This document shows, piece by piece, positions 1 to 64,000 of a DNA stretch of 64,000 bases (position 1 is its first letter; every line of letters begins with the position of its first letter). The stretch is from Muricea muricata (Eukaryota > Cnidaria > Anthozoa > Malacalcyonacea > Plexauridae): positions 25,659,418 through 25,723,417 of the forward strand of contig OY979716.1 of the NCBI GenBank assembly GCA_963855995.1. The letters run 5' to 3'. The notes under the pieces were generated by a model that saw only the letters and a program-made list of their open reading frames with translations, was not told the DNA's origin and did not search any database. The position numbers and the translations under genes are program-made.

Positions 1-250
1 AGCTTGAACTTGGAGCCTCTGACATGCATCTGTTGGAGAATATTCAAATACACCACAGCTAGATGGGCTGTCAATTTGGCATTGATCGCCCCTGACTGAT
101 GATGGAAACTGTTGTGCAACAAGACAGTTTTCTATCATCTTTAACAAAGAGAAGAATTATGTGCATACTAGAACCATTTTTTGTGCATTTATTACTATAG
201 TATGTTAGGTTTATTGTGTACATTTATGTAATTCATATGCATGATAATAG

Positions 251-281
251 TTTGTGTGTGTGTGTGTGTGTTGTGTGTGTG
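251..281. repeat. TG dinucleotide microsatellite
   Basis: A run of TG units with one interruption, in AT-rich sequence with no gene seen from the window start to about 480. Confidence 0.9.
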
Positions 282-486
282 ATTTTATGATTTTTAATCT
301 CAATAAGTATTGACTTATTTAAAAAATGTTGTTCTCCCAAGTGTGTATTATTTTATGTCTCATTGAAGAGAACATGCAATTTTCATGCACAGAATTTTGT
401 ACATGAATCGAACAAAGTGTAAATTTATCTATATTTGTGTACATTTGGGTGTTTATATACGTTTTAACTGTTAATGAAATTACACG

Positions 487-859
487 TTAAATTGTATTTG
501 TACATTTGATACTGAAGTATTTTAAAGACCAGCGCTTTACCTCTCGCTTAGCTTGTTCAGAGCGCATTTGTGTTCTCATGCGACCTGTCGTTCGTGGCGT
601 TGTGGGCTTACTGCGGGGAAATATCGAAGGAACTGAGTTCGGTCTTAACCTTGCTCTACTTCGATAGCCGTGTTCCTCAAGCAATCAGGCGTGAAATTTC
701 CGTACAAACGTACGAATTATCAATGTTGCGTGGATTTGCTCGTCGAATTCTGGCCATCCATGCTTGACGCAAACGTTCATCTTTCGGAACTCGGTGGTAG
801 GTAATGCCTGTAGTTTTCCGTGAGTTGTAGGTACATCCCGGAACCATGCAATGGGGCAT
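487..859 (-). pseudogene. THAP zinc-finger domain, frameshifted
   Basis: The minus strand opens with MPHCMVPGC, the start of a C2CH THAP finger, followed by a YHRVPKDERLRQAW stretch and a VCTE segment where the family has the second zinc-ligand pair (C-x2-H). THAP fingers are about 90 residues long and bind DNA; they occur in host factors and in P-element and Kolobok transposases. Here the frame breaks at the C-x2-H position, where one base appears to be missing, and a second small indel follows. The distal part then resumes in another frame as RARLRPNSVPSIF, a typical THAP C-terminal segment. At least two indels within 40 bp argue for decay rather than an intron. No downstream domain was recognised. 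Confidence 0.75.
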
Positions 860-1335
860 TTTAAAAAGTATTTGACTGCGTTTATAGAAATTGCCTAGCT
901 AAAGATGTAAAGCGCTGACTTGAAAATGAAGCTTTCCGCTTTGTAACACACAATGACGTCAAAGCGCTCAAAAATACACGCAATCCCCCCCCCCAGTTCA
1001 ACAAATATGGCGGCGATAATATGCGCAAAAATCAGTGAAACAAAGTCTAATATTTCGGTAACAAAAGAGAGTTGAGGCGAATGAATGGCCATTCTAAGGT
1101 ATGCTAATGAGGGACTTTTACATAAGCGGCACTTGTTTTGGGGGTGGACTGCCCGTTAATAACATGAAGGGGCGCTAATTAAAAACACCTCAGGTTTTAG
1201 GGTGTCACGTGACCAGCCTGAACCATGCAGGGTCTTTGCCGCGGCACGGCGCCGGGCGTAGGTTGAAGACCCTGGGTACGAAGTTGGTATATTGAAAATG
1301 CTAGGAGAGTCTTAGTGATTAATGCTGGGGATCGA
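860..1335. other. no gene seen
   Basis: This stretch contains a short C-run near 987-996 and a locally GC-rich segment near 1230-1265. Neither codes for anything recognisable. Confidence 0.5.
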
Positions 1336-1339
1336 CAAG

Positions 1340-1655
1340 ATTTCTCTGAATTTAAGTAAATTTTCAGATCAAATATGCTAAGAAATTTTTCTTGAAATGA
1401 TAAAATATTTTCTTATTCCAAAAAACATATTTGATTTGAAAATTTTCTTGAATTAGGAAAATGTTGGAGAACAAAGTCCTATTTTATGAAAATATTTTCT
1501 TAATTTAAGAAAATTTTCTTAAGAAAATCTTCTTAATAAGAAAAAAATTCTTATTAAGAAAATTTTCTTGTTATTCTCCCAAGAAAATGTTTTCTTATTT
1601 TAAGAAAATATTCTTAAAATAAGTTTTTTTCTTGAAATAAGAAAATGATTTTTTG
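1340..1655. repeat. AT-rich cluster of TTTTCTTAAGAAAA palindromes
   Basis: About 300 bp is packed with AAGAAAA and TTTTCTT words in both orientations, often joined as perfect palindromes such as AGAAAATTTTCT. The tract could fold into several alternative hairpins. It ends in TTTTTTGCTGTGCAG, which looks like a splice acceptor, but no convincing exon follows. It may be a decayed foldback element or matrix-attachment-like DNA. Confidence 0.6.
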
Positions 1656-2036
1656 CTGTGCAGGGGTTCAAAATTGTTTTGTAAGAAAGGCTGTTCAAAT
1701 TTGTTTTCCAAAGGTTGTTTTTATCTATGGAAATTTGTCGGCCTCGCCTGTAACTATAGATATGTCAAAATTATCGCTGGTAATGTGCACGTTTCCCAAC
1801 ATTTTTCCAAAATTACCGATTTGTATGTGCACGTTTCCCAACATTTACAAGAATCAGTGATCATAAGTTATATATACTCAGATATGTTACAAAAAAGTTC
1901 TGCCGGAATTAGTGAAAAACTGTGTGAAAAAGAATTACACTTTTGGACAGACAAGCCAATTTTTGCAACATTTTTTCCCGTAGCTAAAAGAGTCTTTTTC
2001 GTCTATTTTGCTCAAGACATAAGACCAGCAAACTGA
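1653..2036 (+). CDS. unassigned 127-aa open frame, doubtful
   Basis: This is an open frame of 127 residues starting at an ATG just after a polypyrimidine-AG stretch. It is rich in Cys, Phe and Lys and contains a partly repeated NVHVSQH / YVHVSQH segment. The repeat arises because the 20-bp DNA word ATGTGCACGTTTCCCAACAT occurs at 1783 and again at 1825. No domain was recognised and no splice partner was found. It may be chance coding over a small tandem duplication. Confidence 0.15.
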   Translation: MLCRGSKLFCKKGCSNLFSKGCFYLWKFVGLACNYRYVKIIAGNVHVSQHFSKITDLYVHVSQHLQESVIISYIYSDMLQKSSAGISEKLCEKELHFWTDKPIFATFFPVAKRVFFVYFAQDIRPAN

Positions 2037-2700
2037 AAAACTGCGAGATAGATAATATTAATCAGCAGTCTATATAGGCGAAGTACGTTACATGTCAAGT
2101 TGCGCACATATATGACATGATGGCCAATATTTGAAAAAATATAATATCATCTATAAACCTAAAATAAGACCATACAACTGTTGTATTTTCCTCGGAATCC
2201 CTTATAACTTTTGAACAGCATCTATCACTAAATGCGTGGAGCATGTGCATTTCGGTCAAATCATTTGGCATACATGCATAATCATATAGTTTATCGCAAT
2301 GATAATGATATGTTGTACATATGAAACTTGTTTACAGCAGACGAGCTGCTATACTGATATCAACCAAGGACCTGTTTTGGTAACTTTGATGCATAAAAAG
2401 AATTTATAATATGGAGTGCTATATGGTACAGGACTTTTTCTCCTTTTTCAAAGGAAAGTCTTGACTGGGTGGTGAAGCTATTAAAGCAATGAATCAAGGA
2501 CAAGAATATAGGTTTAAGACGAAATCTGACATTCAGGTCATAGGTATGACAGCTTTCTTTATTTTAACAAAATAACAACATCCTTTTGGAAATAAATCTC
2601 ATCGAACGAGCAATATCGTGAAAAGGAATCCAGTTACGTTAAAGAAACTTTCCGATCTCAGAGCTTGAAAATTTGTTTCATTGATGACCAGCCATAAGAT

Positions 2701-3012
2701 TAAGGGGCTGATTATATGGTCCCACTTACTCGGGACTAAGTGAAGCGTAAAATAATCTTGAGGTATTGAAAAATGTCATACGACCAAAGTTCGAATGCTT
2801 TATGCATTGATCAATAAAAAGATAGATTTAACAAAAATCAATGCGATATACACCATTTTGTTTAATTACTTCATATTTCGGCGAAACGAAAATCTCAAGT
2901 AATCAAGGATTAAGCATTTTTTACAACGTAAACTATGACTTATTTCAATACCTCAAAATCATGTTACGCTTCACGCAATCCCGGGTAAGCGGGTCATATA
3001 ATCAGTCCCTAA
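2701..3012. mobile_element. Harbinger-type MITE with TAA target duplication
   Basis: Inverted repeats of about 70 bp bound this 306-bp element. The left end begins GGGGCTGATTATATGG at 2704 and the right end is its imperfect complement, ending ATCAGTCCC at 3009. The flanking trinucleotide TAA occurs at 2701-2703 and 3010-3012. A 3-bp TAA/TTA duplication with a GGG-starting terminus is characteristic of PIF/Harbinger elements. The interior has no transposase, so this is a non-autonomous copy. The end mismatches show that it is not recent. Confidence 0.8.
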
Positions 3013-4200
3013 GAGTAGATCTTACGAAGCCTTGAGGTATTCTTTTGTGAATCAGGTGGTGACGTGCAACGGACTGCTAAGGCCAAAAAATACTCCGAAG
3101 ACGTGTATATATAACTACGGCATATGAACATCAACTGAACAAAAGAAAATATAGTGAAATAATGCAGTGGGTTGAAATAACACTGAAAAGATTAATAGTA
3201 TATAATGACAGATAATAAACTAATACAGGAAAGGTTTGTTTCTTTGATGGTAGTGTCTTAGATGGTAACTGAAGCCCTTCGCTCGTAACGTCAGATTTTA
3301 CTTTTTCGTTTCAAGCAGGGAAGGAACCGATCCCTTTTGTACTAGTAACCACCCCAGTGAGACTGGAAACGATAGTTCGAGGCTTTAAACGGGCTAATAT
3401 AGGGCGCGTAATTTTGTTGCACGGAAACAACAGTTGACAATAACAGTTGCCACATCAAAGCGGGGAATTAATGTAGCTTTTGCTGGACCGTTCTTAGGTC
3501 GGGGACATTGATTCAGATCATTGACCGACCTACACTAGCTCTTCCCACCGAGCGCAGAGTAACTGCAATGAAATTGTATTCACTTTAACATACTACAATT
3601 TACATTTTAACGGCCTTTTTTTAGCGTGCTTTGAAAGGTGCATAAACTCAGTGCCTCAGCACCGCTTGTTATTTATTTCATTTTTTCATATGTGTTGAAG
3701 TAAATGTTGAAATTTGACCAATGGCCAATGTTAGTTTCTACTAAGTTTCTACTAAGCTTCCATCTGCTAAGTTGTTCTTTTTCTCAAAGATTTTTTACAA
3801 TGATTTTTAATGTCTTTTCTATTCTGTAATGCATTCAAAAAATTACAATGAAGATCAATGGTCTGGGGATCAGGAAGTTTTATTCAAGCACGGCTATAAA
3901 GCTCTTGACGAAACTGATCCCCAAATACTTTAAAATGCCCCGCATGTGATGACAGCAATTTACACACGGCAATTTCTATCCCTATTTGCACGCATGAAAT
4001 TTCAAATAGTTTTGAAAACCAATAGTATCGAGCATATTACCACGCAAAATCAATCCATCTTGCCCATCTTAATGTATTTCTTTTAATTACTAATGCAGTT
4101 AAATATTGGCTAATAGCGGTAAGTACTGAAAGGTAAGACCTTTCTTTGTCAAGTTATCCATTCTGGTTATGAAATTCCAGAGAACATAACTGTTTTTCGG
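3013..4200. other. no gene seen
   Basis: AT-rich unique-looking sequence without long frames or recognised repeats. It includes the downstream flank of the decarboxylase gene. Confidence 0.5.
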
Positions 4201-4208
4201 GGCTAATG

Positions 4209-7200
4209 CTATTTACCCGCGTGTTTTGGCTCAGAAATTACGGCAATTTGGCTTCGAACTGGAATACTGAACAGGTCACCAGTGCCAGGTGTTTGCCCAC
4301 GCAGGTCAAAAGAAAGATTCACTCCAGGTCGGAAAACGAGGCAATGAGTGGAGCCACCAAAATGAAACATACCAAGCTGGTCTCCCTTCTTAACATGATC
4401 TCCAGCCTTTACTGTAATCTCGTTGGTAGATACTTCTGCCATACCAATTGAGATGAAGGCCATCAAACCAATATCGGGATTATCTGCTTGGATATAGATA
4501 ATACCTCGAGCAGCTACATGGGCAAGATAGGTTTGAGATTTTCCCATGGCTTTGGGACCATTTTTGATGTTGTAGTTTTGAGAATAATATGAACCATCAA
4601 CTAACTCTGTCTTCAGGATTAAACCGGAAACAGGACTATGCCATCGATGATAATAAGTGGCGTACAGTATACCTTGGTACACTGTCCCACCGTAGAACTT
4701 CTCAGCCATTTCAGAGTTGAACATGTGGTCTAAACATTTTAATAATTTATAAGATCAATGACACCTAATTTTGTTGCTATTTAATATTTAAACCAATACT
4801 TTTCATTTTTCGTGCGCGTGTACTATAATAGATTACAGACAACGTCATGCAATGGCATAAACGAGTGCAGTGACTTTTTGTTTTTCACACGTAATGACGT
4901 TTTCCGCGATCTATTTAATATAGCTTTAGAAAACACGACGCGACAGTGCGTGAGAATGATGTGATACAACTGGCATCTACTTCGAGCTTTCATCATATTT
5001 GTATCTATTTTCCACTTGTCTGCTCCTTTCATGGGGTTCCATCATAAAGGAGATATAACACTTTTTTCCTTTTTGGCCGGTATAGCTTGTAATCAACACT
5101 CGTGAAATTTTAAAGAAACTCGAAATTGCGTGAAAACACTCAATTCCCCCTCACTATTTCTCATTTTTCACCATCAACACTTCAAATGATTTATATTTTT
5201 AAATGTTAGTCTTTGAGAAACATAAAATTCCTTTAATTTGGTATCTATCCAAAGTTTAACCACAGGGTAAACATCATTAACGTACGATTCATAAAATAGA
5301 CAAATTTGGCTAACAATGTTTTTCCGTTGCCACCCAGTTCCCAACTTTGGATTTTTCACAAGGTTGAATACCATTGTTCTCGCTTGCGGAAAAGTACATT
5401 AGGACAAAAGTAACCAGGCATACGAGTGATGAATACGAGTTATTCACTAATGCCCATACTTCTAAATGCATAGTTACTTTTGTTCTCCGTTACGCTGCCG
5501 CATGCTAATATGATAGTAACTATATAGGCATGTAACTGATGTGAGTGATCTTAAAATGTGAATTGGGTATAAACAAACGTTAGCCAAATTTGTCTATGCC
5601 TTTAAAAATTCCCTCACAACAATAATGCCATAATTTGATGTTATAATTTTACAAAAATGTGAGCAAAAATAAACCGAACGATTTTAATTTAAAAAAATTG
5701 AAATATTTCTGCTAATTAAGTTAACTTGCCTATGGAATATCGTTGATTCTTGATCCAAAACAAATCATATTTCTTTACGTTATAAGCCAGTTTGAAAGGT
5801 GCAGATTCGCAGGCATTCGCAATAATACTCTCGTCATCAGGCGCCTCGACTGGCCGAATTCCATCACGATATTCTCTTACGAAGAAATCATCCCAAGATT
5901 TGAAACCATAGTGAGGTTGACTTGGATCACATTTGAATTCTTCAACGAAGTTAGGCATCGCCTCCATCGCATCTTTACCAAACCAACCTTCATGTGGATC
6001 ATCATTCAAAACATGTGTAGATGCTGGAGTCGACAAAAACTTTCCCCAGTGATTTAAAATGTTCTTGAAATGTCGGTTCACCTTAAAAATAAAGGTCATC
6101 AAAACTTGCCACACGGTTGTTAAGATATATTTACTCTTAGATACTTGCGATCCGAATTTATTGCATGCATGTACACACAACAATGGTCTGAAAACAAAAC
6201 GGGGTATGAAATCTGTTGAAAAGAAGCAGTTTTCATGTCCAAGGAATACATTCGTGAGGTGCCTATGTCACATTCTCCTGAAACCTCAACGTTGAAGTTG
6301 CTAATAAGAGTAGGAAACGCTTCAACCAGCAAAAGAAATTTTAAAACATATATTCCACAAAACACATTTTATTTGAAAAAACATCCTTCCTATTATAATA
6401 AATATCATAATAGTTAACTAAACTAAATGAAAATTAATGAAAAACATGCACAAAACGATTAAAAAAATAATGCCGATGACTTAATTCGTTCTTCAAAATT
6501 CAGAAAAGGAAACAAGAAAATGCAACGGGCATGGCAGTGCTAACTGTCTTTGGCAATTAGTGTAGGCAATTAACGAGTGATGTTTGGAAATTTTGCCAAA
6601 GTAGGCCAGCTGCCAATTATTAATTATTACCATAAAAAAATATACACCTCTGTAGCGACTTTCAGCTTGCGTAAACAGGAACAGTCAGTATTTAGTGGAT
6701 ATGCATGACGCAAGGACTAGTTCAGATTTGAAGGGGTTATGCCTTGCACGAATCATGTTTTATTCAGTTAGTTTTGTGCATTCGTGCAGAAGGCAATGTT
6801 TTAAATTTCATAAATCCCGTCCCAAGATTTCTCAGTTGTTCAAGCAATTGGGACATCTTGGTTTGTGCACCAATCGCCTCGACAAAGCAGAACTTTTGTG
6901 TGTAAGTTTACCTTATACAATTGTTATGATTATGTTAATTGTTAATATATAAGTAGTTTGATTAGTAGTTTTCACCTAATTCGTTTTATGATATATAACT
7001 TAGTTGTTGCATTGACGCACTCGCAAGACACATAAGTCGCTCATAGCCCATTGATTACTCGATGAACCGCCCCTTGTTTATCGCCTACAATATAAGCAGG
7101 AGAATAATGGCAAGTCTATACCTGTAGTATTAATCAGTTTAGAATTCATTGTTTGGTACGTGTTTGACCGTAGAACACCGTTTCGCATTTATTTACCATA

Positions 7201-7846
7201 CCACAACGCGTTTTTACATTTTGTCTTAAAATAATTACATAAGGTTATGGTATGCCGAATTCTAAACAGAATGATTTTTTCTTGTTGAAATCTTTCACAA
7301 ACCAACGCAAAGATATTGAGTGCTCTAAATTCAATGCATCATCATGCATTGCACAACCCTTTCATATTATTTTTTTAGAAAATGTATATGTGCGATTTAG
7401 CCCCTAAAATATGGCAACAGACCTGATACACAAAGCTCAACAATGCATATCTGCCTGATGCCCAAAATGTATCTATGCTTGCATGAAAAGATATAGTACA
7501 CTGTGAAAGTATAATACGAGCATAAGTTTAGCAGCATAAACAACGCTCGATAGCGTATTAAATTAGCAGAGGAATATCATAGTTTGTTCATACTTTTTCT
7601 TCACTGCAAAACTCCTCACCTTTTCATTGCGGAACGCAGCAAAACCAGCAGGAGTGGCCATTGGCCAAACCAGAATAGCTGAGATTGGAAGGCCGACCAA
7701 GTAAGAGTTCTTGTATTCAGGAGCTTTGTCCATGACACCGTTAATGGTAAAGATCATTTTTTGCCATGAACAAATAGTTACTGCTTCAGAAATATTTACC
7801 AGTTGTCTTTGTTGCCAGAACATTTCATGGAAGTACATGTTGACCT
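4209..7846 (-). CDS. PsiD-like phosphatidylserine/L-tryptophan decarboxylase family enzyme, 5' end missing
   Basis: Three minus-strand exons encode about 365 residues of a pyruvoyl-dependent decarboxylase of the phosphatidylserine decarboxylase fold, most like the fungal tryptophan decarboxylase PsiD group with an N-terminal PSDC domain. Exon a (7846-7620) carries LVGLPISAILVWPMATPAGF, exon b (6081-5730) carries GWFGKDAM and FKSWDDFFVREYRDG, and exon c (4729-4209) carries YHRWHSPVSG, IQADNPDIGLM and FHFGGSTHC. In this family the chain self-cleaves at the Gly-Ser of the GGST/LGST motif to create the pyruvoyl group. Junctions are clean: AAAG|GTGAGG to TTTTAAG, then CATAG|GCAAGT (a GC donor) to TGTTTAG. 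All join in frame and no stops were seen. About 70-80 N-terminal residues must lie further upstream and were not found. The substrate (phosphatidylserine or an aromatic amino acid) cannot be told from sequence. Confidence 0.9.
5298..5600. repeat. foldback sequence inside a decarboxylase intron
   Basis: The word ATAGACAAATTTGGCTAAC near 5298 recurs as its near-perfect complement near 5578. An inner pair, GACAAAAGTAAC and GTTACTTTTGTTC, is nested within it. The arrangement is that of a degraded foldback MITE lying in the intron between the second and third decarboxylase exons. Confidence 0.5.
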
Positions 7847-7849
7847 CTA

Positions 7850-9300
7850 AGAATGAGCAAAATATAATTATTTAGAAACAATATTTAAAGAATTTCATAG
7901 TGTAATACGTAAATCATATATTGTTGAGATTCAAATTAGCTTAATGCATAAACAGTCCGAAGTCTCTGGTGGGTAAAGAATAAGCCACGAGTGTCTCACA
8001 AAGAGTTAATTTTGAAAGCACTTGCGTTTAAAACGTTTGAACGCTCTGCCAAATGCTTCTTCTTGAAGGAACATTTTGATATGTAAAAGAGCGCCGAACT
8101 TTTTGCAATGCTAGTTGCTTCAATAAATACTTTCTTTGGTAGAAAGTCGCTGAAGAAAATTTCGCACAAATAAGAAGAACAACCAGAAGAATAAACGTCT
8201 TGCGGACATCCAGCTGGCGTTATAAATCGCCAATCATTTTTATTAGATCTTAAGTAAACAAATAAAATATACGTTTTTCTAATCGTCTACCAATTCATCA
8301 ATTTCATTGCGCAATTTATCGGCATTTAAATCAAAAGCGCAAGTTAGGAGAGTGAAGTTTGTACAAAAAATTTAAATTTACGCCCATAGCGTGGTGATAA
8401 ACACGTGTAAAGTGGCCGGAACTTCCCAATAGTGATTTATGCTATCTAAATAAATACATTTCGTAAAAAAACCAGCGAAATTTGAACGTAATTGCTCTCA
8501 AATTTCACCTGCCATGTTTGTGTTGTTTTGTTTAGTAAATTTGAACTCCCGTTTTCTTACGGCAAATTTGATTACTTCTTCTGTTGCTACAGATTTTTGC
8601 ACAGTTGTCGGAAGAGGTTGGACAGCTGCCACATTTTTTCTCAGCGCTAGCTAGAGGAAAGTCAACTTGAAAATAGGCATCTGGCTAAAAATATTTAAAT
8701 ATTTTGCGTTTTGAGGTAAAGTTACACTTGAATGCCACACAGAATGTTTCAACAAGAATTGAAAGACCCACAAACAAAAAACTGCGTAAGGAGAACATAG
8801 TTCTGGAGAACATAGTTTGAAGAGGATATATAAACACTGTTTATGTGTTTTTATTCGTATGTATGAGTCATGCTAAACTGATATCTTTTTATTTTTATGG
8901 ATAGAAATAATGAATGGCGCTTTGAACAGACGTCTGCTTTGCTTCAAGTTGTCGACCTTCACCATTATACATGAAGGTTCGCAGAGTGGTCAACTACGTG
9001 ACTGTGCATTCCGCTGATTCTAAACCTACTTAGCTAAACTGCATGCAGCACTGCTTAATTCATGATGATATATAAGTCGACTGCTAAATAATATCACTGC
9101 TTTTACATACTCATGAGACCATATTCTATTGCATTTCGTCGGTTTTTGAATTTTACTGTGTGTTAAAATTAATAGTCACACTAAAAGGATTTTTCTTAGC
9201 TTTGTTAGTTTCCTGATGATCAGTTTCTTCTCCGCACTTTAACGTCTCTTTATAGTCACTTCTTTAACTTCAACAGGAGCTGCATAATGTGCAGATATAG
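7850..9300. other. no gene seen upstream of the decarboxylase exons
   Basis: No recognisable coding sequence. The missing 5' exon of the minus-strand decarboxylase could lie here as a short exon, but none was identified. Confidence 0.4.
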
Positions 9301-9309
9301 ACGTTTTTT

Positions 9310-11670
9310 TCTTGTTTGTTGCATTCCTATAACAAAATCGACGTAACATTTTCTTCTAGATCCTCGCTTCTTGGCTTATATGATCGAGCAGCAAGACTTT
9401 TGTGACCTAAAATTATTCGGACAAATAAAGTCTACCATTGTCTCAACTCACGCAGAACGGAATAAATTATGAAAAGTCTACACATGTAGACAAAGCCTTT
9501 GCAACTAGAGTATTTGGTCTCTAAGGAATATATAAAAAAGCGCAATAACGTGAAACCAACTTTTTTTCGCAAAAAAGGCTGTTCGTCAATTTTAGCCTCA
9601 TACAATCTCGTTGCAGCCGTTACGGGCAAGCTATGATTTGCCTTCAAAGCCCTTTATAGCAGCCTCACACAATCGCTTTACTGTCGACGCTAATGTGTTG
9701 TGGCCAAGCGGAAGGGCCGAATACCAACAAGCAGCTTTTGGCTTTCTTCGTTGCGTTAGATAAAAAGCGGCGTTCGTTCTTTCCTTTGGACTAAATAATA
9801 AAAAATATATGTCATCGCTGCAAATTCTCAAGAAATAAAGCGTTATATATTTAGCATATCAAATGCATAAAATGAAACTTCTTACCACAGATTACAATAT
9901 TTTTCATATAAGCGAACTATACAGTGCGTATAAAAAAAGGTAATCCAAAGTTGACGCGCTGTACTACAAAAAGTATTCGGTGTATGTTCATTTTTTTTCA
10001 CATCTTACAGATCACTTTTTAATTAGCCATTGAATGACACCACAAAATCGTTTCAGAATAAACTATTAAACTACCCGCGTGCACATTTTATTACCTTTCA
10101 GTCATTGAGTACAAACATGGTGCAACTTACAGTTGAAGAAAGAACATTTTTAGTCAGAAACTTTTTAATTCAGGGAGCTTGGAAGTAACAAGAATGAGGT
10201 TCGCGGAACGTTTCCCTGAGCGGCGTCCGCTCGCGCTTAAAACGATATGGGCGAATGTTAGAAAGTTTTCTGCCCACGGCACAACCTTGAATCGAAACAA
10301 GAGGAATTGAGGACGACAACGTACGGGAAAATCAGAAGCCAATATCGAGGCAACAAGAGAGCCAAATGACTTGAATGATTTGCAGAACCACATTCAAAAT
10401 GAAGCTGATGTGTTTGAGAAATATTCCGGCGCTATCAGACGCACACTTCATGCAATTAGACGACGATGTGAGCTTTGTATCCAGAGAAATTGTGGTAAAA
10501 GTATAAACTCTTAAATAGAATAAAACAAGAATAAACTCTTAAAGTTTTAAAGTTTCAAGTTCAAATGTAAATAATTGTCAATAAACAACTAAATGCTAAT
10601 TGTGAAATGTTTATGATTATATGAATTGTCCTTTTATTTGTTATTCGGTGTTTTAATTAGGCACAGAGGTGAAAATATGCAATTTTGGCCAACACACTTT
10701 CTTTTGGTTTTTGTCCATTTGGTGCTAAAAAGGTGTCATTCAATAGCTAAAAGATTGATCTTTCCGAATGTGAAAAAAATGAACATACAACGAATAGTTT
10801 TTGTAGCACAACGCGTCAAAGTTGGATTACCCTTTTTTTGATACGCACTTTACAGCGTAGACCAAAATTTTCGTAGGCACACGTCGACTTCAGTCTAGTT
10901 TTTCGATGAGTAAGACTTCCAGCGTTTGTCTTGCTCACATCTTCTGTATACTGTGGATTTTTCTTTCGTCATATTACAAAACCATTTGTGGATTTACCCA
11001 TCGAAGGCGTCGGTGTTCTTTTCCACCACGAAGCACGAAATGCAGAACAAATAGATACACCAACGTCTCTACTAGCTGCTTTCCAAAATCTTCGCCAAGC
11101 ATTCTACTTTCCCACATCTGATTTTCCTCATCCATTGTAATGACTTCAGCTCTTTTACGGATCAATCCAATTCCGGCCGCAGAGCGTTCTTTCATAACAG
11201 CATAAAGCGATCCACGTAGCTTATGAAACAAGTCATCATTGAGAAAAATGGAAATTTTGCCACACTGCGTTTTAAGATACCTTTGAATTCCACAAACTAA
11301 ACCATGTAGAGAATTTGTAGGGTATTCTTAACCGTCCTGCTTCTTTACTTCGAATAGAAAGTGTGGCATTGACTCGTTTAATTCGTCTGTAGACATATCG
11401 GGTTTTAAACGAACGAACTGACTCATCATGACGAGCTATTTTTTCCCAGTTCGAACGCCATGTTTCAAATGCCTTCACTGACCACTCATCTTTGTATCGC
11501 TTTGCCACTGGAACACATTGTCGAGCACGTTCTTGTATATGTGACCCGCATAACAAGCGATCCAAACGAAAGTCAATATTCCATTCTCCTGTCGATAATG
11601 TATCATTATGAGTACTTTCTCTTGATATAAAACTATTCTGAGTAACAAACAAATCTTCGTCGCTCTCCAT
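9310..11670 (-). pseudogene. KIAA1958-like (Crypton-derived, DUF3504) tyrosine recombinase, broken
   Basis: Minus-strand pieces in order match the KIAA1958/QRICH1/ZMYM group, whose C-terminal half derives from Crypton tyrosine recombinases. Landmarks are IPYKFSTWF then CGIQRYLK (after a one-base shift near 11305), FHKLRGSLYAVMKERSAAGI, LHFVLRGGKEHRRLR, then WYSALPLGHNTL near 9710, ANHSLPVTAATRLYEAKIDE near 9600 and GHKSLAARSYKPRSED near 9370. These correspond to the recombinase Arg, His-x-x-Arg and final His/Tyr boxes. Several frameshifts, an Arg-to-Pro change in the NHSLP box and a 929-bp mariner insertion between the Arg and His boxes show that it is dead. Such genes are very numerous in corals and sea anemones. 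Confidence 0.85.
9922..10850 (+). mobile_element. mariner-like element relic inserted in the recombinase pseudogene
   Basis: Inverted ends begin CAGTGCGTATAAAAAAAGG (left) and the imperfect complement of AAGTGCGTATCAAAAAAAGG (right), extending roughly 90 bp. TA dinucleotides flank both sides (9920-9921 and 10851-10852), as expected for Tc1/mariner insertion. Inside, from an ATG at 10117, the plus strand encodes MVQLTVEERTFLVRNFLI and, after stops and shifts, a KFSAHGTTLNRNKR segment. This matches the N-terminal helix-turn-helix region of mariner-type transposases. The catalytic domain is absent. The insertion separates two coding blocks of the surrounding pseudogene. Confidence 0.85.
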
Positions 11671-11779
11671 CGTGTTGCCTAATAATCAGGGCGCTGATCT
11701 TAACTACACGATCTCATGCAACTCAGCAAAGTGATATAAAAACACGTAGTCATTACAAATTCAAATTAACAGCTATTAT

Positions 11780-12145
11780 AATAACTTTAGCGAGCATTGT
11801 GACGTATTGTGCAGGCTAAAATGAACAAACAGCGGGCTAAAATACATTTTAGCCCGCTGACATAATAGCCAATGTATAAATAATCGGAAGCCATGTAAGC
11901 GTAGTTGTTTTTTTGAAAAACAAAGTTAAAGTTAAGCGTTACAAGTCCTTTAAAGTTATTATAATAATAATAGAGTTGATGTTCTTGGGCATAAATATGT
12001 TTTTGGCCCTCCACAAAGCTCATTTTAACCCTTGCTACGCTCGGGCTAAAATGATTCTGAGTCGGGCCAAAAACATATTTATGCCCGCGAACGTCAACTC
12101 TATTGTTATATTGACCATAACCTATATAATTATAATAATAATAAT
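11780..12145. repeat. foldback repeat with long hairpin
   Basis: From 11972 to 12101 two 35-40 bp arms containing GGGCATAAATATGTTTTTGG face each other as complements, with an inner CATTTTAACCC/GGGCTAAAATG pair. A similar GGGCTAAAATG / CATTTTAGCCC pair sits at 11838-11860. ATAATAATA tracts flank both sides. This is probably a palindromic MITE. The open frames across it on both strands are by-products. Confidence 0.65.
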
Positions 12146-12359
12146 AATCTCTAATATCCATCTTAAGTTAAAAAATACAATGGATTTACAAATATTTTGC
12201 GTTTAAAAGTTTTACATATTGATTAAAAAGAGATACACGGTGGTTTCGTTAGACTCGTATATACTACATATAAGTTTATACTTAGTGTAACAATGACACT
12301 GCCCGTGGTATAAAAGACTTCTTATGCCTGTCAGTATAAGAGCGGATAGGTGCGCAGTC

Positions 12360-13540
12360 CGTGGTGGTTTGGCATCTTACGTCATATGGATGGCGAACAG
12401 GAGCGGAATTAAATTGTTACAAGGGTTTGAGATATCATTAATAATGCGTTCATATTCTCTAATTGTTTGTTTATCTCTCCTCTCATTAAGTGTGGGTAGT
12501 GAATTTTTAGGAATGCCTATTATTTTTAGGCTCCTGGCTTGTATGTTCTCCAATTCATCTGAAAGATATTAAGGGATTCCTCCCCAAATAGGTGAAGCGT
12601 ATTCCAGCAGGGGTCTGATTTTTGTCAGATAGCAGATAATTCCTATTTCTGTTGGTAGGTTAGCCCGGCGGCACTCTCTAAGACAGAACATTCTTCGATT
12701 AGCCTTTTTGGTGATTTTCCTAATACGGTCGTTCCATTTCAAAGTATTTTGAAGCCAAACACCTAAGAGTTTAAACGAACTTGTCCTTTCAATTATTTCA
12801 CCGTCAATTAAAAGGGGAGGTGGTTCAGGGATGCAGTCTCGAAAGCAGATCCACATGTCCTTGGTCTTCTTTGAGTTCAGAGCCATTTTATTGGCATCAG
12901 CCCATTTTTGCATAGAGTTGAGAACTTCCTGCATATGACTCACGTTTCCTTCTTTAACAGATTCATCCAAAGTACAGTCACCTGCATATTTCTGCGCATT
13001 CGCTTCTATCGCTTTATGAATAGAATCCTCGATATCGTTGATATGTACATTGAAGAGCGTCGGTGATATTACGGACCCTTGTGGAACGCCAGCAGGGCAT
13101 GATGATACAGACGATATAAAGGAATTCAGTTTAACCTGCTGAGTCCTACCATCTAGGAAGCTTTGTAACCATAACCAGAAGCTTTTGTTGATTCTTAGTT
13201 CAGCGAGCTTTCTTAACAGTATTCCATGGTCTACCAGGTCAAAAGCCTTCCGGAAATCTAGAAAGAGAGCATGCACTTCCATGCGGCCATTTGGCGAGTT
13301 ATCGGTTGCGTTGAACAAATTCTGCGAAATGCAGGCGAGCGCAGACACAGTTGAGCGATTTTGTGTGAAGGCATGCTAGTTATGTGGGTGTTAAATCTTG
13401 GCTGTGCGGGGATAGGTGAAGTTTTTCTAACACTTTTGCCAACTGTGGTAGGACCGATATTTGTCGGAAGTCATTGTCTATATCTTTCGGTGGATTTACT
13501 TTAGGAACTGGACAGAATAATGCATGTTTATATGCATCCC
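12360..13540 (-). pseudogene. LINE reverse transcriptase fragment with mutated catalytic box
   Basis: The minus strand encodes most of a non-LTR reverse transcriptase. From the N-terminal side there are a PVPKVNPP segment, HAFTQNRST, FLDFRKAFDLVDH (motif A), AGVPQGSVISPTLFNVHIND (motif B), KYAGDCT where YADD is expected (motif C), and LLGVWLQNTLKWNDRI. One uninterrupted 259-residue block spans 13348-12569. Beyond its stop, the same frame continues as YLSDELENIQARSLKIIG to about 12380. Loss of a catalytic Asp in motif C and stops at both edges mark an inactive copy. No endonuclease domain is attached. Confidence 0.9.
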
Positions 13541-13837
13541 TATTGTCGTGCGTAAAGTGTTCTCTTGAGAAATAATACTTGCTTCACATCACACTATAAA
13601 ACACAATACCCTGATTACTTCATATACTAGAAATACATGCATGCAGCAACCCCTCGCCACTAACTAAGAGCATGCAACTATATGTTCGGAATTACATGAA
13701 GTACTTGATAGGTTGTTGTCATAGCAACACTGCAATTGTTATTCTTTCTGTATATTTTTTCAAAATGACGAAATATCAGTTTTTAATCCTTGCTTTATTG
13801 ACATTTTTTTTAAATTGTACAACATTTGTCATCGGTA

Positions 13838-13839
<2 letters not shown>

Positions 13840-13878
<39 letters not shown>

Positions 13879-14560
13879 ATATTTATCCAGGATACCCACG
13901 TCACCGAAGTGATTTTCAGTGGGGTCCTGCACATCTATCTTACATGAAATTCAGATTTTATGCATGCATTATTTACATCATCAAATTTTAACAATAATTA
14001 TCTAAACATGAGTTCACACAATGCACATGAGTTATACGGTACAAAACAACAAAATACAATAAACACAATACAGTACAATACAATACAATAAATACAATAC
14101 AATACAATAATACAATATAATAGAACACAATACAATAGAACACGGTACAACACAATACATTACTAACTGACTTATCGTGTTTTCAAAAGGTTCTTAAAGT
14201 TAGATAACGAAGTTGCGTCTTTTAGTTTCTGTTCCAAGTTATTGAAATCCACTATAGCTTGATATGTTGGACGTTGTCTTCCTTTGTTAGTCTTTGCTCG
14301 TGGTAGATGCAGATTGCTACGTTGTCTTGTATTGTGATGATGGATGTCTTCATTCTTTGTTAAGTTAAAATCAAAGTCAATTAAGCCATGCATGCATTTG
14401 AAGATGAATGTGCATCGGTGATTATGCCTTCTCGTCGCCAGTGTTGACCATTTAAGTTCTTGTAACGCCTCGGTCGAAGAATATCGCGGATGTTTATCTA
14501 AAATGAGCTTTGCAGCCTTATTACGCCTAATGTAAGCTTAAATTTGGTATAAAATACGAT
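13840..14560 (-). pseudogene. 3' end of a LINE with TAA-type tail
   Basis: Without needing an ATG, the minus strand is open from about 14540 to 14172. It encodes RRNKAAKLILDKHPRYSS, an RRHNHRCTFIFKCMHGL segment and a final NLEQKLKDATSLSNFKNLL, the usual C-terminus of CR1/L2-like LINE polyproteins. A 300-bp 3' region follows, including an ACAATA-rich stretch at 14045-14160. It ends in GTATCCTGGATAAATATAG and a TTA/TAA microsatellite (13840-13876). The element is 5'-truncated, as is normal for LINE insertions. Confidence 0.8.
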
Positions 14561-14749
14561 TAATGGTCCAATCGTCAGGAAAGTATTCGGAGACAATAAT
14601 AAGAAACCAGTATGACACACACACAATGTTGGGAGAAGGGTTGATGGGGAGAAATGCTCCAATTCTTGTATAAACTGTGGTCAAATTGCCCCCCACTGAC
14701 TCACAATTACAGCATTATGATTATGATATAATTATGTGCTCAGGAGGTA

Positions 14750-15290
14750 ATAGATCCCCTATGCTGGATCTTGCCCAATGGGTAGTAGCTCCCCGAGATG
14801 GGCACCCTAAATGTCCAAGGGATAGTAGATCCCCGTGATGGTCATTGTTTACTTTAATGTCCAAGAGGTAGTAGATCCCCGTGCTCGTCATTGTTTTCTT
14901 TACAATACATTGGTTTGTGTGAGTCTATGGGGTTATGGGCGACCTTTGGGAGCACTACTTCCCCAACACCCAAAAAGATTTTTCGGCTTGCTCTTACACC
15001 CGCAAAGAACACTGGACGTGGAGTACCAATATGGCGGCGATGACTTCAAAAGTTAATCTTGAATGTGTGATCCAGTATTATACAGATCAATGATGGGCAC
15101 TCTTAATGTCCAAGGGGTAGTAGATCCCCATGATGGCCATTGTTTACTTTAATGTCCAAAGGGTAGTAGATCCCCGTGATGGTCATTGTTTACTTTACAA
15201 TACATTGGTTTGTGTGAGTCTATGGGGTTATGGGTAGCCTTTGGGAGCACTACATCCCCAACAACCAAAAAGATTTTTCTTTTTTTTTTG
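14750..15290. repeat. minisatellite-like duplicated block
   Basis: Units containing GGTAGTAGATCCCC and GATGGTCATTGTTTACTTTA recur about five times. They are followed by a longer shared segment with TGGGGTTATGGG and CAACACCCAAAAAGATTTTTC-like words, present once near 14905-14980 and again near 15205-15280. No coding function was seen. The array may be a decayed satellite or element internal repeat. Confidence 0.75.
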
Positions 15291-15299
15291 GAAATATTT

Positions 15300-15790
15300 T
15301 TTTACTACTATTATTATTGACAACATTAAGTATCCTATAATATTTCATTTAACGCTGCATGAATTGTATTCATGCCAGTGATGCATGCTGACAGAGTGTA
15401 TCACAGAGTATTTTATACATAGTTATATCTGGTTATTTAATTTTAACGAGTTGCGCTAAAGTGGTGCAAAATCACTGAAGGGTGGGATGGGTGGAAATTT
15501 CAAAATCTCTTGCTGCAGAGGTCAGATGCCTTTGGTTGCATGTGGCAGAATGAAGCTTACTGATTCAAACAGGAAGTTATTTAAACAAAATGGTGCAACC
15601 TGATTGGTCCAATTTTCCCAGACACATACAGAGGGATTTAGACAATGGTTTGTTGTTACAACAGTTGGTGCTAAAGGCACGTGTATGATCATGTGGTTCC
15701 GGGACTGACCTTTGTACTCCATTAGACTTTGCACAACTTTACTTCTGGCCCTTTGCTTGTTTCATCAACTGAAGTTGACAGTGCTGTTAC
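15300..15790. other. no gene seen
   Basis: Poly-T tract at 15278-15310 and AT-rich sequence. Nothing recognisable lies between the minisatellite and the Penelope-like element. Confidence 0.5.
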
Positions 15791-15796
15791 ACATAT

Positions 15797-17340
15797 ATGT
15801 ACATGTTACATGATGTTACATCAAATTTTTATGGTTTACCCAAGATTCACAAATCAACCAGTATTACAACAGCCATCAAAGAACAAAATGAGAACTACGT
15901 AAAACTACCACCACCTCCAAACCTTAAACTCAGACCCATAGTCGCCGGACCTGCACCCACACATCGACCGAGCAATTTCGTTGATATTATATTGAAACCT
16001 CTGTGCAAGCGCGTTCCAAGTTATATAAGGGACAAATTTTATTTCCTGAAACCATATACCACACAAAGTAACGAAGCATACCATGTTGGTTTCTTTCGAC
16101 GTGATGAGTCTGTACACCAGCATTCCTCACGAACTGGGATTAAAAGCAATAGAACACTTTTTGGATAATTTCCCTACATTCTACAGCTACCCTTCTCGAA
16201 AAAATTCAAATTGAAAGCTATTTTTATTGTACTCAAAGAAAACACATTTAAATTTGATGGAAAGAATTATAAACAAGTACAGGGAACGGCTATGGGAAAA
16301 AAATGCACCAACATATGCCACTCTCGTAATGGGCTTCCTAAAAAAACAGTTGTACCAAAGAATTGAGGAGAAATACGGAGAAGCGTCCAAAACGGAATTT
16401 ATTAAGAACTTCAAAAGATTCTTTGACGACTGTTTTATATTCTGGCAAAAATCACGAGCAGAACTAGAAATATTGTTCTACATGCTCAACAACATCAACC
16501 CAAAAATTCAATTCATAATAGAATTCAGCTCCGAAAAACTCGAAACAGACAGTCACCAATATCTAAACTTTTTTCATGCCATCCAAGACATGTTAAGCAG
16601 AGTAATTATACCGATTGCATTAGTAAGAAGAATATGCACCATTGTAACAAAAGACGACATCAGAAACGTTCGACTGGGAGAACTAGAAACCTTCCTAACC
16701 AACCAAAACTACCCAAAGAAACTTAGTAATAATAGAATCGAGAAAGCCAAAAAACTAACGATTGAGGAGCTACGTAATCCAAAGAAAAAGGAGACAACAA
16801 CAACAAAACTCTCCCATTGGTCATTACCCACAGCCTCAATAACTCACAAATCGTAAATATGGTTAGACAGAGTATGAATTTCTTACGACACTCAAAGAAA
16901 ATGAAGTCAACATTCAAAAATACTGACCTCATTGTAAGCAGAAGACACCCAAAAAAACTTAAAATAAATTTTAACGAAAGCAGAATTTTTACAGCGCGAT
17001 CAAGAGGGAAGTAACAAAGTGCAATGAAGCTAGATGCTGGACATGTAACATCATCATAACAGTGATTCCCTAATCCTGAAAGGCAATAAAACGTGGACCA
17101 TACACTCCCCAATGTCATGCTTGAGCAGGGACGTGATTTATCTTATCATTTGTTCAAAATGTTAAGATCGATTACTATATTGGTCAAACTCAAAATCTAC
17201 GAAATCGTGTTACTCTACTCAAGGAACAGATAAAACACGAACAGTATAGATATCTACCGGTAAGCAAACACCTCCACAGATGCAACAACAGGATGTTCCA
17301 CGTTGGTCAGAATTGCTTAAAAATCTCCCATTGAGATGCA
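15797..17340 (+). pseudogene. Penelope-like retroelement (RT plus GIY-YIG), frameshifted
   Basis: The plus strand shows the order of a Penelope-like element. FYGLPKIHK and LRPIVAGPAPTHRPSN come first, then PSYIRDKFYFLK, a frame change near 16105, APTYATLVMGFLKKQLY, and RFFDDCFIFW (catalytic DD box near 16418). A downstream basic region is followed by DVIYLIICSKC and, one frame over from 17173, YYIGQTQNLRNRV with a distal SKHLHRC. The last part is the GIY-YIG nuclease used for target cleavage in this class. At least three frameshifts and stops are needed to read through, so the copy is inactive. Flanking long repeats typical of the class were not identified. Confidence 0.85.
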
Positions 17341-17890
17341 GTAGGTCACGTGCCAATGCGCTGTCAAATCGTCAATTGATTTTCCATGGAGACATAATCC
17401 CCTTTTAAACACAATTATAATGCTTTTTAAATCAAAATATACACTTCTGATCTTGATCAACTTTAAGTAAACTCTTTTAGCTTACAAATGGATCCATATT
17501 GAGTACGATTATCCTTATTTTAAGCCCGTATACCACAGTATACACAACACGTTTTAAATCTGCTTTAAATCAGAAAATGATTTTAGTTACCATGGGGATA
17601 AAACAAAACGACCTATTTTGGGGAGAGGACGTTGGGGAAAGTCTTAAGCTATATTTTTGACTTTGGGTAGCCCCTTCAGTATTCAATATCCTACGAGAAA
17701 TTCCACCGAATGCAATATCTTGGCAAAATTTTGTTGTTTTTATACTGATATCTTTTTCCAAATGGACTTAATGAAAAACTATAAAGTCAAAGTCATAGCT
17801 ACAGCGATATTTTACCAAAAAACGACTGTTTGAAACACTGTGTGCTAACAGAGAATGCAGAGAAAACGGGTAAATTTCTGTCTTGTTCAA
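17341..17890. other. no gene seen; upstream flank of SWIM gene
   Basis: AT-rich spacer with no recognised coding or repeat structure. Confidence 0.4.
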
Positions 17891-17897
17891 ATATAAT

Positions 17898-20800
17898 ATG
17901 GCGTCTGAAAATGCTTTCGACGATTTTGAAAAAGAATGCAAAAAAAGTCGCAAATGCTCGAAGCCTCCACGGCACAAAGGACGTTGTAATGTCCAGAAAC
18001 CAATAAACCCTTTCTAGGAATCAACTAACACTTACAAATTCAATGAAAGGAAGAGGAAACTACAATTAGAGCAGCATAGCTTTGAAGAAAAAGTCAAGAG
18101 AAAGGAATCTGAGTTGGCCAACCGCGAAAATTTGGTTCTAAATAGTGAGGTGCATTTGCGGAATCTGTTAATTGAAAAAGGTAAGAATATTTTAATTAGT
18201 CAAACATTCCCTTGCTAGTATATATAATACACCTATTCTGGTCAGGATACCTAGAAAAAATGTAGCATCTTGTATTTTGTATTGTCAACTGCAGGAGAGC
18301 TCCCTGCTGGCAAGTAAAAGCTTTAATCATCTGCCATTCGATAAGAAAAGAAAATAAGTAGACCTCATTGCCATTAACTGGCAATGCATGCTAGTGTTGC
18401 TGGCTCGTTTAACGCCAGACAATTTTATTTGTCATGAGGAAGCTCTGCCTCTGGATGGCTTAACCAACAAATCTGACAATCTCTGTAGTTAAACCCAAAG
18501 GATATTTGTACCAACCACCAACTGAAGGTATTTCAAGGCTCCTGTTCAAGGCTTATGTTTTACCCATATCATATTTGTAATTTTGTCACTTTCCAACTTA
18601 TTTTTTTCGTCTAACATTAGATAAACCACTGCAAGCATAGCAGAGATTCTGTATTCATGTATTCATGAAAGGACTTCTTATCTTCAAAAATCTTGAATCT
18701 TGACTGACAGCTTTAAAATTGTAAAGATATAGATACAGGCAAATGATTGTTAAATAAGATACATTTTGATTTTTGCAATGATCATAACAGGTACAGTAAT
18801 ACACCCAGTTGCAACTCACTGTACTACTGTATCTAATTCTGCCAAATATCGGTCAATTATACTTCCACTGGAAGATTGCTGCCAGTTAATTGGTTACATC
18901 TAACTGTGTGTATTAAATGCCCAGTTGGCGATAGAAATTAATGCATTTGGGTAATATTTACACCTTTTCAGAAGAACTGTATTGAATATATTTGTGCATT
19001 ATCTTTTAGACAAAAGTATTTCTGAACTAAGAAGTGCTTTTCAGAAGTCTGAATCACAAGTGGAGGAATTAGAAAAAAAGTCTAATGTTCTAACAAAGGA
19101 GCTGGATCAAGTGAAATGTATGACTTCTGCACTAGGACTGGATGTAAAGCAGTTCTCAAAATCTAAAAGAGAGAGCAACAGTACTTTTCATGCAATGATA
19201 AGTGATCCCAATTCAAGTACTCGTTACAGACGAAGAAAAGAATCAGAAAAGGCATTAAAATTCATTCATGGAGGTGAGACTGGCTCATTTTTTGGTGCAT
19301 GGGATTATATTGCTGGCAATGCTCCAAAAGAACTTGTTACAGAGTTGTTCGTTGGGTACCGGAGGGGATCACAACTCAAAGAAATTTTCAATAGTGCCAT
19401 GAGTAAATACCAGATGTCACCTGAAGCTCCACAGAAAGCTATAGCAACAAAATACCAAAACCATCTATCACGAAGAAAATTTGTTCTTGTATGCAGGACT
19501 CAATCTTCTTACTTTGATGCAGCATCAGAAACATGGCTACCACGAAACGTTAATTGTATGGGGCCGGATTGATTTGAGACTGCCTAAGTCAGTATCGAAT
19601 TGTGCGGTAGATGCATTTGTGAAGGCTTTAGATATTGGAGATATCACAGAGTTACCAAACGTTGCTGGAGTTTCTAGAACTGCCACTGGCCTTATTCTTA
19701 TGATACTTGACTTACATTTACGGGTTCCTCATTTGTGTAGAAAGCTTGTATGGTATAACGGTTTGGAATATCATTTTATTATGCAGTTTTCAGATGATGG
19801 GGCCCCAGAGACCAGTCAATTCACAATGTCAATTGGGAGCATGACAAGATGGAATTTGGGAGAGAGTAAGGAGCTCTGACTTTCAGTATCTCTTACACTG
19901 TGTCAGCTTGCATGAAAAGCACAAAGTACTGGAAGACCTATGGAAAAAGCATACTGATGAAATGGCCATGTTAGAAGAGAATATCATCACAATTGCTGGT
20001 AGAAAATGCACCATCGAATTTCAGCCAAGTGCTGATATGTGTTGGCAGAGCTGGGCGAACAACGAAATAAATCAAGCTGCCACCTATCCGTCACCTTATG
20101 CCAATATACACTCAGGTAAAAATCAAAATTGTTTACTAAATTTTCCAACACCAGTTGATTTTACTGTCAAATGTAAGTATCATGTCATGTAAATGTCAAA
20201 TGCAGTAATATCCAAAACTAAAATTTCTTTTACTAAAACCCAATATTATGTGTGTGTTGGCAATTTAACCCATGCATTTAGCTGCAGCAGAGCTTCTCCA
20301 TTGATGAGTGAAATCATCTGTTGTTAGACCAGTAAAAAATAAGTAGGACAAACTGGGGCACATTGCAGCTTAATGAGTCAATGGGTTAATGAGCTGAACA
20401 TTAACATGTATATGTTAATCTGAACATGCATATGTTAAGATTTGGGAGCAAAATATATCTACACATATATCAAAGAAATATATACTAAAACAAAATGAAC
20501 TTTCTCACTTTAAAAGCTTGTGCTGAAAGGTTTTTCTCAATTCTGCTATACTTAAATAGCACTTTTAAATTCATAAGTCCAATAACTGTACAGCTATTTT
20601 TGTTACTGTACGTAAACACAGTGGCGGCGCACACTCGATAATTGGGGGGGGGGGGCATATATTCATATATTCGTGTTCTGCATTATTAACATCTTTTGAA
20701 ATCGATTGTTTTTATGGTGTGTGGACATGAATATATAAATATGCCTACGCCCAATTCAAGGCCGGGGAGAGCCAGGGTCGGGCCCCAGGACAAGCAAGTT

Positions 20801-22430
20801 ATTATGCATTACGGGCCCCCAACCCTCTTGACAGTCGCACCTTTGACCAGATGCTTTGCAATTAAGAGCAGTAAACAAATAATCCCCCCAATTATCGAGT
20901 TTGCGCAACACCTGAGAGAGGAACGAAGGCCCGGTTTTTATTGACCCACACTTTTGAAGGTGTGAAGAAATAAGACCCTCCCATTCTCCACTCCCTCCCT
21001 CGGTAATTTCTGACAACCTTCTGCAATTTAGGACCGCTTTTATGTGCAGCAGCAACTGTGATTTGGTACAAAACAATACAGTTGAGACAAATTTTGCAAT
21101 CTTTTTAGGTAACATCTGCACTATGGGTGGGACGATTGGATTCGCTTCTACTGACATATGGAAGCCTTATACCATCGAGGATAGAGAGAAGCACGCAAGC
21201 ATGCTTCAAAATTTTGAAAAGTCTCTAGAGCCTGGTCATTCTGAAAAAACCCAACATGAAAAGAAGCTCCAGTTCATGGCCGAAAATGGGATTCGGGGAT
21301 TTGGACCTTCCCGAATTGGAGTTTTTGCTGATAAGCAAAGACCGGAGCCTTTGCATTGTGAAATTAATGCTTGGCAGCTAGTGATCAATATTGTGTATCA
21401 AGAATCAGTGCAAAGAAATGTGTTCGATCAGTTCATCAAGGTGCTGGGGGTGCCATTAACTGTTTCAGCCACTCATAACGAAGTAACTGAGACAGATGAG
21501 ATGCCGGTACTTGGGTGTGGTTTGTTGTTCCTGGTGCCATTCTTCCAAGACCACTACAAAGATGACAAAGTGTCAATATTACTTAGAGTGATGTGTTACA
21601 TAGAGAATGGCTGGGACAAGGACCAGATAGATCCAGATAAAGGAAAAAATATTGACCAAAAAGAAAAACTACTGCGACCATCAAATTGGTTTCCGGGCGG
21701 CCCGGAAAACTGAACAAATCTAACTACAAAAGAGGAAAGTCTACCGAATTTCTCGCTAAGCAATGTCACAAACTACTTTTTTAACATGGACTACCAGCGA
21801 ATGATTTTAAAAACATCAATCGAAAATCGTATGGATTATTCAAAGCAGGGCATATTCAATATGTTGAACTACTACGGAAAGATTTGTGCAAAGTGTACAT
21901 CAAATGTGCAAGCCTATCGGAAATGCAAAAAAAAACACGGAATATAATCTGATTAAGGACGGTGAAATTGAGTTTGCAAGATGCGGTTGCCCGCAGGGAA
22001 AGGTCCTCACGCAAGTTGCAAATACATAGCAGCTCTGTGCTGTTGCTTGGTAGAGTATGCGACTGTTGGTGCCGTAAGAAATCATGTACAGCAAAATTGC
22101 AAACTTGGAATCAGCCTCGAAGAAATAAACTATCTGGGATATTAGTACGCGACATAAACTTTCAAAAACCAAAAAAAAAAAGGGTTGTTATGAAAACAGT
22201 AAATGCAGTGCACCTAGAGATGTAAAATCTGCTTTTGAACATATAAGTACCCCTAGTAAATACCAGAGCAGTTCTTCAGAGGCCAATGATGCGCTGAGAT
22301 CATTTTGTGCAAAATACAAATTAAATTCATGTTTTCTTCATTGCTTGAGAGAAAATACTGGTGGTAATGAAAATTCCACAGAGAAGGAAACAGTAAATAA
22401 TAGTAATAAAGTCATAAACAGTAACAGAGT
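17898..22430 (+). pseudogene. coiled-coil plus SWIM zinc-finger protein gene, decayed
   Basis: Exon 1 (17898-18180) starts MASENAFDDFEKECKKSRKC, contains PPRHKGRCN and a coiled-coil segment, and has an in-frame TAG just after INPF. It ends GAAAAAG|GTAAGA. Exon 2 (19010-20115) follows a TCTTTTAG acceptor in the matching phase. It needs frame changes near 19475, 19565 and 19870. Exon 3 (from 21109) joins exactly (S-G-N across the junction). It encodes TIGFASTDIWKPYT and FADKQRPEPLHCEINAWQL, then shifts near 21700 and 21940. Near 21980 lies a SWIM-type C-G-C...GKGPHASCKYIAAL segment in which the usual final His is Tyr, then TAKLQTWNQPRRNKL. SWIM fingers of this kind often precede YqaJ-type nuclease domains in cnidarian proteins; no nuclease is visible here. 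The tail to 22690 is Asn-rich. Its role is unknown, and a transposon origin is suspected from the THAP neighbour. Confidence 0.75.
20619..20914. mobile_element. hAT-like MITE in intron 2 of the SWIM gene
   Basis: Ends share CAG...CGCA.ACTCGATAATTGGGG in inverted orientation (left from 20619, right to 20914). The interior has G and C runs and no coding sequence. The CAG terminus suggests hAT, but no convincing 8-bp target duplication was found, so the class is tentative. It lies wholly within the 993-bp intron. Confidence 0.5.
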
Positions 22431-22702
22431 CATAATATAATTGTATATCATGTAAATAGCAACACAAATTCTAAATCAAATAATGTCAATAGTAAGGTAA
22501 AAGAGAGTATAAATAGTAATACTAATACCACAATGAGTAATGGAATTATGAATGATGTAATTAACAATGCAACCATTGATATATTAATGAATAATGAATT
22601 AGAGACACCAACAAAAGAAGTCTCCACAGAATCAAACACAAACATCAATACAGTCAGTTTCAAGATGCTTAATGATGCCAGATAATGAAAATAGTTTCTC
22701 AA

Positions 22703-23158
22703 TCAAGCGATATCAGGTGACAGACAACTAAACTTTAACCTTACTCGAGACTGTCTCCTCGTTCTCCGAGGGAAGGAAACCATCTTCACCTTCGTCATAG
22801 TCAGATTCTTCAGACAAAATTTCACCTGTGTTGACAGTGTTGGTGTTGACCGTCTTAGTCTTTTCTTTGAGAGGAAGTCACTGTTTAGGGGAAGTACGTT
22901 CTTTAGCTGGTTTGGTGAACGAAGTATGGTGTTTTTTTTGAGCATTTTCCTTCCATTGTAGGAGATTAAGAAGCATGAAGGGTCAAAATGCTCGCTGCAA
23001 ATTTTCACATGCTTGTTCACTGGTGTATGTGTCTTTCGAATGTTGAGAATCCATTTTGCAAGAACCTCCTTGTTTGTCAATGGCAGCAGATGAAATGAAA
23101 TATCTGACGATTTACTCGATGTATTAGGACATCCAAACGATATACAATTTTGAGGCAT
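22703..23158 (-). CDS. THAP-domain protein, first exon
   Basis: A 151-residue minus-strand frame begins MPQNCISFGCPNTSSKS. It continues SFHLLPLTNKEVLAKW and ICSEHFDPSCF, giving an intact C2CH THAP finger (C5, C10, then C-x2-H in CSEHF) of normal length. THAP fingers bind DNA and are found in host regulators and in P-element and Kolobok transposases. After residue 90 the sequence is basic and Ser/Thr-rich with no further domain. The frame could continue through a splice not identified here. It converges with the preceding SWIM pseudogene, an arrangement repeated at 51-54 kb. Codon integrity suggests it is younger or better preserved than its neighbour. Confidence 0.75.
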   Translation of the reverse strand: MPQNCISFGCPNTSSKSSDISFHLLPLTNKEVLAKWILNIRKTHTPVNKHVKICSEHFDPSCFLISYNGRKMLKKNTILRSPNQLKNVLPLNSDFLSKKRLRRSTPTLSTQVKFCLKNLTMTKVKMVSFPRRTRRQSRVRLKFSCLSPDIA

Positions 23159-23566
23159 TGCGACAGTGACTGTTATACTCCTGGAACGTTAAACAGTTCT
23201 CAAAATAACTTTAAAAAGTGCAGATATTTTCAGACTAAAATGTTCGAAGTGTTTGTTTACAATTTCGCGCCGCTCGCCACCAAGCCTCGATTTCATGTTC
23301 AGACTATGCCGGAAATAAAAAACCCGCATGCGTGCTATTTAACACCATTCATAACATTCCAACAATGACGTAATAAATAAAATGTTTCCGTAAACAACAT
23401 CATTATGAATATAAAAAATACAATCACACTCGTAAACCTCATATAGCACTTGAAGAGCTTTTAGCGAGAACGTTTGTGCAATAATATTGTAAATAAAAAA
23501 ATTTTAAAACAAGTGAGTTATGTTTATTTTTTGTTGATTAATCAAACTATTCTATATTTATATATA

Positions 23567-23672
<106 letters not shown>

Positions 23673-23699
23673 TTACAATTTCATTTATTTAATTATTAA

Positions 23700-26210
23700 A
23701 AAAAATTTATACTCCATTGATTTTTACTCAGTTGCTATTTTATGTTATTTATAGTTACATGATATAACTATGATTGATTTATAAACATTTCCCCACGAGG
23801 CTATTACACCATTTGCATGTAAGATATTTTTAAGCGGTGTATTTACATCAACCGAGTTTAATTTTTTGTTAGCGGTAGTTTCCGGAACCCCATTATTTTA
23901 CCCCATTAACCTTAATGGCTACTACTTAGAGATGTTGAGACTTGTAAAATAGAATTTAACAGACTGGTTGCTATGGTTAAAAGTTTATATGCTTTTCTGA
24001 TTGATTGTACTCCTCCTTACAAACAAAGCATCCTGCATGCTCTGTTTCTTTATCCATAGTTTTGGATGAAATCACTTTAGGAGTGAATTAAATATACAAT
24101 TCATATGTTTGAGCCACGCTTTTCTACTGGTAAAAAGAATGCAGCTAGTTGCAGTGTCATCATTAAATTAGGTCCATTGGTTATTTTATGATTCCAGCCC
24201 TATATACTTTTTCATAAAAATTTCTTGCTTAACAGCAAAGTATGTCAACATCTTCCTAGTGAATATCATATGGACAAATTCTCATGTATTCTCAATGTAT
24301 TTAGCATGGTATAAGATGGATAGCTAGCTTATTTCTCAATCATAACTAAGGTCATCATCACTCTCAATGTCATTACTCTGATTATTGGCCATTTTGCACC
24401 TTCCGAGCTCAAACTCTGCCAACCAATGTAGTAGGTTAGTGAATGAATTTTTTAGATTTCTGAAGACAACTTTCAGAGTTTAAGTTTTAAATGAACAAAT
24501 AATAACTACCTAATATATGCTTTTTTTGGTGGGTAGTTTAATACTAGAGTAGTTTGGAGAGGCCCAAAATCCAATATTGACTCAATACTTGAATAGAGAA
24601 TACATGGTAGAATTCTAAGAGAATGGATCTTCTTTACTTTGTGTTCTTGATATAAATTACAGGACATTCAAAACTGTCAAATTGAAATGCAAATAAACTA
24701 ACCTGAAAATTGGATTTTTACAATCAGACTTTGTATTCATAAAGCAATTTGGCCCATCGAAAACAGCTAGTAAATTAGAAAAACTATAGCAAATCGTAGT
24801 GTGGATCATAGCAACATGCTTTGCGAGCGTGCACGTCGAGTTAGACGCTCGTTGCCCATGATACTTTGCGAGTAGCTGTCCAAACTACCCTGTACTGTGG
24901 TTACAGATTTTAACACTGTTGTTACGGATTTTTACACTCCTGTTTGGGATTAACTACACTGAAATAGAGACCAATCACAGTCGAGATACCTCTCCTGGTA
25001 TGTTAATAATTCTAAAACCACATCACAAGACGCTTATTGTTCTGTCTATTTGTGCATAATTTGCTCGCTTTTGTTGATTTCAATGAAGCAGAAGCAAAAC
25101 TGATACGCCTCACCCTTGTACTTGCCGAGCGTGAATCGAACTATAAAGATGGAGCGACAATGTTATTCCAAGCAGTAATTCTTTTTATACAATAACTACA
25201 ATGAACACGCAATTTGATTGGTCAATACATATACCCGTGCAGGATGAGACAATCCTGTACGCCGGGAAATTTGAAAGTTGATATCGCTTCCCATTTACGA
25301 GATTGTTATACGGGTTTAAAATTGCCGACAAAAGCTATTTCGTCTTCTGCAATCATCAGATAATGAAGGCAAAGTTAAATATTAAAGCTAGTATAAAGTA
25401 GAGAAACTAATCGTTTATGTTGTCAAACGTTTATATTGGGTTGTATACTTGTCTCCTTGTTTATTTTGGCTATAAATTTAACTGAAATACGATTTTTTGC
25501 ATTCGAATTCATATATTTTTGTTTTTCTTTAAGCTGTAGCGAAGAAAAATACAACCGTTTTAATTAGCATAAAGTTAACTAAGTTATATTCGCTACAATG
25601 CTTTCTAGTACGGGAACTGTACTTAAAATGCTTGTATTTTTTTAGTTTTTTTTTTTGCTTACATAAAAATACAAAATTAAAAATGAAACTTACATATCCT
25701 CCACTTTTGGCTGATCCTTAACATTAGTTTTTTACAATATCTGCTCCTCGTTTTGATAATAATCTGTGTCTCAATTAAAGTACTCTGAGATTTAGAGCAA
25801 AAGGGTACAAAACAAAAATGTTGTGCGAAATGTTTTAAACATGTCTTACGTACGGCCGAATGCCGAGAAAATTACAGTTGACCATTCATGGAAGGATTGC
25901 GTACTTCATCAAATGCTTTAAAAATGTCAAGCGTTGTTTCAATGCAGTTATTTTATAAAACAATTACCAAATGGCTTTTCGGACAGCGCAAAGCAAGCCG
26001 AAATCTCGCAATATTATGCAAGCATCAATCACGTTATCCTCCACAAAAAACCATTCGGTAATCCTTTAGGAAAAGGCACCACGCATACTTCATTATATTT
26101 TCATGGTTTCAATCCAATAATAAAAAAAACTTGACACCCCCCGTTATTGACAACTAGATATTTCTCTATAAATTTGGCTAATTTATTAGCTTTTCTTGGC
26201 CAAACATCAA
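23700..26210. other. no gene seen
   Basis: About 2.5 kb of AT-rich sequence without recognised coding, repeat or RNA features. Small open frames near 25934-26134 show no family resemblance. Confidence 0.5.
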
Positions 26211-26281
26211 ACATCAAAACATCAACCATGACTTTATATTCACTATGTTCCGGTTTCTCGAGGATGCAAGCAATTGCTCAC

Positions 26282-26525
26282 CTGGATCTTCTAGGATTAA
26301 ATTCATTAATGCAGCAACAGGAGGATGAAGATCAAGTTTAGTAAGATCAATTTCAGAACTGCTAATATCTGGATAATCTTTCAAGAATCTTTCTTCATCT
26401 TCTACAGAAACATCTATTTCCACGAATTCCTCCAATCTCTTCTTGTGCTTTGCTTCTAGATTATCCATTGTTTCCTGGAGCCAAATGTTACATTGTTTTT
26501 TGCCTTGGTTGCGGTTTGAGCTCAT
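26282..26525 (-). CDS. candidate first exon of an unrecognised acidic protein
   Basis: A minus-strand frame starts MSSNRNQGKKQCNIWLQETM. It continues through a charged, probably helical stretch (LEAKHKKRLEEFVEIDVSVE) and ends LILEDPG at GATCCAG|GTGAGC, a good splice donor at 26282. About 81 residues would be encoded. No domain was recognised. The acidic, non-repetitive composition and the donor make it more likely real than most small frames here, but the next exon was not found downstream, to the left. Confidence 0.4.
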
Positions 26526-26587
26526 GATGGGACATGTTGTGTCTCGTTGCTTGTTTGCTGCGGAAAGAATTTTTTTAGATGCAATTA

Positions 26588-26937
26588 ATGGACCGTTCCC
26601 CTATTCAACAAACTTTTGAATTTGGAAAATCAATTAGCAAAACTGGAAAGGGCATTCTAAATTTCGTACAATTGTCACGTTAGGTAGCGAAATATTGTAA
26701 AATGTAGAAAATACAGTCTTGTAAAGTTGGCGAAATTTGTATACTTTTGTATTACGAACGGAAAAGCGTTACCACTGTGTGGAAATGTGGTAACTCTTTT
26801 TCCCGCGTAATACAAAAGTATACAAAATTCGCAAATTTTACATTACTTAACAATTTCACTAAATTTAGGAAGCTCTTTCCAACTGTGCTAAAATTGTTTA
26901 CGAATTTAAAAGTTTGTCTAATTGGGGAATGGTCCAT
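26588..26937. mobile_element. MITE with long imperfect inverted repeats, TA flanks
   Basis: The 350-bp element begins ATGGACCGTTCCCC and ends with the complement GGGGAATGGTCCAT. Imperfect complementarity runs through most of its length, meeting near the shared word TATACTTTTGTATTACG. TA flanks both ends. No coding content. Confidence 0.75.
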
Positions 26938-27194
26938 TACTTGGAGAATAAATTGGTTGTCAGCATTCACATGTATATAAGTGACAAGATCTACGCAGAA
27001 ACGATAGGCACTTATAGTACGTATTCCATACAAGGTAAGTGATTGTACAATATGCAAGAGCATATACACGACGCTGAAGAGCATTTACACGACGCTGAAG
27101 AGCATATACATAACGCTCGAAAATAACAACATGGCGCATACAGAGAGAGGCTCAGCCTTACTCGCCCTTCGGGCTCGCGCTTTAGCTAAATTTG

Positions 27195-28352
27195 CACTGC
27201 ATGAAAAAAGACATATTCTAACGTATTCACATGTGAATATGGGTATGAATAAGACGCATATCGAAGGGATATTCTGATGCGCAATACTAGTCTGAATATT
27301 GTAATTGTTCGATGGTATTCCGAATGCGAATATCATTTGAATATGGCACGTATTCTATACCATAATCTGACCTAGAATATGTGACTGTGGAGATCGAATT
27401 AGTCGTCTCGGTGTTTCCATTATTTGTGATATTCTTAAATTCATGTGATATGTGATCATGTGTCAAGACCGAGAAAACAAAAATACAAAATGCGAATGTG
27501 TTAGCAAGGAGTTGTAAGGAATATCGGAAGAGACAAGGATTGCGTGAAAATGCAACTCATGCATAAATAATAAATTGTACGGCTTGTTGCTTATATATGT
27601 TTTGTTATTTGTTTTGTTCATTTCGTCGTAATTCACGAATATTCAATATTTGATTATCCATTTTGAAAAGGAGATATGTCGAAAGCTGCCGGCCTGCCGC
27701 TGTTTTGTGTGGAGATTTTGTGAACAAACTTCGATCGCTGAAAATATAAAAGCTAACGTTAGTGCGTTCTTAGGTACTATATAAATTAGTATACTGTTTT
27801 TAACTTCCATGTTTTCAATATTAAATCTTGTTATTAATGTTTGTAAAGCATTGAGAAAATGGACCTGATATCATTATTTTTACGGAATTTATTTTTATAG
27901 CTTACAAACGAATCATGTTTAGGAAACTTTATCACAGAATTGGCAAATTTATACTAGAGACCCCCATTATGCGTCTGGGCGCATAATGCGTCCTTCTATA
28001 TTGTTTAACAAATACAAAACGACATGCTAAAATTACCATGGAATACAAAACAATACTTGTTCCATAAAGTAAATGTTTAGGTTTGTAAAATGTTTAGGTA
28101 AATCAAACGGTAATACTGTCTATTAAGAAGCGCAAGTGAGAATATTCTGGCTAGAAAAATATTCACAGAATATTCTTACGTATTATATGTACGAATACTA
28201 GGTGTGTCATATTCCAACATATTCACGTCTGAATCCCACCAATATTCTCACAATATTCGCTGGTAATGCGTCGGAATATGTGTCAATACTAATAATATTC
28301 TAAACAGTATTCATAAGTATTCGCGTTAGAATATTGCGTTTTTCATGCAGTG
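27195..28352. mobile_element. inner MITE with GAATATTC-rich subterminal repeats
   Basis: The ends read CACTGCATGAAAAA...GATATTCTAACG-like and its complement TTTTTCATGCAGTG. The subterminal regions carry many GAATAT/ATATTC words. The surrounding sequence, TAGCTAAATTTGGTGAAG in the copies at 44.5 kb, is split here with a duplicated TG, so the insertion point is defined by comparison within the window. Central sequence is non-coding. Confidence 0.7.
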
Positions 28353-28444
28353 TGGTGAAGTAGATACAGTCCTAGTGAGTGAGATTAACCCTTTTAAAAT
28401 TGAGAAAAAATATAAGAATATACGAAAAAAAATTATAAAAGAAA

Positions 28445-28520
28445 AGTACGAAACCGGGCTCGAACCCGAAACAAACAGGGCTTCAGAGCACGACCTACAC
28501 AATTGATCTAATGCGGCGAA
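28445..28520 (-). ncRNA. tRNA-like sequence (tRNA pseudogene or SINE head)
   Basis: On the minus strand, TAGATCAATTGTGTAGGTCG resembles a D-arm with box A. GGGTTCGAGCCCGG downstream is a good T-arm with box B at tRNA spacing. The anticodon stem is poor (only a short GCT/AGC pair), so a functional tRNA is unlikely. It could be the promoter of a tRNA-derived SINE. No tandem copy was seen. Confidence 0.45.
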
Positions 28521-28912
28521 TCGAAAGTTTGCCGTTAAAAACTAAATTTATACTGCTTATGTGACTTATTTTATTTGAAACGTCGTGTATATGCTCTTCA
28601 GCATCGTGTATATGCTCTTCAGCGTCGTGTATATTCTCTTGCATATCAAGTATATATTAGTCCATATATGGAATACGTACGGTAACTACATATCGCAGAA
28701 ACTTACCCAGCCAGATTATTTAGTCTCGCTATACAAATATTTTCTACAAATACTTCTCAAACGTTCGAACGTGAATTATTCTTTTGCGTATTGCAATAAC
28801 ATAAGTACGAATAATGCATGCAGCAAATATAAGTGCTTTTGGGCCCTTTGTATATTATATGTATACGACGTATAGACAATGTGTAGTCTTTCAAATTCAA
28901 ACTGGCTATATA

Positions 28913-29968
28913 CAGGGTGAGTAAAAAAAAAAACTGATGCCCTTTCAAATTCAAATTAGCCGCGAATTTCATTACGGAGCTTTAAGTATTCCCACAGGTA
29001 TACAGAGAACAGATCGTGACTAAGTACACAGTACAGGATGAGTAAAAAAACTCATACTATTGAAATTCAAACTAGCAGCATTGCATTCTTGCAATTTGAC
29101 AGACGTTGATCTAAAACAACATCTAATTCCCAGTGGAAGTTAAAATGCATAATTTTAGCCGTGCAAGAATTGTCAGAAACAAGACAAAGTCAGAAACAAG
29201 ATAACATGGTGCAATTGACAACGGAACAAAGAGTCTTTGTTGTGACTATTTGAATGCAAAATGTACGAGAAGTGCAAGATGCTTTAAGATTAAGATTCCC
29301 CGACCGGAATCCTCCTTTACGAAACACAATCGTGGACAACGTGAGGAAATATCAAAAAAAGGGAACGAGCCTTAATCGAAACAAGGGAAAGTCAGGCCGT
29401 GAATTGGTTTACCTACTGTGTACTAAATCACGATCTGTTCTCTGTATACCCATGGGAACACACCGTAATGAAATTCGCAGCTAATTTGAATTTGAAAGAG
29501 CATCAGTTTTTTTTTACTCACCCTGTACAGGGTGAGTAAAAAAACTGATGCTCTTTCAAATTCAAAGTAGCTGCGAATTTCATTACGGTGCATTCCCATG
29601 GGTATACAGAGAACAGATCGTGATTTAGTACACAGTACGTAAACCACAAAGACTCTTTGTTCCGTTGTCAATTGCACCATGTTGTCGCGTTTCGGACTTT
29701 GTCTTGTTTCTGACAATTCTTGCACGGCTAAAAGTATGCATTTTAACTTCCACTGGGAATTAGATTTTGTTTTAGCTCAACGTCTGTCAAATTGCAAGAA
29801 TGCAATGCTGCTAATTTGAATTTCAATAGCATCAGTTTTTCTACTCATCATGAACTTTGTACTTAGTCACGATCTGTTCTCTGTATACCTATGGAAATAC
29901 TTAAAGTTCCGTAATGAAATTCGTGGCTAATTTGAAATTGAAAGGGCATCAGTTTTTTTTTTTACTTA
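28913..29968. mobile_element. mariner-derived foldback (two inverted arms)
   Basis: Two arms of about 500 bp meet at CACCCTGTACAGGGTG (about 29520-29535). Each outer end carries CAGGGTGAGTAAAAAAA-like or diverged versions. Both arms carry a mariner-type N-terminal helix-turn-helix remnant (MVQLTTEQRVFVV). The left arm continues VRKYQKKGTSLNRNKGKSGR, and a CCCATGGGTATACAGAGAAC-type segment is shared. Two partial copies joined head to head would explain it. No catalytic domain remains. Confidence 0.75.
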
Positions 29969-30126
29969 CAAATTTCATCAACCTGCTACCTGAACTTGAT
30001 GTACTAGTTAAAATATAAGCAGCTAAATTAATTATTCAGCATGACCGCCGGTTTATATTTATTGTGATTCCAATTTTATTTTTCCTGCCAACCTGGCGAC
30101 TTCACTCCACACTTCCATCAACGTAT

Positions 30127-30169
30127 AAAAATATTACCAACACAGTATTATACTGTGTTGGTAATATTT
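30127..30169. repeat. perfect 20-bp palindrome
   Basis: AAAATATTACCAACACAGTA, a 3-base spacer and its exact complement form a strong hairpin. Part of the arm is repeated directly at about 30173-30190. It may be a microhomology product or a small element tip. Confidence 0.85.
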
Positions 30170-30379
30170 TTTGTAATAATACTGTGTTGGATATCAATCG
30201 ATTGTTTATAGATACGATGGATTGTGTATGGATGGGCAACGATGTTTTTTTATGCCAACACGTATCGTTCAACATATATTTGTCGCAGGAAAATTGCTTT
30301 ACGATATGAAGTATCGTTTGCTATCGTCAGATCTACTAACCGTGGACTGATCTGCTTGGCTCTTCCATCGAAGTTATTT

Positions 30380-31323
<944 letters not shown>

Positions 31324-31860
31324 AGTCTTTATTAGGATACTCAGAAACACCCGTCTGAGTTTACAGTGATAAAATAGTTAAGTCTACAGTATGGTTAAAA
31401 CGAATTAACTAGTATATTTACAATCAATTTAAAAAAGACTCTCACTGTATTGCGATTGTTAAAAACAGTAAATTGTTGAGACACGTTAGGATCTAAACTA
31501 AGTTGAACAAACAACGATTTACAAACGACCTTTTATATCTTTCTGTTCTTACTAGAGGTAGTTCGTAATCGTGCCCTCTTGGCCTAAGTTTCTTGTTCCT
31601 TTTTCCCGGCAATAGCTCAAGCAATTGCATTGTCACCAGATAATGTTATTTTCCTCCATAGTCTCTTATCTCTCTTGTCACGAATTTCTTTGATGAATAT
31701 TCTGGCCTTGGTCGTTAAGGAGGTGGAACGGGAGTCCTTTACAAAAATAGCATTATTACCACTAGCTGAAATGGCAGCGCTTAATTACCATCTTTCGAGT
31801 ACTCCGAATGGAGCATTAGAGCCGGTACCAAACGCCTTAAAGTAATCATCCCCAAGCCGC
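31324..31860 (-). pseudogene. 5'-truncated LINE 3' end
   Basis: The minus strand encodes KKLRPRGHDYELPLVRTERY followed by KRSFVNRCLFNLV, the C-terminal signature of CR1/L2-type LINE proteins. It then runs into a 3' region ending AATAAAGAC and the long TTA tract. A GGCGAAGCCCGGGG stretch lies at the other edge, near 31877. Only the last part of the protein remains. Confidence 0.8.
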
Positions 31861-32379
31861 AGCAGAAATTGCTGCACGGGCGAAGCCCGGGGCGAGGATT
31901 ACTAATTCTTAGATGCCAAAGTCATCCGCCATTTTGTGTTGGTTTCGTTTGGACGTTCGACCTTTTTGCTTATGTCATTGAATTCCGAGGGCAAATCGAA
32001 ATCATTAAAAAACAATAAAAATAGATCAAAAATACGGAAAAGACGACGAAAAACGCGCCAACAGAAGGAAGCAAGAACGGAAACGTACATAAAAAGTGGC
32101 CATATTCAGACTATTCAGCAGCTGTAAGGATTCCACACTTTAATTTCGAAGTTTACGTTTCTTTGTTTGTAAAAGCAAGACTGTAGTTTTCTTATAAGTG
32201 TGAAAATAATTTACAGGTAAAAAACACGACCGTAGCTATTTCAATGAAAAATGCATGGCTTAAAATGGTTTTTATTGCAAAACAAAGATTTAATATGTTG
32301 ATGTGACTCAGTGCAGACGTGTCTTTCTGAGCTCCCAATATTTGAGATATTTCATTTTCTACGAGTTAGTTCTTTTATG

Positions 32380-33598
32380 AGTGAATTAACTCTGAAAAGA
32401 TTGTATAGTTACAAGTTCCTGAACTTCGATCTGAATTTTGCAAATTGAAAGTAAAGGGACGAAGGCTGATCTATTGGTGAGATTACTGTCCGCCATGAAC
32501 GGTATGAAGCTTGACAAAGACCTACGAGACTCTTCTGTCAACATGGCACCCGCTTTGGGAGTGAGCCCTGTCACATTAACGAACAACTAGACAAGCGAAG
32601 AACACTCTCAGCCATCGCAAACCGACGACGACGATGACTTGCACGAAGTCATAAACTTAGAGTCTTCGTTAACCGAAGAGGGCAAACAAACGGATAGCTA
32701 TTCAGAAATCGAAGGCAGACTAAAAGCAGGTTTACATGAAATTGAACAGAAATTGTTTTGGGAATTTGGGAAATTGAGATCAGAATTTGCAATTAACAAT
32801 GACCCTAGTCTTTCCACGAGGGAAAAACGTGATCACCGAAGCAGAACGATTGCGAAAGGCGAATAATGACCTTCAGCAAAGGCTTCGCTACGTGGCAAAA
32901 GAGTTTAAGAAGCTGAAAGAGGAGACGCGCGCTCTAAGCGAGGAAAAAAGAAGCTTTGTGAGCCTTAACGAGAAAAAGCGATGTATCGAAGGCGAAGACA
33001 AAAATTCCAAAGAAAAAGAAAAAGAACAGGACAAAGAGGAAAAATCCTGAACAAAGTTGAAGAAAACAAAACTCATGTCAATTTGGAAAAAAAAACAGTC
33101 GTCATTCTTGGTGATTCTATCGTATAGAATGTTCAAGAATGGAAACTACCAAATAACTCAAGCTCCAAATCATTGGTGAAAGCTTTTCCTGGTGCAAAGG
33201 TCAACGACATGTTCCATTACGTACAAAGCCAACGCTAATTCATCATCCCGATGAAATTATCACCCACGTTGGAACTGATGTAAAGCATTCAAGCCCTAAA
33301 TTAATTGCTGAACTTATTACAGATCTTGGTAAATGTATTGTCACCGACTCTCCTGAAACTAAGGTATCAATCTCTAGTCTATTATGTAGATCTGATGACC
33401 ATTCTCTAGACATGAAAGTTAAAGAAATAAATAACCATTTATTTAAGTACATTTGGCAGTCAAAGTGGGTGGAAATATATTTCCCATTCTAACATTAATG
33501 GTGTACACTTAAACGCTAGTGGTTTACACCTTAATCATCTTGGTACTGAAATTCTAATGAAAAACTTTACTAAGCATGTACACAATACAGGTAATTGA
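32380..33598 (+). pseudogene. CR1-type LINE ORF1 with GDSL-esterase domain, broken
   Basis: In order there are a short L..EFCKLKVKGR..ADLLVRLL segment resembling a SAP motif (needs a frame change), an acidic and coiled-coil region (32640-33050) with LRKANNDLQQRLRYVAKEF, and then a GDSL/SGNH-hydrolase-like domain. That domain has VVILGDSIV near 33100 (stop directly after), HVGTD near 33263 where HVGTND is expected, and LHLNHLGTE near 33530. An esterase in ORF1 is a known trait of CR1-group LINEs. Several frameshifts and stops interrupt it. It is followed at once by the matching ORF2. Confidence 0.75.
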
Positions 33599-33617
33599 CT
33601 GGTTGGCTTTTCACTGA

Positions 33618-36295
33618 GTGCATGCTGTTGCTGACGTATCTAACAGCAGAATTCATCTGTCTCTTAGTTCTCCTGGGAATTTGTTTCTCCCTAAATCACA
33701 AGGTTTTAAAATTGCTTCGTTAAGTATTACAAGTCTTCCCAAGCATATCGACGCGCTTAGAGTTTTGTTTGACAAAAACCCTGTTGACGTATTAGCAATT
33801 AATGAGACAAGGCTTTATTCTTCTATTAGGGACGGTAAAATGCATATTTCTAATTATGTTTTAGACCGTCGGGATCGAAGTTTAAATGGAAGATTTGGTG
33901 GGGCTGTTGGCTTTTACATTCGTGAAAACAGTAATTACACATTACGCCCTGACCTTTTTGTGGATCAGCTCGAAAAACTTGCTATTGGAATACGTAAGCC
34001 ACGATTCAAAGCCTTTTCTCATTGTGACTTGGTACCGACCACCCAACTCGACTGTTGACAAATTTAAGCTCTTTGAGACATTGGTTGGCAGGATTGATGC
34101 TGAGGGAGTGGAATTTTATATGCTGGGTGATATGAATTGTAACTTAGTAGCTTCTCCACTCGATCATAATCCAAGTCAACTAATCAATATAGCAGACTTG
34201 TACGGCCTGCATCAGTTTATTTGTGAGCCTACTCGTGTTTCAAATTGTTCGTCGTCTTTGATTGATTTCATATTTGTAATGATATTAGTATGCAGAGTTG
34301 GAACCACATAAATACTTATGACGACCGGAATTAAAGGTGGTGTGCTTGGAAAAACATATTTTCTACTGTAATTGACAAGCATGCCCCCCCCCCTCATGTC
34401 TAAACGTCTTCGGTCTTCAAAATCACCTTGGATTACATCGCATTAGTTTAAAACAGTGTATGCATGAACGGGATATTTTGAAAAAAAGCTATCCGATCAA
34501 ATGATCCCAATGACTTGGCTATTTTCACGAAATGTCGCAACTCTGTATATAGCGAAATTAAGCAAGCCAAAGAGAGTTATTATGTAAATTCATTTAGAGA
34601 GAATGAGAGCAGCTCACGCAAGACATGGAACACTATTAATGAAATAACTTTGAGAGAAATAAACAATTCGCATATAAAAGAAATCAATCAATGCGGTATT
34701 TCAATTAGAGACCCATTGAAGTTATCTGAAGCTTTTAATAAAAATTTTGCCAGTGTTGGGCCAGAACTTGAAAATGAAATCCCATGCACTGCTAATGATC
34801 GATCACACCTCAGTAATCTGACTTGGGTGAAGTGTGATAGCAAGTTTAAGATGAAGCCTACCAATTCCTGTACTGTTCTCTCTCTATTGAGAAAATTATA
34901 GAAAAGCAAGGCTACTGGTTTAGATAAAATTTCAGTCAGACTTATTCATGAATGTGCAGATCTGATTGCAGACTCCCTTTGTTCAATTTTTAATTGCTCA
35001 ATAGCCACCGGAATCTTCCCTGACGATTGTTATACTTCGAAAGTTATACCCTTATTTAAGCAAGGTGATCGTTCAGATTTAAATAACTATCGTCCGATCT
35101 CAATTATGTCTGTAATTGCAAAAGTATTCGAGAGGGTAGTCTACGACCAGATATTTACATTTTTAAATGAAAATAAGTTGTTATCTCCTCGCCAATCTGG
35201 GTTCCGTTGCCTTCATTATACGGTCACTGCTTTATTTGAGGCTACTGATAGCTGGGCGTATGATATTGATCGCGGTAATATTAACGCTGTTGTTTTCTTA
35301 GACCTCAAGAAGAAGTTCGATACTGTTGACCATGAAATTCTATTATCTAAGTTAAACAAGTATGGCAATGAAGACATGGAAAAGTGGTTCAAATCGTATT
35401 TGAATAACCATAATCATTAATGTTTTGAGAATGGTTGTCTTTCACAGAATCGTTCACTAGCATGTGGTATTCCTCAGGGTATAATTCTGGGACCTTTGAT
35501 TTATTGTTTATTCTGTATATTAATGATTTACCTAACTGTCTTTCTTATACACAGCCTCGGATGTACGCTGATGATACGAATCTATCTTTTGCCAGTGATA
35601 GTATTGGCATCATAGGACATAAAATGAACCATGATCTCGTTGATATTAAGGAATGGCTCATCGCGAATAAGCTTACTCTTAACAAATCGAAAACAGTATT
35701 TATGCTAATTGGCTCTAGGCAGAAACTGCGAACTTTTGATAAATCACCATCATTAATCATTGGTGGCGCCCCATTAAATAGAGAATCAAATACCAAATCT
35801 CTAGGATTGGCCGTTGATGAAAACCTTTCATGGAGCGAACATATAAGTAGACTGTGTAAGAAGATTGCCAGCGGTGTCGGAGCAATAAAACGAACCAGAT
35901 CGCTTTTCCCACGTAGGACGCTGCAGTTGGTATATAACTCGCTTGTACTATTGCAACTTGGTGTGGGGGCAATTCTTGTAAAACGCTTGCTACCAAACTT
36001 CAAAATTTGCAAAACCGTGCAGCCCGGGTTTTGACTTTTTCTGGCTATGATATTAGTGCTGACAATCTATTTAAAGTTCTTGGCCGGAAAAATTTCGAAT
36101 GTCAACGTCAAATTGGTGAATCTGTCATGGCTTTGAATAGACTTGCTCCAGATTATCTAAGTTCGAGACTTGTTGACCGTAGCAGCGTCACCAATTATCA
36201 GCTCAGAAAAACTGAGGCCAGCCTTGCTACTCCATTGCCACACACCAATTTCATGAAAAATAGCTTTTGCTATAGAGGTGCTGTTCTTTAGAATA
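33618..36295 (+). pseudogene. CR1-type LINE ORF2 (endonuclease plus reverse transcriptase), broken
   Basis: The first frame (33618-34058) carries VDVLAINETRLYSS and GGAVGFYIREN, the start of the AP-like endonuclease. The next (to 34311) carries WYRPPNS, YMLGDMNCNL and SLIDFIF. The reverse transcriptase follows with KVIPLFKQGDRSDLNNYRPI, AVVFLDLKKKFDTVDHEILL (motif A with Lys for Ala), CGIPQG near 35464 (motif B), MYADDTNL near 35560 (intact catalytic pair), and ESNTKSLGLAVDENLSWSEH. The C-terminal region extends to about 36295. Frame changes near 34050, 34300, 34900, 35420 and 36000 inactivate it. With ORF1 this is the most complete LINE in the window. Confidence 0.9.
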
Positions 36296-36955
36296 GTCTT
36301 CCTATTGGGTTGCGATAAGCACAAATTTCATTTTAAAATAAATTTACTGTATTTTATCAAATAATTTTCAAAGATCTATATAATATTTATTAGTCTAGTA
36401 AACCTCATCCGCATATTGACTTTGTATTATATTTTTTTTCTTTTTGTGCAAGTCCGTTGTGCTCTTAAAAATTTATTAAAGTTTTTGACCATTTCCTCTT
36501 GCATGTTTATTGGTCTCGTTAAAGTGTTTGCAACGTGTATCTTTTCTTTGTGCATGTTTATCTTCTAATGGTACACTAATTAGAATTTATTCCACTTCAA
36601 CCTTTTTTTTTGTTTGCAGTATCCATATTGTGGGCTTGGGCCACATGGTAGATTGGACAGATTGGTACTCCCATGTCCAAACACAGGACAGTTTCTTGGC
36701 GTGCGACCCATAGCGTAACTCCTCACTTGATCAAGCTAGGTTTTTTAGCATTTGAAAATTTTCTCCAAGTCACAAGTTATTTTTATGACCTTCTGAGGCC
36801 CGACTCCACTGGACTACTTCGAATGGGCCGTTATTCCTGTGCAAGTATGTGGCTACAAGAATAAAGTAATTCTGTAACATTTCACAACGTATTGGTACGA
36901 GGGGTCTCACTGAAAGTTATTTTCAATAAATTTTTTTTATGAATAGCTGCCTCTG
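36296..36955. other. LINE 3' flank, no gene seen
   Basis: AT-rich sequence after the LINE ORF2, presumably containing its 3' untranslated region. No tail boundary was located. Confidence 0.35.
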
Positions 36956-37439
36956 AGGCTTTTTCTGGATCGAATTTATTATAGTCACAAACGCTTCTTT
37001 CGTTGTCATAATCTGTTTGTGTATTGGGTTTGCTTCATTTGTGCGATCTACATCAGGCGGTCTAGATAACCGTACGTGCTGTAAGTCGTTTCGAAGCTTC
37101 AGTAGAATAGCTAAAGTAAATATGCATTGTCTTTAGCATTTTTTCTTCAAGACAATTTGAAGTAATGTTCTGCCATAACTCTTCAAATTCTGTCAGATTT
37201 TTTCTGCTGCTTCTATTTTCGACGTTTGCCGCCAGGAATCGCTTTTATCTTCTACTTCTTGCTTGTCATCTACATTATATTGTCTGAATTGTCTAAATCT
37301 CTTTCTGAGGAGGAGTCATCAGTGTCTTCACTTTTTCTCTTTGTGCTCATACCAGAGTCAGATTCTTTTGATAAATTATGATTTTGAAGTGGACAATATT
37401 CAATTTCGTGTCTTCTTGGATTAAAACCACGATTGGAAG

Positions 37440-37611
37440 CAGGGGCGTAGGAAGCAACGTGAAGTTGGGGGGCACTACATTATAAGGGCACCTTTTTCAT
37501 TAAAAAGGGCATTTTTCCCATTGTTTTATCTTGAGAAAAGGGCACTTTGGGGAAAAATTGGGGGGGGGCACATACCCCCAATGCCCCCCCCCCCCGGTTC
37601 CTACGCCTATG
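37440..37611. mobile_element. hAT MITE with perfect 8-bp target duplication
   Basis: The 172-bp element starts CAGGGGCGTAGGAAGC and ends GGTTCCTACGCCTATG. ATTGGAAG flanks it at 37432-37439 and 37612-37619. An 8-bp duplication with CAGGGGCG-type ends is diagnostic for hAT. The interior is G/C-run rich and non-coding. The exact duplication suggests a fairly recent insertion. Confidence 0.9.
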
Positions 37612-37828
37612 ATTGGAAGATTTTTGCGCCAAATCTACAGTTCATACCGTTATCGCAACAAACAAACTAATGTTGTAGCTTATAAAATACCGAAAGTTAC
37701 GGGTAAATTCTTTGACATTGACTAATTACACTCTGTTTGGGCTTATCTACACTTACCACTGCACAGGTGAAGATGCACTGACCAACACTGATAGTGACAA
37801 ATCACGACTGATCGAGTCAAATAGGGAC

Positions 37829-38234
37829 ATGCTAAAGTCCTTTTTGCGAGCATGAGCAAACATTATGAGCAGGAGCATGAATTTTTATGATCACTTCGTT
37901 GCTACTGAAAGCTTTTGCTCATGCTCATAACTGATCGGATGTAACTTTGATATTTCGAAATTCTAGTGAATCGCGTGAGCATCGAACAATTATGCATACA
38001 TGAATGTAAATTACTTGTTAGTTATAATCGGAAAGATAGACAGTGTGTGTGTTGTAAAAACTTCGTTAGAGAACATCAAGATTAATAAAACTTTGTTAGA
38101 GAACATCAAGATTAATAAAAGTTAAAATAAAATCGTTTCGGCTTCGAACCACATAACTGATAATAAAAACTCATGCTCTTGCTCAAAAAGTGCGTTCTTA
38201 TGCTCGCAAAGGAACTTTAATATGTCCTATTTTT
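37829..38234. mobile_element. foldback MITE with about 75-bp arms
   Basis: The left arm contains GGGACATGCTAAAGTCCTTT and GCGAGCATGAGC. The right arm contains its imperfect complement ending TATGTCCTA. TA flanks suggest a Tc1/mariner-type origin. A 31-bp direct duplication (with GTTAGAGAACATCAAGATTA) lies inside at 38064-38120. Confidence 0.65.
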
Positions 38235-38669
38235 GACTTTATCAGCTTCAATTTGTCCCAATGAACGCAAAGAGAAAATATACGGACACTGACGACTCCA
38301 TCTCAGAAAGTGATTTGAACGATTCGTAAAATATAGATGACGGGCAAAAGGTAAAAAATGAGAGCGATCCCTGGGAACCTGGCAAACTTTGAAAATAGAA
38401 GTAACAGGAAAAATCTGAAAGAATTCGAAGAGTTATGCAAAAACTGTATTGCAGATGGTCTTGAAGAAATAGAGGCTAATGGAAAAGTATATTTAACCAT
38501 TCTATAAGCCACCTGAGCTTCAAAAAGACTCACAGCACCTTTATCTAGACCGCCTGATGTGGATCGCACAAATGAAGAAAGACACAATACACAAGCAGAT
38601 TATGGTTAATAGTAAAATGTATTTGAAGATGAAAAGAGTTAAATTGTTTTAGAAATCTGTCCAAGTCAC

Positions 38670-38900
38670 AAGATTTAGCTAAGGCTAAGTGTTACAGTGT
38701 CGTCAACATATTATAGAAAGCAATAGTACCATTGTTAATCGGTGGTTGAATGATGTTTTCAAATTCTGTCATAGTGATGTTAGCTAGTGTCGGTCCTAAT
38801 GGCGAACCCACAGGAATGCATAGGAGCCCCGAACCTTATGAATTTTAGTTAGACGATGTGCGATGGCAGGATTAGTTGAGATAGGTCTCATGTTTTGAAC
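38670..38900 (-). pseudogene. second Penelope-like reverse transcriptase fragment
   Basis: The minus strand encodes MRPISTNPAIAHRLTKIH, then after a shift CIPVGSPLGPTLANITMTEF, the motif typical of Penelope-like reverse transcriptases. After another shift comes YVDDTVTLS (catalytic box near 38700). Only about 75 residues are readable. It is on the opposite strand to the 15.8-kb copy and looks like a different lineage. Confidence 0.75.
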
Positions 38901-39369
38901 TGCAAATTAACAAGTGAATTCAGTACGGTTTAGTAATGTTCGTAGGTAGGTTTGGAGAAAATCGTGGTTTACGTTCGAAAGTTTAGTTGCATCAGAGAAA
39001 AGGGCCACTACCAAAGAGCGATATAACGATACAGCGATACACGGAGCCAAATCTTGTGCCGGAGCCATAATATTTTAGGACATATAATTGACAATATATC
39101 TGGTAATGTAAAGATATGAACGGACAGTATTTAGAGCAAGACTTTTATAACGGGTTGAAATCTGCCTCCTCCGCAGGCTCTTAAAAATAAGGCCAATATG
39201 ATATTTGATGCACATACAGTAGATATCAAGATCAGCGCTAGCAAAGATAAACTATTGAGATGCACGATGGGAAGGCGAAGAATGAAAAATTAAGAGACTG
39301 CCAAATCGTGGTTCGAAACTCTGTCAAATTGTTCGAAACTCTGGCAATGGGCTAGTAAGTTTTATAAAT

Positions 39370-39790
39370 GGCGAAATTGTTGGACAAAACTCGTCATTTT
39401 ATGATTTTGGAGGATTACCTGCGTGATAGCGATGACGAAGACCTTAAGGCATCGTTCAGGAACTGCATTTTTCATTTACTTACGAGTTTACTCTGTGCGA
39501 ACAAAATAAGTTGCAAATTATAAATGTACATCAGTGCATACATAGGTGGCAAACCTTGTGGACGCCAAGTTTTCGAGCGGAAAAGAGATCTCGAATGCTG
39601 GATAAAACAGGCATTTCAAGTGCAAGAAGGATGTGAAATGAGCGTGGAATCTGTTTTATCTTGTCTTGATTTTGGACCAGATAAAAGAATATTTATTTTA
39701 CGCCACGCAAAGGAATATTACCCTGGCGTTTATACAAGACGTGAAAGAAGGGGAAGTTGTAAACAGTATCCTTTTCAATGTACCTTATAG
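39370..39790 (+). CDS. unassigned short open frames, doubtful
   Basis: From about 39370 a frame reads MAKLLDKTRHFMILEDYL and DSDDEDLKASF, then stops near 39520. A second frame (39524-39790, 88 residues) contains CGRQVFERKRDLECWIKQAF and ILRHAKEYYPGVYTRRERRG. Both have ordinary protein composition but no recognised domain. They could be one gene broken by a stop or two chance frames. Confidence 0.2.
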
Positions 39791-41160
39791 TTTATTCATT
39801 GCCATTTAACATAGTAAACTTAATGTTACTAAATTTTTTGAGGCATGTAAAGTCCAGAGGGGGGGGGGGGGGCTCTCTTGTAGAATTAAAGAACTCCTGA
39901 TATCCCATTTTTTTTATATTTGTTGTGAAAAATGTTCAACTAATTAAGTCTAATTGTTGACCTGTATGCAGGGAAATTAACAAGTCCATGTAGTGCTTTA
40001 CAAGTTACAGTAGCCTGTCAAGGTAAAAATTCTCAATACAGCAGTGGAAGCAGCGACATCAAGTGATTTTGTTAGTCAAACAGTGGTGTGTACTCACTAT
40101 AGTCTTTTTCATCCCCTAGAGGTGTCATGCTGCACATGCAGTATTTAAAGGTTACAACACAGCATCTTTAAAACTTATATATGAATGTTACTAAAAGTGA
40201 AGTTAACAATTCTGCCGAATCATAAAGGAGACCTGAAAAGAGATCTGATACCTGAAAAACTTCAAATTAATGTGATCAGCTCTATTTATACTTTCTCCAT
40301 GATACCCCATTTAAAGAAAGAAGGTCATGTACATGCACAGACTTCAAACAAAAATGTCTAGAAAATATATCTCATATATAATACTTAATACACTAGTAGA
40401 TAATAATAATTTGTGATATATTTTCCTTCACTGTATTTATAACTTATTAATCAAATTTGGCAATGAAGTACAAAACATGTGAAACAAGCCATTCAATTTA
40501 TCAGGACGATAACTCGGTTCCATCTGGTATGTTGCAATGTTCAATTTAACATTGAGTTTACAGCACAATAGCAATTTGCCTTATGACACATATTTGGTCC
40601 ATTTATGAATTAGTCTTTAATAAGTGTTTCATCTTATAGCAGTTTCATCAAAATAGCAAACTTCCTTAATTTCTCTAAAATTATTAAATTTCATTAACAA
40701 GGATCTTCTAGAATTAATTAAAACCATAAATTTTAAATATGTTTTTACATTAAGATTAATAACATAATGTTGATTAATGATTTTAATATCATGCATTGCT
40801 ACTGTTTTTTAGATGATTTATCAAAACTGGTTGAAAGTTTAAAAACATCCAATGGCATTGTGGATGAAATTTGTAGCCGACTTTTGTAAAAACACACAAT
40901 GAAGGAGGTGATATCACAAAATTCTTGGTGATTATCACCATAAGCCGATACGCTTTCATTAAGACTGGTGTGGCGGTAACTGCACTGTATTGTGATTGCA
41001 CGCGTGCGTTCTAACATGCGTACTCGATCTGTATAACTCGATCTCGAATTAAGTTTGATAGTCTTGATGCACGTGATGGTGGTTATCGAATAGAGAAACT
41101 AAAGTATGCGTATGTCATGCCCATTTCGTTTGGATCGAAATGTGATGATGGTCATGACTC
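39791..41160. other. no gene seen
   Basis: AT-rich sequence with a G-run at 39858-39872. No recognisable coding or repeat structure. Confidence 0.45.
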
Positions 41161-41164
41161 AACA

Positions 41165-41315
41165 ACCTCTAAGACCAGCACCATCAACAGCACCACCATC
41201 CGATCATCACCACACCACTACCAGCACCATCCGATCATCATCGCCATCACGCTCATCTCATCACCAGCTCCGATCCACCACATCATCACCACCAGCACCA
41301 CCATCATCATCTAGC
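41165..41315. repeat. CAT/CAC-rich low-complexity tract
   Basis: Irregular CAY trinucleotides of the same type as the 56.06-56.83 kb spacer, including the shared word CATCCGATCATCA twice. Open frames through it are compositional. Confidence 0.8.
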
Positions 41316-41564
41316 ATATCCTACAATATTGTTCCTTTTGTTATTTTTTTAAAAAACTTTTTTCGCATGATTTGCCGCCATCATTGTAAAGCAATTCGAT
41401 TGGCTGAAACCGTAAGGGTGGGAAGATATTACTTCCAGCATTAAAAAATTTAGGATTTCTAATGTGCTTATAGAAAATGGGATTTCCTCACACCTTGCTT
41501 TATGCATCTATTTAAAGCGCCAATTAGGAACACATGTTAATTGCGTAGGCTGTTCTCATTTTAA

Positions 41565-41860
41565 AAAGGAACACGAATTGAAACGGAACAAATTGTTCCG
41601 ACTTCAATTTGATCGTTCCTTATACTTAATTGTTCCTCAAATAGGAACGCTATCACAAATATTGCTATTAGGAACAACAAATATCTTCCCTATTGTGGTT
41701 CCTTATTTAGGAACAAAAGGTTCCGCTCTGCGAAACAGGAACGAATAATAATGCTATAAAGTATTATTGGTTTATTGCTAATCAGCTTACTGAAAGGGAA
41801 CAACAAAGGGTATTGTTCCCTTTACATTATGTTCCGTTTTATTGTTCCCTTTGCAGCATG
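41565..41860. promoter_or_regulatory. cluster of GGAAC/GTTCC words upstream of the recombinase gene
   Basis: About fifteen GGAAC or GTTCC pentamers occur within 300 bp. They include the palindromic pair GGAACAAATTGTTCC and several GGAACAA/TTGTTCC forms. The cluster ends about 165 bp before the start codon at 42025. This density is far above that of the surroundings. Candidate roles are binding sites for the recombinase itself or for a regulator; neither is shown by sequence alone. Confidence 0.45.
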
Positions 41861-42024
41861 ACATTAACACAGGGCAATGTAATCTATATGGATGAGTGGA
41901 TTTTGCAAGCTAATAATTACGCTATGTTCACTATAAAATGCAAAAGATTTTGCTCGCGTAGCATTTGCTCTTTGTATATGCATGTTGTCACGAAGGAAAA
42001 CACAAGTAAATTGGAAATCTGTCG

Positions 42025-43620
42025 ATGGGGCATTTTCGGACAAAGCCGAGACGTTTGCACTTGGTGAAAGGTAGCGATGGGCTAGATCATTGTCCTGTAA
42101 CGGGCTGTGAACACGCAGGATTTTCAAGTCAAAGAGGCTGTCGCAAACATGTAAAAACAAAGCATACTTGGTATTACTATTTTGACGAGAAACCCACCGT
42201 ATGCACTTCGCCATGTGCAAACGACGAAAGTAACGCCAATAAAGGCTCTAAAACAGTACCCTGCTGCTCGACAGACAATGACTTCGCTCGTTCATTCTCC
42301 CAGTGGCTTCAAAGCAGTTGCGGCGGCGGAAAATCTCGTAAACAGTCTGACATTTCAGTAACGAGAGCTTTAAAGTTTATAAAGTTTTGTTGCGATGAAA
42401 ATGGCGAAGGGGAAGAAGATGTGCTCCGTGCGCCGAATCTAATCGACTACGCCTTGGGATGTCCTGAGCTGTTGACAAAATTCGTGGACAGTCTAAAAGA
42501 CAAGTGGGGTATTGGACAATCGGGGCAAATATGTTATGTTGCAAGTATTTCAGATTTACTAGATTTTCGAAAATTCAACCGTCCTCCTGCCTCGGTGCTT
42601 CAGAACTTTGCCGTTACAGAAGTGTATGTGAAGAGAGCGCGGAAGTACCTAGCCAAGGACATGCGATCTAACTGGACGAGCGAGTTAGACATAGAAACAC
42701 TGGAATCGCGTAGAAGTTGGGCGAGCTTGTCCGAAGTTCAATCCGTTATTCCATTCCACATGGAACGTTACGAATCCGTATTACAAAATTGCATGACATG
42801 TCCTTCTTCAGTCAGACCCGGTGATGTTACCTTTGCCACTCGATTTGTCGCAGCTTACCTGTTCCTGAAAGTGAAAGGCTGTCGTCCCATGACGTACCAG
42901 CATCTAACCTTGCGAATGTTTGAAAGCGCAAAGAGAAACGATGGAATGGTCGATCAGAAAATTTTCAAAACAGCTAAAAGGTACGGTTTTGACAGTGTGT
43001 ATTTTGACGAATGCAGCATGGATATGATAGAAAAATATATAAAGTACATCAGACCCCTTCTCACACCCACTTGCGAGTACGTGTTGGTCAATCGTAACGG
43101 AAAACAATTTCAGAAACTTACAGAACTGTTTAGTGTGTTGGTGTTCGAAGCAATCGGGAAATACATTCACCCAACCAGGTACAGACAGATCATCGAAACT
43201 CAAAGTTGTGAAGTTCTTCTACCAAGCGAACAGAAATGGATATCTGAAGACCAGAAACACAGCTCCAACGTTGCTCGTGTGCACTATCAAAAGAAACGTT
43301 CGCGGGAAGTGGCCATGAGAGGACGCTGGTGCATGCAAAAGCTACTTGAAGAAAGCAAGAGCATTGAGAATGATTGCGACAGTGTTGGTCAGTCACCACC
43401 AATAGAAAACCCAGTAAGTCCAACGAACTTAACAGAGAAATTACCGACACGTCGGGCGGGTATCCGTTTTACATCTGAGGAAGACAACTACCTTAGACTT
43501 GGGGTGAAAAAATTCGGTTTGAGTTGGTCAAAGATTCTGCGTGATCCAGATTTTCATTTCAATTCATGTCGTGTTCCAAATACTTTAAGAAAGCGAGCAG
43601 AAGCTTTAAAATTAGTGTGA
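42025..43620 (+). CDS. C2H2 finger / tyrosine recombinase / Myb-like protein, intact single exon
   Basis: This is a 531-residue uninterrupted frame. Residues 23-47 form a C2H2-type finger (C23, C28, H42, H47). The middle has a tyrosine-recombinase layout: R287 in GCRPMTYQHL, H382-x-x-R385 in HPTRYRQIIET, H412 and, nine residues later, Y421 in VHYQKK. Residues about 485-531 resemble a Myb/SANT helix set (FTSEEDNYLRLGVKKFG and SWSKILRDP), as in telobox proteins. Tyrosine recombinases cut and rejoin DNA through the Tyr; Crypton-like elements use them for mobility. The frame is intact and GC is higher than in the flanks, so the gene may be active or domesticated. The start was chosen as the first ATG of the open frame. 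No terminal direct repeats were recognised. Confidence 0.8.
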   Translation: MGHFRTKPRRLHLVKGSDGLDHCPVTGCEHAGFSSQRGCRKHVKTKHTWYYYFDEKPTVCTSPCANDESNANKGSKTVPCCSTDNDFARSFSQWLQSSCGGGKSRKQSDISVTRALKFIKFCCDENGEGEEDVLRAPNLIDYALGCPELLTKFVDSLKDKWGIGQSGQICYVASISDLLDFRKFNRPPASVLQNFAVTEVYVKRARKYLAKDMRSNWTSELDIETLESRRSWASLSEVQSVIPFHMERYESVLQNCMTCPSSVRPGDVTFATRFVAAYLFLKVKGCRPMTYQHLTLRMFESAKRNDGMVDQKIFKTAKRYGFDSVYFDECSMDMIEKYIKYIRPLLTPTCEYVLVNRNGKQFQKLTELFSVLVFEAIGKYIHPTRYRQIIETQSCEVLLPSEQKWISEDQKHSSNVARVHYQKKRSREVAMRGRWCMQKLLEESKSIENDCDSVGQSPPIENPVSPTNLTEKLPTRRAGIRFTSEEDNYLRLGVKKFGLSWSKILRDPDFHFNSCRVPNTLRKRAEALKLV

Positions 43621-44050
43621 AGGCATTGATGTCATTTTTAATAACCAAAATAAACAGTTACAAAAATAAATGTAACATGTTATATGTAATGCTAGAATCG
43701 ACTGTGTAAACTTACGTATACATTGCGTACGAATTACAATATGTTTAAGAATCATGGACGTGTGATTGTAACGTTGTACTTGCCCCACTTTAAAGGTTAA
43801 CCTTTACTTGTTCAAAACTTATGTCAATGATGCCAGTTATTGTTTATGTTTGAAACAAGAAAGGTTTATCTTTGAAATTATAGAATTTAATATATTATTC
43901 AACAAGAAAACTCGTCTAAAACAGTTCAGTTTGTTTTCAACTGTGTCCGATGCATATGCAGGCTTGCGTTGAACAATTTCTTTTCTTTTTAATATAAATA
44001 AGGCATATTCTATGGTAGTGAACTGACATGTCTTAGAAATATATCTAATT
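43621..44050. other. no gene seen
   Basis: AT-rich spacer between the recombinase gene and the left satellite element; it holds the presumptive 3' region of the recombinase gene. Confidence 0.4.
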
Positions 44051-44403
44051 TAGTGGAGTTGCTTGTACCCTATGTAGAATAAAAGGTGTGATATATTTTA
44101 ATCTTATGAATAACCCAAATTACAAATCAAAAAACTTAAGAATACAAACCATGATAGCTGCATACAGAGAGTGTCGTTGTAATTTACTTTGTCTCTAACT
44201 GGACTGGCTACCTAATAGAAATCCTAGTAAAATCCACCGCTTACCTTATATAAAACGACCGCCTACCAACATACGGTACCGTTTTCTCTCTATTTAGCCC
44301 CCGGGGTTGGCTTATTCATTTCAGAACCTTTTGAGGGGGGGCTTATTGGAGAGGGGGGGGCTTAATTGAAAAGGGTGGCTTATTTATTCATCCAAAAAAC
44401 CAG

Positions 44404-44649
44404 GGTCATGGCTTTATATTATACCCCAAAGGTCGAAATGTGGAGAGAGCACTGGCTTTCTCACTCACTGGGACTGTATCTACTTCACCAAATTTAGCTA
44501 AAGCGCGAGCCCGAAGGGCGAGTAATGATTGTCGCGCTACGCGCTCCCTCTTTAACTAAATTTGGTGAAGTAGATACAGTCCCAGTGAGTGAGAAACCCA
44601 GTGCTCTCTCGACATTTCGACCTTTAGGGTATCCTATAAAGCCATGACC
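44404..44649. mobile_element. palindromic MITE (GGTCATGGCTTTATA ends)
   Basis: Two 100-bp arms starting GGTCATGGCTTTATA and containing CACTGGGACTGTATCTACTT are near-perfect complements. Between them lies GCGCGAGCCCGAAGGGCGAG and a GTCGCGCTACGCGC segment. Related copies occur at 48008-48237 and, split, around 27150-28400. Confidence 0.85.
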
Positions 44650-44664
44650 AAAAAACCAGCGATG

Positions 44665-45950
44665 GAGATGTTTCGTTGTAATTTACTTTGTCTCAAACTG
44701 GACCGGCTACCTAATAGAAATCCTAATAAAATCGACCGGCTACCAACTTATATGGTAGCCGTTCTTGAAATTTTTCTAAGTGTCGTTGTGACTTACTCTA
44801 ATAGAAATCCTAATAAACTCGACCAGCTACCATGATAAAACGACCGGCTACCAATACATAGTAGCCGGTCTTGAATTTTTTCTAAGTGTCGTTGTGATTT
44901 ACCTTGCCTCAAACTCCACCGGCTACCGGCTACCTAATATAAATCCTAGTAAAATCGACCGGCTACCATAATAAAACGACCGGCTACCAATACATAGTAG
45001 CCGGTCTTGATTTTTTTCTAAGTGTCGTTGTGATTTACTTTGCCTCACACTCCACCGGCTACCGGCTACCTAATATAAATCCTAGTAAAATCGACCGGCT
45101 ACTGACCGGCTACCATAATAAAACGACCGGCTACCAATATATAGTAGCCGGTCTTGAATTTTTTCTAAGTGTCGTTGTGATTTACTTTGCCTCAAACTCC
45201 ACCGGCTACCGGCTACCTAATACAAATCCTAGTAAAATCGACCGGCTACCATAATAAAACGACCGGCTACCAACATATAGTAGCCGGTCTTGAAATTTTT
45301 CTAAGTGTCGTTGTGAATTACTTTGCCTCAAACTCCACCGGCTACCGGCTACCTAATATAAATCCTAGTAAAATCGACCGGCTACTGACCGGCTACCATA
45401 ATAAAACGACCGGCTACCAATATATAGTAGCCGGTCTTGAAATTTTTCTAAGTGTCTTTGTGATTTACTTTGCCTCAAACTCCACCGGCTACCGGCTACC
45501 TAATACAAATCCTAGTAAAATCGACCGGCTACCATAATAAAACGACCGGCTACCATAATAAAACGACCGGCTACCAACATATAGTAGCCGGTCTTGAAAT
45601 TTTTCTAAGTGTCGTTGTGATTTACTCTAATAGAAATCCTAGTAAAATCGACTGGCTACCTTGTATAAAACGACCGGCTAGCAATATGTAGTAGCCGGTC
45701 TTGAAATTTTTCTAAGTGTCGTTGTGATTTACTTTGCCTCAAACTCCACCGGCTACCGGCTACCTAATACAAATTCTAGTAAAATCGACCGGCTACCGTA
45801 ATAAAACGACCGGCTACCAACATATAGTAGCCGGTGTTGAAATTTTTCTAAGTGTCGTTGTGATTTACTCTAATAGAAATCCTAGTAAAATCGACTGGCT
45901 ACTATTGTAAAACGACCGGCTACTATTGTATAAAACGACCGGCTACCTGT
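44665..45950. repeat. GACCGGCTACC satellite array, forward orientation
   Basis: Tandem units of about 135-150 bp contain AAATCCTAGTAAAATCGACC, GACCGGCTAC...GTAGCCGGTC inverted words and AAGTGTCGTTGTGATTTACT. Units vary in how many GACCGGCTACC blocks they hold. Long frames reading TGYRLPNINPSKIDRL are translations of the repeat. Confidence 0.95.
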
Positions 45951-45959
45951 TACCTAAAA

Positions 45960-46560
45960 TAGGTAGATTTAAATAATTATGTATATGTAAATTACTATAA
46001 GCCTCGAATATAAAAGGAGCCAACATGGGCTTAGGCGAGAGAAAGCCACAAAAGTTAACGAGGAGAACTTAAATTTTGAAATATCGAATATTGGAAAGGA
46101 CTTCACATGAAGTTATTGATCTTGAGTGATCGAGCAAGTTATTGATCTTGAGTGATCGAGCAAGTTATTGATCTTCATTGATCTTAAAAGAATCTAGATG
46201 GGTGTTAGTCCGTAGCTGTCTTGAGAACGAAAGCCTTGCTTGGTTAACGAGAGCATTTGCGAGCTGACGCTTGTCCAACTGCATTTAGCTTTGAAGGAAC
46301 AAATTATGATCACAACGACAAGTCTTGGTAAAGGTGAAGCGTAATATATCTATATATAATTATGTATAAATGTTCTTAGATATTTGCACTCTTGACACTC
46401 CTAACATATAGTAGCCGGTCGTTGAAATTTTTCGAAGTGTCGTTGTGATTTACTTCCAGATCCATTGAATATATAGCAAAGGAATTTCGTGTGTCCATTT
46501 CACTTGGAGTTCACATCGGTAACTGGTATTTTTTCGAAGTAAAATTATTAGAGACTTAGA
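45960..46560. other. unique core between mirrored satellite arrays
   Basis: About 600 bp of non-satellite DNA includes two and a half copies of a CAAGTTATTGATCTTGAGTG unit (46110-46175). The same core occurs in reverse complement at 62450-63060 with very high identity. No open frame of note. Confidence 0.85.
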
Positions 46561-46564
46561 TGAG

Positions 46565-47590
46565 AGACGTTACATGGTAGCCGGTCGATTTTGTTGGGAT
46601 TTCTATTAAATCGAGTAAATCACAACGACACTTAGACAAATTTCAAGACCGGCTACTATATATTGGTAGCCGGTCGTTTTATATAAGGTAGCCGGTCAGT
46701 AGCCGGTCGATTTTACTAGGATTTGTATTAGGTAGCCGGTAGCCGGTGGAGTTTGAGACAAAGTAAAAATCAAAACGACACTTAGAAAAATTTCAAGACC
46801 GGCTACCATAAGTTGGTAGCCGGTCGTTTCATATAAGGTAGCCGGTCAGTAGCCGGTCGATTTTACTAGGATTTGTATTAGGTAGCCGGTAGCCGGTGGA
46901 GTTTGAGACAAAGTAAAAATCAGAACGACACTTCGAAAAATTTCAAGACCGGCTACTATATATTGGTAGCCGGTCGTTTTATATAAGGTAGCCGGTCAGT
47001 AGCCGGTCGATTTTACTAGGATTTGTATTAGGTAGCCGGTAGCCGGTGGAGTTTGAGACAAAGTAAATCACAACGACACTTAGAAAAATTTCAAGACCGG
47101 CTACTATATATTGGTAGCCGGTCGTTTTATATAAGGTAGCCGGTCAGTAGCCGGTCGATTTTACTTTGATTTGTATTAGGTACCCGGTAGCCGGTGGAGT
47201 TTAAGACAAAGTAAATCACAACGACACTTAGACAAATTTCAAGACCGGCTACTATATATTGGTAGCCGGTCGTTTTATATAAGGTAGCCGGTCAGTAGCC
47301 GGTCGATTTTACTAGGATTTGTATTAGGTAGCCGGTAGCCGGCGGAGTTTGAGACAAAGTAAAAATCAGAACGACACTTAGAAAAATTTCAAGACCGGCT
47401 ACCATAAGTTGGTAGCCGGTCGTTTCATATAAGGTAGCCGGTCAGTAGCCGGTCGATTTTACTAGGATTTGTATTAGGTAGCCGGTAGCCGGTGGAGTTT
47501 GAGACAAAGTAAAAATCAGAACGACACTTAGAACAACTTCAAGACCGGCTACTATATATTCGTAGCTGGTCGTTTTATATAATTATATTG
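46565..47590. repeat. GACCGGCTACC satellite array, reverse orientation
   Basis: The same units as the forward array, but complemented (GGTAGCCGGTC, GTGGAGTTTGAGACAAAGTA). Many units use GAGACAAAG where the forward half has the equivalent of GAGGCAAAG, so the two halves have homogenised separately. Confidence 0.95.
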
Positions 47591-48600
47591 ATAATAATAA
47601 TTAAAATACTCCAAACAAAACGTCTTACCACAGTTTACAATTATTTACATCAATTAGTGATTCTAATAGAATATATAATTTATATAAAATTAAAAAGACA
47701 TCGATTTATAAACACGTTTTTAACCCCCTCAGTTTTTATAATGGGTAATTCAAAGTCATGACCTCTCTGTCTTAATGGACGATTTAACTTATTTGGTAGT
47801 AGACTATGTATATAGTGTATTAATTGTACGATCGTTCGTAATTCTTAACCATAAATTTTTGTCTCGATTTAGTATTATTTCTTTAAAATCGGATCTATTA
47901 CTTGTATAACCGTTTCTGTATGCACGATTGATAGATTTGTCAGTCTGACTCACATATTCAGTACATGATGCTCCGCGTAAAACCTCGACTGCAAAGGTGA
48001 AAAGGGAGGGTCATGGCTTTATAGGATACCCTAAAGGTCGAGATGTCGAGAGAGCACTGGGACCGACACCTGTGTTTTGCGTATTTCTCACTCACTGGGA
48101 CTGTATCTACTTCACCAAATTTAGCTAAAGAGGGAGCGCGTAGCGCGACAATAAGCGTACTGTTTTGCTATATTAAAACTATTCTCACTCACTGGGACTG
48201 TATCTACACTCACTGGGACTGTATCTAGATAAATCATTCTATGTATTCACTGCCTTGATATCATTAACCAGTACAGTAAACATTATGGGACCACGTACAG
48301 TACCCTGGGGCACGCCTCGATTAATATTCAGAAATTTAGTTGTAACATCGTCAATTTCAACTCTCTGGCTCCGGTTGGTCAGGATATGCATCTGCCAGTT
48401 GGTAATATATGGGTTGATTGGTATTTTCTTGATTTTTTTAAATAGAATATCATGCGGCACATTATCAAATGCTTTACTGAAGTCAAAAGAGAAGACTCTG
48501 GGCCATTTTTTTAGGGCCATAGTGGAATTATGTCCTTTTTTATATGAAAATTGATCGTCTCCAATATAATTATACATAATATTATGTACACACATTTCTC
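47590..48600 (-). pseudogene. LINE fragments interrupted by a MITE
   Basis: A minus-strand piece (48595-48239) encodes FSFDFSKAFDNVPHDILFKK (RT motif A) and RGVPQGTVRGPIMFTVLVND (motif B). A second piece (about 48000-47650) encodes LRQRGHDFELPIIKTEGVKN and FINRCLFN, a LINE C-terminus, ending in an ATTATTATC-type tail. Between them a half copy of the GGTCATGGCTTTATA MITE occupies about 48008-48237. The catalytic DD region is missing. Confidence 0.75.
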
Positions 48601-49019
48601 ACACTGACGCAAAATTATATCTCTTAATGAGATGTGTCTAAGCTGCGAACTAATTGAATTTTCGTTTGGTCAAGGAATGACATCTGCTCTTTTCCAAACA
48701 TTCACAAGTTTGAGACAAAGTAAATTACAACAACACCCTTTGTATGCAGTTATCATGATTTGTATTCTTATCTTTTTTCATTTTTTAAATTGTAATTTGG
48801 CACACTTATAAAATATCATATTTCACACCTTTTATTCTATATACGGCGCCAGCAAGTCCCTAGCAACATGGTAGCAATGGTGAATAATGCTGACTTAAAC
48901 CAATTTCTAAAGAAGCGATAATTTTTTTCACGTCAATAATTTATTTGATTGCTGTTTTAACATGTGATTTTGTTTAAATAAAACATAAACTTAAAGAATT
49001 AAGATCAGGTTGAAAGCGT

Positions 49020-49382
49020 GTGCCGAATGTACTCAAACCTTCATGTACAATTCTTGTACATATTGAGCGCTTTTTCCTCGTTGCTACCACGTTGATAAGG
49101 ACTTGCTTGAACGCCCTATGCACACAAGAACAAGATCAAGAACAAGAACGAGAACAAGAACAACAACAAATAATGGAAAATGACCTACAATATTCACACA
49201 CTGTTGGAGTGCCACTTTGTGGCCAAAGAAGAAAAACTAATGTATCAAATGAAAAAACGTTTCCATGCAAATATCGTTCACTCAAAGACATTATGATTAA
49301 AGAGCTTATAACGTCAACAAAGACATTTGGGAATGGAAAGCAATATCTTCCTTACAATTATCAATGTTCCTGGATCAGGTAA
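49020..49382 (+). CDS. candidate exon of unknown gene tail-to-tail with helicase copy 1
   Basis: A 120-residue frame has a Gln/Glu-rich stretch (QEQDQEQEREQEQQQ). It is followed by ENDLQYSHTVGVPLCGQRRK and KDIMIKELITSTKTFGNGK, and ends at ATCAG|GTAAGT, a strong splice donor at 49380. No family was recognised. A diverged counterpart lies on the minus strand at 60640-61010 beside the second helicase copy. It preserves TATT.ACACTGT, GAAAGCAAT.TCTT and the CAG|GTAAG donor. That symmetry makes it more than a chance frame. Further exons were not found. Confidence 0.4.
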   Translation: MPNVLKPSCTILVHIERFFLVATTLIRTCLNALCTQEQDQEQEREQEQQQIMENDLQYSHTVGVPLCGQRRKTNVSNEKTFPCKYRSLKDIMIKELITSTKTFGNGKQYLPYNYQCSWIR

Positions 49383-51854
49383 GTTGATTATTTATATGTG
49401 CTCTTCAATCTCTGAATATCCTAACGCTTTTTCAACATTTCTTTCATTTAGCACACACTAACACACAAGAAGTTTGCATATGAGCACATGGATTTCTACC
49501 ACGGCCTCCAGTTCTTGATCTTAGTCCAATAGGATTGGCTGGTTAAGGGAGGTCTTACAGGATCACCGTCACTGTCCACTTCTTCGTCCTCTGGCACTGG
49601 CTGCTGCACGTCACCTCGTTCTTCAGATAAAGCTGCGACAGCCTTGGCAAACGGGCAGCGATCGGGCATGACGCGAACATTGGCTTTCGTCCGCAGTGTT
49701 CGCAAATGAGCACTGCATTGCGGGTATGCCTCGGCGAATTGTTCCATGTTGAAAATGTCTCGTTTTTCGCCCAACATGAGGAGTGAAGCATCGATTTCTG
49801 GATCAGGATCTTCCCAGAACTTCTTCTCAGAGAACGTCCGACGCAGTCGAGCCTTTCGAAGCCGTTCCTGGTAGCTGTGGACTCTACCTTTACTCACATC
49901 CTTGTAAAAGGAGTGTTGAATGAGCTGCGCAACTCTGGAAAAGTAAACGTTGGAGTTTATTCTCCAGCCTTCTGGTGGACAATCTATTGGTCGCTGCGGG
50001 ATTGGATTCTCCTCAGCTTCAACTGGAGTAGTTGCCCTGTTGGAACGGGGACGGCTCGCTTCCTTTTCGACGTGGGCAAAGGAAGTGGACGGCTCAGAGG
50101 GGAAAGCGTCGAGTTCTGTGTCACTGCCGCGGGTACTCACTGATGCAGTGGCTGCTTCGCTGACTGGTGGATTGGCTTGATCACAGACGGACGAGGACTC
50201 CGGATGGATTGCTGCAGCTGGTGTTGGTGTGGTCTCTGAGGGAGGAGTTGCCTGGGTGTCTTCGTCAGCCGTTGAGACAGGTGAGGTTCGCCGCCGTCGT
50301 TGTCTTCTTCTCTGAAGTCGTTGTGCGCGACGTTCTCTCGCAAACCTCTCGTGTATTGTTTGCAATAGGTCGATGTCGTCTGGGTCCTCGTCGTTTCGAA
50401 GATCGGCCGGACCAATCTGTCGAATATGGCCGACTTGAAACGGCGCCGTTGCGTCGGAAGCCGTTATGGTGAGGTCCTGTGGATCCGCTTCCTCGTACCA
50501 CAACTCTTCCGACGCAATATGTTGGTGGTGTTCCAGCAGTTCTTGCGCGATCCAGGCAATGCAGTGCATAGCATTGTCGTATATCCATTTGTCCATGCCT
50601 GTGGTTGTCGATGGTAAGGACTTGGTGGTGAAAATCTGGATGCGCCTGGCGACGTTTTGATCTTGGTCTCCAAAGTCGGGAACATTGTTCGACGTGATGT
50701 AATACGGACTGTTGTTTAAAACTTGCCTTGGTTCCCCGTGCTTGATAGCGGTTACCATCCATCCGCCTTGCAGAATTGTTTTGGCCAGGTGGGAAGTCAT
50801 CATTTGAGAAGACCACTCGTCCACTATAACCAACTGAGTGTCTTCTCTGATCATTGCCGCGGAGAATTGGCCTTCGTTGGTTACTGAGGCGATGCATTCG
50901 CGTGGCACAACACGATGGAAGACGTTAGCCCAGCTCGTTTTTCCAGAGTCTCGTGGCCCAACCACTACAAGTTTCCTCACTTTGTGCGGCATCTTCGAGG
51001 CGAGCAAACACTGGTAAAACTTGTTGAGGAAATAGACCTTTTGCGTAATAGCATCTGGCCGCAAAGCATGACGGTAGGAGGCTGTATGTTGCTTCCGAAT
51101 GAAATGGCCGACGAACAGGCGTGCAATTTTGTTTGGAAGAAAAAAATATCGGCTTTTTGCAAACAATTTGAACTGATCGGTAGTATTTTTGTATGGAATA
51201 TTAAGAAGGAGTTTATGGCTAAGTATAACAAAAATATTAGAAAGATTTGTGCATTGACAGCGAAGAAAATGCCTCGCGAAGCGGTCGTGTTGTGGACGTT
51301 CTTTGGAAGAATTTGCTTGCAAAAAATCGACTGCTTGAAGTTAGAAAGGTGAGTTAACTTGTTCAGCCGCGATCGGTCGATTTTTTTTTAAAAACAAGTA
51401 TCTCTGGTATATTTCCCAGCAGGAAATAGGCTTCACTTACTTTTACCCATGTTAAAATGTGATTTTAGGCTCTGTGAAATCGACAAATGTTGTCACGGTT
51501 TTGTTCGGATTTGACATTACACATCCTGGGTCTGTTTGGCGGGAAAATATTTGAATTTTAATAAGTTTACAAAGTTTATGACACGAAATTTGTTGATAAA
51601 AGTGATTTTCTTGGTTCATTACTGTTGTTCATCCTCTGCCTCAGACGTGTTTTGGTTTCTCTCCTCCATTAAACTATTTAATCTATCGTAAGCCTATTTA
51701 AAGTAATTTTTAGAATAATAAATATAGTTAAATTTAGCTTTTGAAATTTTTAAAATTGACTTGTACTAAACCATGGGTAAAATTATAAAATTTTAGGTGG
51801 TAGGAATATGAATTTTTAAATTAATAATAGTTGTAGTGCTATAAATTACAAAAC

Positions 51855-52818
51855 ATGGAGGAGGGTGCCAGTAATTCACTTAGAGCAGACAATGAAATCC
51901 TAAATGTGCAAAGATGGACAAGGAGCCTTAATGGCCTTCCAACATTTACATATGAGATGTTAGCAAAACATTTAAGCATGGAAAATTCAGGTGCTGGCTC
52001 TCAGAAACACAAAAAGTTAGGCTAACAAATGCTTAAAGATAAATATGTTGGAAAAGTCGAGGTTAAAGCAAATGTTGGCAAGGATAACATGTCATGCTTC
52101 TTGGTTAAAGGATGCATAAATGCTGCCATGAAAAGTAATACATAAATTGTATATGTTCATTTAAATCAAGCTAATGGGGAGGTTGTGTACAGCAATTGCA
52201 CATGTGCAGCTGGCAAAGGGGGAAGATGTAAGCACATTGTGGCTCTACTATTTCAAATAATTGAGTACAGACAATTAGACATAACTGAGATACCTGATCA
52301 GCTTACATGCACTCAACTTCTGCAACAATGGCATGTACCAAGAAAAGTTGAGTCAGACAAGCCTGTTTTATGTGAAAACATTGCATTCAAAAAAGCAGTT
52401 TACAAAAAAGATGTCCAGGGTAAAAAAACGAAAGAACAGTTTCCGTGAAATAGAATATGACCCTTGTTCTGAATTTGCAAAGACTATTGAACAAAATGAC
52501 ATTAAAAAATTAGCAAATTCATTAAACAGCTTTGACCCAAACAGTTACTTGGGAAGGTTATTAGAATCAAATGAATGTCAACCTTGTCACTTTGATAGTC
52601 TGCATGAAGATCTATCATTAAAAAAGATGCACACTGAATCAATACAACTTAATATAAATGACAGCAGTGTCCGGGGTAAAATTTTACAGAATTTGCAACA
52701 TACATTGGATGAACAACCACTTGACTCTGCAACAAGCCAATTAAATTGGTCAGTTAAGATAACATTAGCAGAAGTATTAGAAATTGAGAAAAATACTAGG
52801 GAGCAATCTTCTAGTTAG
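51855..52818 (+). pseudogene. SWIM zinc-finger protein encoded in the TIR element
   Basis: From an ATG at 51855 the frame reads MEEGASNSLRADNEILNVQR. It has stops near 52022 and 52143, then NCTCAAGKGGRCKHIVALLF, a clear SWIM finger (C-x-C...C-x-H), and QLTCTQLLQQWHVPRK. After a frame change near 52420 it gives EYDPCSEF, LANSLNSFDPNSYLGRLLES and CHFDSLHEDLSL. This order matches the region before YqaJ-type nuclease domains in cnidarian SWIM proteins; the nuclease is not present. It is partly decayed and overlaps the left inverted repeat at its start. Compare the gene at 17.9-22.4 kb. Confidence 0.75.
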
Positions 52819-52885
52819 GTTCCCTGACTAGTTAGGTTCTAGACTCGAGTTAGGTTCCCTGACACCTTTTCTTTTCAACACTTAC

Positions 52886-53068
52886 ATCCACTTTTTATTT
52901 AACTCAGGAGTTTTGGGGATTTTGTGAAATGACAGTTCTGGATTTTTTGGATTGTTGTTATCACACTTTGTCACGCAGCAGTATCTTTTCCACATTCGAT
53001 GGCTAGGAGCTTCATTTGGGTTGTTGTTACTGTCTGCTCTAAGTGAATTACTAGCACCCTCCTCCAGG
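52886..53068 (-). CDS. THAP exon encoded in the TIR element
   Basis: The minus strand reads EEGASNSLRADSNNN from the inverted repeat, then RYCCVTKCDNNNPK and LSFHKIPKTPELNKKW, the first half of a THAP finger (C-x4-C and the conserved Trp). It ends at GTGGAT|GTAAGTG, a good donor. The usual ATG position is CTG here, so translation start is uncertain. THAP fingers supply DNA binding to P-element and Kolobok transposases. The downstream exon with the second ligand pair was not found, probably lost or overwritten by the SWIM unit. Confidence 0.6.
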
Positions 53069-54423
53069 TTTTGTAACTTACAGCACTACAACTAATTATT
53101 AAAATTAATATTCCTACCACCTAAAATTTTATAATTTTACCTACGGTTTAATACAACCAAGTCAATTTTAAAAATTTCAAAAGCTAAATTTAACTATATT
53201 TATTATTCTAAAAATGACTTTAAATAGACTTACAATAGATTAAATACTTTATAATGGAGGAGAGGAACCAAAACACTTCTGAGGCAGAGGATGAACAACA
53301 GTTTATCAACAAATTTCGTGTTATAAACTTTGTAAACTTATTAAAATTCAAATATTTTCCCGCCAAACAAAACCAGGATGTGTAATGTCAAATCCGAACA
53401 AAACCGTGACAACATTTGTCGATTTCACAGAGCCTAAAATCACATTTTAACATGGGTAAAAGTAAGTAAAGCCTATTTCCTGCTGGGAAATATACCAGAG
53501 ATACTTGTTTTTAAAAAAAAATCGACCGATCGCGGCTGGACAAGCTAACTCACCTTTCTAACTTCAAGCAGTCGATTTTTTACAAGCAAATTCTTCCAAA
53601 GAACGTCCACAACACGACCGCTTCGCGAGGCATTTTCTTCGCTGTCAATGCACAAATCTTTCTAATATTTTTGTTATACTTAGCCATAAGCTCCTTCTTA
53701 ATGTTCCATACAAAAATACTACCGATCAGTTCAAATTGTTTGCAAAAAGCCGATATTTCTTCTTCCAAACAAAATTGCACGCCTGTTCGGCGGCCATTTC
53801 ATTCGGAAGCAACATACAGCCTCCTACCGTCATGCTTTGCGGCCAGATGCTATTACGCAAAAGGTCTATTGACCCTGGTGACAATGTCTTCAAACGAATT
53901 GAGCATGGCATCTCTGAAGTAGCCGGGCTGTGGTGGAGTCGAACAGTCGTAGGGAACGTAGGCTGTGGGCGAGATTTTACTGCGCATTGAGGGGGCAATT
54001 GGAGAAATGATGAAACGTCGCTGGAGGATCGAGAAACAAAAGCCGTTGGATACCTCTATGAGGTCGGTGTTAAATTTTAATTGCTCGATTATCTCGCATG
54101 CTGGATGGGCAAGGAACTTTTCGAGCATATGGAAATGTCTCATGACACCGTCTCTCAAATGATCGTTTGCGAGCAATTTGTGAAGGTAGCTTGAGACATC
54201 CGTCATACGAACATACGTGTAGGTTGCACCGTCGGGCCTTCCATATACGTGTGAGCGATAAATTGCGTGGTTGCACAGTAGCATCACCTTGTGAATATCT
54301 TTGATTAAAACTGCGAGTTGGTTGGTAGCCGTTTCGGTTGGGTCAGCCGAGCAGACGTCACGTGATGCATCCGTAACCACGACAAGTCCATCGGAGCGAA
54401 GTTTGTCGCAAGCTCGGTGCAAC

Positions 54424-54948
54424 CTTAAAAGATGAAGGTGCAATATCAATATCTGACCAGTTTCAATCATCGGTAAATAACCAATATAATTTACGTAGTT
54501 ATTGCACTATGCTAAAACTAGCGAAACCTAGAACGCACACATTGAAACGAAGTTTTAGCTACCATGCCGCTAAAACCTGGAATAAACTGCCAACTGATCT
54601 GAAAAATCTAAATATATCTGATAAGGTATTCAAACATAACTTACAAGATTTCACAAATGAAAATCCTTCGTTTGTAAATAACTTTTCAAGTTCTCTATAA
54701 TTGCTAAATCTTTATATGCATCCTAGTTCTATCATTATTAATTAACTATAGCTTTATATCAGTAATCCTTATGTAATTAATTCTTGTATCTTGACGCTTT
54801 TATCTTACTATCTCTACACGGCCTTATAAAAAGCAAGCTTTTTTTCTTATCCAGTTAATAATATTGTGCTTCTTTTAATCTTTATCTAGATATGTCGATA
54901 AGTTACCGTGCACAAAGAATTTTAAATAATAATAATAATAATAATTAC
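54424..54948 (+). mobile_element. 5'-truncated LINE 3' end inserted in helicase copy 1
   Basis: The plus strand encodes NNQYNLRSYCTMLKLAKPRT and KRSFSYHAAKTWNKLPTDLK to a stop at 54700, the C-terminal signature of CR1-like LINE proteins. A 230-bp 3' region and an AAT tail (54927-54948) follow. The insertion sits within the coding frame of helicase copy 1, where copy 2 is continuous. Confidence 0.85.
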
Positions 54949-55925
54949 CTTTCGCCAAATTCCCTCTCGTTCACAACGACCTGCACGCAAGGAACCATTG
55001 GGAAACGGGTCGGATGTATTTCGTTCTCTGAATCTTCGTCGTCTGAGCTGCCGTCGGCGTTGCGATAACAATAAACATTTGAAATGTCCAACATTTCTTG
55101 AATGGTTGGACTGTTGTGGTCTTTCACGACTTGGAATAGCTGTTTGGCAGCTTTCTCTATTTGGTTTGAGCTGCGCACTCGAATTGGAGAAATTTCAGGC
55201 TCCATGTCATGATTGTGCATCGCCGCGAACAGAAGGTTTTCGTTGCACGTCTGTGTTTCGCGATACACGATGAAATAGGCAATGGCTGGGTAACTTTGCC
55301 GGGCCCTTGGTACTTGCGACGACGACCTTGCGTTTGACGCGACGCAGGAGATGGCAGAAAAGAAATATTGCACCCCATTTATTTTGCATAGTAGGTCGTC
55401 CAACTCCAATCGCTTTGAAGCAATTTGGTACTGTGCCAATTGGATGTCCTCAGCACAAACACGCCAGATTGCTCTGCAAGAGACGGCTTTGCAATCGTTG
55501 GAGATCTGAAAGAAGTTGTGTGTTTTGTCTTTAGTTTTTAACAATTTTAACTTGTACATATATATTATACTCATTTAATTCATATCTTTAACTTGTACAT
55601 ACACGGCCATCTGAAAATCAACCTTTTTATTTTCCATATAATTTTCATGATCGTTTCAGTTTAGTTAGGGCGAGGTTGAGATATTACCGTGTTTAAATAT
55701 TTGTAAATAATAATAATAATAATAATAAGGGTCCGGTTGAATTTTTATCAATAATAATAAAATCATTAAAAATATGCTCACAACACCACCTGAAAGCGGC
55801 AAACCCAAAACATGCAATAAACAATAGGCGTTTTGAAGCCAACTTACCGTTGTAAGAATGTTTGCACGTAGTGAATCCTGTAAACGTTTGGAGTCGAGCT
55901 CTTTACGTGGCCGAACAGTGGCCAT

Positions 55926-56062
55926 GATTGCAAAATGGCTTTTGGTGAAAAATTTACACAAAAAAATTGAAAGCGAACTATTTGAAGCGAACTTTTAGCA
56001 AGAAGCAATCGTTCTAGTTATAGCAGCAATAATCATGCATCGGAACAGATTTATATACTTTG
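55926..56062 (-). promoter_or_regulatory. promoter region of helicase copy 1
   Basis: TATATAAA occurs on the minus strand at 56057-56050, about 130 bp before the start codon. The whole region is the near-perfect complement of 57056-57198. Confidence 0.6.
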
Positions 56063-56830
56063 GTCATTGCAACCAGCACCACAATCATCATCAGCACCAG
56101 CAACACCATCATCGCCATCATCACCACTGTCACATCGACCAGCACCACCATACATCATCACCACCATCATCATCACAACCGCTATCATCACCGCCATCAC
56201 CACTTTCACCACCACCATCATCACCAGGACTACCATCATCATCACCACCACAACCAGCACACCCATCGGATCACCACCACCGTAGTCATTGTCACCAGCA
56301 CCACAAGCATCATCACCACCAGCACCACAAGCATCATCACCACCAGCACCGCTATGATCATCATCATCACCAGCATCACAATCATCATGACCTCCACCAC
56401 CACCATCATCATCACCACTACCATTCGATCATAACCACCCCACCATCATCGCCATCGTAACCACCACCATCATAACCACCAGCACCACCATTCAATCACC
56501 AGCCTCATCATCCTCATGACCAACACCACCACCACTATGAGATCATCAGCACCATCATCATCACCACCAACACCACCATCATCATCACAACCGCCATCAC
56601 TACCAGCATCGTCACCAAAAGCATCACAATCATTATCACCACCATCACCTCCATCATCATCACCACTACCATCTTCATCAGATCTGCGATCATCATCACC
56701 ACCAACATCATCCATCCAATCCATCAAACCAATCCACCAAATCCAATCCACCAAATACCATCCAATCATCACCACAACCATTATCATCACCATGAGCACT
56801 ACGATCATCACCACCACCACCACCACCATG
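56063..56830. repeat. CAT/CAC-rich spacer at the centre of the inverted gene pair
   Basis: About 770 bp of irregular CAY trinucleotides with strong strand asymmetry (C and A on plus, G and T on minus). It could form triplex or other unusual DNA. All frames through it are compositional (His/Thr/Ser/Pro on plus, Val/Met on minus). A related tract lies at 41.17 kb. Confidence 0.9.
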
Positions 56831-57055
56831 CATATGAGTGCTTATTCAAGAAAATTGTTTTAATTTATATTACAGTATGTGACAATTTTTATGTTACGAA
56901 TTTTACTTGCTCTTGAAAACGAAGGCATTTGCCGGGATTCTATGTGGCATACAGAATTGCTGAAAACCTAATTATCATCATCATTACCATCATCATCACA
57001 ACTATCCGGTCACCATCACCAGCACCGCTTCACAAGTCTAGAACGATTGGTGGTA

Positions 57056-57198
57056 GATGACCAAAGTATATAAATCTGTTCCGATGCATGATTATTGCTG
57101 CTATAACTAGAACGATTGCTTCTTGCTAAAAGTTCGCTTCAAATAGTTCGCTTTCAATTTTTTTGTGTAAATTTTTCACCAAAAGCCATTTTGCAATC
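57056..57198 (+). promoter_or_regulatory. promoter region of helicase copy 2
   Basis: TATATAAA lies at 57067-57074, 132 bp before the ATG. The complement of this region stands in front of copy 1, so the pair forms a mirrored divergent promoter around the CAY spacer. Confidence 0.6.
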
Positions 57199-60100
57199 AT
57201 GGCCACTGTTCGGCCACGTAAAGAGCTCGACTCCAAACGTTTACAGGATTCACTACGTGCAAACATTCTTACAACGGTAAGTTGGCTTCAAAACGCCTAT
57301 TGTTTATTGCATGTTTTGGGTTTGCCGCTTTCAGGTGGTGTTGCGAGCATATTTTTAATGATTTTATTATTATTGATAAAAATTCAAGCGGACCCTTATT
57401 ATTATTATTATTATTATTATTTACAAATATTTAAACACGGTAATATCTCAACCTCGCCCTAACTAAACTGAAACGATCATAAAAATTATATGGAAAATAA
57501 AAAGGTTGATTTTCAGATGGCCGTGTATGTACAAGTTAAAAATATGAATTAAATGAGTATAATATATATGTACAAGTTAAAATTGTTAAAAACTAAAGAC
57601 AAAACACACAACTTCTTTCAGATCTCCAACGATTGCAAAGCCGTCTCTTGCAGAGCAATCTGGCGTGTTTGTGCTGAGGACATCCAATTGGCACAGTACC
57701 AAATTGCTTCAAAGCGATTGGAGTTGGACGACCTACTATGCAAAATAAATGGCGTGCAATATTTCTTTTCGTCCATTTCCTGCGTCGCATCAAATGCAAG
57801 GTCGTCGCGAGCACAGCGCGCAGGGGAAAGTTATCCGGCCATCGCATATTTCATCGTCTATCGTGAAACGGTTGCATGTAACGAAAATCTCTTGTTTGCG
57901 GCCATGCACGACCACGACATGGATGCGGAAATTTCACCAATTCGAGTAAGAAGCGTCAACCAGGTGGAGAAGGCGGCCAAACAACTGTTTCAGGTCGTTA
58001 AAGACCACAACAATCGGACGATCCAGGAAATGTTGGATATCTCGAATGTTTACTGTTACCGTCACGCGGAAGATAGCTGCGACGAGGATTCAGACGACGA
58101 AATCAACCCTAGCCGATTCCCCATGGTGCCTTCTATACTGGTCGTTGTCAACGAAAGGGAATTTAGTGATATTTTAGAACGAGCATGCAACAAACTTCGC
58201 TCCGATGGACTTGTATTAGTCATGGACGCATCACGTGACCAAAGTTCGGCAGCTGCAGCAGAAACGACGAGCAACGAAGTTGCAGTTTTGATAAGAAAGA
58301 TCGCCAAGGCAATGGAACTATGCAGTCACGCCATTTATCGTTCCCAGGTGTATGCAAGGCCCGATGGTGCGGCCTTTACATACGTTCGCATGATGGATGT
58401 CAGCAGCTATCTGCATAAATTACTTGCCAACGATTGTTTGAGAGACGGTGTGATAAAGCATTTTCAAGTGCTTCAAAAATTTCTTGGTCATCCAGCATGC
58501 GAGATTATCGAGCAGCTGAAATTCAACAATGACCTCATCGAAGTGTCAAACGGCTTTTGCTTTTCCGTCATTCAGCGTCGCTTTATACCTTGCCCACTTG
58601 TCCCTTGTATGCGCGGAAAGATCTCCCCAAGAGCCTTCGTTCCCAACGATTGTTCAACTCCACCTGAGCCAGGCCACTTCCGAGACGCAATTTTGAATTC
58701 CTTTGAAGACCCCGTCACAAGAGTAAACTTCTTGAATAAATTCTACCAATGTTTGCTCGCGTCCAGAATGCCGCACAAAGTGAGGAAACTTGTTGTCGTT
58801 GGGCCAAGGGACTCCGGGAAAACGAGCTGGGCTAATGTTTTCCATCGCGTCGTGCCTTCAGAGTTCATTGCGTCCATTACCAACGAACGGCAATTCTCGG
58901 CGGCAATGATTAAAGACGACACTCAGTTGGTGATAGTGGATGAGTGGTCTTCGCAATTGATGACGTCGCACCTTGCCAAGACAATCCTTCAAGGGGGCTG
59001 GATAGTTACAGCAGTTAAGCACGGCGAACCTCGGCAAGTATTAAACAACAGCCCATATTACATAACATCGAACAATGTTCCAGACTTTGGGGAGGAGGAT
59101 GAAAACGTCGGAAGGCGTATCCAAATCTTCAGAACCAAGTCGCTACCATCAACAACAACAGGCACGGATAAGTGGGTGTACGACAATGCCATGCACTGTA
59201 TCGCTTGGACAGCAGAAGAATTGGCACAAAACCACCAACTTATTGCATCGGAAGAATTGTGGTACGAGCAATCGGACCCACAAGACCTAACCGTAAGTGG
59301 CAATCAAGGCAAGTCTCTTTTTCGAGTGGACCATCTTCGTCGGATTGGCGCGGCAGACCTTCGCAATGACGAGCATACGGACAACGACAGCGACCTTTTA
59401 CGAATCATCCACGACAGGTTTGCGCAAGAGCGTCGAGCACAAAGGTTTCGCAGAAGAAGACAACGACGGCGACGAACATCCCCGGCGTCCACGGATGACG
59501 AGGAAGACAGCCAAATCGTCTCCGATTCAGTTGTGCGACGTTCGGCGAACTGCAGTCCATCAATAAGTGACGAAAGTCAACACGACGTCGCTGCAACAGG
59601 TGCGAGGCAACCAAATACGTCGCCACCCAGTGGACAGCCTGCTTCACCAGCCTTTTCATCAGCAAGTGACTCTGCTCCATCAGCCACCCGACCAGCCACT
59701 CTGCCAGCTCATTCCTCGGCCACACTTGCAGGAATTCAATCAGCCCACACGTCCACCAGTCGACAGGGCCAAACGAAAACGTTGGCCATTTCATCACAGC
59801 CGTCCACTTCTTTCGCCCACGCCGAAGAGAGCGCTTCCAATTCAAGCGACACGACACCGTCATTTGTTGATGCGCGCGAAGATGCGGTCGTTGTATCTGC
59901 CAGTACAGTTCGTGAAGTTCAGCAGCAAGACATTCCGGACTATCCTATTGAAACTCCACAACGAGGTTGGCAAATTAATACGGAACGTTACCACAAGAAA
60001 GTTGCACAATTGGTAAAACACTCGTTTTATAAAGAATTGAGCAAGGGGCTAGTCTACTCCTATCAGGAACGGCTTCGAAAGGCTCGACTGCGTCGCACGT

Positions 60101-60435
60101 TGTCGGAGAAGAAATTCTGGCAAGATGCCGATCCAGAAATCGACGCATTCCTGTTGATGTTAGGGCAATGTCGAGATGTCTTCAACATAGTGGAATTCGC
60201 TGCCTCCTACCCACAATGCAGAGGACATTTGGACGCACTGCGGAGAAAAGCAAATGTTCGCGTCATGTTTGATCGATGCCCATTTGCCAACGCCGTCGCA
60301 GCTTCAGAGCAAAAAGCAGGGGAGGTACAGCAGCCAGTCGAAGAAGAGGAGGAACTTGATGCGGACGGTGACCCAGCACGACCTCCGTTAAGTAGCCAGT
60401 CATACTGGACCAAAATTAAGAAGTGGAGGCCGTGA
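57199..60435 (+). CDS. SF3-helicase protein, copy 2, intact two-exon gene
   Basis: Exon 1 (57199-57276, 26 codons) ends ACG|GTAAGT. Exon 2 (57622-60435) follows TTCTTTCAG in phase 0, giving about 963 residues with no interruption. The start is favoured by the TATA box upstream and the exact exon match in copy 1. Residues 420-427 (GPRDSGKT) are Walker A, 462-468 (LVIVDEW) Walker B, 504-511 (PYYITSNN) motif C, and R524/R525 the likely arginine finger: a superfamily 3 helicase core of the parvovirus NS1/papillomavirus E1 type. Residues 1-400 match nothing I know, and no convincing HUH nickase motif is present. A Ser/Thr/Pro-rich linker (about 590-795) leads to a conserved charged tail. It may be a domesticated viral or replicon protein, or the replicase of an undescribed element. 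ATPase function is inferred from motifs. Confidence 0.85.
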
Positions 60436-60639
60436 TAGACATGTCTTCTTTTACGCCAGTAAGAATGGGGTAAAAATATTCCCATAAAATTTGAAATGTT
60501 TCCATGTCTAAACTTCATGTGTGCTTGTGTATGTTTCTGCTATATAAAGTAAATATAGAGATTTCAAAAAGACCTTATCATTTTCATACTAACGTTCATG
60601 CAACTGAAAACGTTAAAGTGCATATATCAATAATCATCT

Positions 60640-61010
60640 TACCTGGTGATCAAAGCTTCATAAATATAAGCAAGAAAATTGCTTTCAGTTGCAAAACAGA
60701 CTTGTTTAAATCACTCGTCGTTACAAACAGTGATTCTTTCGTTCACCATTATCGTGCGGTAATACGTTCGATAGCCATGAGAGCTGTTACATTTGGTCGC
60801 ATTCCATAACCCTAACCAGCTGATGATGTTTGTATATATATATTTTTTCATTACTTTTCCATTCTCCATATGTGCTAGCTGAACATTTCACAGTGTGAAA
60901 ATATTGTATGGAATCTACCAATGAGGAGTTCCGTGATTTGTTGTTGTTGTGTGTGTGTGTGCATATGCATATGTATGTATGTATGACTGTCTGTGTACGG
61001 CCTTCAACCA
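60640..61010 (-). pseudogene. diverged counterpart of the 49.0-kb unknown exon
   Basis: Read on the minus strand, ATATTTTCACACTGT, a GAAAAGTAATG stretch, GAAAGCAATTTTCTTGCTTA and finally CACCAG|GTAAGATG parallel the plus-strand exon at 49135-49382 in order and spacing. The frame is broken. It stands tail-to-tail with helicase copy 2, just as the 49-kb exon does with copy 1. Confidence 0.4.
60940..60985. repeat. TTG/TG and TATG microsatellite
   Basis: Short TTG units, a TG run and GTATGTATG units lie inside the diverged exon counterpart. Confidence 0.8.
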
Positions 61011-61349
61011 AGTCCTATAATCAGCCAACGTAACATATAGCAACGGCGAGAAATGTACTTAATACCAAAATTATACACTAACATTTCAGTTAATTCATCA
61101 TTGTTTTAACTAAATATTCATTGTTTGAAGTTTCTGTCTTCTTTAAAAACAAAAGTTCCGTTAGTCGTCATTTGAACACTGACTTCAAGCCAATTATAGG
61201 CATGACAAGAACAAGATTTTTGGCCTTGAAAAAGTTCAGAACATTCATTAATTCTTTAACACGAGCTTTGGGTCTGTACGATTCAAGAACAGTCTGCAGT
61301 GATTGTACATGTTTAACGTCTTAGAAATGGCTAAAATTTGAAGGTTTAA

Positions 61350-64000
61350 CGCAGTTGCTACGCGGTTGCTACGGACTTTGTTGGAACGTTTAAGACACAG
61401 GATATGTAGAATATTGGAATCGCATAACCACAGGAAAAAAAATTTAAAATAGCAAATGAAAAAAATGAAATTTAAAATAGCAAATGAAAAAAAAAAAGAG
61501 GTTACCATTAAGAATTACGATATCTGCTTACATTTGGGGTTTTCTCTTAGTGTCCTTCTCATTCAGTTTGAAAAAAATACCTAAAAATTAACTGGCAACC
61601 TAATAGAAATCCTAATAAAATCGACCGGCTACCATAATAAAACGACCGGCTACCAACATATAGTAGCCGGTCTTGAAATTTTTCTAAGTGTCGTTGTGAT
61701 TTACTCTAATAGGAATCCTAGTAAAATCGACTGGCTACCTTGTATAAAACGACCGGCTAGCAATATATAGTAGCCGGTCTTGAAATTTTTCTGAGTGTCG
61801 TTGTGATTTACTTTGCCTCATACTCCACCGGCTACCGGCTACCTAATATAGATCCTAGTAAAATCGACCGGCTACTGACCGGCTACCTTATATAAAACAA
61901 CCGGCTACCAATATATAGTAGCCGGTCTTGAAATTTTTCTAAGTGTCGTTCTGATTTTTACTTTGTCTCAAACTCCACCGGCTACCGGCTACCTAATACA
62001 AATCCTAGTAAAATCGACTGGCTACTGACCGGCTACCTTATATAAAACGACCGGCTACCAATATATAGTAGCCGGTCTTGAAATTTTTCTAAGTGTCGTT
62101 GTGATTTACTTTGTCTCAAACTCCACCGGCTACCGGCTACCTAATACAAATCCTAGTAAAATCGACCGGCTACTGACCGGCTACCTTATATAAAACGACC
62201 GGCTACCAATATATAGTAGCCGGTCTTGAAATTTTTCTAAGTGTCGTTCTGATTTTTACTTTGTCTCAAACTCCACCGGCTACCGGCTACCTAATACAAA
62301 TCCTAGTAAAATCGACCGGCTACTGACCGGCTACCTTATATAAAACGACCGGCTACCAATATATAGTAGCCGGTCTTGAAATTTGTCTAAGTGTCGTTGT
62401 GATTTACTCGATTTAATAGAAATCCTAACAAAATCGACCGGCTACCATGTAAAGTCTCTCATCTAAGTCTCTAATAATTTTACTTCGAAAAAATACCAGT
62501 TACCGATGTGAACTCCAAGTGAAATGGACAGACGAAATTACTTTGCTATATATTCAATGGATCTGGAAGTAAATCACAACGACACTTCGAAAAATTTCAA
62601 CGACCGGCTACTATATGTTAGGAGTGTCAAGAGTGCAAATATCTAAGAACATTTATACATAATTATATATAGATATATTACGTTTCACCTTTACCAAGAC
62701 TTGTCGTTGTGATCATAATTTGTTCCTTCAAAGCTAAATGCAGTTGGACAAGCGTCAGCTCGCCAATGCTCTCGTTAACCAAGCAAGGCTTTCGTTCTCA
62801 AGACAGCTACGGACTAACACCCATCTAGATTCTTTTAAGATCAATGAAGATCAATAACTTGCTCGATCACTCAAGATCAATAACTTGCTCGATCACTCAA
62901 GATCAATAACTTCATGTGAAGTCCTTTCCAATATTCGATATTTCAAAATTTAAGTTCTCCTCGTTAACTTTTTTGGCTTTCTCCTTGCTCCTTTCTCCTT
63001 GCTCCTTTTATATTCGAGGCTTATAGTAATTTACATATACATAATTATTTAAATCTACCTATTTTAGGTAACAGGTAGCCGGTCGTTTTATACAATAGTA
63101 GCCAGTCGATTTTACTAGGATTTCTATTAGAGTAAATCACAACGACACTTAGAAAAATTTCAACACCGGCTACCATAAGTTGGTAGCCGGTCTTTTTATT
63201 ATGGTAGCCGGTCAGTAGCCGGTCGATTTTATTAGGATTTCTATTAGGTAGCCGGTAGCCGGTGGAGTTTGAGGCAAAGTAAATCACAACGACACTTAGA
63301 AAAATTTCAAGACCGGCTACTATATGTTGGTAGCCGGTCGTTTTATTATGGTAGCCGGTCGTTTTATTATGGTAGCCGGTCGATTTTACTAGGATTTGTA
63401 TTAGGTAGCCGGTAGCCGGTGGAGTTTGAGGCAAAGTAAATCACAACGACACTTAGAAAAAATTCAGGACCGGCTACTATGTATTGGTAGCCGGTCGATT
63501 TATTATGGTAGCCGGTCAGTAGTAGCCGGTCGATTTTACTAGGATTTATATTAGGTAGCCGGTAGCCGGTGGAGTATGAGGCAAAGTAAATCACAACGAC
63601 ACTTAGAAAAATTTCAAGACCGGCTACTATATATTGCTAGCCGGTCGTTTTATACAAGGTAGCCAGTCGATTTTACTAGGATTTCTATTAGAGCAAATCA
63701 CAACGACACTTAGAAAAATTTCAAGACCGGCTACTATATGTTGGTAGCCGGTCGTTTTATTATGGTAGCCGGTCGTTTTATTATGGTAGCCGGTCGATTT
63801 TACTAGGATTTGTATTAGGTAGCCGGTAGCCGGTGGAGTTTGAGGCAAAGTAAATCACAAAGACACTTAGAAAAATTTCAAGACCGGCTGCTATATATTG
63901 ATAGCCGGTCGTTTTATTATGGTAGCCGGTCAGTAGCCGGTCGATTTTACTATGATTTATATTAGGTAGCCGGTAGCCGGTGGAGTTTGAGGCAAAGTAA
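61350..64000. mobile_element. right satellite-bearing element, reverse of the left one, runs off the window
   Basis: It contains a satellite array in forward orientation (61590-62440), the reverse complement of the 600-bp core (62450-63060) and a mirrored array from 63060 to the window end. Its first array matches the left element's second array (TTTGTCTCAAACTCC units) and its last matches the left element's first (GAGGCAAAGTA units), so the whole is inverted relative to 44.05-48.86 kb. A diverged version of the left terminal sequence (TTAAGAATTACGATATCTGC) precedes it. The outer end is beyond the window. Confidence 0.7.

What the first reader, a model, noticed from the sequence alone, without database searches (positions are those of the whole stretch)
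49020..61010. Head-to-head pair of SF3-helicase genes forming a 12-kb inverted locus
Two copies of a gene for a protein of about 963 residues with complete superfamily 3 helicase motifs face away from each other around a CAY-rich spacer, with the same intron and mirrored TATA boxes. A second unknown exon stands tail-to-tail beyond each copy. SF3 helicases are normally viral or replicon proteins. A multi-gene inverted arrangement in an animal chromosome suggests either a domesticated viral gene duplicated as a palindrome or a large mobile element of undescribed type. Motifs and arrangement are seen; function and origin are inferred.
Basis: partly seen in the sequence, partly recalled or inferred. 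Interest (0 to 1): 0.9.

Follow-up and report, generated by a model that had tools for sequence, protein, structure and literature searches.

The report
Coral transposon with recombinase and helicase
The "palindrome" is two copies of an ~11-kb mobile element, inserted back to back in triplet repeats of what is probably a coral genome, that pairs a phage-type integrase gene with a viral-type replication helicase gene; no such animal element turned up in the literature that could be searched.

Summary
The two SF3-helicase genes are real and lie head to head, but the inverted pair is not the functional unit. Unit 1 spans about 41311-56064 (14.8 kb with nested insertions); unit 2 runs from 57060 to about 4.0 kb past the window's end (11.0 kb). 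Between the genes lie dozens of GACCGGCTAC sites in inverted arrays (possible origin); the YR end carries 17-18 GGAAC sites in ~600 bp (possible integrase arm sites). Elsewhere in this genome the unit occurs singly, head-to-tail and head-to-head. The 19 SF3-side ends found genome-wide lie in CAY/RTG-type triplet tracts (13) or directly at or ~25 nt after another unit's YR end (6). Subfamilies show purifying selection; some copies are nearly identical, so movement was recent. Best reading: a YR transposon that integrates as a circle at a GATGA-like core and carries its own E1/parvovirus-like replication initiator. Integration is well supported by anatomy; circle and autonomous replication are inferred. 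Copy 1's gene is split by a 2.8-kb insertion; the "second exon" is not supported.

The parts
41311..56064 (-). Unit 1 (about 14.75 kb with nested insertions); SF3-side end at 56064, YR-side end at 41311
   Evidence: end motifs ACCAAAGTATATAAATCTGTTCC and ATATGCTAG|ATGA
57060..64000 (+). Unit 2, window part; continues to L009:4014 (about 4.0 kb past the window's end), about 10.95 kb in all
   Evidence: end motifs; flank fetched
42025..43620 (+). Tyrosine recombinase ORF of unit 1 (531 aa as listed; about the first 18 codons of the 544-aa frame seen in unit 2 are out of frame here). Zinc-finger-like N-terminus, catalytic R287 / H382xxR385 / H412 / Y421, C-terminal Myb domain
   Evidence: the 544-aa partner is in L009 1710-3344
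41311..41900 (.). Cluster of 17 GGAAC/GTTCC sites at the YR end (possible integrase arm sites)
   Evidence: 17-18 sites in 6 of 6 copies counted; Markov expectation about 0.7, maximum 5 in 2000 samples per copy
44691..47600 (.). Iteron arrays of unit 1: 54 exact GACCGGCTAC sites, both strands, in two mirrored arrays (candidate replication origin)
61600..64000 (.). Iteron arrays of unit 2 (continue into L009)
49496..55925 (-). SF3 helicase gene of unit 1 (B-type subfamily), interrupted
51035..53866 (.). Nested 2.8-kb element with long inverted repeats inside the helicase domain of unit 1 (not part of the unit)
   Evidence: arms 97% complementary; boundaries by eye
56065..57059 (.). CAY-rich spacer between the units (target tract)
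57067..57074 (+). TATATAAA box at the SF3-side end of unit 2; mirror at 56050-56057 (-) in unit 1
57199..60435 (+). SF3 helicase gene of unit 2 (A-type): exon 1 57199-57276, intron 57277-57621, exon 2 57622-60435, 963 aa
   Evidence: relative P0066 has a comparable N-terminus by eye

Best explanation
The locus is two copies of a site-specifically integrating DNA transposon of about 11 kb. Each unit encodes a tyrosine recombinase and a superfamily 3 initiator-type helicase. Proposed cycle: (1) the recombinase excises or resolves the unit to a circle whose joined ends read GATATGCTA-GATGA-CCAAAGTATATAAA (inferred); (2) the helicase, transcribed from the TATA box at the unit's end, assembles on the GACCGGCTAC arrays and starts replication with host polymerases (inferred); (3) the recombinase, docked on the GGAAC cluster, recombines the joined ends with GATGA- or GACCA-like triplets in host CAY/RTG tracts, or with the end of a resident unit (supported by the ends; the enzymology is inferred). 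Because the target is short and strongly preferred, units pile up head-to-tail and head-to-head. The window pair is such a pile-up; the units have also exchanged segments with other subfamilies, in part within the arrays.
For: YR catalytic residues and fold; SF3 motifs and fold. Both genes in the same units, including two single units with both ends seen. Exact, repeated ends. Of 19 SF3-side ends genome-wide, 13 in triplet tracts (11 by score, two by eye), five fused to another unit's YR end, one about 25 nt after such an end; none elsewhere; reversed-pattern control 0. GGAAC cluster in 6 of 6 copies. Iteron sites kept in a diverged subfamily, 31 exact against about 11 expected. dN/dS 0.07-0.23 for SF3 between A- and B-type; 0.09-0.12 for six of seven YR comparisons, 0.26 for one; A-type copies differ by dS 0.002-0.011. 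Hit lists of SF3 and YR relatives share 5 contig lengths, crude expectation 0.02.
Against: No reads or RNA: neither the circle nor replication was seen, and fused junctions could also come from unequal exchange. Searches of the genome for YR-side ends and for both proteins did not complete, so counts rest on SF3-side ends with at most 2 mismatches. YR has no Foldseek hit below E=0.001, its Pfam integrase match is weak (8 of 40 members, best E 0.0055), and the model is poor around the catalytic Tyr. The YR frame has a premature stop in the C3 single unit and in two other copies. The helicase's N-terminal domain was not identified. Linkage in other genomes rests on equal contig lengths only.
Confidence: 0.72

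Rival explanations
1. The inverted pair itself is the functional unit: a domesticated viral helicase gene duplicated as a palindrome, or one large palindromic element.
For: Mirror symmetry of about 27 kb; other head-to-head sets at C1:63.5M and C1:66.75M.
Against: Two single units with both ends in simple repeats; at least six of 19 SF3-side ends stand head-to-tail to another unit; the paired units carry different SF3 subfamilies; copy 1's gene is split by an insertion.
Confidence: 0.05
2. An endogenous DNA virus related to parvo- or papillomaviruses, integrated by a captured recombinase.
For: The SF3 domain resembles NS1/Rep/E1 and D5-like helicases in fold.
Against: In the C3 unit the ORFs of 150 aa or more are YR, SF3 and one antisense to SF3; ORFs of 70-110 aa exist and were not searched for families. 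No relative confirmed in IMG/VR. The hits that bear names are cnidarian proteins; most hits bear none.
Confidence: 0.1
3. A Crypton-like YR transposon in which the SF3 gene is passenger cargo and the unit does not replicate by itself.
For: YR relatives are more numerous (888 hits) than SF3 relatives (160 hits with a profile; candidates were capped), so YR elements without SF3 may exist.
Against: SF3 is under purifying selection across subfamilies and SF3 and YR relatives share contig lengths; iteron arrays are not known from Cryptons (recalled).
Confidence: 0.2

Closest known systems
Cryptons (YR DNA transposons; Kojima and Jurka 2011, PMC3212892: abstract and passages seen)
   Same: Tyrosine recombinase with R-H-R-Y; short sequence shared by both ends, as in fungal and oomycete Cryptons; proposed circular intermediate
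   Different: Animal Cryptons are described there with no C-terminal domain and no terminal repeats, and 'helicase' does not occur in the text; here a Myb domain, an SF3 gene and iteron arrays. None of 40 YR members matched DUF3504 at E<=1
Telomere/microsatellite-inserting nimavirus YRs (PMC10871703: passages and section 10 seen)
   Same: YR with C2H2-type zinc domain, called arm-binding, inserting into simple repeats
   Different: Nimavirus genomes there are hundreds of kb; these units are 11 kb with two genes; YR sequences were not compared
Polinton-like viruses and virophages with YR and S3H (PMC4642659: passages seen)
   Same: Some combine a YR integrase and an SF3 helicase
   Different: They carry capsid genes and some a polymerase; no ORF long enough for these was seen in the C3 unit
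Papillomavirus E1 / parvovirus NS1 (SF3 initiator helicases)
   Same: SF3 ATPase domain fold
   Different: No HUH motif conserved in the N-terminal part; similarity outside the ATPase not shown

Membership tests
Superfamily 3 helicase | Walker A, Walker B, sensor Asn and arginine-finger motifs in order (motif names recalled) | tested here: met
   GPRDSGKTSW, LVIVDEW, PYYITSNN, GRRIQIF in order; conserved columns
Superfamily 3 helicase | SF3 AAA+ fold | tested here: met
Tyrosine recombinase | R ... HxxR ... H/W ... Y catalytic set (recalled) | tested here: met
   R287, H382, R385 invariant, H412 and Y421 nearly invariant in 40 sequences
Tyrosine recombinase | Catalytic-domain fold | tested here: met
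Crypton | Short direct repeats at both ends (fungal and oomycete groups; passages of PMC3212892) | tested here: met
   ATG/GATGA at both ends; animal Cryptons are said there to have none
Crypton | YR is the only encoded enzyme (animal groups; passages of PMC3212892) | tested here: not met
   SF3 gene in the same unit
Crypton | YR groups with Crypton YRs or matches Crypton-derived DUF3504 | tested here: inconclusive
   No DUF3504 match among 40 members at E<=1; no tree made
Polinton-like virus / virophage | Major capsid protein and packaging ATPase genes | tested here: not met
   No ORF above 110 aa outside YR and SF3 regions in the C3 unit; other units not listed ORF by ORF
Parvovirus | NS1 with HUH nickase domain (recalled) | tested here: inconclusive
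   Only HxH in residues 1-420 is HDH at 122, not conserved; N-terminal domain not folded alone
Nimavirus-type microsatellite YR | Sequence relationship of the YRs | not tested
   no sequences compared

The most novel reading that the evidence does not exclude
The unit is an animal integrative replicon: a capsid-less, plasmid-like nuclear element that replicates as a circle from an iteron origin with its own SF3 initiator and uses a phage-type integrase to enter triplet repeats, a class of transposon that I know of nowhere in animals.
Probability: 0.42. Interest if true: 0.88.

Novelty: new variant of a known kind. Interest (0 to 1): 0.74.

Why it matters
Eukaryotic YR transposons are rare, and how those without reverse transcriptase gain copies is unclear (general knowledge). 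A unit that couples a YR with a viral-type replication initiator and a candidate origin offers a testable answer: replicate as an episome, then integrate. It would also bridge transposons and small DNA viruses, give SF3 initiators a non-viral home in animals, and provide a natural integrase with simple-repeat targets.

Tried and rejected
Rejected: the palindrome as functional unit (single and head-to-tail units). Not supported: the second exon. IMG/VR scans with A1 and A2 matched patterns (26 and 7 stretches) but tblastn confirmed none. PDB sequence searches gave only weak hits for SF3 (E1 at E=0.11) and Myb/TRF hits for YR. A strict CAY/RTG bin test flagged 1 of 1066 bins and was dropped because it missed the known spacer; a trinucleotide score replaced it.

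Mended on recheck: my notebook (entry 3) gives 56 iteron sites in unit 1; the recount is 54. It also calls the window units 'reciprocal chimaeras' with a YR side of unit 2 95-98% like C1:66.75M. bears out less: over the YR end unit 2 is 96.1% like C1:66.75M, 95.0% like C3 and 97.4% like the second unit at C1:63.5M, and the first 0.7 kb of unit 1's SF3 end is closer to C3 (98.0%) than to C1:66.75M (95.0%). So an inversion between the arrays is one possibility only. My odds rested little on this and are unchanged.

An ungapped comparison of the C1:8643766 and C53:200490 flanks gave 52% and was replaced by BLAST, 94% over 1.4 kb: probably one insertion in two allelic contigs. The second unit at C1:63.5M has no recognisable SF3-side end. 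A wrong search string spoiled the exon-2 line; redone.

Literature: ten searches of the held PMC library, listings seen; passages read in PMC3212892 (and its abstract), PMC10871703 (and its section 10), PMC11071296, PMC5013282, PMC4642659, PMC6431247. No listed title or abstract start and no passage read describes a YR plus SF3 transposon of animals. Subscription papers and Repbase entries could not be searched.
Full report
What is there. The window is C1:25659418-25723417 of a 453-Mb genome in 74 contigs. The hits that bear names are from Paramuricea clavata and Dendronephthya gigantea (octocorals), Clytia hemisphaerica and Oculina patagonica, so the host is probably an octocoral (inference). 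The two helicase genes lie at 49496-55925 (-) and 57199-60435 (+). The second encodes 963 residues from two exons. An unnamed relative, P0066, starts with a stretch that looks comparable by eye, which supports exon 1. The first copy is split at about 51035-53866 by a 2.8-kb element with long inverted repeats. Its subfamily also has a gap of 0.53-0.54 kb with GT-AG borders, shared by two sister copies.

The unit is bigger than the finding. Comparing window 40-64 kb with fetched flanks showed that the mirror symmetry extends to an ORF at 42025-43620 and to its partner in L009, past the window's end. Single units at C3:54799729-54810851 (11.1 kb) and C1:8643766-8655427 (11.7 kb) have both genes and both ends (coordinates worked out). 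SF3 shows no stop in either; YR is open in the second and has a premature stop in the first.

Ends and targets. The SF3-side end reads ATG|ACCAAAGTATATAAATC, the YR-side end GATATGCTAG|ATGA. The C3 unit sits in pure (ATG)n, the C1:8.6M unit in a CCACCACGA-type repeat. Of 19 ends in fetched loci, 15 have flanks scoring 0.5 or more for CAY/RTG trinucleotides, against 61 of 4386 bins overall, those tracts included. Of 19 SF3-side ends genome-wide with at most two mismatches (reversed-pattern control 0), 13 lie in triplet tracts (11 score 0.5 or more; C1:59598000 at 0.41 and window unit 2 at 0.28 are weaker and judged by eye), five are fused to another unit's YR end, and one follows such an end by about 25 nt. 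One of the 19 is probably allelic. Four of the five fused junctions keep GCTAGAT(G/C)-ACCAAAG, as a circle junction would; the fifth joins a more diverged YR end.

Cis sites. The YR end has 17-18 GGAAC sites in about 600 bp in 6 of 6 copies counted, where a Markov model gives 0.7 and at most 5 in 2000. Between the genes, unit 1 has 54 exact GACCGGCTAC sites in mirrored arrays. A B-type unit keeps 31 in 2.15 kb, where 15% random divergence of unit 1's array would leave about 11, at most 22 in 500; concerted evolution could also do this.

Selection and age. SF3 of unit 2 against B-type copies gives dN/dS 0.07-0.23 (pieces over 80 codons, stops skipped); a third, more distant subfamily in L027 is saturated. 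Seven YR comparisons give 0.09-0.12 in six and 0.26 in one. Among A-type copies dS is 0.002-0.011 and dN/dS is uninformative (0.2-2.2). The second unit at C1:63.5M gives 0.25-0.72, as expected of decay.

The pair. Unit 1 is mostly 97-99% like C3 from its YR end to about 47.6 kb, then B-type (92-96% to C1:66.75M), then again closer to C3 (98.0 against 95.0%) over the last 0.7 kb at the SF3 end. Unit 2 is about 99% like C3 from its SF3 end to about 62.6 kb; its YR end is not (95.0% to C3, 96.1% to C1:66.75M, 97.4% to the second unit at C1:63.5M). The units are thus mosaics of subfamilies with switches in the arrays. An inversion between the mirrored arrays could explain the main switches; independent exchanges or an assembly error cannot be excluded without reads. 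Other head-to-head sets are at C1:66.75M and C1:63.5M; head-to-tail sets are at C1:70.97M, C1:66.76M and four further places.

Linkage elsewhere. The listed SF3 and YR relatives (120 and 114 distinct contig lengths) share five lengths (34153, 313987, 488635, 519560, 632645), crude expectation 0.02. This is indirect: distances are unknown, and only 120 of 888 YR hits and the listed part of 160 SF3 profile hits entered.

Verdict. A young mobile element that joins a YR integrase to an SF3 initiator, with strong triplet-tract preference. Integration by YR is well supported by anatomy; circle and self-replication are inferred. It is not a Crypton by gene content, nor a Polinton-like virus, as no capsid-sized ORF is present; it would work like an integrative plasmid.

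Noticed in passing
51035-53866: A 2.8-kb element with about 470-bp inverted repeats and termini GACCTTTTGCGTAATAG, with a 161-aa ORF at 52333-52818; the part inside the query matches many places in the genome.
   Followed up: partly
12569-13348 (-): ORF with a reverse transcriptase domain (Pfam RVT_1, E=2e-23), probably a LINE fragment.
   Followed up: partly
L025:3279-6581: An open 1100-aa frame that looks gag-pol-like by eye (retroelement) lies inside the helicase gene of one unit at C1:70.97M.
   Followed up: no
L014:2183-2700 and window 56487-57048: Part of the spacer is shared, 87% identical over 562 columns, by the window pair and the C1:63.5M pair, so the target tract may belong to a dispersed or duplicated repeat.
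   Followed up: partly
44404-44649 and about 47990-48220: A MITE-like or foldback sequence (with TCACTGGGACTGTATCTACTTCACC) nested in unit 1; the first also matches L009 692-937 at 88%.
   Followed up: no
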